This document shows positions 1 through 42,473 of a stretch of DNA of 42,473 nucleotides, one piece after another. A program made the translations under genes and the position numbers. Source of the DNA: Flavobacteriales bacterium (GTDB lineage Bacteria; Bacteroidota; Bacteroidia; Flavobacteriales_C; GCA-002722245); assembly GCA_947444925.1 (NCBI GenBank), contig CANFBW010000026.1:1-42473 (forward strand), in the 5' to 3' direction. The notes beneath the pieces are model-generated. The model had not been told where the DNA came from. It saw nothing but the letters and a program-made list of their open reading frames with translations, and did not search any database. Each line of letters opens with the position of its first letter. Within the stretch, counting starts at the first letter, position 1.

Positions 1-1544
1 ACGGTAAATTTACCTGCTTCTACTTGCGCGGTGATCACCGGTTTCAATTTCTCTTCTTCGTCTTTGCTCAGTTTAGAAATTTGCGCTTCTTCCTTTGAAA
101 TCAACTTATCCAAAGTATCGGCATCAATTCTTTTGAAAGAAATGTCAGGCGTACCTTGCTCTAATTTGTTGAGCAAGTGAGAGGTTAACGGACTGTCCAT
201 AATCAAAACGTCGTAGCCTTTTGCCTTCGCATCTTCAATGTACGCATGATGTTCTACCTCGCTGTGTGAGTACAACACAACAGTTTTATTGTCTTTATCG
301 GTTTGCGTTGCTTTGATTTTCTCTAAATATTCATCCAATAAGAAATATTGTCCATCAATGTTTTTGAACAACATGAATTTAGAAGAACGCTCTCCAAACT
401 TCTCTTCACTCAAACTACCAAAGTCAATAAACACCTTGATATCGTCCCATTTCTGAGCATATTCCTCACGGTTGTTCTTGCACAAATCCTCTAATTTATC
501 CGCTACCTTTTTGGTAATGTGGTTTGAAATTTTCTTTACGTTTTGGTCGCTTTGCAGGTAAGATCGAGAAACGTTCAAAGGAATATCCGGTGAATCTAAA
601 ACCCCGTGCAACAGCATCAAAAACTCAGGAACAATGCCTTCTACAGAGTCGGTTACAAAAACTTGATTGCTGTACAATTGTATTTTATTGCGTTGTATTT
701 CTAAATTCTTTTTCAATTTAGGAAAGTACAATACACCTGTCAGGTTAAAAGGATAATCCACATTCAAATGAATATTGAACAAAGGATCTTCAAAAGTCAT
801 TGGATACAACTCTCTGTAAAAGTTGTTGTAATCTTCTAAGGTCAAGTCAGCAGGTGCCTTTTTCCAAAGCGGATTTGGATTGTTCACAATGTTGTCGACC
901 TGAACTTTATTTTCACCTTCGCCTTCTTCTTTAGTGCCAAATTTAATTGGCATTGGCAGGAAGCGACAGTATTTATTAAGCAATTCGTTTATTTTACTTT
1001 CTTCCAAGTATTCTTTGGCGTCGTCTGACAAATGCAAAACAATATCAGTTCCTCTGCTTTCTTTGGCATCAGCGATAAGGTCATAATCGGTTGAACCTTC
1101 GCAAGTCCAGCGTGCACCTTCTGTTCCTTCTTTGAAGGATTTTGAATACACCTCTACTTTAGAAGAAACCATAAAGGCTGAGAAAAACCCAAGTCCAAAA
1201 TGACCAATAATGCCTTCTGCTTTGTCTTTGTATTTATTCACAAACTCTTCGGCCCCTGAAAAAGCGATTTGAGCAATGTATTTTTCGATTTCTTCGCCAG
1301 TCATTCCAATACCATTGTCACGAACTGTAAGCGTGTTGGCCGCTTTATCGATGATCACTTCTACTTGCAAAGCACCAACATCACCTTTGGCTTCACCAAT
1401 AGATGATAGGGTTCTGAGTTTCATACAGGCGTCCACTGAGTTGGACACCAATTCTCTTAAAAAGATTTCCTGATCGGAGTAAAGAAAACGTTTAATGATG
1501 GGGAAAATGTTTTCTGCTTGAACTTTGATATTTCCTTTAGACAT
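1..1544 (-). CDS. htpG: Molecular chaperone HtpG (Hsp90), 3' end cut by window
   Basis: ATP-dependent Hsp90-family chaperone of the cytoplasm. The window holds the first 514 codons; the family is usually about 600-630 residues, so the C-terminal dimerisation domain lies outside. The N-terminal GHKL ATPase shows FLRELVSNSVDA (catalytic Glu and Mg-binding Asn), DNGIGMT (nucleotide-binding Asp) and the lid glycine motif GHFGLGFFSAFMV. The middle domain follows, with the conserved stretch LNVSRSYLQ. The ATG at 1544 gives the usual MSKGNIKVQAENIFP start. It is transcribed away from ilvE and has a sigma-54-like promoter about 30 nt upstream (1571-1586). Identification is from recognised motifs and is very secure. 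Confidence 0.97.
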   Translation of the reverse strand, partial: MSKGNIKVQAENIFPIIKRFLYSDQEIFLRELVSNSVDACMKLRTLSSIGEAKGDVGALQVEVIIDKAANTLTVRDNGIGMTGEEIEKYIAQIAFSGAEEFVNKYKDKAEGIIGHFGLGFFSAFMVSSKVEVYSKSFKEGTEGARWTCEGSTDYDLIADAKESRGTDIVLHLSDDAKEYLEESKINELLNKYCRFLPMPIKFGTKEEGEGENKVQVDNIVNNPNPLWKKAPADLTLEDYNNFYRELYPMTFEDPLFNIHLNVDYPFNLTGVLYFPKLKKNLEIQRNKIQLYSNQVFVTDSVEGIVPEFLMLLHGVLDSPDIPLNVSRSYLQSDQNVKKISNHITKKVADKLEDLCKNNREEYAQKWDDIKVFIDFGSLSEEKFGERSSKFMLFKNIDGQYFLLDEYLEKIKATQTDKDNKTVVLYSHSEVEHHAYIEDAKAKGYDVLIMDSPLTSHLLNKLEQGTPDISFKRIDADTLDKLISKEEAQISKLSKDEEEKLKPVITAQVEAGKFT

Positions 1545-1570
1545 AGTTTATTTTTTTGTGGCAGCGAGAT

Positions 1571-1586
1571 TGCAATAGCAGTGCCA
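1571..1586 (-). promoter_or_regulatory. Candidate sigma-54 (-24/-12) promoter for htpG
   Basis: On the minus strand the bases read TGGCAC-tgcta-TTGCA, an exact match to the RpoN core TGGCAC-N5-TTGCA with GG and GC at the required 12-nt spacing. The -12 element ends at 1571, so transcription would start near 1560, leaving about a 16-nt leader before the htpG ATG at 1544. Orientation and distance fit; no experiment is implied and no enhancer site was identified. Confidence 0.5.
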
Positions 1587-1822
1587 CTAGAAAATGTGTG
1601 ACATATTGACTTTAAAATAAGAAACAACAAAAATAAACAGGCAGAGTTGTCAGTAATTTACTTCAAAAGCCCCTTTAGCACCAGCGCTAGCCAGCCCAAT
1701 TTGTCAATAGTGCAGCGCTTTTGATAGTAATTTACAAAAAGCCTTACTATTTATGCTTTAAAATTTTCATTGCGCCACTTTTCTTAATACTTTTAGAAAC
1801 TGTTTCAATTAAAGAAAACGCG

Positions 1823-2881
1823 ATGAGTAATATTAAGATTGAGTTGACTAAGCAATCAAAACTTAAAGATTTAGATTTAGAGAACATTGTTTTCGGAAGA
1901 GAATTTTCTGACCACATGTTTATTATGGATTATTATGATGGCCAATGGCGTGATGCGCGTATTGAGCCATTCAAAAACATGGAAGTCAGTCCAGCCTTTT
2001 TGTCTTTGCACTACGCGCAATCCATCTTTGAAGGCCTCAAAGCATTTTACACACAAAACGACGAAATTGTATTGTTTCGTCCACAAGCCAACTTTGCACG
2101 ATTGAACAAATCAGCTGAGCGCATGTGCATTCCACCTATTGACGAAGCGTTCACATTAGACGCTTTGAAACAGTTGGTAAATATTGACAGAGCATGGGTT
2201 CCAAATGTAAAGGGAGCTTCATTATACATTCGTCCATTAATTTTTGCAACTGACGAATTTGTTGGCGTAAAGCCATCAGAAACATATCGATTTGTAATCT
2301 TCACTTGTCCGGTAAACAAATACTACGATGCACCAGTTAAGGTGAAAATTGAAGAAAGCTATACAAGAGCTTGTTCAGGTGGTGTTGGTTATTCTAAAAC
2401 AGCTGGCAATTACGCTTCTTCATTGTACCCCACTAAATTGGCGATAAAAGAAGGTTTTGATCAATTGATTTGGACAGACGGCAAAGAACACAAATTCATT
2501 GAAGAATCAGGCACCATGAACTTGATGGTAGTGATCGATGGCAAGTTAATCACGCCCATTTCAGGCGACACCATTTTGGCAGGAATCACCAGAGACAGTG
2601 TATTAAAAATTGCACGCGACTGGGGAATGCCAGTTGAAGAGCGCAACTTAGCCGTTCAAGAACTTTTAGATGCCCATGCCGCAGGAACACTCACTGAAGT
2701 TTTTGGCACAGGCACTGCCGTAACCATTTGCCATATTATCACCATTGGATATAGAGGTCAATTGCTCGAATTACCAGCTGTTGCAGGCAGAGTATTTAGC
2801 AATAAGGTAAACGATCAATTGGCAAAAATCCGATTGGGAAGTGATGTTGACAAATTTGACTGGATCGAAAAAGTAGGGTAA
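1823..2881 (+). CDS. ilvE: Branched-chain amino acid aminotransferase
   Basis: Fold-type IV PLP enzyme that transfers the amino group between glutamate and the keto acids of Leu, Ile and Val in the cytoplasm. The 352-residue length matches the longer bacterial/eukaryotic class. Visible motifs are LHYAQSIFEGLKAF near residues 62-75, the PLP lysine in GYSKTAGNYASS (K192), and IEESGTMNLMVV around 226-237, which holds the cofactor. The frame stays open upstream to 1721, but the added 34 residues are hydrophobic and unlike the family. The ATG at 1823 follows an A-rich stretch (aaagaaaacgcg) typical of Bacteroidota initiation, so I chose it. It is monocistronic and converges on the GreA-like gene. 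Confidence 0.95.
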   Translation: MSNIKIELTKQSKLKDLDLENIVFGREFSDHMFIMDYYDGQWRDARIEPFKNMEVSPAFLSLHYAQSIFEGLKAFYTQNDEIVLFRPQANFARLNKSAERMCIPPIDEAFTLDALKQLVNIDRAWVPNVKGASLYIRPLIFATDEFVGVKPSETYRFVIFTCPVNKYYDAPVKVKIEESYTRACSGGVGYSKTAGNYASSLYPTKLAIKEGFDQLIWTDGKEHKFIEESGTMNLMVVIDGKLITPISGDTILAGITRDSVLKIARDWGMPVEERNLAVQELLDAHAAGTLTEVFGTGTAVTICHIITIGYRGQLLELPAVAGRVFSNKVNDQLAKIRLGSDVDKFDWIEKVG

Positions 2882-2915
2882 ACCTCTTTTTTCGAAAAGA
2901 AATGAAACACTGGTT

Positions 2916-3365
2916 TCACTCGATTTCCTCAACAGTATATTCAACACCATTGAATAGAATTTTTTGTTTCACTTGAGCGCCCATAAGCTTTGCAGCGATG
3001 GGCGCTTGTGGTGAAACGGCATAGTACTCTTTGCCATCTATGTTTAACTTTCCCGCGCTGATGGCGATGTAAAAATTACCGCGATTGGTCACCACCATTG
3101 CTCCTAACGCCACCTTGTCGGCGTGCAGATCGGGATCTATTCGCTCCATACTTTTCAGGAGAGCAGAGGCTTTCAACAACTGCTCAGCATTTTTTTCCTG
3201 CTCCAATTGAAGCATCGCCCTTCCTGTTTCATGTTTGTCACCAGCACTGCTTTTCATTTCAGAACCCGCGTCATCACTCAACTCTTTTTGTGCTGTATTC
3301 AAAGCAGCTACGCTCTGTTTGGCAAAATCCAAACAAGCGCGGTGCAATTTGTGCTTTGGTCCCAC
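2916..3365 (-). CDS. GreA/GreB C-terminal-domain-like protein
   Basis: A 149-residue cytoplasmic protein with a charged helical N-terminus (about 1-75) and a C-terminal beta domain (about 80-149) that resembles the FKBP-like domain of GreA/GreB elongation factors: GAMVVTNRGNFYIAISAG, then YYAVSPQAPIAAKLMG and a closing VEYTVEEIE. Such proteins are common in Bacteroidota and are sometimes labelled 3-oxoacyl-ACP synthase, which this sequence does not support because no thiolase motif is present. The GTG start at 3365 shares its first base with the TAG stop of the upstream FKBP gene (TAGTG), so it is probably translated by reinitiation as the last gene of the nrnA-gldI operon. Action on RNA polymerase is inferred from fold resemblance only. 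Confidence 0.75.
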   Translation of the reverse strand: MGPKHKLHRACLDFAKQSVAALNTAQKELSDDAGSEMKSSAGDKHETGRAMLQLEQEKNAEQLLKASALLKSMERIDPDLHADKVALGAMVVTNRGNFYIAISAGKLNIDGKEYYAVSPQAPIAAKLMGAQVKQKILFNGVEYTVEEIE

Positions 3366-4255
3366 TATTGTACTTTGATCAACTCTACATCAAAAACCAA
3401 AGTCGACTTTGCAGGAATCACTGGTGGATAGCCTTGCTCACCATAAGCCAATGCATACGGAATGATGAATCTAAATTTATCACCCTCCTTCATCAGAGCA
3501 ACTCCTTCGTCCCAGCCTTGAATAACACGACCTTGGCCCAATTGAAAAACAAAGGGATCACCGCGTTCCACTGACGAATCAAATTTACTACCATCTAACA
3601 GATAGCCGCTGTAATGAACAGTTACCGTTTTGCCAGCTGCTGCTTGTGCACCAGCGCCTTTGTTTACTACCACGTATTCTAGTCCACTTACCGTTTTCAC
3701 CACTGCTTTTCCTTTTACATCATAAGGCACCAATTTCACCGGTTTTTGTACATCCAATACGATTACGTCGAAAATCAATGTCGAATTCGCAGGAATACCA
3801 CCACGTGCAGCACTGCCGTAGCCCAAATGTGGAGGAATGATCATTTGTGCAGTATCACCAACATTCAACATGGTTACACCTTCATCCCATCCTTTGATCA
3901 CCTGCCCCACACCAATTTTTGTTTTAAAAGGCTGACCTCTTTTTACCGAAGAATCAAAAAACTTACCGTCCGGAAAAGTGCCGTCGTAGTGAATCGTAAC
4001 ATTATCTCCACTATCTACTTTCACGCCAGTTCCTTTGGCTTTCAACACTATTTTTAAACCGCTTTTTGTGGTAACGGTGTCACCTACATTGTTCAATACT
4101 CTCATGGTTTTTGATTTTTTAGTTGCACTTGTTTTTTTTGTGGTTGCTTTTTTTGTGGTTACTTTTTTCGTGGTGGTTTTCTTTGTGGTCGATTGTGCAA
4201 TGGCTGCACTGCCTGACAAAAGAACCAGCAAGGATAAGAGAAATACTTTTTTCAT
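3365..4255 (-). CDS. Exported peptidyl-prolyl isomerase with two FKBP domains
   Basis: Periplasmic prolyl cis-trans isomerase, 296 residues. A signal peptide (residues 1-20, cleavage after AIA) is followed by a Lys/Thr-rich linker (22-50) built from TTKK repeats. Two complete FKBP domains follow, at about 72-170 and 190-296. Both carry the expected landmarks: VTIHYDGTF / VTVHYSGYL, DSSVKRGQPF / DSSVERGDPF, VIKGWDEG / VIQGWDEG, and PPHLGYG / PYALAYG. It lies 16 nt after the FKBP lipoprotein gene and overlaps the GreA-like gene by one base. It probably assists folding of exported envelope proteins; the partner is unknown. Confidence 0.93.
   Translation of the reverse strand: MKKVFLLSLLVLLSGSAAIAQSTTKKTTTKKVTTKKATTKKTSATKKSKTMRVLNNVGDTVTTKSGLKIVLKAKGTGVKVDSGDNVTIHYDGTFPDGKFFDSSVKRGQPFKTKIGVGQVIKGWDEGVTMLNVGDTAQMIIPPHLGYGSAARGGIPANSTLIFDVIVLDVQKPVKLVPYDVKGKAVVKTVSGLEYVVVNKGAGAQAAAGKTVTVHYSGYLLDGSKFDSSVERGDPFVFQLGQGRVIQGWDEGVALMKEGDKFRFIIPYALAYGEQGYPPVIPAKSTLVFDVELIKVQ
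4106..4192 (-). repeat. TTKK-type Lys/Thr micro-repeat encoding the FKBP linker
   Basis: About 87 bases encoding residues 22-50 of the double-FKBP protein repeat a roughly 15-nt unit coding for T-T-K-K plus one variable residue, at least four times. The linker directly follows the signal peptide. Its strong positive charge suggests contact with an anionic polymer or surface (inference). Near-identical units make length variation by slippage possible. Confidence 0.8.
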
Positions 4256-4271
4256 AATTGTTTTCTTTATT

Positions 4272-5141
4272 TTAATTTACTGACAACAACTCCAATTCAT
4301 AGGTCACAGGAGTATTTGGAGGCACTATACCTGAACTCGATCCATTACTTCCAAATGCTAATTTAGCGGGAATTATCATTTCCACCATATCTCCTTCATT
4401 CATTTGCAACAACATTTGCTCAATACCCTGTATTACCTGCATTTCTTGACCCACAATAAAATCTTGGGGCTGACCATTGACATAGGTTGAATTGAACTCG
4501 GTGCCGTCAAAAAATCGACCTCGGTATTGAATGTACACCGTTTTGCCAAAAGCAGGTTTTTTGAGTGAGGCCGACTTGTGCAACAAATGAAAACGCAGTC
4601 CCGAAGGCAAAGCCTCCATCGTTTTGTGCTCACGCATGATGTATTGCGCAATGCGTGAATTTTCAGTAGAGGCAGAAGTATCCATAATTACCGACTCCAA
4701 ACGCATTTTAAATTGCAGTCTGCTTTTTTCGTATTGCAAGTCAGACAATATGTCTACAATCTCAACAGCGATGTTCAATTTTTGATCTTTTAATTCGGCG
4801 GGGACTTTTGCCAACAGATAGGTTTTATAAAAATCGTTGGCAGGAATAATGAAATTGGCCTTATCGTCTTTTTTCAACATGGTCAGTGCCTCGAGCAATG
4901 AAGTATCATTCTTCAATACCAATAACTGCACAATCATTCGCGAACTCGAAAGCAGCGAATCGTCCATTGTTTTTAAGGTGTACTTAAACTTCACGTAATC
5001 TTCAATCACAGGCTTAGCACCATCTCCAAGATAGGTGTACCTGTACAACAAACCCGATTTACTGCGCGCATAACCCTCGGGATCGCTGTTGCATGAAAAC
5101 AAAAACGAAACGATAAAAAGTATTGTAAGTGCTTTTTTCAT
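4272..5141 (-). CDS. FKBP-type peptidyl-prolyl isomerase lipoprotein
   Basis: A 289-residue lipoprotein. The N-terminus MKKALTILFIVSFLFSC has a lipobox with Cys17, so it should be anchored in the envelope. A complete FKBP domain occupies about 185-289 (VYIQYRGRFFDGTEF, VIQGIEQMLLQMNEGD, IIPAKLAFG, VPPNTPVTYELELL). Residues 30-130 look like a degenerate FKBP module (VKFKYTLKTMDD, IIPANDFY) lacking the active-site signature. The ATG at 5141 overlaps the TGA of gldI as TGATG; a GTG one codon earlier is possible. It is third in the nrnA-gldI operon. Confidence 0.9.
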   Translation of the reverse strand: MKKALTILFIVSFLFSCNSDPEGYARSKSGLLYRYTYLGDGAKPVIEDYVKFKYTLKTMDDSLLSSSRMIVQLLVLKNDTSLLEALTMLKKDDKANFIIPANDFYKTYLLAKVPAELKDQKLNIAVEIVDILSDLQYEKSRLQFKMRLESVIMDTSASTENSRIAQYIMREHKTMEALPSGLRFHLLHKSASLKKPAFGKTVYIQYRGRFFDGTEFNSTYVNGQPQDFIVGQEMQVIQGIEQMLLQMNEGDMVEMIIPAKLAFGSNGSSSGIVPPNTPVTYELELLSVN

Positions 5142-5695
5142 CACAGAACGTCCAAAATTTGAATGTCATAAACCACGGTCGACAATGCTGGAATTTTTTC
5201 TTGGTCGCCGAGCAAACCGTGAGCGCGGTGCGATGGAATTAACACAATGGCTTTGTCGCCTTTACGCAAGTGCGTCAGCGCTTCGTGCAATCCGCTTTCT
5301 AAATCTGCCTTTGCCACCACAAATTCTATCATCTCTGCTTCGGTATCTTCTGTGGTGTAGCACAAAGTACCGTCCAACAGCGAAACAGTAAAACTAACAC
5401 GAACAGCGTCTCCTGCATAGATCAAAGAATCATCACTTCTTCCGGTTTCGAATTTAACAATATACACGCCAGTGCCAGTTGCTTCCGCCTTCCATCCTCG
5501 CCTTTTGATGTAATTTTTGATATCCTCTTCTTCGCGCAAGGTTTTAACCTTATTGCTATTTTCCATAATGGTTTTAAGCTCTTGCTTAGAATATTGCTTT
5601 TGTTCCTCTTGCTTTTCGGCACACGAAAAAAATTGTGCGCCAATAAGGATGAACATTACAATGGACAGTGTTCTATTTATTGAGTTCTTGCTCAT
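5141..5695 (-). CDS. gldI: GldI-like FKBP lipoprotein
   Basis: A 184-residue lipoprotein with lipobox QFFSC (Cys25), a helical stretch to about residue 75, and a single FKBP domain (about 78-184) ending VVYDIQILDVL. Length, architecture and position directly after a DHH phosphoesterase match GldI, the PPIase lipoprotein needed for gliding and type IX secretion in Flavobacterium johnsoniae. The domain has DGTLCYTTED where classical FKBPs have DGxxFDSS, so prolyl isomerase activity may be weak. The start at 5695 lies inside nrnA (23-nt overlap) and the stop overlaps the next FKBP gene. The name is assigned by similarity and context; motility itself cannot be read from this window. Confidence 0.75.
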   Translation of the reverse strand: MSKNSINRTLSIVMFILIGAQFFSCAEKQEEQKQYSKQELKTIMENSNKVKTLREEEDIKNYIKRRGWKAEATGTGVYIVKFETGRSDDSLIYAGDAVRVSFTVSLLDGTLCYTTEDTEAEMIEFVVAKADLESGLHEALTHLRKGDKAIVLIPSHRAHGLLGDQEKIPALSTVVYDIQILDVL

Positions 5696-6683
5696 ATTCA
5701 GGCAATACTTCTTTTAGTTTTTGAATGGCTTTATCGAGACCCTCTGCATAAACACCGCCAGCAGCATTAATGTGACCTCCGCCACCAAAGTACTTGCGTG
5801 CGATTACATTTACATCCAAAGCACCTTTGCTGCGGAAGGATATTTTCACAAGATCTTTGTCTTCGCGCATGAACACCGACATGTGAATGTCTTTCACCGC
5901 CAATGGATAATTGACAATACCTTCAGAATCTCCTCTTTGTATATTAAAAGTGTGGTGGTCTTTTTTCGACACTTTAATAATAGCCGTTTTAAATTTTGGC
6001 AGCACCTCCATCGTATTCAAACAATGCCCAATCAAGTACAATCGATCCATACTTTGCGTGTCGTATACACTTTGATGGATCTCTGCATTTTTAGCGCCTG
6101 CATGTATCAATTCACCTACAACACGATGCGTGGTTGCAGTAGTGGACGGAAATTTAAACGAACCTGTGTCAGTCATTATACCGCAATACATTGCCCCTGC
6201 TCCGCCGGCATCGATTAAATCTTTACGCCCCAAAGCCTCAATTATTTCAAATACCATTTGTGAGGTTGAGCAAGCTGTAACGTCAGAAAAAACGACATCA
6301 GGAAAAGAATCAGGCTGTTGATGATGATCGATCAAAACTTTAATACCCGACGCAAGTGCAATCAATTCACCAATCTCGTCAATACGCTGAAGGGAGTTGA
6401 AATCCAAACAACAAATGACATCGGCGTGTTCCAATGCAACTTTAATTTGATTGGAGTGCTGCGTCCAAAGCAAAACCTCAGCGCTACCCTCAATCCAATT
6501 TAAAAAATCAGGAAATTCATTGGGAACCGCAATGGTCACTGCATGTCCCATTTTAGTCAGGAAACGCCCCCAACCCACTGCTGACCCAATAGCATCGCCA
6601 TCAGGGTTTTTGTGAGTTACAATAAAAACCTTTTTCGGACCTGCTAACAACTCGGCCAACTGCGCTATAGCTATAGAATTCAA
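5673..6683 (-). CDS. nrnA: DHH/DHHA1 phosphoesterase, NrnA-like oligoribonuclease/pAp phosphatase
   Basis: Cytoplasmic Mn-dependent phosphoesterase that degrades short RNA oligomers and dephosphorylates pAp. All family motifs are present: THKNPDGDAIGS (23-34), a Cys-Leu-Asp motif near 92-94, IDHHQQPD (118-125) and TDTGSF (171-176). The DHHA1 substrate motif GGGGHINAAGG is at 300-310. The 336-residue length is normal. The start appears to be a TTG at 6683, because no ATG precedes the first motif and an in-frame stop lies just upstream. First gene of the operon continuing into gldI. A weak -7-like TATCTTAG lies upstream at 6702-6709. Confidence 0.93.
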   Translation of the reverse strand: MNSIAIAQLAELLAGPKKVFIVTHKNPDGDAIGSAVGWGRFLTKMGHAVTIAVPNEFPDFLNWIEGSAEVLLWTQHSNQIKVALEHADVICCLDFNSLQRIDEIGELIALASGIKVLIDHHQQPDSFPDVVFSDVTACSTSQMVFEIIEALGRKDLIDAGGAGAMYCGIMTDTGSFKFPSTTATTHRVVGELIHAGAKNAEIHQSVYDTQSMDRLYLIGHCLNTMEVLPKFKTAIIKVSKKDHHTFNIQRGDSEGIVNYPLAVKDIHMSVFMREDKDLVKISFRSKGALDVNVIARKYFGGGGHINAAGGVYAEGLDKAIQKLKEVLPEYEQELNK

Positions 6684-6757
6684 TATGTAAATTTTAGGGA
6701 TCTAAGATAGAATTCATTTTTGACGCGCGAAACAACATCCCTTATAATTATCCATTT

Positions 6758-6788
6758 TTTGTGGTTGTTGACTGATTACTTATCTTCG
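6758..6788 (+). promoter_or_regulatory. Bacteroidota-type promoter of ndk
   Basis: TTTG at 6758-6761 is followed after 19 nt by TATCTTCG at 6781-6788, one mismatch from the Bacteroidota -33/-7 pattern TTTG-N19-TAnnTTTG. Transcription would start about 15-20 nt before the ndk ATG at 6811. It shares a 127-nt divergent spacer with the nrnA operon. Confidence 0.55.
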
Positions 6789-6810
6789 CATCAAATTAGA
6801 AACAGTACCC

Positions 6811-7233
6811 ATGTCAGGAAACAGAACTTTTACAATGATTAAGCCCGAAGCAGTAGCTAAGGGTTATGCCGGAAAAATATTGGATCACATCATCAGCGGC
6901 GGCTTTAAAGTAATCGCCATGAGATACACCAAATTGAGCTTACAACAAGCGATGGACTTTTATTCTGTTCACAAAGAACGTGGATTTTATACAGAATTGG
7001 TAGAATACATGTCTGAATCACCCATCGTTGTTATCGCATTGGAGAAAGAAAACGCAGTGGCTGACTTTAGAACATTAGTGGGAGCTACCGATCCTAACGA
7101 GTCCAATGAAGGCACTATTCGTAAGCGCTTCGCTGAATCAAAAGCGAAAAATGCCATACACGGAAGTGACTCTGATGAAAATGCAGCCATTGAAATTAAA
7201 TTTCATTTTAGCGACAACGAAATCTTCGCGTAA
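6811..7233 (+). CDS. ndk: Nucleoside diphosphate kinase
   Basis: Transfers the gamma phosphate of ATP to nucleoside diphosphates through a phosphohistidine, keeping NTP and dNTP pools balanced. The 140-residue length is standard. Visible signatures are TMIKPEAV near residue 8, the basic GTIRKRF, and the active-site motif NAIHGSDS with the phosphorylated histidine at H117. The stop is followed after 2 nt by the thioesterase gene, so ndk heads a three-gene plus-strand unit. Confidence 0.97.
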   Translation: MSGNRTFTMIKPEAVAKGYAGKILDHIISGGFKVIAMRYTKLSLQQAMDFYSVHKERGFYTELVEYMSESPIVVIALEKENAVADFRTLVGATDPNESNEGTIRKRFAESKAKNAIHGSDSDENAAIEIKFHFSDNEIFA

Positions 7234-7235
7234 GC

Positions 7236-7655
7236 ATGCTCTGGTCTCAAGCCTATACCCTCGATGATCTCCAAGAATTTGTACCAAATACAATTATGGA
7301 ACAGCTGGGTATTGCTTTTTCTGAGATTAGCGACACTTCACTTTCGGGAACAATGCCCGTTGACAAAAGAACGCATCAGCCCGCTGGAATTTTACATGGC
7401 GGCGCTTCAGTGGTATTGGCCGAAACATTAGGCAGCATGGCATCTGTGATGGTTATTGACAGAAGCAAGCACATTTGTGTGGGTTTGGAAATTAATGCCA
7501 ACCACATTCGCCCCATCAGCAGTGGAAAAGTGACCGGCACGGCAACAGCCATTCACATTGGCGCAAAAACGCATATTTGGGAAATCAAAATTGTGAGCGA
7601 CAAAGCAAAACTAATTTGCATTAGTCGCCTGACGATGGCGATACTTCCAAAGTAG
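7236..7655 (+). CDS. PaaI/MenI-type hotdog acyl-CoA thioesterase
   Basis: A 139-residue single-domain hotdog protein that should hydrolyse an acyl-CoA thioester in the cytoplasm. The motif HGGASVVLAETLGSMAS matches the PaaI/YdiI/EntH subgroup, in which the Glu in LAE is catalytic. The closest resemblance I recognise is 1,4-dihydroxy-2-naphthoyl-CoA thioesterase (MenI) of menaquinone synthesis, which would suit a Bacteroidota respiratory chain. No men genes are adjacent, so substrate is not settled. It starts 2 nt after ndk and ends 12 nt before the epimerase gene. Confidence 0.85.
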   Translation: MLWSQAYTLDDLQEFVPNTIMEQLGIAFSEISDTSLSGTMPVDKRTHQPAGILHGGASVVLAETLGSMASVMVIDRSKHICVGLEINANHIRPISSGKVTGTATAIHIGAKTHIWEIKIVSDKAKLICISRLTMAILPK

Positions 7656-7667
7656 CACTCGCCAATT

Positions 7668-8774
7668 ATGAAAATCAAAGAAATTGCGATCTACCAATCG
7701 CCCATAAAACTAAAGGAGCCTTTCGTTATTTCTTTGGGTCGACACGATTGTGCTGAAAACATCATTGTTGTAGTTACTACAGACGATGGATTGACTGGTT
7801 TTGGAGAGTGCTGTCCTTTCAAAACAATCAATGGAGAAAGCATGGAAAGTGCATTTGTTGTTGGCAAATACTTAGGACAACCATTAATCGGCAAAAATCC
7901 ACTTGACATTGAACTTTGCACTGCAATTATGGACGCAGTCATCTTTAGCAATTCAAGTATCAAAAGTGCCTTCGATATTGCACTCTACGACATTGCCGCA
8001 CAAAATGCGAATCTTCCTTTGTACGCATTTTTGAAAGGCAAAAACAACAAGAAATTAATCACTGATTACACCATCAGTATTGACGCAGCAGAAAAAATGG
8101 CAGCGGATGCCACGAAAATCATTGCGAACGGATTTCAAATCATCAAAGTGAAATTGGGCGGCACCAAAATCGAAGACCTTGAACGCATTCAAAAAATTCG
8201 TTCTGCCGTTGGAATGGAGATTCCTATTCGCATTGACGCCAATCAAGGGTGGAAAACCGAAGAAGCCGTTGATATTTTAAAAGCATTGTACCCATACAAC
8301 ATCCAACATTGTGAAGAACCCATTCCCCGTTGGGATTTCATGCAATTGCCGCGCATTAAAAACGAAAGTCCTATTTCCATCATGGCCGACGAATCTTGTT
8401 GCGACCACCACGATGCAAAGCGCCTCATTGACTTATCGGCGTGTGATCAAATCAACGTGAAACTGGGCAAATCATCGGGTATATTCAAAGCTTTAAAAAT
8501 CATCCGTTTGGCCGAAGTAGCAAATATCAACATGCAGGTGGGTGGTTTTTTAGAATCGCGTCTGGCTTTTACTGCATCGGCACATCTAGCATTGAGCAGC
8601 GAAAACATCGTTCACTGTGACTTCGACTCTCCCTTTATGCTTCGCGAAGACCCCGTCATTGGCGGAATTCAATATTCATTAAAAGGTGAAATCATTGTTC
8701 CCGATCAAATCGGCTTAGGTGCTAGTGTTGACAGCGCATACTTACAAGAATTGACAAAAGTCGTGTTAAACTAA
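7668..8774 (+). CDS. Dipeptide (L-Ala-D/L-Glu-type) epimerase, enolase superfamily
   Basis: A 368-residue muconate-lactonising-subgroup enolase. The acid/base lysines are in IIKVKLGG (K160, K162) and NVKLGKSSG (K265). The Mg ligands are D190 (RIDANQGW), E216 (HCEEPI) and D241 (ADESC). HCDFDSPFML (D318, D320) supplies the DxD motif that marks dipeptide epimerases and binds the substrate amino group, and separates it from o-succinylbenzoate synthase. The likely role is converting L-Ala-D-Glu from recycled peptidoglycan to L-Ala-L-Glu. Exact dipeptide specificity is inferred. Its menaquinone-like thioesterase neighbour makes MenC an alternative, but the DxD motif argues against it. Confidence 0.88.
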   Translation: MKIKEIAIYQSPIKLKEPFVISLGRHDCAENIIVVVTTDDGLTGFGECCPFKTINGESMESAFVVGKYLGQPLIGKNPLDIELCTAIMDAVIFSNSSIKSAFDIALYDIAAQNANLPLYAFLKGKNNKKLITDYTISIDAAEKMAADATKIIANGFQIIKVKLGGTKIEDLERIQKIRSAVGMEIPIRIDANQGWKTEEAVDILKALYPYNIQHCEEPIPRWDFMQLPRIKNESPISIMADESCCDHHDAKRLIDLSACDQINVKLGKSSGIFKALKIIRLAEVANINMQVGGFLESRLAFTASAHLALSSENIVHCDFDSPFMLREDPVIGGIQYSLKGEIIVPDQIGLGASVDSAYLQELTKVVLN

Positions 8775-8800
8775 TTCACCAATTTTCATCTCCTTTTTTC

Positions 8801-9598
8801 TTACTTAATACCTCTCGATGCGCAAACCGTATCGTAGGCCTGCTGTACTTTTTGGAATTTCTCGGTAGCTGATTTCACATGTGCCTCCCCTAAGCTCGCC
8901 ACTTTATCAGGATGGTATTTAATGGCCATTTTGCGGTAGGCTTTTTTCAACTCATCATCTGTCGCAGATGATTCTGTTTCCAAAATAGTGTATGCTGAAG
9001 CAAGATCCATTCCTGAAGAACGCTGACGGCCCCCACCTGCTGATGAAGAATCACCCGAAGAATACGAACCACTGTAATTGCCAAACATAAACATGGCTTT
9101 TAACGATTCATAGTCTTTGAAATTGATGCCCATAAATTGAGAAATCTGATAGATGGTATCCATCTCTTGATTGCTCATATTGTCATCGGACTTTGCCAAG
9201 CCAAACAAATAATGAAGTAATTGCAAACGCAAATGGTAATCCATGTGTGATTGAATTTCCTGACAAACTTCGCGCAAACGAATATCTTGCTTCAACAATT
9301 CGCGCAATTCCAACATTTGCTTTTGCGCGTACTCCAAACCGAATTGCTCGGTATAAAAACGACGCACATAGTCTAACTCCGACTTCATTATTTTTCCGTC
9401 AGATTTCATCACAGCCGCGGAAAGCAAAAGTAAACTTGCACTAAAATCTTCAGCCGTCGTTCGTCCTGTACTCGTGCGCACTTGCACGCGTGCTGAGCGA
9501 TCCAATATTGCTCCAATAATAAAACCAATCACCGCACCGCCTAAGCGACCTCCTGATAAAACCCATCCTAAAATGGCTCCGAATATTTTTCCAAACAT
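8801..9598 (-). CDS. djlA: DjlA-like co-chaperone (TerB + J domain)
   Basis: A 265-residue membrane-anchored J-protein. A glycine-rich hydrophobic N-terminus (1-32, GAVIGFIIGAILD) probably forms the transmembrane anchor. A TerB-like helical domain spans about 50-165 (AAVMKSDGKIMKSELDYV, LAKSDDNMSNQEMDTIY), then a Ser/Gly linker (175-195). A C-terminal J domain (198-265) carries the HPD motif at 229-231, which stimulates DnaK ATPase. The order is that of DjlA. It converges on the epimerase gene with 26 nt between, and its start is 112 nt from the HAD gene. Confidence 0.9.
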   Translation of the reverse strand: MFGKIFGAILGWVLSGGRLGGAVIGFIIGAILDRSARVQVRTSTGRTTAEDFSASLLLLSAAVMKSDGKIMKSELDYVRRFYTEQFGLEYAQKQMLELRELLKQDIRLREVCQEIQSHMDYHLRLQLLHYLFGLAKSDDNMSNQEMDTIYQISQFMGINFKDYESLKAMFMFGNYSGSYSSGDSSSAGGGRQRSSGMDLASAYTILETESSATDDELKKAYRKMAIKYHPDKVASLGEAHVKSATEKFQKVQQAYDTVCASRGIK

Positions 9599-9710
9599 TA
9601 ATTACTACTTAGTGATGATACAGCATTCTCCTCTTATTCTCTCTGCAAATGACGCTCATTTTGACATAATCATCAAATTTATACATAATATTGTGAGCAA
9701 AATATTTTCA

Positions 9711-10349
9711 GTGAAAATTGTATTATTCGATTTAGACGGAACGATCACAGACTCATCAGAAGGCATTGTCAACTCTATAAAATTCGCACTTTCGCGCTTG
9801 GGATTTCCAGCAGAAAGCACCGAGAAATTACAAACTTACATTGGTCCATCACTTCACGAGACATTCAAAAAACATTACGGAATTAGCGATACCGCTCACG
9901 CCGTAGAAACATACAGAGAATACTATGCTACAAAAGGAATCTTCGAAAATAAACTCTACCCCGGCATAATTGACGTATTAGAAATGCTGCACTTTCAAGG
10001 ATATACTCTTGCAGTAGCGACAGGAAAACCTACGTATTATGCCGAAATAATATTGAAGCATTTTGACATCAACCACTATTTCTCTGCTGTTGTGGGCAGT
10101 AATTTAGACGGAACACGTGCTGACAAACGCGACATCATCGCAGAGGTTTTTAAACAATTAAAATACAAAGCACTCGAGCACAGCGCTACGATGATAGGCG
10201 ATCGTTCGCACGACGTACATGGCGCAAATCAACACAACATACCCTGCATAGGAGTGCGCTACGGATATTCAGTTGGCGATGAATTAATAGAAGCTGGCGC
10301 AAAAAAAGTGGTCGATCACCCGCTAGAGATAATCACCTTGTTTGAATAA
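9711..10349 (+). CDS. HAD-superfamily phosphatase (Gph/PgmB-like)
   Basis: A 212-residue class I HAD hydrolase with a C1 cap. Motif I is VLFDLDGTITDS (nucleophile and acid Asp), motif II is AVATGKPT, and motif IV is MIGDRSHDV. The cap lies at about residues 15-80. It is closest to phosphoglycolate or pyrophosphate phosphatases; the substrate is unknown. The frame stays open upstream to 9474, but the family begins right before motif I. I therefore chose the GTG at 9711; GTG 9693 or ATG 9615 are alternatives. It converges on the glycosyltransferase gene. Confidence 0.85.
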   Translation: MKIVLFDLDGTITDSSEGIVNSIKFALSRLGFPAESTEKLQTYIGPSLHETFKKHYGISDTAHAVETYREYYATKGIFENKLYPGIIDVLEMLHFQGYTLAVATGKPTYYAEIILKHFDINHYFSAVVGSNLDGTRADKRDIIAEVFKQLKYKALEHSATMIGDRSHDVHGANQHNIPCIGVRYGYSVGDELIEAGAKKVVDHPLEIITLFE

Positions 10350-10497
10350 AGATTAACCTATCACGTTGCAATGCATTAACAGCAGCTACTGCAGTTTAAT
10401 GCGATTCGAAAACGACTACTTTCGCTTTTATGGATATTGCAACAATAGTCGCATTTTGGCAGGACACCCCCTTAAACATTATGCTTGCAGCAATGCC

Positions 10498-11742
10498 TTA
10501 AGCCTTATTTTTTTCTGCTATCCACTTCGACATAAACTTAGTACTCTGCAAAGTATGGTGTTGCAGCATGGAGCCAATAAAATTGTTTTCGCGGTGCGCC
10601 ATTAAATTTTGTTGTATTTCAGTGATTTTATCGATCAACAATTGCTCATCAACTTTATTGGAAAAACGCAATGCGATTAAGTCGAAACCTTGCGTTTGCG
10701 CTTTTTGCCACTGTGTTTTATCACTATATAAGTGCACGGCTGCTGTTGCGAATGTTTCGGCAGCATCAGCAATTATGCCATTCCAAGGTAAATTGCCATG
10801 CATCCCCTCTGCACCAATGGCAGTGGTGACACTTGGTGTTCCGCAGCGCATGGCTTGAGACAACTTACCTTTGATACCCGCACCAAAACGCAATGGAGCC
10901 AAACAAACGCGCGCTTTACGCACCACCTCTTCGGCATCTTCAGCTCTGCCCATAATGAAAAACCCTTCTTTTGGTTGGTGCAACTGATTCACTTTTGGAC
11001 TCGCATAAGAGCCATAAACATGCAGTATTGCAGTAGGCATCTTCTGACGTATCAATGGCCAAACAACTTCTTTCAAATAGCGCACTGAATCCCAATTGGG
11101 TTCATGCTTAAAATTACCTATGGTAACGAAGTGTTCTCGCTCTTCAAAGGAAGGCATTACTTGAATATCATTCTCAGAAAGCGCTGGAACATAGTAGGGA
11201 AAATGAAAAAGCAAGTGATCATCCATTTTAAAAACAGTTTTCAAAAGCATCAGTTCCGCGTCAGAAATAATTAGCGATAAATCGGAACGGTAAATCGCTG
11301 CCAACTCACGCTTGGCTATTTCACTATTGAGCAGCAAAGAATTTAAATCACCACCTGTTTTCAACACCTGCTGCCGCGACAAACGCAAGCAATGCAAGTC
11401 AATGGTTTCAATGATGCGCATTGCGTTTGGACAGGCCTGTGCCACGCGCCAGCCAAATTGCTCCTCCATCATAAAGCGATCAAAAAGCACAACATTTGGA
11501 TTTAAGTTGGTAACAAAAACATCAAAGCTATCGCTGTTTAGTTCAATCTCAGCTTTCTCAATGCCTAATGCTAAAAGATCTGAAGAAAATTCCCCTTCGG
11601 CCGCAACACAAGCAAAAGTAATTCGCCAATTGCGTGATAAAAACAAATGAAGTAAATGCATCATACGGATGCCTCCAGCAGAAGAATTGGGCTCGGGCCA
11701 AACCGCGCCAATGAAGAGCAAATGCTGCTTTACACTATCCAT
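10498..11742 (-). CDS. Glycosyltransferase family 4-like protein
   Basis: A 414-residue GT-B glycosyltransferase. The N-terminal Rossmann domain begins LLFIGAVWPEPNSSAGGIRM, the usual acceptor-side GGxRM loop. The C-terminal donor domain starts at HFVTIGNFKHEPN, has ILHVYGSY, and a donor-binding stretch LAPLRFGAGIKGKLSQAMRCGTPSVTT. No signal peptide is seen. The sugar and acceptor are unknown. The ATG at 11742 overlaps the MiaE-like gene by 8 nt and gives the proper N-terminus; the longer frame to 11790 lies inside that gene. Last gene of the LRR-kinase/MiaE operon. Confidence 0.87.
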   Translation of the reverse strand: MDSVKQHLLFIGAVWPEPNSSAGGIRMMHLLHLFLSRNWRITFACVAAEGEFSSDLLALGIEKAEIELNSDSFDVFVTNLNPNVVLFDRFMMEEQFGWRVAQACPNAMRIIETIDLHCLRLSRQQVLKTGGDLNSLLLNSEIAKRELAAIYRSDLSLIISDAELMLLKTVFKMDDHLLFHFPYYVPALSENDIQVMPSFEEREHFVTIGNFKHEPNWDSVRYLKEVVWPLIRQKMPTAILHVYGSYASPKVNQLHQPKEGFFIMGRAEDAEEVVRKARVCLAPLRFGAGIKGKLSQAMRCGTPSVTTAIGAEGMHGNLPWNGIIADAAETFATAAVHLYSDKTQWQKAQTQGFDLIALRFSNKVDEQLLIDKITEIQQNLMAHRENNFIGSMLQHHTLQSTKFMSKWIAEKNKA

Positions 11743-12316
11743 GTACCCGCTCCTGTGTGCCGTACGTTGAAATGATGGCCGCTTCTGCATCTAACCATTC
11801 TTTCCATCGCTTATTAACGTCGATGTCCTCCGCATATTTTCGCGCATAACCCAAAAACAAAGTGTAATGCCCTGCCTCGCTAATCATCAATTCGTTGTAA
11901 AACTTTGCCAACTCAGGATCTTTGATGTTTTCAGAAAGCACTTTGAAACGCTCACAGCTTCGCGCCTCTATCATCGCCGCAAAAAGCAAGCGGTTCACCA
12001 ATTGGTCATTTCTGCTTCCGCCTTTCTTCATGAATTTATACAGCTCGTTGACATAGTCGTCTTTGCGCTCGCGACCCAGTTTTAAGCCGCGCGCTTTAAT
12101 AATGTTGTGCACCATCTCAAAATGCTGTAACTCCTCTCTCGCAAGAACAAGTAAGTCGGTCACCAAGTCCGTTAACTCTGGATTGTATGTTATCAAAGTG
12201 ATGGCATTGGTTGCAGCTTTCTGCTCGCACCAAGCATGATCGGTTAAGATCTCTTCAATATTGCTTTCTACAATATTTACCCAGCGGGGATCGGTTGGTA
12301 ATTTTAAACCTAACAT
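11735..12316 (-). CDS. miaE: MiaE-like tRNA hydroxylase (diiron)
   Basis: A 193-residue ferritin-like four-helix protein matching tRNA-(ms2io6A)-hydroxylase, which hydroxylates the isopentenyl group of ms2i6A37. Putative diiron ligands are E31 (CEQKAA), E62 and H65 (REELQHF), E117 (IEARSCERF), and E147 with H150 (SEAGHY). Length and motif order fit the family well. It overlaps the LRR-kinase upstream by 7 nt and the glycosyltransferase downstream by 8 nt, so the three are cotranslated. The family match is confident; the exact substrate in this organism is inferred. Confidence 0.88.
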   Translation of the reverse strand: MLGLKLPTDPRWVNIVESNIEEILTDHAWCEQKAATNAITLITYNPELTDLVTDLLVLAREELQHFEMVHNIIKARGLKLGRERKDDYVNELYKFMKKGGSRNDQLVNRLLFAAMIEARSCERFKVLSENIKDPELAKFYNELMISEAGHYTLFLGYARKYAEDIDVNKRWKEWLDAEAAIISTYGTQERVHG

Positions 12317-13635
12317 AGTGAATGGAATTGTGTAACAAAAATACGAAGTCTTTTAAAGATATCCTTAAAAAGCGGACGATTCCCCACCTTTTCCTGCATG
12401 CAATTATTTTTAAGTGCATGATACTGCAGAACAACTTCCTTATTAAGTGTGTCGGCTGGCAAATGCTTTAAGAGATCTTCCAACAAGCAACCAAAAGCCC
12501 TCACTTCAATCTTTTCAATTGCCATAGCGAGCGAAGGATTGTTGCGATCGTAAAACGATGCCGCTCCAAAATCCCCCAAAAGTGCATTGGCTTGCGCATC
12601 AATCAACACATTGTGGGCGTACAAATCGCCGTGCAAAATTCCTCGTTCGTGCAAATGCGCGCATACCGACGCTATGGCTGTAGAGATCTGCAATACTTCT
12701 TGCAAAGAAAAAATAGTATCGGCTGTAAAAACATCTCGCGTGCAAGTAATTAAACTGGGCGGTCCGCCTAAGTTTCGATAGTGCGAAGGAATCAATTCAA
12801 AAACCAAAGCTTGTTTTTGTTCAGGATGTCGCACTATACGCCCCAATGTGGCGACTAAATTCTCATGTAATCCAGCAGCTACACAGGCATTCATTTCGTC
12901 CTGCGGCAATCCGTCGCTGGTCACTGCGCCCTTAAAAACTTTAACAGCAACGTCTTTAGCTTTGGAGACCCATTGAGCGCGAGAAATAAAACCCGATGCA
13001 CCCTCCCCCAACAATTCTTGTACTTCAAATTCAGTCCACTCTATTTCATCTAAATCTTCAGACAAGTCAATACTGTAGCTGCATGGGTTTCCGCCAAAGG
13101 CCAACCATGACAATCGCGGCAAAGCAAAAAGCCATTCGGGAAGTTGCGTAAGTTTATTTGCTGAAATTCGCAACAACTCCAAATTGATGCAGTTAGCCAT
13201 TTCAGGTGGCAATGTTTCTATTTGATTTCCTGCAAGTGCACATTTCTGAAGCAAAGTGCAAGAACCAATGCTGGCAGGCAATTTCGTTATTTTATTGTTT
13301 GTAAGAACAAGCCAACGCAAATTCGGAGGAAAAGCATTTTCAGGGATATTGTCAATTTTATTAAACTTTAACCCCACCATAGTCAATGCCTCACACAACG
13401 ATAGTATCGCAGGAAAAACCGTGAATTCGTTGCCTTCCAAAAATAAGATACGTAGTTTTTTTAACCGCCATAAATCATCCGGCAGCTTTGACAAGTGATT
13501 TCCAGACAAATCGAGAACCTCCAAAGTATCATCCAAAGTGAAAATTTCTTCGGGAAAAAATTTAAGTCCGCATGAAAGCTTCAATTTTGATATTCCCTTT
13601 AGTGCTCCCGACTGAAGCTCCTGAAATGTGTGCAT
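12310..13635 (-). CDS. Leucine-rich-repeat protein fused to a eukaryotic-like protein kinase
   Basis: A 441-residue cytoplasmic fusion with no signal peptide or membrane segment. Residues 36-185 contain about six to seven leucine-rich repeats of the LxxLxLxxNxLxxLP type. The kinase domain (205-441) has a glycine loop LGEGASGF (209-216), the ATP lysine in VAVKVF (K232), the catalytic loop HGDLYAHN (335-342) and DFG (355-357), so it looks active. The loop has HGD rather than HRD. The C-terminal lobe is short. Similar LRR-kinases occur in Proteobacteria and other bacteria; the target is unknown. It is first in an overlapping operon with miaE and a glycosyltransferase. Confidence 0.88.
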   Translation of the reverse strand: MHTFQELQSGALKGISKLKLSCGLKFFPEEIFTLDDTLEVLDLSGNHLSKLPDDLWRLKKLRILFLEGNEFTVFPAILSLCEALTMVGLKFNKIDNIPENAFPPNLRWLVLTNNKITKLPASIGSCTLLQKCALAGNQIETLPPEMANCINLELLRISANKLTQLPEWLFALPRLSWLAFGGNPCSYSIDLSEDLDEIEWTEFEVQELLGEGASGFISRAQWVSKAKDVAVKVFKGAVTSDGLPQDEMNACVAAGLHENLVATLGRIVRHPEQKQALVFELIPSHYRNLGGPPSLITCTRDVFTADTIFSLQEVLQISTAIASVCAHLHERGILHGDLYAHNVLIDAQANALLGDFGAASFYDRNNPSLAMAIEKIEVRAFGCLLEDLLKHLPADTLNKEVVLQYHALKNNCMQEKVGNRPLFKDIFKRLRIFVTQFHSLC

Positions 13636-13705
13636 ATGATTAGTTCTTCGCGCAAGTTAATGAAATGCACTTCAATATTTTTTATCTTGTAAAAAAATTG
13701 ATTTT

Positions 13706-14389
13706 ATGATCACAAAAGCAAACTTGAAATTTCTTAAAGACCTTAGTAAGAATAACAATAGAGAGTGGTTTACAGAAAATAAGAAGATATACGAATCCCA
13801 ACTAGAAAACACTGTTGATTTCGCAACAGAATTGCTCGAATTGATGCAAAAGCACGATCACATTGAAAATGCATCGGGTAAAAAAGTACTGATGCGCATC
13901 TATCGAGATGTGCGTTTTTCAAAAGACAAATCTCCATATAAAAGTCATTGGGGTGGCGGTTTTCAGCGTGCAACAAAACAATTGCGCGGCGGCTACTATT
14001 TTCACATCGAACCAGGTCAATCCTTCGTGGGTGGCGGATTTTGGGGACCAGAACCCTCCGATTTAAAGTTAATTAGAGCGGCCATTGCTGCGGATGAAAA
14101 AGGACTTCGAAAAATATTGAACAGCAAGAGCTTTGTATCATTTTTTGGCGATCAAGGACTGCATGGCGAAAAATTAAAAACCGTACCGAAAGGTTTTGAA
14201 AAAGACGATTCAGCGCTGGATTTACTGCAATTGAAACAGTTTTTAATTCGCCACGATTTTAGTGATACCGACGTCATGAGCGCTGATTTTGCAAAAAAGA
14301 TGAACGAAGCTTTTAAAGCCATGCGCCCATTTTTAGACTGGATGACTTACGCTGTGACGCATGACAGCAATGGAGTTCCGTTGAAATAA
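13706..14389 (+). CDS. DUF2461 family protein
   Basis: A 227-residue protein matching the DUF2461 (TIGR02453) family. Recognisable landmarks are the start LKFLKDLSKNNNREWFTENK, RIYRDVRFSKDKSPYKSHWG, the repeated glycine motif GGYYFHIEPG, FVGGGFWGPEP, and a C-terminal YAVTHDS. There is no signal peptide or membrane segment. The biochemical function is unknown. It is a single gene, divergent from the LRR-kinase and ending before a strong bidirectional terminator shared with sucD. Confidence 0.85.
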   Translation: MITKANLKFLKDLSKNNNREWFTENKKIYESQLENTVDFATELLELMQKHDHIENASGKKVLMRIYRDVRFSKDKSPYKSHWGGGFQRATKQLRGGYYFHIEPGQSFVGGGFWGPEPSDLKLIRAAIAADEKGLRKILNSKSFVSFFGDQGLHGEKLKTVPKGFEKDDSALDLLQLKQFLIRHDFSDTDVMSADFAKKMNEAFKAMRPFLDWMTYAVTHDSNGVPLK

Positions 14390-14466
14390 TAACTAAGAAA
14401 AGATAATTTACTTTTCCATCTACACGCTTCCGCGCGAACAAGATATCACCCGACTCTCCTCTGAGA

Positions 14467-14507
14467 GGATATAAAAAAAGCGACATAGAGTCGCTTTTTT
14501 TATATCC
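14467..14507. terminator. Bidirectional intrinsic terminator, DUF2461 / sucD
   Basis: A perfect 18-bp stem (14467-14484 with 14490-14507) closes a 5-nt loop. The A7 and T7 runs flank a GCGAC/GTCGC core, so a T tract follows the hairpin on both strands. It lies between the convergent DUF2461 and sucD genes. Confidence 0.9.
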
Positions 14508-14519
14508 TATATTTTTAAA

Positions 14520-15401
14520 TTACGCCAACACCTTAGCCAACTCTTCAGCCATTGCCTTACCAATTTCTGCAGGAGAATCAACAACTCTGATGCCGCATGA
14601 TCTCAAAATTCTTTTCTTCGCTTCTGCTGTGTCGTCTTCTCCGCCAACAATCGCACCTGCGTGACCCATTGTTCTTCCTACTGGAGCAGTTACACCCGCA
14701 ATAAAACCAACCACCGGTTTTGTGCCATTTTCTTTAACCCATTGAGCGGCTAAGGCTTCAAGATTACCACCTATTTCACCGATCAAAACAATACCTTGCG
14801 TCTCATCATCAGCCATTAATAATTTAACAGCGTCTCTTGTTGTAGTTCCAATGATTGGATCTCCACCAATTCCGATCGCTGTAGTAATACCCAACCCAGC
14901 TTTCACTATTTGATCAGCAGCTTCGTAAGTCAATGTTCCTGATTTAGAAACAATACCTACATTTCCTTTTTTAAAGATAAAACCTGGCATGATACCTACT
15001 TTCGCTTCTCCTGCGGTGATAACACCTGGACAGTTTGGACCAATTAAAGTACAAGATCTGTCTTTAATGTAATCTTTCACTTTCACCATGTCACCAACAG
15101 GAATACCTTCCGTAATCGTTACAATCACTTTAATACCGGCTTCAGCCGCTTCCATAATCGCGTCAGCCGCAAATGCAGGTGGAACAAAAATAATGGTAAC
15201 ATCGGCTCCTGTTTCTTTAACCGCATCAGCAACAGTATTAAAAACAGGACGATCAAGATGTTTTTGACCACCTTTTCCTGGAGTAACGCCTCCAACCACA
15301 TTGGTTCCGTATTCAATCATTTGGCCCGCGTGGAAAGTTCCTTCGCTTCCTGTGAATCCCTGAACTATTACTTTTGAGTTTTTGTTTACTAATACTGACA
15401 T
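14520..15401 (-). CDS. sucD: Succinyl-CoA synthetase alpha subunit
   Basis: TCA-cycle enzyme interconverting succinyl-CoA and succinate with nucleotide phosphorylation. The 293 residues show the CoA-binding Rossmann start VQGFTGSEGTFHAGQ, the IGPNCPGVI motif, the glycine-rich GIGGDPIIGTT, and the phosphorylated active-site histidine in MGHAGAIV (H247). The beta-subunit gene sucC is not in this window. It starts 24 nt after the YceI-like gene and is probably cotranscribed with it. Confidence 0.97.
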   Translation of the reverse strand: MSVLVNKNSKVIVQGFTGSEGTFHAGQMIEYGTNVVGGVTPGKGGQKHLDRPVFNTVADAVKETGADVTIIFVPPAFAADAIMEAAEAGIKVIVTITEGIPVGDMVKVKDYIKDRSCTLIGPNCPGVITAGEAKVGIMPGFIFKKGNVGIVSKSGTLTYEAADQIVKAGLGITTAIGIGGDPIIGTTTRDAVKLLMADDETQGIVLIGEIGGNLEALAAQWVKENGTKPVVGFIAGVTAPVGRTMGHAGAIVGGEDDTAEAKKRILRSCGIRVVDSPAEIGKAMAEELAKVLA

Positions 15402-15425
15402 ATCCGTTTGTTTTAAAATTCTATA

Positions 15426-16088
15426 TTATTTGCAATTCTTTTTCAATTTTGTGCTTACATAAATATTCACCTCGGGCCAAGTTACCGATTTACCATCAGA
15501 ACCTTTGTGTAAATCTTTACAAGTATAATTTAATGAAGCCAAAGCCTTTTGCGCTTTGTAGTAATTCAAATCAATCGATCCCTTAATTTCAACAGTAGAC
15601 TCTACTAAGTTAAATTGAAGTCTTTCCATATTTTCAATGCCGTTCATCTTTAAATTGATGAAAAATTCTCCATTTTGCTTTAAACCATCCCACTTCACCT
15701 TAACCACTTTACCAACGATGAATAAGGTACTGTCCATTTTTCCAAAAAAAGCAGACTTGATATTCAAATCCCTACCTTGATCTTTCGTATCCAAACTTGC
15801 AACATCAATTTTAAATTGAGCACCTTCAAAAAGAGTATAGTAATACTCTTCAGCTACCTCTTTCGTACTGTCTATAGTAAACTTCAAAAAACTACCCTTC
15901 ACCTCTTTCTTCTCCGTAAACTTAAAAGCCCCAAAACCAACTTCCGTTGCGGAGGAATCATAAGAATAAGTACACACTTGGGGAGCAATGGAATCTTGTT
16001 TAGGTGCTTCTGCTGAAGAAGTCGATTCATTCCCGCCGCAGGAAGCGAGCGCAACAATTGACAATAGAGCAAATATAATTTTCTTCAT
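15426..16088 (-). CDS. YceI-like lipoprotein
   Basis: A 220-residue lipoprotein. The signal MKKIIFALLSIVALASC has a lipobox with Cys17, followed by a Ser/Glu-rich tether. Residues 45-215 resemble the YceI lipocalin-like beta barrel: EVGFGAFKFTEKKEVKGSF, FKIDVASLDTKDQGRDLNIKSAFF and a closing WPEVNIYVSTKL. YceI proteins bind amphiphilic or isoprenoid ligands, but none can be named here. A TAnnTTTG element lies 16 nt upstream. The sucD gene follows closely, though no functional link is obvious. Confidence 0.8.
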   Translation of the reverse strand: MKKIIFALLSIVALASCGGNESTSSAEAPKQDSIAPQVCTYSYDSSATEVGFGAFKFTEKKEVKGSFLKFTIDSTKEVAEEYYYTLFEGAQFKIDVASLDTKDQGRDLNIKSAFFGKMDSTLFIVGKVVKVKWDGLKQNGEFFINLKMNGIENMERLQFNLVESTVEIKGSIDLNYYKAQKALASLNYTCKDLHKGSDGKSVTWPEVNIYVSTKLKKNCK

Positions 16089-16104
16089 AAATTTCGAGAA
16101 AAGA

Positions 16105-16112
16105 CAAAACTA
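16105..16112 (-). promoter_or_regulatory. -7 promoter element of the YceI-like / sucD unit
   Basis: TAGTTTTG on the minus strand matches TAnnTTTG exactly, 16 nt before the ATG at 16088. I could not place a clear -33 TTG at the usual spacing. Confidence 0.4.
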
Positions 16113-16157
16113 ATAAAATAATGTCTCTCGCTGCGCTTTTTATTTAACTTTACTTTC

Positions 16158-17009
16158 ATGTTGAAAGTCGCCCCTATCTTTTTTGTGCTAACAGCCCTTC
16201 AACTCCTCTCCTGCAAGCAAGAAGCTCCACAACCTAGCTACATTAAAATCGACAGTATTTCTATGTCGTCAAAACACAACAGCCAAGGTTCAGCGAGCGC
16301 AAAGATCTCAGACGCTTGGATTTACATTAACGATCAACTCATAGGCGCCTACGAACTGCCTTGCGAAGTGCCTGTGAGCGCCAGTGGATCCACCAAAATA
16401 TCAATCGTGCCAGGCATCAAAAACACGGGGCAATCTGGAGACCGTCAAAAATATATTTTCTACAATAGATTCGACAGCACCATAATTTTTAATGGAGGAA
16501 GCAACACGCTTCTCCCACATGTAAGCTATATTGACTCCGCATCGTTTTTATGGGTTTATGACTTCGAAGGCAACAATCTTCCTTTGCTTCGCGATACAGA
16601 CTCCGACACCACTTTACAATGGTTAAAAAACAACGAAAATGCTTTTGAGGGAAATGCCTTTGGAGAAGTAACAGTTGACAGCGCTCACCCCAAAGCCATC
16701 ATCAACAGCAATCTAAATTTAAATATTCCAGCAGCCACAAAAGCAACCTATTTAGAACTCAATTACGCCTGTAGCGCCAACACAGAAGTAGGCGTAATAA
16801 CCTATGCATCAAACATTAAAAGCACAACATCTATTGTAACACTTAAGTCTACTGATCTAAAATGGAACAAGATATATATTGACTTTAGCAACGCACTAGG
16901 AAACTATGCTGCACAAGGAATATTTGAAATTTACTTTCAAATTGACCATCTTAGCAATAAGGAATCGAAACTACGCTTAGACAACATAAAGATCATCAGC
17001 CAGAAATGA
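16158..17009 (+). CDS. Unrecognised lipoprotein coupled to a sugar transferase
   Basis: A 283-residue protein I do not recognise. The N-terminus MLKVAPIFFVLTALQLLSC is a lipoprotein signal with Cys19. The rest is predicted beta-rich with little charge: an early ISDAWIYINDQLIGAYELP resembles a beta-sandwich with a displayed loop, and the last third (LELNYACSANTEVGVITY ... IYFQIDH) looks like a jelly-roll carbohydrate-binding fold (inference). Its stop overlaps the sugar transferase start as ATGA, so the two are translationally coupled. A role in surface polysaccharide assembly or retention is plausible but unproven. The coding strand is unusually C-rich and G-poor. Confidence 0.75.
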   Translation: MLKVAPIFFVLTALQLLSCKQEAPQPSYIKIDSISMSSKHNSQGSASAKISDAWIYINDQLIGAYELPCEVPVSASGSTKISIVPGIKNTGQSGDRQKYIFYNRFDSTIIFNGGSNTLLPHVSYIDSASFLWVYDFEGNNLPLLRDTDSDTTLQWLKNNENAFEGNAFGEVTVDSAHPKAIINSNLNLNIPAATKATYLELNYACSANTEVGVITYASNIKSTTSIVTLKSTDLKWNKIYIDFSNALGNYAAQGIFEIYFQIDHLSNKESKLRLDNIKIISQK

Positions 17010-18421
17010 ATTCAAAAAAGCAAGTACTCAAGTACATCATTTGCGACTGGCTCATGGCAACCATTGCTTGGGGTACATTTTTCATATACCGGAAAGGCAA
17101 GCTCGACCAAAGCGACTTCATACTTAAAGAAATTTTACACGACCCAAAACTGCACGCAGGACTTTTAGCCATTCCATTTTTTTGGTTTTGCCTCTATCTG
17201 CTTCAAGGACAATACAGTAACGTCTTCAGAAAATCACGACTCAAAGAAACAGGACAAACATTCCTCATCACCTTTTTTGGCGTTATCGCCATCTTCTTCA
17301 CCTTACTGCTTAACGATTATCGCCCCTCGTACAACACCTACTACAAATCCATATCAACATTATTCTTAATACACTTTACACTCACAGCATTAAGCAGATT
17401 CACAATTACCTCGCGCCTTGCTTATAAAATTCACAATCGAATCATTGGATTCAACACCCTTATCATCGGTAGTGACAAAAAAGCAGTACAGATCTACAAC
17501 GAACTAGAAAAAATGCCCAAATCAATGGGCCACAAAATACTTGGATTCATCACTACTAATGAGGACGAGAAAAACCCTCCTTTACTAAAGCTCATACCAC
17601 ACTTAGGCCACAGCATAGATCTTAGAAAAATCATTACCGACCTCAAAATCGAAGAAGTCATCATTGCCATAGAAAGCAATGAACAAGAAAAAACAAAAAG
17701 CCTAATCGCCGAACTTGAAAACAGCAACATTTGCATCAAAACAATTCCCGATGTACGCGACATACTTCTCGGCTCAGTAAAAATGAACTCCATATTAGGC
17801 GCAGCCCTAATAGAACTATCTTCTGACGCAATGCCTGAATGGCAAAAAAGCACGAAGCGTCTTTTTGACCTATGCTTCTCCTCCCTAGTGCTTTTACTCG
17901 GTCTTCCCTTATACATAGGCATTGCGATCGCAGTACGCCTGGGATCAAAGGGTCCCATCTTCTTCACACAAGAACGCATTGGCCTCCACGGAAAACCCTT
18001 TCAAATCATTAAGTTCAGAACCATGATTGTCGACGCCGAAAAGAACGGTCCCGCCCTATCAAAAAGCAATGACCCCCGCATCACAAAAACCGGACTCTTC
18101 CTGCGTAAGTCACGCCTAGATGAATTTCCGCAATTTTGGAACGTACTCAGAGGAGACATGTCGGTAGTAGGACCACGACCGGAACGCAAATTCTTTATTG
18201 ATCAAATCACACAAAAAGCACCGCACTACCATCACCTTCAAAGAGTTAAACCAGGCATCACATCATGGGGACAAGTGAAATACGGCTATGCCGAGAACGT
18301 CGACCAAATGATAGACCGACTTAAGTTTGACTTGATTTACATGGAAAATAGATCCCTTTTGGTTGATTTCAAAATCATTATCCACACCGTACTGATTGTA
18401 ATTCAAAGCCGAGGAAAATAG
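17006..18421 (+). CDS. Polyprenyl-phosphate sugar-1-phosphate transferase (WcaJ/exopolysaccharide type)
   Basis: A 471-residue inner-membrane enzyme that loads the first sugar phosphate onto undecaprenyl phosphate. The N-terminal half has four likely membrane helices (about 8-25, 48-66, 83-103, 115-132). A Rossmann-like CoA-binding domain follows (about 145-260, LIIGSDKKAVQIYNEL). After a fifth hydrophobic segment (about 290-312) comes the catalytic domain with IKFRTM, RKSRLDEFPQFWNVLRGDMS and VGPRPE, where the Asp-Glu pair is essential in the family. It is coupled to the upstream lipoprotein gene. No further polysaccharide cluster surrounds it, so the polymer is unknown. Confidence 0.92.
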   Translation: MNSKKQVLKYIICDWLMATIAWGTFFIYRKGKLDQSDFILKEILHDPKLHAGLLAIPFFWFCLYLLQGQYSNVFRKSRLKETGQTFLITFFGVIAIFFTLLLNDYRPSYNTYYKSISTLFLIHFTLTALSRFTITSRLAYKIHNRIIGFNTLIIGSDKKAVQIYNELEKMPKSMGHKILGFITTNEDEKNPPLLKLIPHLGHSIDLRKIITDLKIEEVIIAIESNEQEKTKSLIAELENSNICIKTIPDVRDILLGSVKMNSILGAALIELSSDAMPEWQKSTKRLFDLCFSSLVLLLGLPLYIGIAIAVRLGSKGPIFFTQERIGLHGKPFQIIKFRTMIVDAEKNGPALSKSNDPRITKTGLFLRKSRLDEFPQFWNVLRGDMSVVGPRPERKFFIDQITQKAPHYHHLQRVKPGITSWGQVKYGYAENVDQMIDRLKFDLIYMENRSLLVDFKIIIHTVLIVIQSRGK

Positions 18422-18424
18422 CCC

Positions 18425-19315
18425 TTAAGAAGCAACCACGACCCACAAGGACCTCTCACACACCTTAACTTCAAAAGCATTAGGCAACACTAATGACTCA
18501 CCGTCAACGTGCGCCAACGCATTTTCAACTTGAACCGAAATCGCTTTCACTGAGAACGAATTGTAATACCGATCGTTTTTCAATGTACCACGAAACAATC
18601 GATAAGCATATATTGGCAACAAATAAAAAGGCAACTTCTTAATACTAACTACTTCAAGAAAACCATCATCAATTACCGACTTAGGAGAAATCACAGTTCC
18701 ATTTCCATATTGAGAAGAATTCAAAAAAGAAAAAACAAAATACTGTGAACCAGTATTTTGACCTGAATTACTTAAATTAAAAATTTTAGGTTCATATGAA
18801 AAATAATACCTAATAAAAAGGGCCGCATATGTCAAAAAACCACGCCTTTTAACAGTAGAAAAACGAGAAGCGATAAGCGCGTCAAAACCAAGTCCAGCGG
18901 CCCCCACAAAAAATCGACCAGCGATTGTCCCTGTATCCACCAAACACACCTTTCCATCATTCAACAAACGCAAAGCCTCGTCAATACCACGAGGGATCTT
19001 CAAATGCCTTGCCAGTCCATTGCCTGATCCACACGGAATCACAGCCATTGACACAGAAGTATTAAACAGCGATTTCGCAACTTCGTTTACAGTACCATCT
19101 CCACCCACCGCAACAACAATATCAACGCCATCTAAAACCGCTTGTCGAGCCAAAATTTCAGCATGCCCAACAAACTCCGTAAACTTAAACTTTAAATTAA
19201 ATCTATTTAGATCAAGTAACTGATTTGCTTTAATTTGAATATCACTTTTTTCATGAATTCCAGAGATAGGATTCACAACAAACAAGACCTCTTTTCGTTT
19301 TGTTTCAACAATCAT
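18425..19315 (-). CDS. Diacylglycerol/lipid kinase family protein (DgkB/YegS-like)
   Basis: A 296-residue soluble lipid kinase. It begins VLFVVNPISGIHEKSD, carries the nucleotide-binding motif VAVGGDGTVNEVA and IPCGSGNGLARHLKI, and continues with the beta-sandwich domain. The family phosphorylates diacylglycerol or related lipids with ATP. The specific lipid is unknown. The ATG overlaps the bshA stop by 4 nt (ATGA on the minus strand), so it is cotranslated with the bacillithiol gene. Only 3 nt separate its stop from that of the convergent sugar transferase. Confidence 0.9.
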   Translation of the reverse strand: MIVETKRKEVLFVVNPISGIHEKSDIQIKANQLLDLNRFNLKFKFTEFVGHAEILARQAVLDGVDIVVAVGGDGTVNEVAKSLFNTSVSMAVIPCGSGNGLARHLKIPRGIDEALRLLNDGKVCLVDTGTIAGRFFVGAAGLGFDALIASRFSTVKRRGFLTYAALFIRYYFSYEPKIFNLSNSGQNTGSQYFVFSFLNSSQYGNGTVISPKSVIDDGFLEVVSIKKLPFYLLPIYAYRLFRGTLKNDRYYNSFSVKAISVQVENALAHVDGESLVLPNAFEVKVCERSLWVVVAS

Positions 19316-20436
19316 TTTTTGAGCAACGAATTGTAAACATCGAGATACATGGGAAGTATATTTTCCATAGAAAAAAGAGCCGCTCGTTTCCTTGACTCCT
19401 CACTCATTTGTTGCAGTAAATTTTCATCAGTCAAAATACGAATAGAAAATTCAGCCATTGCATCCACATCACCTACGTTAGCCAAGTACCCAGTTTCACC
19501 ATGAATATTCACTTCAGGAATACCACCCGTATTTGATGAAACAACAGGCGTGCCTGCAGCCATCGACTCTAATGCAGCCAAACCAAAAGACTCATGCTCA
19601 CTGGGCAATAAAAACAAATCAGCAGCACAAAGAATATCCTCCACGTTTTTTAATTTCCCCACAAAACGAACATCGTCATAAACACCCAACTGACGGCACA
19701 ACTGCTCTGTAGCATAACGCTCCGGCCCATCACCCACTAAAATCAACTTCGATTTAACCTTTGTACGCACCTTCTGGAAAATCTTTACCACATCATCAAC
19801 CCTTTTTACTTTGCGGAAATTTGAAATGTGAATCAATATTTTTTCTTCTTTGCTAGCAAAATTCAATCGCGCACAGCCGTTCTCAGAAGGTTTGTATTTT
19901 TCGAGATTCACAAAATTAGGAATCACCTTTATGTCTTTTTTGGTTCTAAAGTGCTTGTAGGTATCCGCTTTCAAACTTTCTGACACCGCCGTCACCACAT
20001 CGGAATGCGTAATCGAAAAGCTAATAACAGGCTCGAACGAAGGATCCTTCCCAACCAAAGTTATATCAGTTCCATGCAAAGTCGTAATCACAGGCAAATC
20101 AATGCCTTCCTCTTTCAAAATCTGCTTGGCCATGAATGCAGCCGAAGCATGAGGTATCGCGTAATGCACATGCAATAAATCCAACCCCTCGTGCTTAGCA
20201 ACATCCACCATCTTACTCGTTAACACCACCTCATAGGGCTCATACTGAAACAAAGCGTATTCAGACACCAATACTTCATGAAAGACAATATTGGCATTAA
20301 ACTCATCAAGACGAACAGGCTGGCTGTAAGTAATGAAATGTATCATGTGCCCCTGAGCTGCCAAGGCTTTACCCAACTCTGTAGCAACAACACCACTTCC
20401 CCCAAATGTGGGATAACAAACAATTCCTATTTTCAT
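19312..20436 (-). CDS. bshA: N-acetyl-alpha-D-glucosaminyl L-malate synthase
   Basis: GT4 enzyme that joins GlcNAc from UDP-GlcNAc to L-malate, the first step of bacillithiol synthesis. The 374 residues begin with the very characteristic IGIVCYPTFGGSGVVATELG. The family signature continues with HFITYSQPVRL, LLHVHYAIPHA and TTLHGTDITLVGKDPS. The donor-site Glu motif is PSEHESFGLAALESMAAGTPVV. It has its own -7 element 4 nt upstream (20441-20448). BshB and BshC are not in this window. Confidence 0.95.
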   Translation of the reverse strand: MKIGIVCYPTFGGSGVVATELGKALAAQGHMIHFITYSQPVRLDEFNANIVFHEVLVSEYALFQYEPYEVVLTSKMVDVAKHEGLDLLHVHYAIPHASAAFMAKQILKEEGIDLPVITTLHGTDITLVGKDPSFEPVISFSITHSDVVTAVSESLKADTYKHFRTKKDIKVIPNFVNLEKYKPSENGCARLNFASKEEKILIHISNFRKVKRVDDVVKIFQKVRTKVKSKLILVGDGPERYATEQLCRQLGVYDDVRFVGKLKNVEDILCAADLFLLPSEHESFGLAALESMAAGTPVVSSNTGGIPEVNIHGETGYLANVGDVDAMAEFSIRILTDENLLQQMSEESRKRAALFSMENILPMYLDVYNSLLKK

Positions 20437-20440
20437 ACGC

Positions 20441-20448
20441 CAAAGCTA
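20441..20448 (-). promoter_or_regulatory. -7 promoter element of bshA, abutting the start codon
   Basis: TAGCTTTG on the minus strand fits TAnnTTTG and ends only 4 nt before the ATG at 20436. A TTG (20471-20473) lies 22 nt further upstream, slightly beyond usual spacing. If used, the bshA mRNA would be leaderless or nearly so. Confidence 0.45.
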
Positions 20449-20512
20449 AGCATTAACAGAAGGCAGCGCGCAACAGCGCTCCTTACAATTTCAATAATTT
20501 ATGATTTAAAAA

Positions 20513-21538
20513 CTAACGAATCCCCTGTTGATTCAACTTCTGAGTATACATTCGCGCATTTCGCAAATGCTCAGGATAAGAGTTTGCGAAATTATGTCCA
20601 AAAGAACCATCTCCCGAAGCACACATGTAAAAATAATTGTGTTGAGCCCGGTTCAAAACTGCATCTACCACATCTTTTCTCGCCAAATAAATTGGCCCCG
20701 GAGGCAAGCCCGTATGGCGATAGGTATTGTAAGGAGAATCAATCTCCAAATGCACGCGATACACCCGATTCATAGCAAAATCACCGTGAGCATAAACCAC
20801 CGTAGGATCAGATTGCAAAGGCATACCCACATTCAATCGATTCAAATACAAACCCGCAATAACAGGCCATTCCGACGTCAATTTACTTTGTTCCGCTTGC
20901 ACAATAGAAGCCAATATCACCACCTGAGCCTGAGTTAAATTTAGTTTTTCAGCCTTTGCTTTGCGCTCCGGCGTCCAGAATTTTTTAAACTCTTTCGCCA
21001 TGCGTTTTACAAACTGATCAGCATCTGTATTCCAATACATTTCATACTTATTGGGCAAAAAAAGAACCAAAGCATTCTCGGCATTCAAACCATACTGATT
21101 CATGTATTTAGTATCGTTAAGCAAATCCAATATACTTTCCTTACTCGCCTCAATTTGCTTGGCAACACGATCAGCCAACTCGTCTTTGGTGCGAATAGAA
21201 TGAAAATCAACATTTACGACGTCAATTTGTGCCGAACGAAAATAATTGATCAACTGATTGTAAGTCATTCCCTGTTTAATGGTATAGCGACCTTCAAAAA
21301 CATGGGTGGGTAATTTTTTGATATCAGCCATCTTTTGAAACCAAAAGAGAGAGCCAATCAACTTCTTTTCCTGCAATTGCTGCATGAGTTGCTCATAGCC
21401 ATCGCCTTTTTTAATATAAATTTTAACTTCCGCCGAATCGAGTTGTATTTTTTGATTTACAACTCCCACCCAAAAATAAATTCCGAAAGCAGCCAGCAAC
21501 AATACAAGCACTGCCAATATTTTAAATCCTTTGCCCAT
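20513..21538 (-). CDS. mltG: Endolytic murein transglycosylase MltG
   Basis: Inner-membrane lytic transglycosylase (YceG family) that cleaves nascent glycan strands and helps set chain length. The 341 residues have an N-terminal transmembrane helix (5-27), a LysM-like subdomain and the catalytic domain. The active-site region reads LASIVQAEQSK, with the conserved catalytic Glu at E216, followed by YLNRLNVGMPLQSDPTVVY and PYNTYRHTGLPPGPI. It starts 4 nt after the GNAT gene and is the last gene of the dapF unit. Confidence 0.95.
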   Translation of the reverse strand: MGKGFKILAVLVLLLAAFGIYFWVGVVNQKIQLDSAEVKIYIKKGDGYEQLMQQLQEKKLIGSLFWFQKMADIKKLPTHVFEGRYTIKQGMTYNQLINYFRSAQIDVVNVDFHSIRTKDELADRVAKQIEASKESILDLLNDTKYMNQYGLNAENALVLFLPNKYEMYWNTDADQFVKRMAKEFKKFWTPERKAKAEKLNLTQAQVVILASIVQAEQSKLTSEWPVIAGLYLNRLNVGMPLQSDPTVVYAHGDFAMNRVYRVHLEIDSPYNTYRHTGLPPGPIYLARKDVVDAVLNRAQHNYFYMCASGDGSFGHNFANSYPEHLRNARMYTQKLNQQGIR

Positions 21539-21542
21539 TTTA

Positions 21543-22082
21543 TTATTTTAATTCAAAATTAGGGTTTATCAACTGAAACATCAACTCATCCTTCCATCCC
21601 CGAGGCGTTTTAACCCAAGCCTTCTTAGTGCCAACGAGCTGAAAACCAGATTTTTCAAAAAGAGCCCTACTTGCTACGTTATCAGCTCCAACACTGCAAT
21701 ACAATTGCTTTAACTGCAAATGAGAAAAACTATATTCCACCAACAAGGATAGCGCCTCAAACGCATAACCTTTCCCACGCTCCTGCTCACTGGCAATTAA
21801 AATCCCCACGCCAGCACGCTGATGAAAAGGATCAAAATCAAATAAATCAATGAGACCAATGGCTTTACGATCAGACTTGCGATCCACCACCAAACGCAAT
21901 TGCTTTGCCTCATAGATGTCAAGCGTCGCATTTTCCAAATACTTAGCAAGCACATGCTTCGAAAACGGCTGCAATGTAGTGCTTAAAGACCAGTAGCGAA
22001 CATCATTTTCCCAATCAAACAACACCGCTATATCCAGTGGCTCCAAAGCCCTCAAGGCAATATGATCTGACTGTAAAATCAT
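21543..22082 (-). CDS. GNAT N-acetyltransferase (RimJ/RimL-like)
   Basis: A 179-residue acetyltransferase using acetyl-CoA. It begins LQSDHIALRALEPLDIAVLFDWEND, typical of RimJ/RimL and SpeG-like enzymes. It has the CoA pyrophosphate-binding motif IASEQERGKGYAFEAL, then SVGADNVASRALFEKSGFQLVG. The acceptor is unknown. The ATG overlaps the preceding unknown gene by 4 nt, and mltG follows 4 nt after the stop. Confidence 0.9.
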   Translation of the reverse strand: MILQSDHIALRALEPLDIAVLFDWENDVRYWSLSTTLQPFSKHVLAKYLENATLDIYEAKQLRLVVDRKSDRKAIGLIDLFDFDPFHQRAGVGILIASEQERGKGYAFEALSLLVEYSFSHLQLKQLYCSVGADNVASRALFEKSGFQLVGTKKAWVKTPRGWKDELMFQLINPNFELK

Positions 22083-22633
22083 GCTCTTTTCAGTTCATAT
22101 GAAGAATAGATACACTCATTGACTTCAAACACAGAATACCTATCCATCAGCAACACATCGCCATGTAAGTCCGCAGCAAGGTGCAAGTGAAATACATCTT
22201 CCACCAATTCCTTATCAGACAGTCGCGGCAGCAAATCAAATATGAGCTGCACACCAGAAGCATCCGTTTCATATATTTTTTTACAAAAATCCTTTATAGG
22301 AGTGAGGCAAGTCGCCACACCAACATCAACTCTCGGATATGCAGATGTGATCATTCTAATTTTATGCAACAAATCCTCTTGCGTTACCAGGGGCGGTAAC
22401 TTTAGTTTCACAAACAATGTTTTCACTTTTTTGTACTTAAGGAAACGCAAATTTTGCTCCATATTGCCATCCAAAACAGGTCCTTTGGTACTCAAGGAAA
22501 ACACCTTGCCATTGATACTCAAAACCAAATGCGGCGGTATAGTAGTTGCATTAACAATATGCAAATAGATCCCGAAGTTTAAGAGTTCATCGTTAGGCAA
22601 AGGTTTTATATTGGCTATTTCAAAAGTTGACAT
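22079..22633 (-). CDS. Unrecognised 184-residue protein in the dapF-mltG operon
   Basis: I do not recognise this family. It has no signal peptide or membrane helix. The N-terminal half looks alpha/beta (LNFGIYLHIVNATTIPPHLVLSI), the middle is basic (FLKYKKVKTLFVKLKL), and the C-terminus is acidic with LHLAADLHGDVLLMD. The ATG at 22633 is preceded by AAGGAGAG, a clear Shine-Dalgarno sequence, so I prefer it to the longer frame starting 21 nt upstream. It overlaps dapF by 14 nt and the GNAT gene by 4 nt, so a link to peptidoglycan metabolism is possible by context only. Confidence 0.75.
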   Translation of the reverse strand: MSTFEIANIKPLPNDELLNFGIYLHIVNATTIPPHLVLSINGKVFSLSTKGPVLDGNMEQNLRFLKYKKVKTLFVKLKLPPLVTQEDLLHKIRMITSAYPRVDVGVATCLTPIKDFCKKIYETDASGVQLIFDLLPRLSDKELVEDVFHLHLAADLHGDVLLMDRYSVFEVNECIYSSYELKRA

Positions 22634-23417
22634 CAATCTCTCCTTTAAATACAAATTTAGCAGGCCCCTCTAAACAAACAGATGCGTAAACCCCTCCTTT
22701 TTTCACAAAACCCACTTTCAAATCACCTCCCATTGCCTTTACAGCAAAGGAATGTTCCGTAATTCTACCCGACTGAAAAGCCGCGATAACTGCAGCAGTA
22801 ACTCCAGTACCACAAGCCAGTGTCTCATCTTCCACACCACGCTCATAAGTACGAATATGCAACGCATCATCTAACACCTCCACAAAATTGACATTGGTCC
22901 CTTTTGCCTTGAAGCGCTCGTTGTAGCGTATTTTTTTCGCTTCATCAACCACTGGATAATCCTGTAAATTCGTCACAAACTTAACGTAATGCGGTGAACC
23001 GGTATTTAGATAAAGGTAATCTTCACCTTCTTCGACCTCAACTACATCAATCATTCCCAAACGAACCCAATACTCATCTCCATTCAACACTAAATCAGCA
23101 CTGTGGTCGCCATCAACCGCTAAAAAAAAGTACTGTTCTCTTTTCAACCCAATAATATCTGCAAAAGCAGCGATGCAGCGACCGCCATTTCCGCACATTG
23201 AACTTTCATTGCCATCGGAATTGTAATAAATCATTTGAAAATCATAACCCACACGATTGCGCAACAACATTAATCCATCTGCCCCAATACCAAATCTGCG
23301 GTCACACAAAAATTTCACCAACACACTATTAGTCAAGTCAAAGCGCTCTTCTCGATCATCAATCAATATAAAATCATTACCAGCACCTTGCAACTTTTGA
23401 AATTTCAACAACGACAT
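22620..23417 (-). CDS. dapF: Diaminopimelate epimerase
   Basis: PLP-independent epimerase converting LL- to meso-diaminopimelate for lysine and peptidoglycan. The 265-residue length is normal. The first catalytic cysteine is C75 in MCGNGGRC and the second is C202 in ACGTGVTAA. Other hallmarks are FQKLQGAGNDFILID at the N-terminus, GADGLM and NTGSPHYV. First gene of the unit leading to mltG. Confidence 0.97.
   Translation of the reverse strand: MSLLKFQKLQGAGNDFILIDDREERFDLTNSVLVKFLCDRRFGIGADGLMLLRNRVGYDFQMIYYNSDGNESSMCGNGGRCIAAFADIIGLKREQYFFLAVDGDHSADLVLNGDEYWVRLGMIDVVEVEEGEDYLYLNTGSPHYVKFVTNLQDYPVVDEAKKIRYNERFKAKGTNVNFVEVLDDALHIRTYERGVEDETLACGTGVTAAVIAAFQSGRITEHSFAVKAMGGDLKVGFVKKGGVYASVCLEGPAKFVFKGEIDVNF
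22638..22645 (-). promoter_or_regulatory. Shine-Dalgarno site that fixes the 184-residue gene's start
   Basis: AAGGAGAG on the minus strand places AGGAG 6 nt before the ATG at 22633, inside the end of dapF. Strong Shine-Dalgarno sites are uncommon in this window, so this one supports the internal ATG. Confidence 0.6.
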
Positions 23418-23436
23418 TTCTTATAATTTTGTGCAG

Positions 23437-23444
23437 CAAAGTTA
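23437..23444 (-). promoter_or_regulatory. -7 promoter element of dapF
   Basis: TAACTTTG on the minus strand matches TAnnTTTG exactly, 19 nt before the dapF ATG. It lies in the 105-nt divergent spacer shared with the HtrA gene. No convincing -33 TTG was found at the usual spacing. Confidence 0.5.
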
Positions 23445-23490
23445 AAATATTTTAACACATCAGACATACCCAAAAAAAAAACTTCATCGT

Positions 23491-23498
23491 TATATTTG
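23491..23498 (+). promoter_or_regulatory. -7 promoter element of the HtrA/DegP gene
   Basis: TATATTTG matches TAnnTTTG exactly, 24 nt before the ATG at 23523. The region 19 nt upstream is A/C-rich without a TTG, so it may rely on another sigma or an activator (inference). Confidence 0.5.
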
Positions 23499-23522
23499 CT
23501 TTAACTCTTAAATTCCGCAATC

Positions 23523-24944
23523 ATGAAAAAAAACCTCAGCGCCTTATTCTTCGCCCTCACTGGAGGACTAATAGCAGCCGGAGCCGCCTTGCATTTTAGC
23601 AAAAATGAAAGCAGCAGTTTCCAATCAGAAGAAACGCCATTACACTTCGTGAGCTCGCCCATGAATGAAGGCGTACTCAGCGATTTCACTCAAGCAGCAG
23701 AAGCCACACTAAACTCAGTCGTGCATATTAAAACTGTATCTCGTCAAGAAAACCAAAGCATCGATCCCTTTCAAGGATTTTTATTCGGAAACCCATATCA
23801 ACAAAGAGCACCGCAAGAAGTTAGCGCCTCAGGATCAGGCGTGATCATCTCTAGCGACGGATACATAGCCACAAACAATCACGTTGTCAATGGCGCCAGC
23901 GAAATTGAAATTACATTAAACGACAACAGCTCATACAAAGCAACCGTCATTGGCGTTGACCCAACTACCGACCTCGCCTTAATCAAAGTAGACGCCGACA
24001 ACTTGACACCTATTTATTACGGGAATTCAGACGAGGTTAAGGTCGGGCAATGGGTAGCCGCAGTAGGCAACCCTTTCAACCTCACATCAACAGTTACAGC
24101 AGGAATTGTCAGCGCGAAGGGCCGAAACATTCATATTTTACAGGACCAATATGCCATTGAATCTTTTATTCAAACAGATGCAGCGGTAAACCCTGGAAAC
24201 AGCGGCGGTGCGCTCGTAAACACAAAAGGCGAACTCATAGGAATAAACACAGCTATTGCGTCTAACACCGGATCATACACCGGATATGCTTTTGCCATAC
24301 CGTCCAATATGGTAAAAAAAATAACGAGCGATCTATTGAAGTTTGGTAAAGTGCAGCGCGCAATGCTTGGCGTACAAATAAGAGACATCGACCAAAAACT
24401 GTCGGAAGAGAAAAATCTTAAAGGCATCCAAGGCGTTTACATCAGCGAGGCTTTCGACAAAAGTTCCGCCAAGGAAGCCGGACTCGTTAGCGGTGATGTG
24501 ATAACAAAAATTGGCTTAGTTAAAATCACTAAAGGATCTGAACTTCAAGAACAAATCAGCCAATTTCGCCCAGGCGACAAAATCAGCATCTCCTACATGC
24601 GAAATGGATCTGAAAAAACAGCAGATGTAATTTTAAAAAACACCAACGGAACCACTTCTATTGTTGAGAAAGACGCCATTGCCCTAGGTGCTAAATTTGA
24701 ACAAGCATCAAAAGAAGAATTACAAAAACTGCGCATAGAAAACGGCGTAAAGATATCCACATTAGAAGAAGGCAAACTCAAAGCACAAGGAATCAAACAG
24801 GGCTTTATTATCACATCCATCGACAACGAAGCCGTGCGCAGTCCAGAAGAGCTCAGCGCCAAATTGAAAAATAAAAAAGGAGGCATTTTACTAGAAGGAG
24901 TATACCCAAATGGCATGAAAGCGTACTACGGTTTTGGTCTGTAA
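23523..24944 (+). CDS. degP: HtrA/DegP-family periplasmic serine protease
   Basis: A 473-residue quality-control protease of the envelope. An uncleaved or cleaved N-terminal hydrophobic segment (about 7-25) precedes the trypsin-like domain. The catalytic triad is H120 (TNNHVV), D150 (TDLALIKV) and S227 (GNSGGAL). Two PDZ domains follow, at about 285-375 and 385-470; the second is more divergent. The glycine run typical of signal cleavage is absent, so DegS-like anchoring is an alternative. It is divergent from dapF and ends before a strong terminator. Confidence 0.94.
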   Translation: MKKNLSALFFALTGGLIAAGAALHFSKNESSSFQSEETPLHFVSSPMNEGVLSDFTQAAEATLNSVVHIKTVSRQENQSIDPFQGFLFGNPYQQRAPQEVSASGSGVIISSDGYIATNNHVVNGASEIEITLNDNSSYKATVIGVDPTTDLALIKVDADNLTPIYYGNSDEVKVGQWVAAVGNPFNLTSTVTAGIVSAKGRNIHILQDQYAIESFIQTDAAVNPGNSGGALVNTKGELIGINTAIASNTGSYTGYAFAIPSNMVKKITSDLLKFGKVQRAMLGVQIRDIDQKLSEEKNLKGIQGVYISEAFDKSSAKEAGLVSGDVITKIGLVKITKGSELQEQISQFRPGDKISISYMRNGSEKTADVILKNTNGTTSIVEKDAIALGAKFEQASKEELQKLRIENGVKISTLEEGKLKAQGIKQGFIITSIDNEAVRSPEELSAKLKNKKGGILLEGVYPNGMKAYYGFGL

Positions 24945-24960
24945 AATACTGCTTTACCAC

Positions 24961-25005
24961 AACAAAACATATTTCGTTAAAGAAAACGAAATATGTTTTG
25001 TTTTT
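24961..25005. terminator. Intrinsic terminator after the HtrA gene
   Basis: A perfect 18-bp stem (24961-24978 with 24985-25002) closes a 6-nt loop and is followed by a short T run. The stem is AT-rich. It starts 16 nt after the HtrA stop codon. Confidence 0.75.
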
Positions 25006-25172
25006 ACCACCTATTTTTAAACAATTTACAAAGATCACAAGCAGGCAAAAATCCTTGTCACAACAAAGGACACAGCAGCAAAAATAATCACAAAACAAGC
25101 GCCGAACCTTTTTTACACATAAAATTGCGGATAACTTTTTCTTACAACACACTTCCCCTTGCCTTAATTCCC

Positions 25173-25180
25173 TAAATTTG
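25173..25180 (+). promoter_or_regulatory. -7 promoter element of ftsK
   Basis: TAAATTTG matches TAnnTTTG exactly, 17 nt before the ftsK ATG at 25198. A TTG ends 11 nt upstream of it, too close for a canonical -33. The 253-nt spacer before ftsK holds only this element and the HtrA terminator that I can support. Confidence 0.5.
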
Positions 25181-25197
25181 GCACATTCAAAAGAAGC

Positions 25198-27762
25198 ATG
25201 TTTTTTAAGAAAAAAATAGAACCCATCATAGAGGAGCCTGAAACAGGGAACACTCTAAAAAAAGGAAAGCAAAAGGACGCCGAAAAAGAAGGCAAACCTA
25301 AAAGCGGCGCTACCATAAAAAGCAGTCTGCCTGAAGAAGCAACTACTGAAAGCAAACCAAATGCATTTGTGGAATTTCTAAAAAGAGAAAAAACAAAAAA
25401 CATCGTCGGATTAACCTTTTTATTGAGTTCGCTTTATCTTTTCATCGCTTTTACGTCCTACCTCTTTACTTGGCAAGAAGACCAAGATAAGGTGATTGGC
25501 TCATGGTGGACTTTACTTAGCGACAGCAGCATAGTTGTAAACAATTGGTTAGGTAAGTTGGGCGCAATTGTTTCTCACGTATTTTTCTACCGATGGTTTG
25601 GCGTGGTCTCCTTTGTTTTTGCTTTTTTACTTGCCCTGTATGGGATTCGATTGTTTTTCAAAAAAAACATATTCCCCCTCAAAAGAACGACCACTATTGG
25701 AATGATTGCTTTTGTTTGGACTTCCATTGCATTAGGATTCGCTTTTCAAACATCGCATTTCGCTCCTGGAGGTGCTTTTGGCTATCAAAGCACTTTATGG
25801 CTGCAAGGAATTTTAGGCAAGTCGGGAACTGGATTTTTGATTCTATTCTTTTTATTAGCCATTCTCGTGCTAAACTTCAACTTTAGCATGAATCAAGTTT
25901 ACGCCCATTTAAAAAAAGAAGATACTATTGACACTGAACCTTTGGCAGAATCACCTATTGTTGAAGCAAAAAAAGAAATACTTCCAGAAGTAGAATTCAT
26001 CGCAGAAACTCCCATCTTTATTCCACCCGACTTAAGGGAGGTAAAAAAAGAAGTGCCACCCACTCCACCCGCTCCTGTTGTGATAGAAGTAGAACCGGTA
26101 TTTGAAGACAATGATGTATTTGCCAGCATTGAAAAAACAGGTGAAGTTGAATTCAAGGTTGAAACACCACGAGTTCAAGAAGAAATTCTATCACAAGAAG
26201 AAATCAACAGCATGGTTCAGAAGTACGGCGAATACGATCCTACTTTAGATCTTAGCTCCTACACTTTCCCCGGAATTGATCTGCTAAAGGATTATGGAGA
26301 CAGAGGAAACACCGTAGAACAAGAAGAATTAGAATCCAACAAAAACAGAATTGTTGCCACATTAAAAAACTACAATATTGAGATTTCTCAAATCAAGGCA
26401 GCCATCGGACCAACTGTTACCTTGTACGAAATCATACCTGCTCCGGGGGTTAGAATATCTAAAATCAAAAATCTCGAAGACGATATTGCATTAAGCTTAT
26501 CGGCATTCGGCATTCGCATCATTGCGCCAATTCCGGGAAAAGGAACCATAGGCATCGAGGTTCCCAATCAAAAACCCGACGTGGTGTCAATGCGCACAGT
26601 TATTGCCTCTAAAGTATTTCAAGATTCAAGTATGGAATTGCCCATCGTTTTAGGCAAAACAATATCAAATGAAATTTTCGTCACCGACTTAGCAAAAATG
26701 CCACATTTATTAATGGCTGGTGCAACGGGACAAGGAAAATCTGTTGGATTAAATGCTATTTTGGTTTCTTTATTGTACAAAAAACATCCTTCACAACTGA
26801 AACTGGTGTTGGTTGACCCTAAAAAGGTGGAGCTTACTTTATACAACAAACTGGTGCGTCACTTTTTAGCCAAATTGCCCGATGGCGAAGAAGCAATTAT
26901 CACCGACACTAAAAAAGTGGTGAACACTGTGAATTCGTTGTGCATTGAAATGGATACGCGCTACGAACTTCTTAAAATAGCGCAATGCCGAAATATAAAG
27001 GAGTACAACACCAAATTTGTTGCCCGCAAACTGAATCCCGAAAATGGACACAAATATTTGCCTTACATTGTTTTAGTCATCGACGAGTTCGCCGATTTAA
27101 TCATGACTGCCGGTAAAGAAATTGAAACACCAATCGCTCGTTTGGCGCAATTGGCCAGAGCCATAGGAATTCACTTGATTGTAGCGACGCAGCGTCCGTC
27201 AGTAAACATTATTACGGGAACCATTAAAGCAAATTTCCCGGCGCGAATTGCTTTTAAAGTCACGTCTAAAATCGACTCTCGTACCATCCTCGATGCAGGT
27301 GGCGCTGATCAATTGATCGGACGTGGTGACATGCTTTTGTCGACAGGCAATGAACTACTGCGTATACAATGTGCTTTTGTTGACACTCCTGAAGTCGAAG
27401 ATATTTGCGATTTTATTGGTGAGCAAAGAGGTTATGCAACCGCGTTCTTACTCCCTGAGTACAATGACCCTGACGCATCTAGCGGTCACGAAGACCTCAA
27501 TCCTGACGACCGCGACGCCTTGTTCAATGAAGCCGCACGCTTAGTAGTAACGCACCAGCAAGGTTCAGCCTCATTACTGCAACGTCGATTGAAATTAGGA
27601 TACAACAGAGCGGGACGAATTGTTGACCAACTTGAAGCAGCTGGAATTATCGGTCCTTTTGAAGGATCAAAAGCACGACAAGTTTTATATCCCGACGAAC
27701 ACAGTTTGGACCAATTTTTGAATGCCAACAAAAACAACAACAACGAAGCATCTCCATTTTAA
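25198..27762 (+). CDS. ftsK: DNA translocase FtsK
   Basis: Divisome-associated hexameric DNA pump that clears and resolves chromosome ends during division. The 854 residues start with a basic, charged tail (1-60), then about four membrane helices (66-230). An acidic, Pro/Glu-rich linker runs from about 235 to 340. The motor follows, with Walker A GATGQGKS at 508-515 and Walker B VIDEFADLI (D629, E630). The C-terminal winged-helix gamma domain (GSASLLQRRLKLGYNRAGRIV) reads KOPS-like sites. The linker is far shorter than in E. coli FtsK. lolA follows after 7 nt. Confidence 0.97.
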   Translation: MFFKKKIEPIIEEPETGNTLKKGKQKDAEKEGKPKSGATIKSSLPEEATTESKPNAFVEFLKREKTKNIVGLTFLLSSLYLFIAFTSYLFTWQEDQDKVIGSWWTLLSDSSIVVNNWLGKLGAIVSHVFFYRWFGVVSFVFAFLLALYGIRLFFKKNIFPLKRTTTIGMIAFVWTSIALGFAFQTSHFAPGGAFGYQSTLWLQGILGKSGTGFLILFFLLAILVLNFNFSMNQVYAHLKKEDTIDTEPLAESPIVEAKKEILPEVEFIAETPIFIPPDLREVKKEVPPTPPAPVVIEVEPVFEDNDVFASIEKTGEVEFKVETPRVQEEILSQEEINSMVQKYGEYDPTLDLSSYTFPGIDLLKDYGDRGNTVEQEELESNKNRIVATLKNYNIEISQIKAAIGPTVTLYEIIPAPGVRISKIKNLEDDIALSLSAFGIRIIAPIPGKGTIGIEVPNQKPDVVSMRTVIASKVFQDSSMELPIVLGKTISNEIFVTDLAKMPHLLMAGATGQGKSVGLNAILVSLLYKKHPSQLKLVLVDPKKVELTLYNKLVRHFLAKLPDGEEAIITDTKKVVNTVNSLCIEMDTRYELLKIAQCRNIKEYNTKFVARKLNPENGHKYLPYIVLVIDEFADLIMTAGKEIETPIARLAQLARAIGIHLIVATQRPSVNIITGTIKANFPARIAFKVTSKIDSRTILDAGGADQLIGRGDMLLSTGNELLRIQCAFVDTPEVEDICDFIGEQRGYATAFLLPEYNDPDASSGHEDLNPDDRDALFNEAARLVVTHQQGSASLLQRRLKLGYNRAGRIVDQLEAAGIIGPFEGSKARQVLYPDEHSLDQFLNANKNNNNEASPF

Positions 27763-27769
27763 TATAATT

Positions 27770-28429
27770 ATGATGAAAAAATTTCTAATCGCCCTAATCG
27801 CCCTTCCGTTCACACTCCTAGCTCAGCAGGATGCTCAAGCAACAAAAATACTTGACGCACTGAGTGCCAAGCACAAAGCATACAAAACTGTGGCGGTAGA
27901 TTTCGATTTATTGAATGATGATGTCACAAACAATGTGCACGACAAAAAAAGCGGAACCGTCAAAATGAAAGGCGACAAGTATATTCTTAATCTTTTTGGG
28001 GTTATCAAAAAGTGCAATGGCAAAAACGTTTGGTCAATAAAAAAGGACGACAAGCAGGTTGATAAAGATGTTTTTAACGACAAAAGCAACGGCGGCTTGA
28101 AGATCAACGAAATTTTCACCATCTATAAAAAAGGATACAAGTACAAATACATGGGCGAAAAAACACTTGCTGGAAAAGTCTACCTCAGCATCGATTTGTA
28201 TCCCGAGCAAGGCAACAGCAGTCAATACAAAAGAATTACTTTGTTCATTGACAAAAAAAGCAAGGAGTTGTATAAATTAGAATTTGCTGAAAAAAGATCT
28301 TCACGTATTACTTCAATCGTTGTTAAGAAACTTACCCCAAATGCTAATTTTGCCGATACTGATTTTGAGTATTTAGAAAAGCGCGATTGTCCGACGTGCG
28401 AACTCAATGATGTAACTAACGCAGAGTAA
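27770..28429 (+). CDS. lolA: LolA-like outer membrane lipoprotein carrier
   Basis: A 219-residue periplasmic carrier that shuttles lipoproteins to the outer membrane. A signal peptide (1-18, ending LLAQQ) precedes the LolA half-barrel: VAVDFDLLNDDV, then SGTVKMKGDKYILNLFG and a central ITLFIDKKSKELYKLEF. The order ftsK-lolA is conserved in many Gram-negative bacteria, which supports the call. The frame extends into the ftsK end (27722), but the ATG at 27770 gives the proper signal peptide. The first Met pair (MM) allows a start at 27773 too. Confidence 0.85.
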   Translation: MMKKFLIALIALPFTLLAQQDAQATKILDALSAKHKAYKTVAVDFDLLNDDVTNNVHDKKSGTVKMKGDKYILNLFGVIKKCNGKNVWSIKKDDKQVDKDVFNDKSNGGLKINEIFTIYKKGYKYKYMGEKTLAGKVYLSIDLYPEQGNSSQYKRITLFIDKKSKELYKLEFAEKRSSRITSIVVKKLTPNANFADTDFEYLEKRDCPTCELNDVTNAE

Positions 28430-28440
28430 AATCGTATTCA

Positions 28441-28465
28441 TCGACAAATATCTTATATTTGTCGA
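28441..28465. repeat. 10-bp inverted repeat just before a start codon
   Basis: TCGACAAATA (28441-28450) and TATTTGTCGA (28456-28465) pair perfectly around a 5-nt loop. The right arm ends 2 nt before the ATG at 28468. It has no T tract, so it is either a weak terminator after lolA, a hairpin hiding the start, or an operator. Confidence 0.6.
28454..28461 (+). promoter_or_regulatory. -7-like element 6 nt before the 178-residue gene
   Basis: TATATTTG fits TAnnTTTG and lies inside the right half of the inverted repeat 28441-28465. A transcript from it would begin at or next to the ATG at 28468. No good -33 TTG was seen. Confidence 0.35.
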
Positions 28466-28467
28466 AA

Positions 28468-29004
28468 ATGAACCAAGCTTTAAAACAAATACTGATCCTT
28501 TCTTTGTTTGTATTGACAGTACACACAAGGGTCAATGCAGCAATGCTTGCGCTAGATGGTCAATGGCTTGACGAAGACAACCTTATTACTTCCATTGTAC
28601 AAAGCAACGATAAAATTGTAATCAACAACAAATCTGGCGATACTTCCACCGAAATGAACGGCGTTGTAAGCGGAAATACTATTATTGTTAAAATTGATCA
28701 ACAAAGTTTAACTGGCGAAATTTCAGAAGACAACTTAATCATCACCTGGAAAAATGGAAGCAAGTGGTTTAGAGACCTCTCAGGTGTATGGGAAAATCAA
28801 ATTGGCCTGTGTTTGAATATTGAACAAATAGGGAGTTTTGTTAGAATCAAAGACTACAAAGGCCAAGTGGAATCAGTAGGTTTTATAAAAGACGACGGCA
28901 TTGTGGTTATCGCGAAGAAAGACAAAAAAACTTCAGCGGGTGAACTGATTGAATCGAATGGAATTTCATGGGGAGACGGATCTTCTTGGAAAAAGAAAGA
29001 CTAA
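28468..29004 (+). CDS. Secreted protein of two duplicated beta modules
   Basis: A 178-residue protein I do not recognise. A signal peptide (about 1-24, ending VNA) precedes two copies of a roughly 75-residue beta-rich module. Copy one runs LDGQW ... GEISEDNLIITWKNGSKWFRD and copy two LSGVW ... GELIESNGISWGDGSSWKKK. Both share the L-x-G-x-W start, a central I-x-I-x-x, and an IxWxxGSxW end. The ATG at 28468 is preferred to the TTG nine bases upstream. It follows lolA by 38 nt and ends just before a bidirectional terminator. The function is unknown; a small ligand- or surface-binding protein is plausible. Confidence 0.75.
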   Translation: MNQALKQILILSLFVLTVHTRVNAAMLALDGQWLDEDNLITSIVQSNDKIVINNKSGDTSTEMNGVVSGNTIIVKIDQQSLTGEISEDNLIITWKNGSKWFRDLSGVWENQIGLCLNIEQIGSFVRIKDYKGQVESVGFIKDDGIVVIAKKDKKTSAGELIESNGISWGDGSSWKKKD

Positions 29005-29009
29005 AAAAA

Positions 29010-29060
29010 AAATGCAAAAAAAAACCGTCTCAACAATTGAGACGGTTTTTTTTTGCATTT
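29010..29060. terminator. Bidirectional intrinsic terminator with A9/T9 arms
   Basis: A perfect 24-bp stem (29010-29033 with 29037-29060) closes a 3-nt loop. A GC-containing core (CCGTCTCAA) is flanked by runs of nine A and nine T, so both convergent genes get a T tract. Confidence 0.93.
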
Positions 29061-29063
29061 CTA

Positions 29064-29543
29064 TTAATGATGGTGGCCACCTGGTCCGTGAACATGACCA
29101 TGCGCCAACTCTTCAGAAGTAGCTTCACGCACCTCGTCTACAACAATGTCAAAGTGCAAAGTAACACCAGCCAATGGATGATTTCCGTCTATTTTAACCT
29201 GATCTCCAGCAATTTCAATAACAGTCACCACCACTTGTCCAGCTGGACCATCAGCATGAAACTGCATCCCTACTTCCACTTTATTAGTTCCAAAAGCAGA
29301 AAGAGGCACTGATTGCACCAAATTCTCGTCGGCCATACCATATCCTTTCTCAGCGGGAACCGCTACAGAAAACTTATCTCCTTTGGCTTTGTTCTCTAAT
29401 TCGTCTTCGAGTCCAATCACCAAATTTCCATGTCCGTGTAAATAATACAAGCTATCTTTTCCAACGCTTGAATCTAAAACCTCACCTGCATCATTTTTCA
29501 ATGTGTATGTGATTGCTGCAACTGAATCCTTTTTAATTTTCAT
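29064..29543 (-). CDS. slyD: SlyD-like FKBP peptidyl-prolyl isomerase with histidine-rich tail
   Basis: A 159-residue cytoplasmic PPIase. The FKBP core is interrupted by an IF (insert-in-flap) domain: GLEDELENKAKGDKFSVAV, AEKGYGMADENLVQSV, and GNHPLAGVTLHFDIVV. The C-terminus AHGHVHGPGGHHH (about 147-159) is a likely Ni/Zn-binding tail as in SlyD. The ATG at 29543 gives the standard MKIKKDSV start; a TTG 21 nt upstream is less likely. It is a single gene with its own terminator. Confidence 0.92.
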   Translation of the reverse strand: MKIKKDSVAAITYTLKNDAGEVLDSSVGKDSLYYLHGHGNLVIGLEDELENKAKGDKFSVAVPAEKGYGMADENLVQSVPLSAFGTNKVEVGMQFHADGPAGQVVVTVIEIAGDQVKIDGNHPLAGVTLHFDIVVDEVREATSEELAHGHVHGPGGHHH

Positions 29544-29638
29544 TTTCAATAATTTAGGCGTCAAAGGTAGGTTTTTACCTCATGTTCTGAAAATAAAATA
29601 TCTTTTATCTGTACCTTTCATTGCATAAACAAAAACAA

Positions 29639-30484
29639 ATGGCGCACTTTCAACCTTTTAAAGGTTATTATCCTACTCCCGAAAAGGCTGGCGACATCGC
29701 TATCGATTCTTATGACAATTACTCGAAGGAGGACATCCGAGAAACTTTACAAAACAATAATTTATCCTTCCTAAATATAATTCAAAAAGAAGCCGACACT
29801 CATTTGGCTGATTTTTATATAATGGTGCGCCATCGACTGCAACGATTCATCAGCGCAGAAATACTATTGAGGTCGACAAAAGACAGCTATTACATTTATA
29901 AAAAGACAACAGCAGCACGCACTTATATTGGTATTATTGGCCTCAGCGATGTAAGAGACTTGACCTCCGGCCTCATAAAACTGCACGAACAAACCTTTAC
30001 AAAACGTGTTCATGTGCTAAGTAAATACTTAAAAGAAGTTCAATTGAATTCTGAACCAGTTGCTTTGGTTTACGAAAAACGTGCGAAGCTCTCTTTTTTC
30101 ATTAGCAATCATGCCAACACTCATTTGCCTATATTGAGCTTTAATGACGAAAACAAACATGAATTATGGAGCATTGACAAACCAATGGATACTTCATTTG
30201 TAAACGAGGAAATAAATAATATAAACTATCTATTGGTCGCTGATGGACACCACCGCATCATGAGTTCTTTGCAGCATTTTCAAGACAATCCTCAATCGCC
30301 CTACTTCCTCAGCATTCTATTTGACAACGAGAACATAAGTATTGAACCTTACCAAAAAGACGGTAAAAAATTTACTTTTGAGGAAATAAAAACGATCACC
30401 AGTCAAGATGAATTATTACCTCCGAAATCCACTTGGATACTTCCAAAAGTAAAAACTGGGTTGGTGGTATTTGATTTGAAATGA
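29639..30484 (+). CDS. DUF1015 protein with an apparent internal deletion
   Basis: A 281-residue protein of the DUF1015 family, usually above 400 residues. Conserved blocks are the N-terminal PFKGYYPTPEKAGDIA, KLHEQTFTKRVHVL, VADGHHRIMSS and the C-terminal PPKSTWILPKVKTGLVVFDL. Both ends match, but the segment that normally lies between the IEPYQK region and PPKSTW, by my recollection well over 100 residues, is nearly absent. It may be a shortened functional variant or a decayed copy; the reading frame is intact. Function of the family is unknown. The ATG at 29639 was preferred to the TTG 18 nt upstream. Confidence 0.8.
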   Translation: MAHFQPFKGYYPTPEKAGDIAIDSYDNYSKEDIRETLQNNNLSFLNIIQKEADTHLADFYIMVRHRLQRFISAEILLRSTKDSYYIYKKTTAARTYIGIIGLSDVRDLTSGLIKLHEQTFTKRVHVLSKYLKEVQLNSEPVALVYEKRAKLSFFISNHANTHLPILSFNDENKHELWSIDKPMDTSFVNEEINNINYLLVADGHHRIMSSLQHFQDNPQSPYFLSILFDNENISIEPYQKDGKKFTFEEIKTITSQDELLPPKSTWILPKVKTGLVVFDLK

Positions 30485-30486
30485 AC

Positions 30487-31497
30487 TTACTTTGACAAAC
30501 TGCTAAGATCTTTAATCCAAGCATCCAGCAAGACCAATTCCGCACTTCCAATAACTTCTATTTCAACTAAACATTGGTAACAAGAGACAAGATTCTCAAA
30601 AATATTTTCCTTACCAACTTTCAATTTCAATTCGCCCAACTCCTTACAAATCTTGCTATTATTAATGTATCCGGGAATCTCATCTTCAAAATCCTTCATT
30701 AAATTGTGCTCATTCCTTTCTTGCCAAACCGTTGGTTCATGAAACAATATGCTCCACCCACATTCCCAAGCAATGCGTTGCGCAACATAACTTCTCCAAA
30801 TATCTGTCATTCTGAAACTACAATAAGACGGCAAATACATCAGAGGAAAAGCCTCTTTAAACCAATGCGTATTTTGACTATTGAACGGACTCCAAGCGTT
30901 GGCACTCAATATCAAACGGTTTTTCAACTCAAAGTTTACTGGCAAGGGATGCGTCAATCGATACAATGCATCTACATCTGGATTTTCATCAGCCAAACCC
31001 TGTTGGATAGGACATTCAAGTACTTCAAGCCCCAGTGAAGATAAAACAAGCGGTTTATCTTTCACATTTTCTATAGGAAAGCCTCGTGGCCATATTATTG
31101 TTTTCGTGAAATAAGCATACACATTCACCCAACCTGAATTCTTGAAACTATGGCCTTTTGCACTGCGATTTTTCGATACCCAAAACGTTGACTTAGGAAT
31201 ATTATCATCATCTGTTTCAATAATTTCATCTGCACCATCCTTAATCGCAAGCAAATACCCCATATTTTTACGTGAATAATGTTTTATTGGAGCGAGAGCA
31301 GCCAGTTTAAAAGAAAGTTGTTGCTGTTTTTCTATACTCCAAAAACTACACCCAGCAAGTTCAAATTCTTTGGGTGAATTTGTATCGCCAATTAAAATAA
31401 AAGGCACATTTCTTTGGACGCATTCTCTTGCAAACAATGCCAAAACTGGATGCTTGTCATTTGCAATAGATGTTATTACCAATGTTTTTTTTGACAT
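30487..31497 (-). CDS. STELLO (DUF288)-type glycosyltransferase
   Basis: A 336-residue soluble protein resembling the STELLO/DUF288 family, best known from plant Golgi proteins that affect cellulose synthase. Landmarks are ITSIANDKHPVLALFARE at the start, KHYSRKNMGYLLAIKDGADEIIETDDDNIP (a DxD-type metal/nucleotide-sugar motif in TDDDN), LILSANAWSPFNSQNTHWF and FRMTDIWRSYVAQRIAW. No signal peptide or membrane segment is evident. Donor and acceptor are unknown. It starts 3 nt after the GT2 gene, so the two are cotranscribed. Confidence 0.8.
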   Translation of the reverse strand: MSKKTLVITSIANDKHPVLALFARECVQRNVPFILIGDTNSPKEFELAGCSFWSIEKQQQLSFKLAALAPIKHYSRKNMGYLLAIKDGADEIIETDDDNIPKSTFWVSKNRSAKGHSFKNSGWVNVYAYFTKTIIWPRGFPIENVKDKPLVLSSLGLEVLECPIQQGLADENPDVDALYRLTHPLPVNFELKNRLILSANAWSPFNSQNTHWFKEAFPLMYLPSYCSFRMTDIWRSYVAQRIAWECGWSILFHEPTVWQERNEHNLMKDFEDEIPGYINNSKICKELGELKLKVGKENIFENLVSCYQCLVEIEVIGSAELVLLDAWIKDLSSLSK

Positions 31498-31500
31498 GCA

Positions 31501-32235
31501 CTAAATTTTTGGCGAGTGTCCACGCAACCTCATAATGAAATAGTAAAACAAAGTCTGGTAGGCATTTTTAATGGCTGTTGCAGAAACCCTTGGTGATGGC
31601 GCTTGATAATGAATCGGCACTTCAAAACTTCTTTTTTTTCTTAACAAATACCTCAACTCCGTTTGATAAAAATGTGCTTTCGATCGCAGCGGGTATTCAA
31701 TAATCTTACCCACAATTTCACGATGAAATCCTTGAAAACCAGAAGTCATGTCATAAAGCTTGGTACCCAAAAGTAGATTTGCTAAAATGGTACCCCCTTT
31801 CGACAAAAGTCTTCGATAAATAGTAGAATTAGCCATGGATCCCCCGTTGATAAATCTACTACCAAAAGCACATTCGTTGCCCTCATTCAACACCCTTAAA
31901 AACATAGGAAGTGCTCTTGGATCATGTGACAATCCTGCATCCATCTCGATGATCAATTCATGACCTGCATCGTACGCCACTCTTAACCCTTTTAAATATG
32001 CATCCACAACATTCTTGTTTTCAGGAGCCCACACAGTAATGTAGCGACTATCTGTTCTAGATTGTTCTTGACAAAGTTCCAACGTTTTGTCAGTCGACAC
32101 CTCGTCAATCACAAAATAAATTTTACCTGGATTAAGTTCATTGACCACAAGGTTGATCATTTCAACAAAAGGCTTAAAATCCAATTCTTCATTAGCCATT
32201 GGCACCACCAATGCCCAGTTTTTGTAATACAACAT
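31501..32235 (-). CDS. Glycosyltransferase family 2 (dolichyl-phosphate-mannose-synthase-like)
   Basis: A 244-residue GT-A enzyme of the DPM1/polyprenyl-phosphate type. It starts WALVVPMANEELDFKPFV and has IYFVIDEVSTDKTLELC, then IIEMDAGLSHDPRALPMF with the metal-binding Asp motif, and AFGSRFINGG. DMTSGFQGFHREIV is the family's acceptor-side SGFRxF region. It lacks the C-terminal membrane helices of GtrB-like members. It is followed after 3 nt by the STELLO-type gene, and the divergent spacer (32236-32387) separates it from YggS. The sugar is unknown. Confidence 0.9.
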   Translation of the reverse strand: MLYYKNWALVVPMANEELDFKPFVEMINLVVNELNPGKIYFVIDEVSTDKTLELCQEQSRTDSRYITVWAPENKNVVDAYLKGLRVAYDAGHELIIEMDAGLSHDPRALPMFLRVLNEGNECAFGSRFINGGSMANSTIYRRLLSKGGTILANLLLGTKLYDMTSGFQGFHREIVGKIIEYPLRSKAHFYQTELRYLLRKKRSFEVPIHYQAPSPRVSATAIKNAYQTLFYYFIMRLRGHSPKI

Positions 32236-32387
32236 TCACTGCAATTTGTCCAAATATATTCAATGCTTTTCAAGTATTGCAATCTAAAAAAGTAAAAAGC
32301 GAAACTAAGCCCAACAACACCAACTCTATTTTACATTTTATCACCTTATATTTACCTTTTTCAAAACAATTGAAAATACTCCATTAG

Positions 32388-33047
32388 ATGATAGCACAAA
32401 ACCTTGAATTGATCAAACTAAAAATAACGGAAAACACTAGCCTTATCGCTGTTTCAAAAACCAAACCTATTGAAAGCATTACCGAAGCTTATGAGGCAGG
32501 TCAACGAATTTTTGGGGAAAACAAAGCTCAGGAAATGTCGGCCAAACACCAAGCATTGCCCAATGACATTGAGTGGCACATGATAGGTCACCTGCAAAGC
32601 AACAAAGTGAAATACATAGCCCCTTTTGTTGCCTTAATTCATTCAGTAGACAGTTTAGACTTGCTGAAAGAGATCAACAAACAAGCATTAAAAAACAACC
32701 GTATCATTCCCATACTGCTGCAATTTCATATTGCTGAAGAAGAAAGTAAATTTGGCTTGTCACTTGAAGAAAGTGAAGTTATTTTAAGTAGCGCAGATTT
32801 CTCTGCAATGAAAAACATTGAAGTTTGCGGCGTGATGGGAATGGCGACATTTTCAGATCGTCCTGAACAAATCAGAAAAGAATTTCAAAATTTAAAGAGC
32901 ATATTCAGCACTATAAAAAATCACTTTTTTATGGAAAATTTGAACTTTAAAGAAATTTCAATGGGTATGTCTGGCGATTTTCAAATTGCTATAGAAGAAG
33001 GCAGCACCATGGTGCGTGTGGGAAGCTCCATTTTCGGAGGGAGATAA
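32388..33047 (+). CDS. YggS/PLPBP family PLP-homeostasis protein
   Basis: A 219-residue alanine-racemase-fold protein that binds PLP without known catalysis and supports vitamin B6 and amino acid balance. The PLP lysine is in IAVSKTKP (K24). Other conserved blocks are FGENKAQEM, EWHMIGHLQSNKVKY, HSVDS, FGLSLEE, GVMGMATF, and the phosphate-binding SMGMSGDFQIAIEEGSTMVRVGSSIFG. It ends 3 nt before the stop of convergent clpS. Confidence 0.94.
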   Translation: MIAQNLELIKLKITENTSLIAVSKTKPIESITEAYEAGQRIFGENKAQEMSAKHQALPNDIEWHMIGHLQSNKVKYIAPFVALIHSVDSLDLLKEINKQALKNNRIIPILLQFHIAEEESKFGLSLEESEVILSSADFSAMKNIEVCGVMGMATFSDRPEQIRKEFQNLKSIFSTIKNHFFMENLNFKEISMGMSGDFQIAIEEGSTMVRVGSSIFGGR

Positions 33048-33050
33048 CAT

Positions 33051-33341
33051 TCATTCAATTACTGCGCTCAACCCTTTGTCCACCAAGCCTTCACACATAA
33101 TACGCAAATCATCGTACTCACCTCTCTTCACGCCGCATTTTCCTTTGTAGTGAATCAAAATACTGCACTGTTCGGCTTGCACTGCATCGTGTCCACAAAT
33201 ATCCATTAAGCAGGCAATCACATGGTCGAAGGTATTCACGTCATCATTGTACACAATTAAATCGTGCATCGGCACTTCTTCCTCTAATACATCACTATCG
33301 AAGTGTTCTTTGGTGGATCTATCAGGTCGATTAAAACGCAT
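33051..33341 (-). CDS. clpS: ATP-dependent Clp protease adaptor ClpS
   Basis: A 96-residue N-degron adaptor that delivers proteins with destabilising N-termini to ClpAP/ClpCP. Hallmarks are HDLIVYNDDVNTFDHVI, which lines the N-end binding pocket, EQCSILIHYKGKCGVKRG, and the C-terminal LVDKGLSAVIE. It starts 2 nt after the giant envelope gene and is probably on its transcript, an unusual partner. No clpA or clpC is in the window. Confidence 0.94.
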   Translation of the reverse strand: MRFNRPDRSTKEHFDSDVLEEEVPMHDLIVYNDDVNTFDHVIACLMDICGHDAVQAEQCSILIHYKGKCGVKRGEYDDLRIMCEGLVDKGLSAVIE

Positions 33342-33343
33342 AC

Positions 33344-36300
33344 TTATTTCTTAATCAATTGTAAAGCTTTGTCCATGCTTATTTTTTCATTGCCATTGTA
33401 AACCACCAAAAATGCATCTGTCAAACCAACAGCAAAAGCTTGCTCTTTCATTTTTCGCGCTTCCTCTAAGGAGCTATAAGCACCTACCGTAAAGACCGTC
33501 ACGCCATCTGCATCTTTCACGTAATCTACTTTAGTTGGTAATTTCAAAAACAAAGTAGTTGTTTCAACTGGCACTTCATTTCGATAGGCCCCAACTTGCA
33601 CTTTAAATACAATGTTGGCAACTGGAGTAGATGCAATGACCTTGCCTTCAGATACATTAGCTCCAGAAATATTTTGAGCATCAGAAGCTGAAATTCTTTG
33701 ACCATTTTTATATGCCGTTATAAAAGCATCTTTGATCCCTGCGTTATTTACTTCACCTTTTCGCACTGTAGCATCACCAAATGTTTTATACTTCCCTGTA
33801 CTGTATCTAAATAGTCCATTGCTCGTTTTTTCAAAATTTAATGGCTGTAAATCGAAAGCAGATCCTTTTTGTACTTCCTTTGAAATCACGCAAATTTGAA
33901 CTGTATAAAACACATCTTCATTTGTTTTTACTTCTGCACTTGTAGCACCATTGCCAATTGTATTTTGTGCAAGCACAGCCCCCACTTTAACTTCAACTTT
34001 TGAGATGGCATCAACCTCCTTCGCTTCAATAGCCTGAAGCGCCTTTTGCTCTATCTGTGGAGCCTTCGCTGTAATTTGATTTGCCTGCTCAACCGACACC
34101 CTTTGTCCATTGTAAAAAGGGACTACAAATGCATCAACATATCCCATCTGACGAATTTTGTCACGAGCAATGGCCGCTGCTTTGAAAGATCTGAAAATAC
34201 CCGCTGAATATCGAACGAATCCCAACTTGGTTTGTTCGCCAAACAAAGGTGAAATACCTTTGAATAAATCTTGTGGAATTGGATTTTTAAATGCGCCCAC
34301 TTGAACGGTATACACCAATCCTTCTGGCATTTTATTGTCGATTGGAATAGGATTATTGGCGCTATAAACCACATTGGTTTTGATTTCAAACTGATCTTTC
34401 ACTGTTGCATCTTGTAAGGCAGTAGCGCTCGTTCCAAAAATCTGCGCTTTATCAACATCTACTTTTACAATACTCTTGTCGTCGCCCTTGATTGCGCTAT
34501 GTGGCCCAACAGCATCATTTTTCACTAAGCCATTCACTGCCGCTTTTGTACTCAATACCTCTTTCTGTGTTTTCTCTTTGTATTCGGCAAATACATCTGT
34601 TTTCTTATTGTCGTCAACAGCTTTTTTCTTAACCTCCTGGGCCACTTGTGGAGCCAAACTCTCCATGTACAATTGTGCTTCCCTTCTTTTCGACTGCGCC
34701 TCCATTCTCGCATTGTCAATAAGTTGTGACGACTGCAAAGCCTTATCCTCTTTCTGATCTGCCAACTTTTTGAGCTGAGTCGATTCCGCCAAAAGCTTTT
34801 GAACATCGGCTTCATTTGTTTTGCTATCAGCTTGTGAAAGCACATTCTCCGATTGCAGTTGATACCCCTTAGACTCTTTTTTCAATTGAGTATAATTCTC
34901 AACTTCTTTGGCAATTTCTTTTTCCGCTTTCTTCGCTTCTTCTAACATAACATTGTATTGCTGCAATGCTATGTCAGGTTTTACCGCGGCTATAACTTTG
35001 TTTTGCGAAGCGGCATCATTCGTTGCAGCAGAAGCGCCATTTGTTTTGTCAGACGCTTTATTTTTAGCAACTGCTACTGTTTTTGGATCAATTGATTTTT
35101 GCTTCACTAAAGCCAAACTATCCATTGTTTTTTTAGCATTAACTACAACTGGATTAGTGCTCTTAGGATCAACAACTTTGGTTTTTGCAGTGTTGCTAGA
35201 ATCAGCAGCAGCTCTATTTTCAGCAATCACAACCGTGCTTTCGTCTTTTTTAGCACCTTTTGTTTTTGCATTAACCGCTACAACTGCCGTATCTGCTACT
35301 GCTTTCACTTTAAAATATTTACTTGGATTCGCTTTAACATCCATCATCTTCTCTTGATGCTCTATGGCCTTCTTTTCTAAATCAACCGCTCTAAGAGTAG
35401 CATTGTGCGCAAGCACAGCATCAGTAGCATTGCTGGCTTCCGCCTTTGCAACAGCAGATTTTTTCATCAATGCATCTGCCTCATTTTGCAACGTCTTAAT
35501 GAGTGCAAGTTGCTGTGGATCTAACTTTTCATTTTTATATCCTTCTACCATTTTTGCATTGGCATCAAAATTTGCTTGCTCGGTGCTCAACTCTTTACTC
35601 AATGCTTCGTTCTTTACTTTATCAGAGGCTATTGTGTATGCCAACGACTGCTCCAAAAGAATTTTCTTCTTTGCTGGATTCTTTTCAACATCGGCTTGAG
35701 CGAGCAAATCAGCCGCTTTCCTTTGACCAGCAGAATCCATCGGACTCAATTTTGCTGCGGCTATTGCTTTTGCCTCCGCTACTTTTTGCTGGTCAGCTAT
35801 TTTTTGTCGCTCTGTTGCAGCCAAAATCTCTGCTGCTTTTGCCTTTTCAGCATCTGCATTCAGTATTGTATTTTGCTTTTCAAGTGCACTGGTCTCCAAA
35901 TCGTAAGCGTCATTATACATGGACGTTTGTGTAATTACCGATTTGGTTTTTTTGGCTTTTTCTCGTATTTTTTTTGCCTCTATAAATTGATCTTCAGCCT
36001 CTTTGATTTCGGCTTTTTGCGCCTCGTCAATAGTGAGTTTTTTCTTAATGAAAGCTTGCTTAATTTTGTTTTTGTTGACCTCATTTTCTTTTTCGTGCAA
36101 CTCACCAGTTTTCACCAAAGCCTCTCTTTGCTTCATACGGCCCAAGCGCTTTAATTTCAAGGCCTGCTTCCTGAATTTCTTTGCCTCTGATTTTTTTGCA
36201 GTCTCCGCTTTGCTTTCCAAAGCCATCGCCTGTTCATATTTTACAACAGCCGAATCTTCAAGCTGAGCAATTTCCTTCACAACTGTTTGAACCGCTATAT

Positions 36301-39300
36301 CCTCACTGAAATGATAATTTGAATTTTTATTGACGCCGTAAGCCTCGCTCAAAGTATTTAGCTTGCACTGCTGCAACTGCGCTGCGCTTTTAGGCTCCGT
36401 TGGAAGCACAGCTGTTGTAGCACTATTTTTCACGATAACACTATCCCCTTTAGATTTATTCACTACCGCATACCCCCCCTTGTTTTTTGCCCCCATCTCA
36501 GCTTTCAATACTGCCAAGTCTTTTACTTGCAACAGCAAAACTTGTTGTGTTTTAAGCAATTCCAACTCACGTTTGTACGCATCGTTTATATACGTCACTT
36601 TCTCTCTAAAATCTTTAGTCTGCTTGGCTTTTTCTCTGCTAAGCAAAGTAGAAATCCACGTATTTCCGATATCCGTTAACTCTTTGGCTTTTACCTCTAA
36701 TTTTTTTTGTGAGACAGCCTGTTTTAGCAATGCATTATTGTTATCGTATTCAGCGCGGTTTGCGTAAAAATAGTTTTCCGATGCTTGTAACTGCTTCAAC
36801 TGAGATTCTTCATCTAAGTCAAGTGATGCTTTCGCCAACTTCTTTTTATCGCCTTTATTTACTGTTGCATCAGCAGCATCACGTTTGGATTTTGCATCGA
36901 TGTAAAGTTGTAAGGCCACGTTTTCAGCAGCTCGAGCATTTTTAATATTTGCAAGCACAACAAAATCAGATCCATAAACGAAACTTGGATCAGTTTTAAT
37001 TCCGAATGCATTAAAAGCTGCAAGAGACAATTCTTCTTCCGTGGCTTTTTCTGGCACAAAGTCAACCTTTAAATTACTAGATCGCTGCAATGCAGTATTT
37101 CCAAGTATTGGATCCACTTTTGCAAGTGCAGTGGTATCTGTGTTTGTTTGCTTATTTTGTTTGCCTTTCCCTTTGGTCACCGCCTCCTCCTTCTCACTTC
37201 CTTTTTTTCCAAAAGCTTCTATTGCCTGCAAATCTTTTTCATTGTTTTTGTTAGGATTTACAGCCAATTGTTCTGTACTTATTTTGTCCTCTTTTTGTAT
37301 AATGCGCGCTTGATCAACATGCTGGGCTATCTCCAATTTCAATTGTTCTTCATCAAGTTTTTGCGTATTGAGAATCTTCTTTATTTCTTTTTTAACGGAA
37401 GTATCAGCTTGATTTTCAAAAGCCTGTTTCAAATAGACTTGTTCTTCTTTAATTTTAGCGTATTTGTCATACGCGATTTTGGCCTGCGCCATTTCTTCAT
37501 TGTAACGCTCAATTCCTTTCTTCGTCGGAACAGCCTTCACCGCCACATCAGTCCTCGGCGATTTCTTGGTACTATCAGCCACTGCATTCTCTTTTTGTTT
37601 AGACTCTTTTGTTTTTAACGCAAGGGTCTTTTCAGCTTTCTTAATGCTGTCTGCCTTTACAATTTCTTTTTGCTTAGCCTCTTTCGTTTGTAACAAAAGT
37701 TCCTTCTCTGCTTTTTTTGTGCTATCAGCTAAGGCAACATCGTTGCTTTTTTGTTTTGTTTCGCTAGTCTTCAGCTGGTCTACTTTCTTTATCGGTTCAA
37801 CAGAGCGAACCGCGAGTTCATCCTTTTTCTTTATCTCTACCAATTTTGCGCTGTCAGCTTCAGCTGTCTTCTTCTTTTTTGCTTCCGTCAACTGCGCAAT
37901 ATCTTGCGTTTTCACAATATTCACTTCCTGCTGCAAGTTCTGAATTACCTGGGTATCAGAACTTGGTTCTTCTGTATCCGATTTAATGGCAGCCAACTCG
38001 GCATCGGCAATGGACTTTTCTCCTTGCTTGCGCGCTAATTCCTCCTTTAATTCGTCGATTTGAAGTTTAAACTCCTCTTTGAGTTGCTTGTTTTTAGTGG
38101 CATCCAATTGCTTTTGCAGATTTTTTTGTTCCTCATCCACCTTAACAATTTCAGCTGTCAGTTGATCAATTGCCGCGCTGGTCTTTTTCTCTTCTGCCGC
38201 GCGTGTCAATTTTGTTGCAGTGTAAGCTTCTTCAATACTTGTTGCTCCTGCAGTTTTGTTGCGTTCTTGAATTTGATCCAATTTTATTTTTTGCTGCTCT
38301 AATTTCGCTATTGCATCGTCGGTATTTTTTGCATCACTGGCTTCTTTAATCACTTCAGCATATTGATTGGCTACTGTATATTCCTCCTTTTTGTTTTTCG
38401 CTTCTTGTCTTTTTGCATCTGCATAATGTGCCGTTACCGAAGCCTCTCTTGCTTTTTTTCGCAACAACTTGCCTTTCTGATCAATCTCTAACTGCACCTT
38501 TTCTTTGTCGCCCGCAGCACTTTGATTCAGTTTTTTAGCAAGATCAACCAATTCTTGCTTTTCAACAAGTGCTTCTTCTGCCTTTACCTTCGCAACATAT
38601 TCAGCAGCCTCTGCATCGCTTTGCAGCACAATAAACTCCTTTTCCAACTCTTGCGCATCTTTAAACGCCTCCTGCACCAAATCAGAATTACTCACTTCAG
38701 TCTTCACTTCTCCTACTTTTTCGCTTACTGAATCGTGTTTAGCCAAAGGCTCAATCACCGTTTGAACCGGAATTGGCTTGCTGTTAAAATTTACGTCCTT
38801 ATCAGAATTAACCTGTAAATCAGCACTTTTTTTGTAAAACTGATTGAACGCAACATCGTCGATAGCACTTTGTTTTTGATTCGCAATCAACATTTTCTCT
38901 TGCGGATTTTTATGCAAGTCAATTTTCTGATTGATTACCGGAGCTTCCTTCTTCTCAGGAATATTTACAACATCTTCAAGAGGTTCATATCCACTGGCAA
39001 TTACTTTAAATCCATATTGTTTGCCCGAAGGCAATGTCATTGCATAGGCACCGGTTTTCTCATTGACCTTGTACACACCAACAATCACACCTGTTTCCAT
39101 ATCCGTCACAGTGATTTGAGCAATTTTTTGTTTTGCTGTTTCAATGCTGATTTCACCTTTCACGATGGTGTTGTCTTGGTGCAATTTATTGGGAACGATT
39201 TTGTACACCGTAATCTCGTCCTTCGAACTGGCGCGCGAAGAAGCAAAAAAAGCAACGTCCTCCGTCATATCGGTGATGTACAATATGTCGTCATCAGGAG

Positions 39301-40243
39301 AATTCACTGCAAAACCAACATTAACAGGTGCCTTCCAAAGGTTAGTTACCTCATCTAAATCACTTTTAAAAATGTCATAACCACCAATACTGTTGTGACC
39401 TTTTGAAGCGAAATACAAAAATTTCCCGCTCGGATGCAAGTAAGGGTAATCTTCATCCAAAGCTGTATTGATGAGCGGACCAAGAGTCAAGGGAGTACTC
39501 CAGGTGCCATCAGCAAAATGAACCATTTTGTACAAATCTTTGCCGTTCTCTCCTTTTTCACCATAGCTGGAAAAGTAAACTTCAGAAAGCAATGGATTGT
39601 GCACAATGAGCGAATACTCCTTATTTTTTTTGTCCAGTTTGGTTTTAAATTCATCAGGTTTGACCAATATTTTTCTGTCGAACTCATTGAGTTGATAACC
39701 CCTAAAAAACTCTTGACGATTGATGTCTTTTTTGCTCAAGACATTAATGGATTGAATATCCTGAATCAATACTTTTCCTTCTTCGCACTGCGTAATAAAA
39801 AGCGAAACATCGTTTTCTTGAACAGTTTTACTTTTTGCTTTAATGCGAAAATCTTTATACGCCTTAATGGCTTCTTTGAAATAATAGTTGAGATGATAGG
39901 CGCGCGCCACATAATAAAACGCCATCTCCTCTACACCTGGCTTACTCACAGCAAACTTCAAGAACTTGAGTGCTTCCTCCTTGTCGGAACTAGCATAAAG
40001 TAAGCAAGTGCCGTATTTAAAATTATAATTGGGGTCCTGTGCATGTAAACTCACCAACTGAGAGTAGTAATCGAGCGCCTGCGCATACTGTTTTTGTTCG
40101 AAAAGCTTGTCGGCTTTTTTGATCATCTCTGTTTCTGATTCAAAACCATCTACAAAGGAACATGAGGCCACAACGAAGATTGCAGTCAGCAGCATCTGAA
40201 AGTATTTTTTCAGCAGATGCGGATTCATATAGAAGAATTCCAT
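33344..40243 (-). CDS. Giant lipoprotein: TPR-PD40-regulatory domain, long helical region, three SPOR-like repeats
   Basis: A 2,299-residue envelope protein. A lipoprotein signal ends at VVASC (Cys28; an ATG at 40228 gives a tighter signal). TPR-like helices span about 37-135. PD40/beta-propeller strands span about 215-350 (FLYFASKGHNSIGGYDIF), and a carboxypeptidase-regulatory-like beta domain about 361-443. This trio is that of PorE-type OmpA proteins of type IX secretion. From about 500 to 1970 the chain is Lys/Ala/Glu/Gln-rich, helical and probably coiled coil. Three SPOR-like domains begin at 1977 (VYTVQVGAF), 2112 (FYTVQICVI) and 2212 (VFKVQVGAY). No OmpA domain is present. SPOR domains normally bind glycan strands stripped of peptides. 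Function unknown; a link from outer membrane to peptidoglycan is inferred. Confidence 0.88.
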   Translation of the reverse strand: MEFFYMNPHLLKKYFQMLLTAIFVVASCSFVDGFESETEMIKKADKLFEQKQYAQALDYYSQLVSLHAQDPNYNFKYGTCLLYASSDKEEALKFLKFAVSKPGVEEMAFYYVARAYHLNYYFKEAIKAYKDFRIKAKSKTVQENDVSLFITQCEEGKVLIQDIQSINVLSKKDINRQEFFRGYQLNEFDRKILVKPDEFKTKLDKKNKEYSLIVHNPLLSEVYFSSYGEKGENGKDLYKMVHFADGTWSTPLTLGPLINTALDEDYPYLHPSGKFLYFASKGHNSIGGYDIFKSDLDEVTNLWKAPVNVGFAVNSPDDDILYITDMTEDVAFFASSRASSKDEITVYKIVPNKLHQDNTIVKGEISIETAKQKIAQITVTDMETGVIVGVYKVNEKTGAYAMTLPSGKQYGFKVIASGYEPLEDVVNIPEKKEAPVINQKIDLHKNPQEKMLIANQKQSAIDDVAFNQFYKKSADLQVNSDKDVNFNSKPIPVQTVIEPLAKHDSVSEKVGEVKTEVSNSDLVQEAFKDAQELEKEFIVLQSDAEAAEYVAKVKAEEALVEKQELVDLAKKLNQSAAGDKEKVQLEIDQKGKLLRKKAREASVTAHYADAKRQEAKNKKEEYTVANQYAEVIKEASDAKNTDDAIAKLEQQKIKLDQIQERNKTAGATSIEEAYTATKLTRAAEEKKTSAAIDQLTAEIVKVDEEQKNLQKQLDATKNKQLKEEFKLQIDELKEELARKQGEKSIADAELAAIKSDTEEPSSDTQVIQNLQQEVNIVKTQDIAQLTEAKKKKTAEADSAKLVEIKKKDELAVRSVEPIKKVDQLKTSETKQKSNDVALADSTKKAEKELLLQTKEAKQKEIVKADSIKKAEKTLALKTKESKQKENAVADSTKKSPRTDVAVKAVPTKKGIERYNEEMAQAKIAYDKYAKIKEEQVYLKQAFENQADTSVKKEIKKILNTQKLDEEQLKLEIAQHVDQARIIQKEDKISTEQLAVNPNKNNEKDLQAIEAFGKKGSEKEEAVTKGKGKQNKQTNTDTTALAKVDPILGNTALQRSSNLKVDFVPEKATEEELSLAAFNAFGIKTDPSFVYGSDFVVLANIKNARAAENVALQLYIDAKSKRDAADATVNKGDKKKLAKASLDLDEESQLKQLQASENYFYANRAEYDNNNALLKQAVSQKKLEVKAKELTDIGNTWISTLLSREKAKQTKDFREKVTYINDAYKRELELLKTQQVLLLQVKDLAVLKAEMGAKNKGGYAVVNKSKGDSVIVKNSATTAVLPTEPKSAAQLQQCKLNTLSEAYGVNKNSNYHFSEDIAVQTVVKEIAQLEDSAVVKYEQAMALESKAETAKKSEAKKFRKQALKLKRLGRMKQREALVKTGELHEKENEVNKNKIKQAFIKKKLTIDEAQKAEIKEAEDQFIEAKKIREKAKKTKSVITQTSMYNDAYDLETSALEKQNTILNADAEKAKAAEILAATERQKIADQQKVAEAKAIAAAKLSPMDSAGQRKAADLLAQADVEKNPAKKKILLEQSLAYTIASDKVKNEALSKELSTEQANFDANAKMVEGYKNEKLDPQQLALIKTLQNEADALMKKSAVAKAEASNATDAVLAHNATLRAVDLEKKAIEHQEKMMDVKANPSKYFKVKAVADTAVVAVNAKTKGAKKDESTVVIAENRAAADSSNTAKTKVVDPKSTNPVVVNAKKTMDSLALVKQKSIDPKTVAVAKNKASDKTNGASAATNDAASQNKVIAAVKPDIALQQYNVMLEEAKKAEKEIAKEVENYTQLKKESKGYQLQSENVLSQADSKTNEADVQKLLAESTQLKKLADQKEDKALQSSQLIDNARMEAQSKRREAQLYMESLAPQVAQEVKKKAVDDNKKTDVFAEYKEKTQKEVLSTKAAVNGLVKNDAVGPHSAIKGDDKSIVKVDVDKAQIFGTSATALQDATVKDQFEIKTNVVYSANNPIPIDNKMPEGLVYTVQVGAFKNPIPQDLFKGISPLFGEQTKLGFVRYSAGIFRSFKAAAIARDKIRQMGYVDAFVVPFYNGQRVSVEQANQITAKAPQIEQKALQAIEAKEVDAISKVEVKVGAVLAQNTIGNGATSAEVKTNEDVFYTVQICVISKEVQKGSAFDLQPLNFEKTSNGLFRYSTGKYKTFGDATVRKGEVNNAGIKDAFITAYKNGQRISASDAQNISGANVSEGKVIASTPVANIVFKVQVGAYRNEVPVETTTLFLKLPTKVDYVKDADGVTVFTVGAYSSLEEARKMKEQAFAVGLTDAFLVVYNGNEKISMDKALQLIKK
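37545..37760 (-). repeat. Tandem 25-27-residue repeats in the giant protein
   Basis: Three successive units share K-Q-K, then ADSxKKAEKxL and TKExK. They start with KQKSND, KQKEIV and KQKENA, spaced about 81 and 75 bases apart. They lie in the helical region and indicate recent internal duplication. Confidence 0.7.
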
Positions 40244-40255
40244 TTCAAATTACTT

Positions 40256-40271
40256 TGTTTCCTAGGAAACA
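40256..40271. promoter_or_regulatory. 16-bp perfect palindrome upstream of the giant gene
   Basis: TGTTTCCTAGGAAACA is its own reverse complement and ends 12 nt before the ATG at 40243. A -7-like TAACTTTA (minus strand, 40279-40286) lies just upstream, so the palindrome would sit at or just after the transcription start, as an operator might. No regulator can be named. Confidence 0.45.
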
Positions 40272-40336
40272 GACAGCGTAAAGTTAACAATTTTAGAAAG
40301 TTGGAAAAGCGTATAATGAAATAGCAGTAAAAAAAA

Positions 40337-40969
40337 CTAAACTTTCTTTTTAAAAAGATATGTTTTGTTCTCTACACCTTGCAGCAAGCGCGTAATGTTC
40401 TTTTGATGTGTTACTAAAACCAACACTGCAATGATCGCTGAAAAAAGCTTCAAAGAGTCAGCTTCGGTCTTAAACACAAAATTCACGAAAATTGGAAACG
40501 CAATACCCGCCAACATTGACCCCAGCGAAACATACTTACTCACAATGAGCACAAGTAAAAACACAAGCAAGGAGGCCATTGCTGCAACTGGCAAAATAGC
40601 GAAGATGATACCCAATAGTGTTGCAATTCCTTTACCACCTCGAAAGGCAGCAAAAACCGGAAATATATGTCCTAACAATGCGGCAATACCAAAAGCCAAT
40701 TGCAAGTTGATGTACGGAATTGAATCAATAGGATAATTGCCCTGAAAAAAAACCAATTTAACGGCAAAAAAACCTTTCAACACATCAATAAGTAAAACTG
40801 GAATGCCTGCTCTTTTTCCGAGCACCCGAAAGGTGTTGGTTGCACCAGCATTTCCTGAACCATATTCGCGTACGTCAATACCATAGAAATACTTGCCAAT
40901 CCATACTGCTGTTGGAATAGACCCTACTAAATATGCTCCAAGAAGTAAAACAATATTGATAAAAGTCAT
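40337..40969 (-). CDS. plsY: Glycerol-3-phosphate acyltransferase PlsY
   Basis: Inner-membrane enzyme that acylates glycerol-3-phosphate from acyl-phosphate, the first step of phospholipid synthesis. The 210 residues form about five membrane helices. The three catalytic loops are visible: GSIPTAVWIGKYFYGIDVREYGSGNAGATNTFR, GHIFPVFAAFRGGKGIAT and a third loop near YVSLGSMLAG. The frame stays open to 41044, but the ATG at 40969 gives the standard N-terminus. A -7 element lies 3 nt upstream. Confidence 0.94.
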   Translation of the reverse strand: MTFINIVLLLGAYLVGSIPTAVWIGKYFYGIDVREYGSGNAGATNTFRVLGKRAGIPVLLIDVLKGFFAVKLVFFQGNYPIDSIPYINLQLAFGIAALLGHIFPVFAAFRGGKGIATLLGIIFAILPVAAMASLLVFLLVLIVSKYVSLGSMLAGIAFPIFVNFVFKTEADSLKLFSAIIAVLVLVTHQKNITRLLQGVENKTYLFKKKV

Positions 40970-40972
40970 TCC

Positions 40973-40980
40973 CAAATTTA
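40973..40980 (-). promoter_or_regulatory. -7 promoter element of plsY, abutting the start codon
   Basis: TAAATTTG on the minus strand matches TAnnTTTG and ends 3 nt before the ATG at 40969. A TTG lies 16 nt further upstream. A transcript from it would have essentially no leader. Confidence 0.45.
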
Positions 40981-41091
40981 AGTGCGGCAAGGTAGTCAAT
41001 AACGCCAAGTATTCAAACACTAGCGCTTCTAAAAAAATCAACAATTGAACTGTTGAAAAAGTTAAATCACCTATCGATAATGAATAGGCAT

Positions 41092-41116
41092 AAAAAAAGG
41101 GCCTCTCGGCCCTTTT
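41092..41116 (-). terminator. Intrinsic terminator after typA
   Basis: A 9-bp stem (AAAAGGGCC, 41095-41103, with GGCCCTTTT, 41108-41116) closes a 4-nt loop. On the minus strand it is followed by a seven-T tract, starting 9 nt after the typA stop codon. Confidence 0.9.
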
Positions 41117-41124
41117 CTTTTTCT

Positions 41125-42473
41125 TTATTTCCCTCCTCTTTTTCTTTCTCCTTCTTTCAAAAAGATTTTTCTCAGTCTTAATGAAAGCGGTGTTACTTCA
41201 ACATATTCATCTGACTGAATATATTCTAAAGCTTCTTCTAAAGAGTGCTTAATCGCAGGAATGATACGCACTTTATTGTCGGTACCACTCGCACGCATGT
41301 TCGTGAGCTGCTTTGTTTTAGTGATATTAATGCAAATATCACCTTCTTTGCTGTGCTCGCCAATCACCATACCTTCGTAAATCTCTTCGCCTGGATTGAT
41401 GAAAAACTTACCTCTGTCTTGCAATTTATCAATAGAATAAGGAATTGCGCTTCCTTGCTCTAAACTGATCATAGATCCATTTTGACGCTGTGGTATTTCA
41501 CCTTTCCAAGGCTCGTATGCTTTAAATCGGTGTGCCATGATAGCCTCACCAGCCGTAGCTGTCAGCATATTTCCTCTTAAACCAATGATACCACGTGAAG
41601 GAATTACAAATTCTGTTTTAATACGTGATCCAACAGGATACATATTCAACAACTCTCCTTTTCTTCGTGTTACCAAGTCGATCACTGTTCCTGAATTTTC
41701 TTCGGGTACATCTACAGTCAAGAACTCAATTGGCTCACATTTAACACCGTCGATTATTTTAACCAATACTTGTGGCTGTCCAACTTGCAATTCGTAACCT
41801 TCGCGACGCATCTCCTCAACAAGGATAGACAAATGCAGCACACCTCGACCGAATACCATGAACGAATCGGCAGAACCCGTAGGCTCCATTTTCATCGCCA
41901 AGTTTTTCTCCAATTCTTTTTCCAATCTGTCTCTAATATGACGAGAAGTCACAAACTTTCCTTCTTTACCAAAGAAAGGTGAGTTGTTGATTGAAAACAA
42001 CATACTCATTGTTGGCTCATCAATAGAAATGGCAATCATCGCTTCAGGATTGTCAACATCAGCAACTGTATCACCAATGTCAAAGTTTTCCAAACCAACG
42101 ATAGCACAAATTTCTCCAGCTTCCACTTTCTCCACCTTCATTTTTCCAAGGCCTTCAAAAACCATCAACTCTTTCACTTTTTGCTTGATCATTGTTCCAT
42201 CTCTCTTCATCAACATGATGGTTTGATTCACTGAAAGCGAACCTCTGAACAATCTACCAATTGCAATTCTACCAACGTATGCAGAGAAATCCAATGAAGT
42301 GATTTGCAACTGCGTCGGACCCTCCTCAACACGAGGAGCAGGAATATATTCTACAATTTTATCTAACAACGCATTGATGTTGTCAGTTTTAACTTTCCAA
42401 TCGTCGCTCATCCAGCCGTTTTTCGCAGCGCCGTATACAACTTGGTAATCCAATTGATCTTCATTTGCTTCCA
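41125..42473 (-). CDS. typA: Ribosome-associated GTPase TypA/BipA, 5' part cut by window
   Basis: Translational GTPase of the EF-G/LepA group that acts in 50S assembly and stress adaptation. The window holds the C-terminal 449 codons; the GTPase P-loop part lies outside. Visible are the end of the G domain (DYQVVYGAAKNGW), domain II (GRIAIGRLFRGSL, KVKELMVFEG, GEICAIVGLENFDIGDTV), the EF-G-like domain III/V region (VFGRGVLHLSILVEEMRREGYELQVGQPQV) and the TypA-specific C-terminus (RGIIGLRGNMLTATAGEAIM, KQLTNMRASGTD). The reading frame runs off the right edge at 42473. Confidence 0.97.
   Translation of the reverse strand, partial: EANEDQLDYQVVYGAAKNGWMSDDWKVKTDNINALLDKIVEYIPAPRVEEGPTQLQITSLDFSAYVGRIAIGRLFRGSLSVNQTIMLMKRDGTMIKQKVKELMVFEGLGKMKVEKVEAGEICAIVGLENFDIGDTVADVDNPEAMIAISIDEPTMSMLFSINNSPFFGKEGKFVTSRHIRDRLEKELEKNLAMKMEPTGSADSFMVFGRGVLHLSILVEEMRREGYELQVGQPQVLVKIIDGVKCEPIEFLTVDVPEENSGTVIDLVTRRKGELLNMYPVGSRIKTEFVIPSRGIIGLRGNMLTATAGEAIMAHRFKAYEPWKGEIPQRQNGSMISLEQGSAIPYSIDKLQDRGKFFINPGEEIYEGMVIGEHSKEGDICINITKTKQLTNMRASGTDNKVRIIPAIKHSLEEALEYIQSDEYVEVTPLSLRLRKIFLKEGERKRGGK

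Follow-up and report, generated by a model that had tools for sequence, protein, structure and literature searches.

Bacterial furanose sugars arise by a limited set of routes, which include the FAD-dependent UDP-galactopyranose mutase, and CDP-furanose routes provide a further source. Other bacterial routes are the PRPP-dependent lipid-phosphate systems (PMC11127046) and the few characterised GT75 mutases (PMC9937993). In the three-component extracytoplasmic pentofuranose systems, furanose is made from PRPP via a phosphoribosyltransferase (PMC11127046). MtdL and Hyg20, both from antibiotic pathways, are GT75 GDP-sugar pyranose mutases (PMC9937993), while the plant RGP/UAM proteins (PF03214) are UDP-arabinopyranose mutases. 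Plant STELLO (PF03385) is a type II Golgi protein with an N-terminal transmembrane anchor, and likewise contains a GT75-related region (PMC4906169).

The window analysed here is the whole stretch of 42,473 nucleotides from a Flavobacteriales genome (contig CANFBW010000026.1). Two ORFs on its minus strand encode a GT2 glycosyltransferase of 244 aa, followed by a protein of 336 aa (Table 1). The initial annotation had described the former as DPM-like and separated by 3 nt from its partner. This pairing is borne out by both ORFs and the gap between them, by the PF00535 match and by the best solved relative, and the two genes likely share one transcript. By Pfam, the pair is flanked by genes for a DUF1015 protein and an Ala_racemase_N (YggS-like) protein. 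No flippase or GT-C gene was thus found adjoining the pair in the window, which offers only a candidate for the lipid-donor synthase.

Table 1. Positions in the window of the two genes and of the residues compared with MtdL
Feature	Position	Strand	Basis
DPM-like GT2, 244 aa, proposed polyprenyl-phosphate sugar (furanose) synthase	31501..32235	-	PF00535; 5mlz match; co-occurrence with candidate mutase
Gap of 3 nt separating both genes	31498..31500	-	ORF ends; GT2 5′ of candidate mutase in related loci
GT75-fold protein, 336 aa, STELLO-like branch, proposed NDP-pyranose/furanose mutase	30487..31497	-	PF03385; MtdL match; AF2 model
Tyr74, replaces essential Asp87 of MtdL, branch signature	31276..31278	-	Tyr 62/63
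DDD motif, residues 96-98, predicted metal/nucleotide binding	31204..31212	-	aligned with MtdL Asp109-111
Arg138, equivalent of self-glycosylated/nucleophilic Arg159 of MtdL	31084..31086	-	alignment, 64/64
Asp232, equivalent of proposed general base Asp260 of MtdL	30802..30804	-	alignment, 64/64
Gln259, replaces Mn ligand His287 of MtdL, branch signature	30721..30723	-	Gln 63/63
Pfam STELLO-matching stretch, residues 229-334 = profile 1-105 of 387	30496..30813	-	profile alignment

The 336-aa protein resembles plant STELLO in matching PF03385 above the curated cut-off of 27.8 (43.4 bits, E 2.7e-11), as the profile search suggested in the initial annotation was meant to establish. Unlike in plant STELLO, the alignment is confined to profile positions 1-105 of 387. 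Among the bacterial STELLO matches listed, all end at profile position 103-125 of 387, the region common to STELLO and the end of the GT75 domain, and the STELLO-specific C-terminal region (profile ~106-387) is absent from the 336-aa protein. In the model of the protein, the chain opens with the first GT-domain strand (E4-9) and has no N-terminal extension that could carry a membrane anchor. Its best 19-residue hydropathy mean is 1.52, so that no transmembrane segment is called at the threshold of 1.6 on this crude scale, and neither a Golgi nor a cellulose context applies. The name "STELLO-type glycosyltransferase" therefore stands as a Pfam label, but the protein is not a STELLO ortholog and its nearest characterised relatives are NDP-pyranose mutases; the description as a bacterial STELLO ortholog was dropped because nothing beyond position 105 of the 387-position profile is matched and the fold corresponds to the GT75 core alone. 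The protein has no match to PF03214 (RGP) at E<=1. In Pfam, the profile of the 336-aa family is STELLO and not RGP, whereas the segment of MtdL scores RGP and not STELLO.

The AlphaFold (AF2) model of the 336-aa protein has a pLDDT of 94.8, and computational comparison assigns its predicted whole-length fold to the GT75 NDP-pyranose mutases. The model aligns with MtdL over 330 residues (Z 37.6, rmsd 2.4) and with rice UAM2 at Z 26.7, while the best other entry reaches Z 13.2; the absence of other families from this table is not counted as evidence. Foldseek gives the same two proteins (MtdL, E 1.7e-24; rice UAM2, E 8.2e-15), and phmmer matches the sequence to MtdL with E 2.6e-24; the identity to MtdL is 25-28%. 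A tree was made from the window's protein, MtdL and 61 of the 63 fetched loci (two fragments left out), in which MtdL and the protein of locus L020 have very long branches, and their placement was therefore not used.

Most of the active-site residues of MtdL are also present. The roles of the Mn ligand His287, the essential Asp87 and the nucleophilic Arg159 are taken from PMC9937993. In an alignment of the window's protein with 29 relatives (A1, 30 proteins), the equivalents of MtdL Thr13, Ile15, Asp40, Asp109-111, Arg159, Asp195, Ser228, Gln229, Arg257, Asp260, Arg289 and His292 are the same in all 30. This alignment has 40 invariant columns, among sequences that fall to 27% identity with the window's protein. 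Across the window and 63 loci (64 proteins), the equivalents of Arg159, Asp195, Gln229, Arg257 and Asp260 are kept in all 64, with single exceptions at the Asp109 site (L113) and the Ser228 site (L095). The DDD motif occurs in 62 of the 63 family proteins that reach the site, and is NDD in L113. The 336-aa protein thus has in common with MtdL the whole fold, the DDD motif, the nucleophilic Arg, the general-base Asp and the nucleotide-binding Thr, Ile and Asp.

Two functional positions differ from MtdL. The site of His287 is Gln in 63/63 family proteins (one sequence ends before it), and that of Asp87 is Tyr in 62/63 (Ile in L020; one sequence is cut before it). With Gln259 changed to His in silico, the STELLO match fell to 41.7 bits, compared to 43.4 for the native sequence. 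Position 87 is needed for mutase activity, being Asp in MtdL and Ser in active plant RGPs; a Ser-to-Tyr change at the equivalent site of AtRGP2 abolished the furanose product, and the inactive AtRGP5 has Tyr there (PMC9937993). Since the catalytic Arg and Asp are kept but His287 is replaced by Gln and Asp87 by Tyr, the family is regarded as a separate, STELLO-like branch of GT75. Both replacements would count against mutase activity, which the remaining residues suggest for the family, and because of them the mutase role falls short of proof.

The partner protein matches PF00535 with 52.4 bits and has no extra domain. Its best solved relative is the dolichol-phosphate mannose synthase 5mlz (E 3.8e-18), followed by ArnC-type transferases (E 1e-5), and all four PDB sequences that match at E<=0.001 are lipid-phosphate sugar synthases (one DPMS, three ArnC). 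The GT2 domain is common to this protein and to the DPMS and GtrB/ArnC-type enzymes, but no membrane anchor is seen in it: crude hydropathy detects no transmembrane segment in the protein (best 19-residue mean 0.89) or in the relatives scored. To our knowledge, no solved GT2 of the DPMS/GtrB/ArnC type uses a furanose donor. The GT2 family is large, with matches in 99 of 100 genomes, and homology is therefore no proof that polyprenyl phosphate is the acceptor.

The two genes are inherited together. Among the window's own genome and 99 relatives, a close mutase homolog occurs in 9 of 100 and a GT2 ortholog (>400 bits) in exactly those 9, while the other 91 reach 128 bits at best. By genome, the pairing is 9/9 against 0/91, and a genome of the same genus (G002) lacks both. 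A GT2 of the same type lies no more than three genes from the mutase gene in 49 of the 63 fetched loci; 37 loci have it immediately 5′ on the strand of the mutase gene, within 150 nt in 35 of these. Even the divergent L020 (27-29% identity) has an adjoining GT2. No GT2 of this type was found within three genes in the other 14 loci, 3 of which are cut near the mutase gene by a contig end and 11 of which are not. Some of the latter, L061 (Bradyrhizobium) for example, have the mutase gene in a polysaccharide cluster, and in L069 (Campbellbacteria) it lies among surface-polysaccharide genes without a GT2 of this type. Six loci (L012-L016 and L018) were left out before counting, as they are on the same contigs as L021, L026, L028, L037, L041 and L058. 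These counts establish computationally that the conserved, co-occurring pair is a real module, with the conservation that the initial annotation had set as a check. The same annotation held that STELLO/DUF288 proteins are known mainly from plants, but plants are not their sole source: a contig scan with exact 8-residue patterns from the query, a method that favours close relatives, gave relatives in records assigned to Bacteroidota, Pseudomonadota, Acidobacteriota, Calditrichota, Verrucomicrobiota and Campbelliibacteriota. The STELLO profile is nevertheless uncommon, occurring in 6 of 395 genomes of the window's phylum (its own included) and in 5 of 299 of the phylum of the L061 genome (L061's included).

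In several relatives, the pair has GT-C-like genes beside it. A multi-TM family upstream of it in 8 loci matches the arabinofuranosyltransferase AftB (E 5.3e-18), which is a likeness to the mycobacterial arabinan systems, and in L017 a PMT_2 protein is directly 3′ of the pair. A second flanking family folds like GT-C enzymes in a low-confidence model, whose pLDDT of 61 makes these matches only a lead; its profile A2 (8 of 12 members) matched no PDB sequence significantly (best E 0.8). In L066 and L070, a DUF2304-type small protein is encoded between two GT2 genes (the L070 copy was scanned). A search with profile A3, from 7 of 9 members of the AftB-like family, found no match in the window's genome. 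Strong matches (>1000 bits) are limited to G028 and G071, that is, 2 of 10 mutase-bearing genomes, and the AftB link is therefore lineage-limited. At E<=0.001, A3 matches 2/10 mutase-bearing and 10/90 mutase-free genomes, which is no general association, and a universal AftB-like partner was dropped. Tandem SDR genes, present in 10 of 53 non-duplicate clustered loci, were likewise dropped as a universal partner; L094, outside these 53, also has them, and SDR matches in the window's genome are weak, reaching 41 bits at most.

Multi-TM neighbours (six or more TM on a crude scale, 380-760 aa) occur within three genes in 36 of the 50 loci that extend for three genes to either side, compared to 38 of 190 control genes from 20 author-chosen stretches of 7 mutase-bearing genomes. 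This excess is suggestive only, because it comes from related loci and takes in an acyltransferase family and a Wzx-like flippase. For the membrane proteins of L113 and L067, the best PDB matches are not significant (E 0.58 and 0.12), nor are the alignments with A3, which itself aligns weakly with A2 and A5. A search of the window's genome with the GT-C-like flanking protein of L022 found nothing; for the family that adjoins the pair in L017, contig C86 encodes a 39% homolog.

Because the nearest characterised relatives of the 336-aa protein by sequence and fold are NDP-pyranose mutases, its likeliest role is to supply NDP-furanose to the GT2 rather than to act as a second glycosyltransferase. 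The two-step glycan pathway first suggested for this conserved pair is thus kept as an idea, with its first enzyme probably reassigned. In the proposed mechanism, the 336-aa protein would be a cytoplasmic, metal-dependent GT75-fold enzyme whose conserved Arg138 opens and re-closes a nucleotide-bound sugar to give NDP-furanose, and the 244-aa GT2 would transfer the furanose from it to polyprenyl phosphate. The lipid-linked furanose would then be flipped across the membrane and attached to a surface glycan by a membrane GT-C glycosyltransferase, whose gene adjoins the pair in some relatives and is probably elsewhere in the window's genome. We consider the case for such a donor-making module evenly balanced; the sugar, the polyprenyl acceptor, flipping and the GT-C step are all putative. 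Its logic (lipid-phosphate furanose, flippase, GT-C) is that of mycobacterial arabinan synthesis (AftB) and of the three-component systems, of which the pair would be a variation. In place of PRPP and a phosphoribosyltransferase (PMC11127046), an NDP-sugar mutase and a DPM-type GT2 would make the furanose donor; the mutase gene is beside a GT2 gene, while those of MtdL and Hyg20 are within antibiotic clusters.

More tentatively, and with some doubt, the pair may represent a further bacterial route to lipid-linked furanose donors, composed of a Gln/Tyr STELLO-like GT75 mutase, a dedicated DPM-type GT2 and an AftB-like or other GT-C enzyme, with plant STELLO as an enlarged relative of the mutase branch. 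If so, a compact two-gene module, tightly co-inherited and present in several phyla, would join GT75 chemistry to lipid-phosphate donors. We know of no report of a biochemical activity for plant STELLO, and the 336-aa protein, being small and apparently soluble, would open the STELLO branch to direct activity tests.

It is also conceivable, though unlikely, that the GT75-fold protein is a true glycosyltransferase which modifies itself or another acceptor without forming free NDP-furanose, as proposed for plant STELLO, while the GT2 makes a polyprenyl-phosphate pyranose for the same glycan. Gln259 and Tyr74 set the family apart from the known mutases, changes at the Tyr74 site abolish mutase activity in MtdL and AtRGP2 (PMC9937993), the family's profile is STELLO where that of MtdL is RGP, and GT75 enzymes do glycosylate an arginine (PMC9937993). 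However, this must be set against a fold that matches MtdL end to end, a nucleophilic Arg and general-base Asp in 64/64 and DDD in 62/63, and an independent transferase would need no strict pairing with one GT2 clade (9/9 against 0/91). The same two replacements recall the inactive AtRGP5, which also has Tyr in place of Asp87 and lacks the Mn-ligand His, and could mean that the protein is no longer catalytic and serves only as a regulator or scaffold of the GT2. We regard such a pseudo-enzyme as highly improbable, given that Arg257, not conserved in AtRGP5, is kept in 64/64, and that 40 invariant columns in 30 proteins down to 27% identity are unlike a dead enzyme.

The second step could differ instead, with the mutase making NDP-furanose and the GT2 passing the furanose directly to a cytoplasmic glycan or protein acceptor, without a lipid-phosphate donor or a GT-C step. 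The small GT2 (244 aa, no extra domain, no TM segment by crude hydropathy), the lack of a flippase beside the pair in the window, and the L061 and L069 mutases among surface-polysaccharide genes without a GT2 of this type would all suit direct transfer. It is nonetheless rather improbable, as each of the four PDB matches of the GT2 at E<=0.001 is a lipid-phosphate sugar synthase, some relatives encode membrane proteins with GT-C features beside the pair, and the DUF2304-type protein sits between two GT2 genes in L066 and L070.

If the 336-aa protein is a mutase, its substrate is more likely a GDP-sugar. The family retains the equivalent of Thr13, the base-binding residue of the GDP-using MtdL, whereas the UDP-using RGPs have Pro; changing Thr13 of MtdL to the plant Pro weakened GDP binding (PMC9937993). 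In L096, GMD and GDP-fucose-synthase-like genes are in the same cluster as the mutase gene, together with other sugar genes, and its tie to fucose is therefore not exclusive. The window's genome also has GMD and GDP-fucose-synthase-like genes (68% and 54% identity), which makes GDP-L-fucose one candidate substrate.

The initial annotation placed the 336-aa protein of the window in the STELLO/DUF288 family, and a Pfam scan bears this out, with 43.4 bits against PF03385 at a cut-off of 27.8. The match is restricted to positions 1–105 of the 387-position profile, and among the matches listed the bacterial STELLO matches end at positions 103–125. The profile is uncommon: it occurs in 6 of 395 genomes of the window's phylum (its own included), in 5 of 299 genomes of the phylum of another mutase-bearing genome (that of locus L061, itself included), and in none of 14 named control genomes, and no second match was found in the window's genome. 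A phmmer search of the PDB (E≤1) returned one family, MtdL (E 2.6e-24), which a profile of 30 proteins of the 336-aa family reaches at E 3.9e-43. The AlphaFold model (pLDDT 94.8, pTM 0.94) aligns with MtdL over 330 of 336 residues (Z 37.6, rmsd 2.4) and, at Z 26.7, with rice UAM2, while no other row exceeds Z 13.2; Foldseek also ranks MtdL first and rice UAM2 second. MtdL interconverts the pyranose and furanose forms of GDP-L-galactose and GDP-L-fucose (PMC9937993), and plant STELLO is reported to contain a region homologous to GT75 plus DUF288 (PMC4906169). We take the Pfam match to mark the stretch where the end of a GT75 domain overlaps the first part of the STELLO profile. Pfam sets the two branches apart: of the RGP and STELLO profiles, the MtdL segment scores for the first alone, and the window protein and seven relatives (six above cut-off, and L020 at 14.3 bits) for the second alone.

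Active-site residues of MtdL were placed on this putative mutase family through sequence alignments. Thr13, Ile15, Asp40, Asp109–111, Arg159, Asp195, Ser228, Gln229, Arg257, Asp260, Arg289 and His292 are identical in all 30 aligned proteins (the window mutase and 29 relatives). Arg159, Asp195, Arg257 and Asp260 (Arg138, Asp174, Arg229 and Asp232 in the window protein), together with Gln229, are kept in 64 of 64 proteins from the window and all 63 loci, of which L063 and L065, both fragmentary, do not cover some active-site positions. The Ser228 site is Thr in L095. In L113, the first Asp of the DDD motif (Asp109) is Asn, despite an overlapping operon in which a membrane protein lies between GT2 and mutase; a second mutase copy in that genome is L067.

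Unlike MtdL, the family has Gln for the Mn ligand His287 (Gln259 in the window; Gln in 63/63) and Tyr for Asp87 (Tyr74 in the window; Tyr in 62/63, Ile in L020), which argues against simply carrying over the mutase label. According to PMC9937993, changing Asp87 kills MtdL, and a Ser-to-Tyr change at the equivalent site of AtRGP2 abolishes the furanose product. The Ser86 site is His in 57/63, and the Asn42 site is Lys in 58/63 and Asn in the window protein. With Gln259 changed to His in silico, the STELLO score drops by 1.7 bits, a weak hint that Gln at this site may be common to the STELLO family.

Only 3 nt separate the mutase gene from the GT2 gene on the same strand. The 244-aa product is a GT2 protein (PF00535, 52.4 bits). 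In a PDB sequence search its top solved relative is 5mlz, a dolichol-phosphate mannose synthase (E 3.8e-18), and ArnC-type undecaprenyl-phosphate transferases rank next. The nearest genes scanned around the pair (DUF1015, YggS-like Ala_racemase_N, ClpS and FKBP by Pfam) include no glycan genes. The Bac_transf and GT4 genes of the window lie 10–13 kb away. The domain architecture of the PD40/SPOR protein looks unusual, with a long charged middle, by eye, between the two ends.

Coordinates of the gene pair and of other features discussed in the text
Feature	Location	Strand	Basis
GT75-fold/STELLO-like protein, 336 aa	window 30487-31497	-	ORF call
GT2, 244 aa	window 31501-32235	-	ORF call
PD40 (N-terminal) + SPOR (C-terminal) protein, 2299 aa	window 33344-40243	-	domain scan
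Bac_transf sugar transferase	window 17006-18421	+	domain scan
GT4	window 19312-20436	-	domain scan
Tandem two-domain SDR, about 676 aa	L022:7712-9742 and nine other loci		neighbour analysis
Distant mutase with own GT2 and SDR	L020 (G026) 2323-5012		
Mutase with Asn in DDD	L113:8225-9304	-	

The GT2 and mutase genes form a module. Among 100 genomes (the window's own and 99 relatives; mutase threshold E≤0.001), ten carry the mutase: nine close (E 5.2e-119 or lower, identity at least 54%) and one distant (G026, 29%). The GT2 profile detects GT2 proteins in 99 of the 100, and orthologs above 400 bits occur in exactly the nine close-mutase genomes, with a best score elsewhere of 128 bits. G002, of the same genus as the window's genome, has neither. 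Of 63 non-duplicate loci drawn from four sets (3 + 50 + 5 + 5), 49 have a GT2 of the same type no more than three genes from the mutase. In 37 of these it is the immediate 5′ neighbour on the same strand, at a distance of up to 150 nt in 35 and of up to 30 nt in 16; in 10 it is the second gene 5′, in 1 it lies 3′ and in 1 it is divergent. On both counts, the conservation of the pair posited in the initial annotation holds. Of the 14 loci with no such GT2 within three genes, L038, L053 and L063 have a contig end close to the mutase; the others are L061, L062, L064, L067, L069, L095, L096 (contig cut 3′ of the mutase), L098, L110, L111 and L112, with another GT2 adjoining the mutase in L069 and L110. 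GT2-linked members are spread over several phyla on the tree, and the link is clustered (7 changes vs 12.8 in shuffles); L069, L095, L096 and L098 make up one well-supported clade without it. Loci L028 and L053 bear the MAG labels Chryseobacterium gleum and Bordetella parapertussis; because the L053 mutase, like that of L028, groups with Bacteroidota rows, at least the Bordetella title looks unreliable.

Flanking genes in relatives point to possible partners. At nine loci the tandem SDR gene separates the GT2 gene from the mutase gene (one copy domain-scanned), and in L019 it adjoins the GT2 gene; its product may be an enzyme that modifies the sugar of the donor used by the pair. Multi-TM neighbours (at least 6 TM on a crude scale, 380–760 aa, within three genes) were counted in 36 of 50 complete loci vs 38 of 190 control genes from 20 chosen stretches of seven mutase-bearing genomes; the loci are related, the count includes an acyltransferase family and a Wzx-like flippase, and the excess is suggestive only. 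Upstream of the pair in eight loci is a multi-TM family of ~604 aa whose profile matches mycobacterial AftB (E 5.3e-18), one of the mycobacterial arabinan GT-C enzymes, over an alignment that takes in an aspartate pair (residues 47–48) and a GGDFM motif. For a low-confidence model of a 558-aa flanking family, the best 20 Foldseek matches are titled AglB, OST, ALG9, ALG3, PimE, ArnT, PMT or AftB, all GT-C-type enzymes or complexes holding one, except 9n9j, titled as translocon only. The 3′ neighbour of the L017 pair is PMT_2 (60.2 bits). A profile search found no AftB-like protein in the window's genome, which has 11 PMT_2 matches (9 over cut-off) and, on contig C86, a homolog 39% identical to L017's 5′ neighbour. 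No dedicated flippase gene adjoins the pair in the window. At two loci, L066 and L070, two GT2 genes enclose a DUF2304-type gene (the L070 copy domain-scanned).

In the proposed pathway, the GT75-fold enzyme would convert an NDP-pyranose to the NDP-furanose, and the GT2, judging from its family, would place the furanose on polyprenyl phosphate; the lipid-linked furanose would then be flipped to the outside, where a GT-C enzyme of the kind seen beside the pair in relatives may transfer it. For the pathway as a whole we hold our confidence midway, mainly because the His287 and Asp87 replacements speak against a plain mutase label. As described in PMC11127046, GT-C enzymes use decaprenyl-phosphate-arabinofuranose to assemble mycobacterial arabinan; such three-component systems follow the same logic, and the proposed module would make its furanose another way. 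Among the matches listed from the open-access literature, no title or abstract start describes a STELLO-like mutase/GT2 pair. What would be new is this different furanose-making route within a known three-component logic.

The substrate is likelier to be a GDP-sugar than a UDP-sugar because of the GDP-L-fucose gene context and the conserved guanine-contacting Thr. In L096, the mutase shares a gene cluster with, among others, GDP-mannose-dehydratase-like and GDP-fucose-synthase-like genes (the latter our naming; Pfam label Epimerase), L113 carries a GT11-family gene close by, and both GDP-L-fucose enzymes have close homologs encoded on contig C3 of the window's genome. L-fucose or a derivative would be one candidate. 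Two GT11-like genes were seen by eye in L069.

Several loci depart from the common arrangement. The distant mutase of L020 (27–29% identity) has GT2 and SDR beside it. The GT-C-like gene family and the ThiL-like gene family (the latter named by eye) next to this module also flank the module with 70% identity found in L022 and L026, which looks like two module versions at one chromosomal site. In L094 (G182), the GT2 is 71% identical to the window's and the divergently transcribed mutase 45%, which suggests that the two may evolve or be exchanged separately. L110 and L111 have the mutase, then a divergent GT2, then a multi-TM gene, with downstream genes whose starts resemble, by eye, aspartate carbamoyltransferase and dihydroorotase.

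Follow-up and report, generated by a model that had tools for sequence, protein, structure and literature searches.

A giant SPOR-tailed protein with a PorE-type head: a candidate periplasmic tether of Bacteroidia

The locus and its neighbours

The window, i.e., the whole 42,473-nucleotide stretch of DNA that was analysed, carries the gene of a giant protein (hereafter the giant) between plsY and a clpS-like gene (Table 1). The true start is probably Met6, at position 40228, where orthologs, such as that at L037, begin. The order of domains is as follows: a signal peptide, a TPR domain, a PD40 propeller, a carboxypeptidase-regulatory-like domain (CRD), a mostly helical middle of ~1,400 residues, and three SPOR domains. 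Pfam scores SPOR at 28.5 bits (cut-off 21, with two stretches above it) and PD40 at 23.5 bits (cut-off 20.9), the TPR and CarbopepD_reg matches are under the cut-off, and no OmpA domain is matched. The protein was modelled with AlphaFold in two parts, residues 34–1190 (mean pLDDT 79.6) and 1125–2299 (mean pLDDT 79.3). The models place TPR helices at residues 37–162, the strands of the propeller and CRD at 167–457, helices at 519–1897, and SPOR-like domains at each of the three tail positions. Because their pTM is low (0.35–0.46), the mutual placement of the domains is not readable from the models.

Table 1. Features of the giant gene and its immediate neighbours, in window coordinates.
Feature	Coordinates	Strand	Residues	Remarks
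clpS-like gene	33051..33341	(-)		Starts 2 bases past the stop of the giant; conserved downstream neighbour in the class; named from sequence, not HMM
Giant protein CDS	33344..40243	(-)	2,299 codons/aa	One ORF; likely start Met6
SPOR3	33350..33613	(-)	2211-2298	Gln2216 in 29/37; basic residue mostly Ile/Val
SPOR2	33659..33910	(-)	2112-2195	Gln2116 invariant; Arg2146 R/K in 37/37
SPOR1	34064..34318	(-)	1976-2060	Glycan-contact-equivalent Gln1981 and Arg2011 invariant
Helical-hairpin spacer with disordered linkers	34553..38689	(-)	519-1897	Fast-varying in sequence and length among homologs
CRD	38873..39172	(-)	358-457	Sub-threshold Pfam; hhalign; model strands
PD40-type beta-propeller region	39194..39745	(-)	167-350	Pfam PD40; hhalign to PorE-like alignment
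TPR domain	39758..40135	(-)	37-162	AlphaFold helices; Foldseek; PDB profile matches to TPR proteins
N-terminal signal peptide	40145..40228	(-)		Holds Cys28 in lipobox-like VASC, unconserved
plsY (glycerol-3-phosphate acyltransferase)	40337..41044	(-)		Conserved upstream neighbour

The usual gene order is tpiA, prmA, a gene for a ~1,500-residue secreted protein, plsY, the giant, clpS, and a gene for an M48-like lipoprotein. Over 44 loci the respective neighbours were counted 16 (tpiA), 20 (prmA), 22 (the ~1,500-residue protein), 20 (plsY), 25 (clpS), and 18 (M48-like lipoprotein) times, some of them being named by sequence, without an HMM search. An earlier note on this DNA had proposed searching related genomes for the same architecture together with sprF/porP or gld genes; no porP lies beside the giant in the window, and in the class the usual neighbours are clpS and, often, plsY rather than a PorP gene.

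The ~1,500-residue protein encoded between prmA and plsY (G000:C17:5414-9994, i.e., L142:1412-6004; L081:1784-6235; L083:14241-18731) has a beta-strand-like sequence pattern and lies beside the giant in many genomes. It has no Pfam, NCBIfam, or PDB match. A functional pairing with the giant was considered and rejected: the protein occurs in 74 of the 80 class genomes tested, whether the giant is present or absent, and is therefore not giant-specific. It is an undescribed, near-universal protein in its own right. The window also holds an FtsK DNA translocase gene (25198-27762), ~5.6 kb from the giant; it is likewise nearby in the close relative L037.

The head and the export signal

PorE (PG1058/PGN_1296), a wall-anchoring lipoprotein of the type IX secretion system (T9SS), has a four-domain layout (PMC5053529) and bridges the wall and PorP, to which its binding has been published (PMC9143113). 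A structure of OmpA with peptidoglycan is also available (PMC7192894). By profile comparison, the head of the giant is homologous to PorE-type proteins along its whole length. That is, hhalign matched the window family to a profile of twelve PorE-like proteins from the same order with a probability of 100% (E=8.5e-61) across TPR, propeller, and CRD, and the alignment runs up to the start of the OmpA domain in PorE and no further. Neither a Pfam match nor an OmpA motif was found in the giant. The PorE-like head and the missing OmpA domain, both claimed in the earlier note, are thus borne out. In Foldseek, the TPR domain aligned with the CHIP TPR at TMt 0.72–0.78, the top TPR target reaching 0.85, and the propeller was not among the top 50 rows of the whole-model search. 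The propeller is ~90 columns shorter than that of PorE, and therefore PorP binding may not carry over.

The giant is a relative of PorE by its head, yet it is not a PorE. The NCBIfam PorE model matches with E 6.9e-22 but at 74–78 bits, far below the curated cut-off of 600 bits. Both proteins end in a peptidoglycan-binding module, with the binding of the giant predicted; the giant differs in lacking an OmpA_C domain, a conserved lipobox, and an adjacent porP, in having the long helical spacer, three SPOR domains, and the shorter propeller, and in belonging to a separate clade of the propeller tree (see below). The CHU_0125-type OmpA-like (Pal-like) protein of Cytophaga hutchinsonii is a second point of comparison. 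Its PD40 region is matched at 3e-23, but the 82 bits lie far below the cut-off of 620, and the giant differs from it in size and in having no OmpA domain.

The lipobox in the earlier note's layout does not survive comparison with relatives. VVASC, which contains Cys28, is compatible with a lipobox, yet this Cys is peculiar to the window species: genus and family orthologs lack the Cys, no other class member convincingly keeps one, and the orthologs have ordinary Sec-type signal peptides. A lipoprotein reading of the giant was rejected on this ground. PorE is an outer-membrane lipoprotein, from which the giant differs by its family-wide ordinary signal peptides, although this is a weak distinction, as several PorE-like paralogs also lack a lipobox and the F. 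johnsoniae homologs of PorE are not lipoproteins (PMC7192894). Most likely, the giant is soluble in the periplasm and anchored via both ends.

The helical middle and the SPOR tail

In the AlphaFold models the middle contains 31 helices, the longest of 63 residues, and 1,013 of its 1,456 residues are helical. The helices, none longer than ~9.5 nm, are mostly paired as hairpins, with several disordered linkers between them. The hydrophobic period is ~3.5, i.e., heptad-like. The earlier note had described a helical region of ~1,500 residues that, as one straight coiled coil, would exceed 200 nm. The mostly helical character stands, but the short hairpin helices and disordered linkers led us to reject a single continuous coiled coil, and the length calculated for it is unsupported. 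Conservation is lowest in the middle; most of its segments in the window protein match only four or five of 48 relatives, and spacer length among homologs ranges from 698 to 1,788 residues. Searches with individual segments for internal repeats gave weak cross-matches and nothing more.

The three C-terminal SPOR domains proposed in the earlier note are supported: Pfam recognises SPOR in two stretches, and both PDB profile and Foldseek searches led to the same structure. A profile of the last 325 residues matched the CwlC SPOR domain (E=0.0043). The same domain, 1x60, was the first Foldseek match of the C-terminal model (TMt 0.71), with E=0.1 for a query consisting of the whole 1,175-residue model. 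In the homolog at L081, Pfam scores a SPOR domain at 33.6 bits against the cut-off of 21. SPOR domains bind amidase-stripped glycan, which is enriched at septa, and RlpA Gln270 and Arg309, equivalent to FtsN Q251 and R285, act in the binding of denuded glycan (PMC6895207). In SPOR1 and SPOR2 the glycan-contact Gln and basic residue are kept in 37 of 37 aligned homologs, the latter as Arg in SPOR1 and Arg or Lys in SPOR2. In the same alignment the basic residue of SPOR3 is lost.

The SPOR fold, and the Gln and basic contact residues of SPOR1 and SPOR2, are shared with FtsN, DamX, DedD, RlpA, and CwlC, from which the giant differs in its head and in carrying SPOR in triplicate. Neither an inner-membrane anchor nor an enzyme domain was found in it. 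The tail profile also matches the SPOR domains of a second SPOR-ended family of the class, of 758–1,515 aa (L138:4478-7735, L139:2913-7457, L140:2312-4585). These proteins also have an OmpA-like layout with SPOR replacing OmpA, but a DUF6089-like outer-membrane barrel (matched in L138 and L139) takes the place of the TPR/propeller head; TSP_3 repeats are found in L139 and L140.

Distribution and proposed role

The architecture is not a chance product or the oddity of one species, as it recurs in 48 full-length homologs. Within the small order of the window, 8 of the 9 other genomes sampled have orthologs with open frames of 1,600–2,465 residues. Across 396 class genomes the tail profile gave matches in 239 at E<=1e-10, other SPOR proteins included; a count of best E-values puts giant-type tail scores in at least ~125 of the 396, in about 27 families. 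By tail score, then, about a third of the sampled class genomes would carry the giant. In all 40 loci sampled the protein, of 1,423–2,582 residues, has the head, the long middle, and the SPOR tail. In the propeller tree a 100/100 branch separates the 48 giants from 33 PorE-like rows, the latter solely from the window's own order. Inheritance is vertical and near single-copy. The earlier note knew of no described system with this arrangement. Our search of the openly licensed literature likewise returned no description of the giant, which is a member of an undescribed protein family; what the note had missed is a class-wide clade with a neighbourhood of its own (plsY, clpS) and no adjacent porP.

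Among genomes scored giant-negative, G012 and G018 alone have a full head. Their proteins (L146:1475-5020, 1,182 aa; L147:1881-6617, 1,579 aa) have a C-terminus without detectable SPOR, and a clpS-like gene comes after them as usual. Here the tail has apparently degenerated or been replaced.

At the level of sequence, the giant consists of an export signal, a PorE-homologous head, a long modular spacer, two SPOR domains that keep the contact residues, and a third lacking one. This architecture is well supported. Its partner, location, and role we infer as follows, a mechanism to which we give an even chance. The giant is proposed to be a PorE-derived periplasmic tether. The head would bind an outer-membrane complex from the periplasm, in the way that PorE binds PorP, and the SPOR tail would grip peptide-free glycan strands, the product of amidases at division sites, with the flexible string of hairpins linking the two across a variable distance. 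Thus the giant would retain the bridge layout of PorE but read another feature of the wall. Rather than being a fixed T9SS anchor, it may attach an outer-membrane assembly to the septal or young wall, or draw it there, during constriction. Several observations speak against the tether: no porP is adjacent, and the conserved neighbours (plsY, clpS, the M48-like lipoprotein) are housekeeping or generic genes that point to no partner; the propeller is shorter than that of PorE; SPOR3 is altered; and L146 and L147 end without detectable SPOR.

Alternatively, the giant may belong to the T9SS or the gliding machinery: as a paralog of PorE in which SPOR domains stand in for OmpA, it would fix a PorP/SprF-type barrel, together with the adhesin of that barrel, to the wall. 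Such a role, consistent with the homology of the head and the published PorE–PorP binding (PMC9143113), seems rather unlikely to us. In the window genome (G000, 3.2 Mb), 15 matches to the PorP/SprF family were counted, along with about ten PorE-like proteins, and several of the PorP matches have no adjacent PorE-like gene; however, several PorE-like genes of this genome do adjoin a PorP match, unlike the giant, and the genome has a canonical PorE (L141), a lipoprotein that retains both the lipobox and OmpA. GldJ is matched strongly in 44 of 44 giant-positive genomes tested versus about 22 of 36 giant-negative ones, although giant-negative counts, here and for the ~1,500-residue protein, are approximate because the negative set included G012 and G018, where a head has a degenerate tail. 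Ancestry is a confounder here, and a functional link cannot be read from the association; G070, whose near-perfect GldJ match (1,053 bits) is the best, lacks the giant. A gliding track is also unlikely, the published track being GldK/GldN-based (PMC12635249).

A regulator of division like FtsN, DedD, or DamX, recruited to the septum by its SPOR domains and there controlling wall synthesis or amidases, would fit the conserved glycan residues of the tail, the vertical, near single-copy inheritance, and the ordinary signal peptide. We consider it improbable, as the giant has no detected inner-membrane helix or FtsN-like segment, carries a PorE-type scaffold as its head, and is missing from most of the sampled class genomes. 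Least probable is a structural filler or track, formed along the wall by polymerisation of the long, heptad-like, charged middle, with the ends as mere caps, given that conservation is lowest in this region, which is built of short hairpin helices interrupted by disordered linkers.

Returning to the tether, a bolder form of the proposal, which we regard as unlikely but worth stating, is that of a widespread and hitherto undescribed septal outer-membrane tether of Bacteroidia, which holds a machine of the outer membrane by its PorE-type head and hauls it, through the three SPOR domains, to septal wall that has just been denuded. If true, this would give Bacteroidota a means of drawing the outer membrane inward at division. 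PorE-type heads are found joined to either of two wall-reading modules, OmpA and SPOR. Proteins like the giant, of ~1,400 to 2,600 residues, appear to be encoded by many Bacteroidia; they link a T9SS-type scaffold to a mark on the wall that usually arises at division. The giant is a concrete candidate for tying outer-membrane machines to the wall in Bacteroidia.
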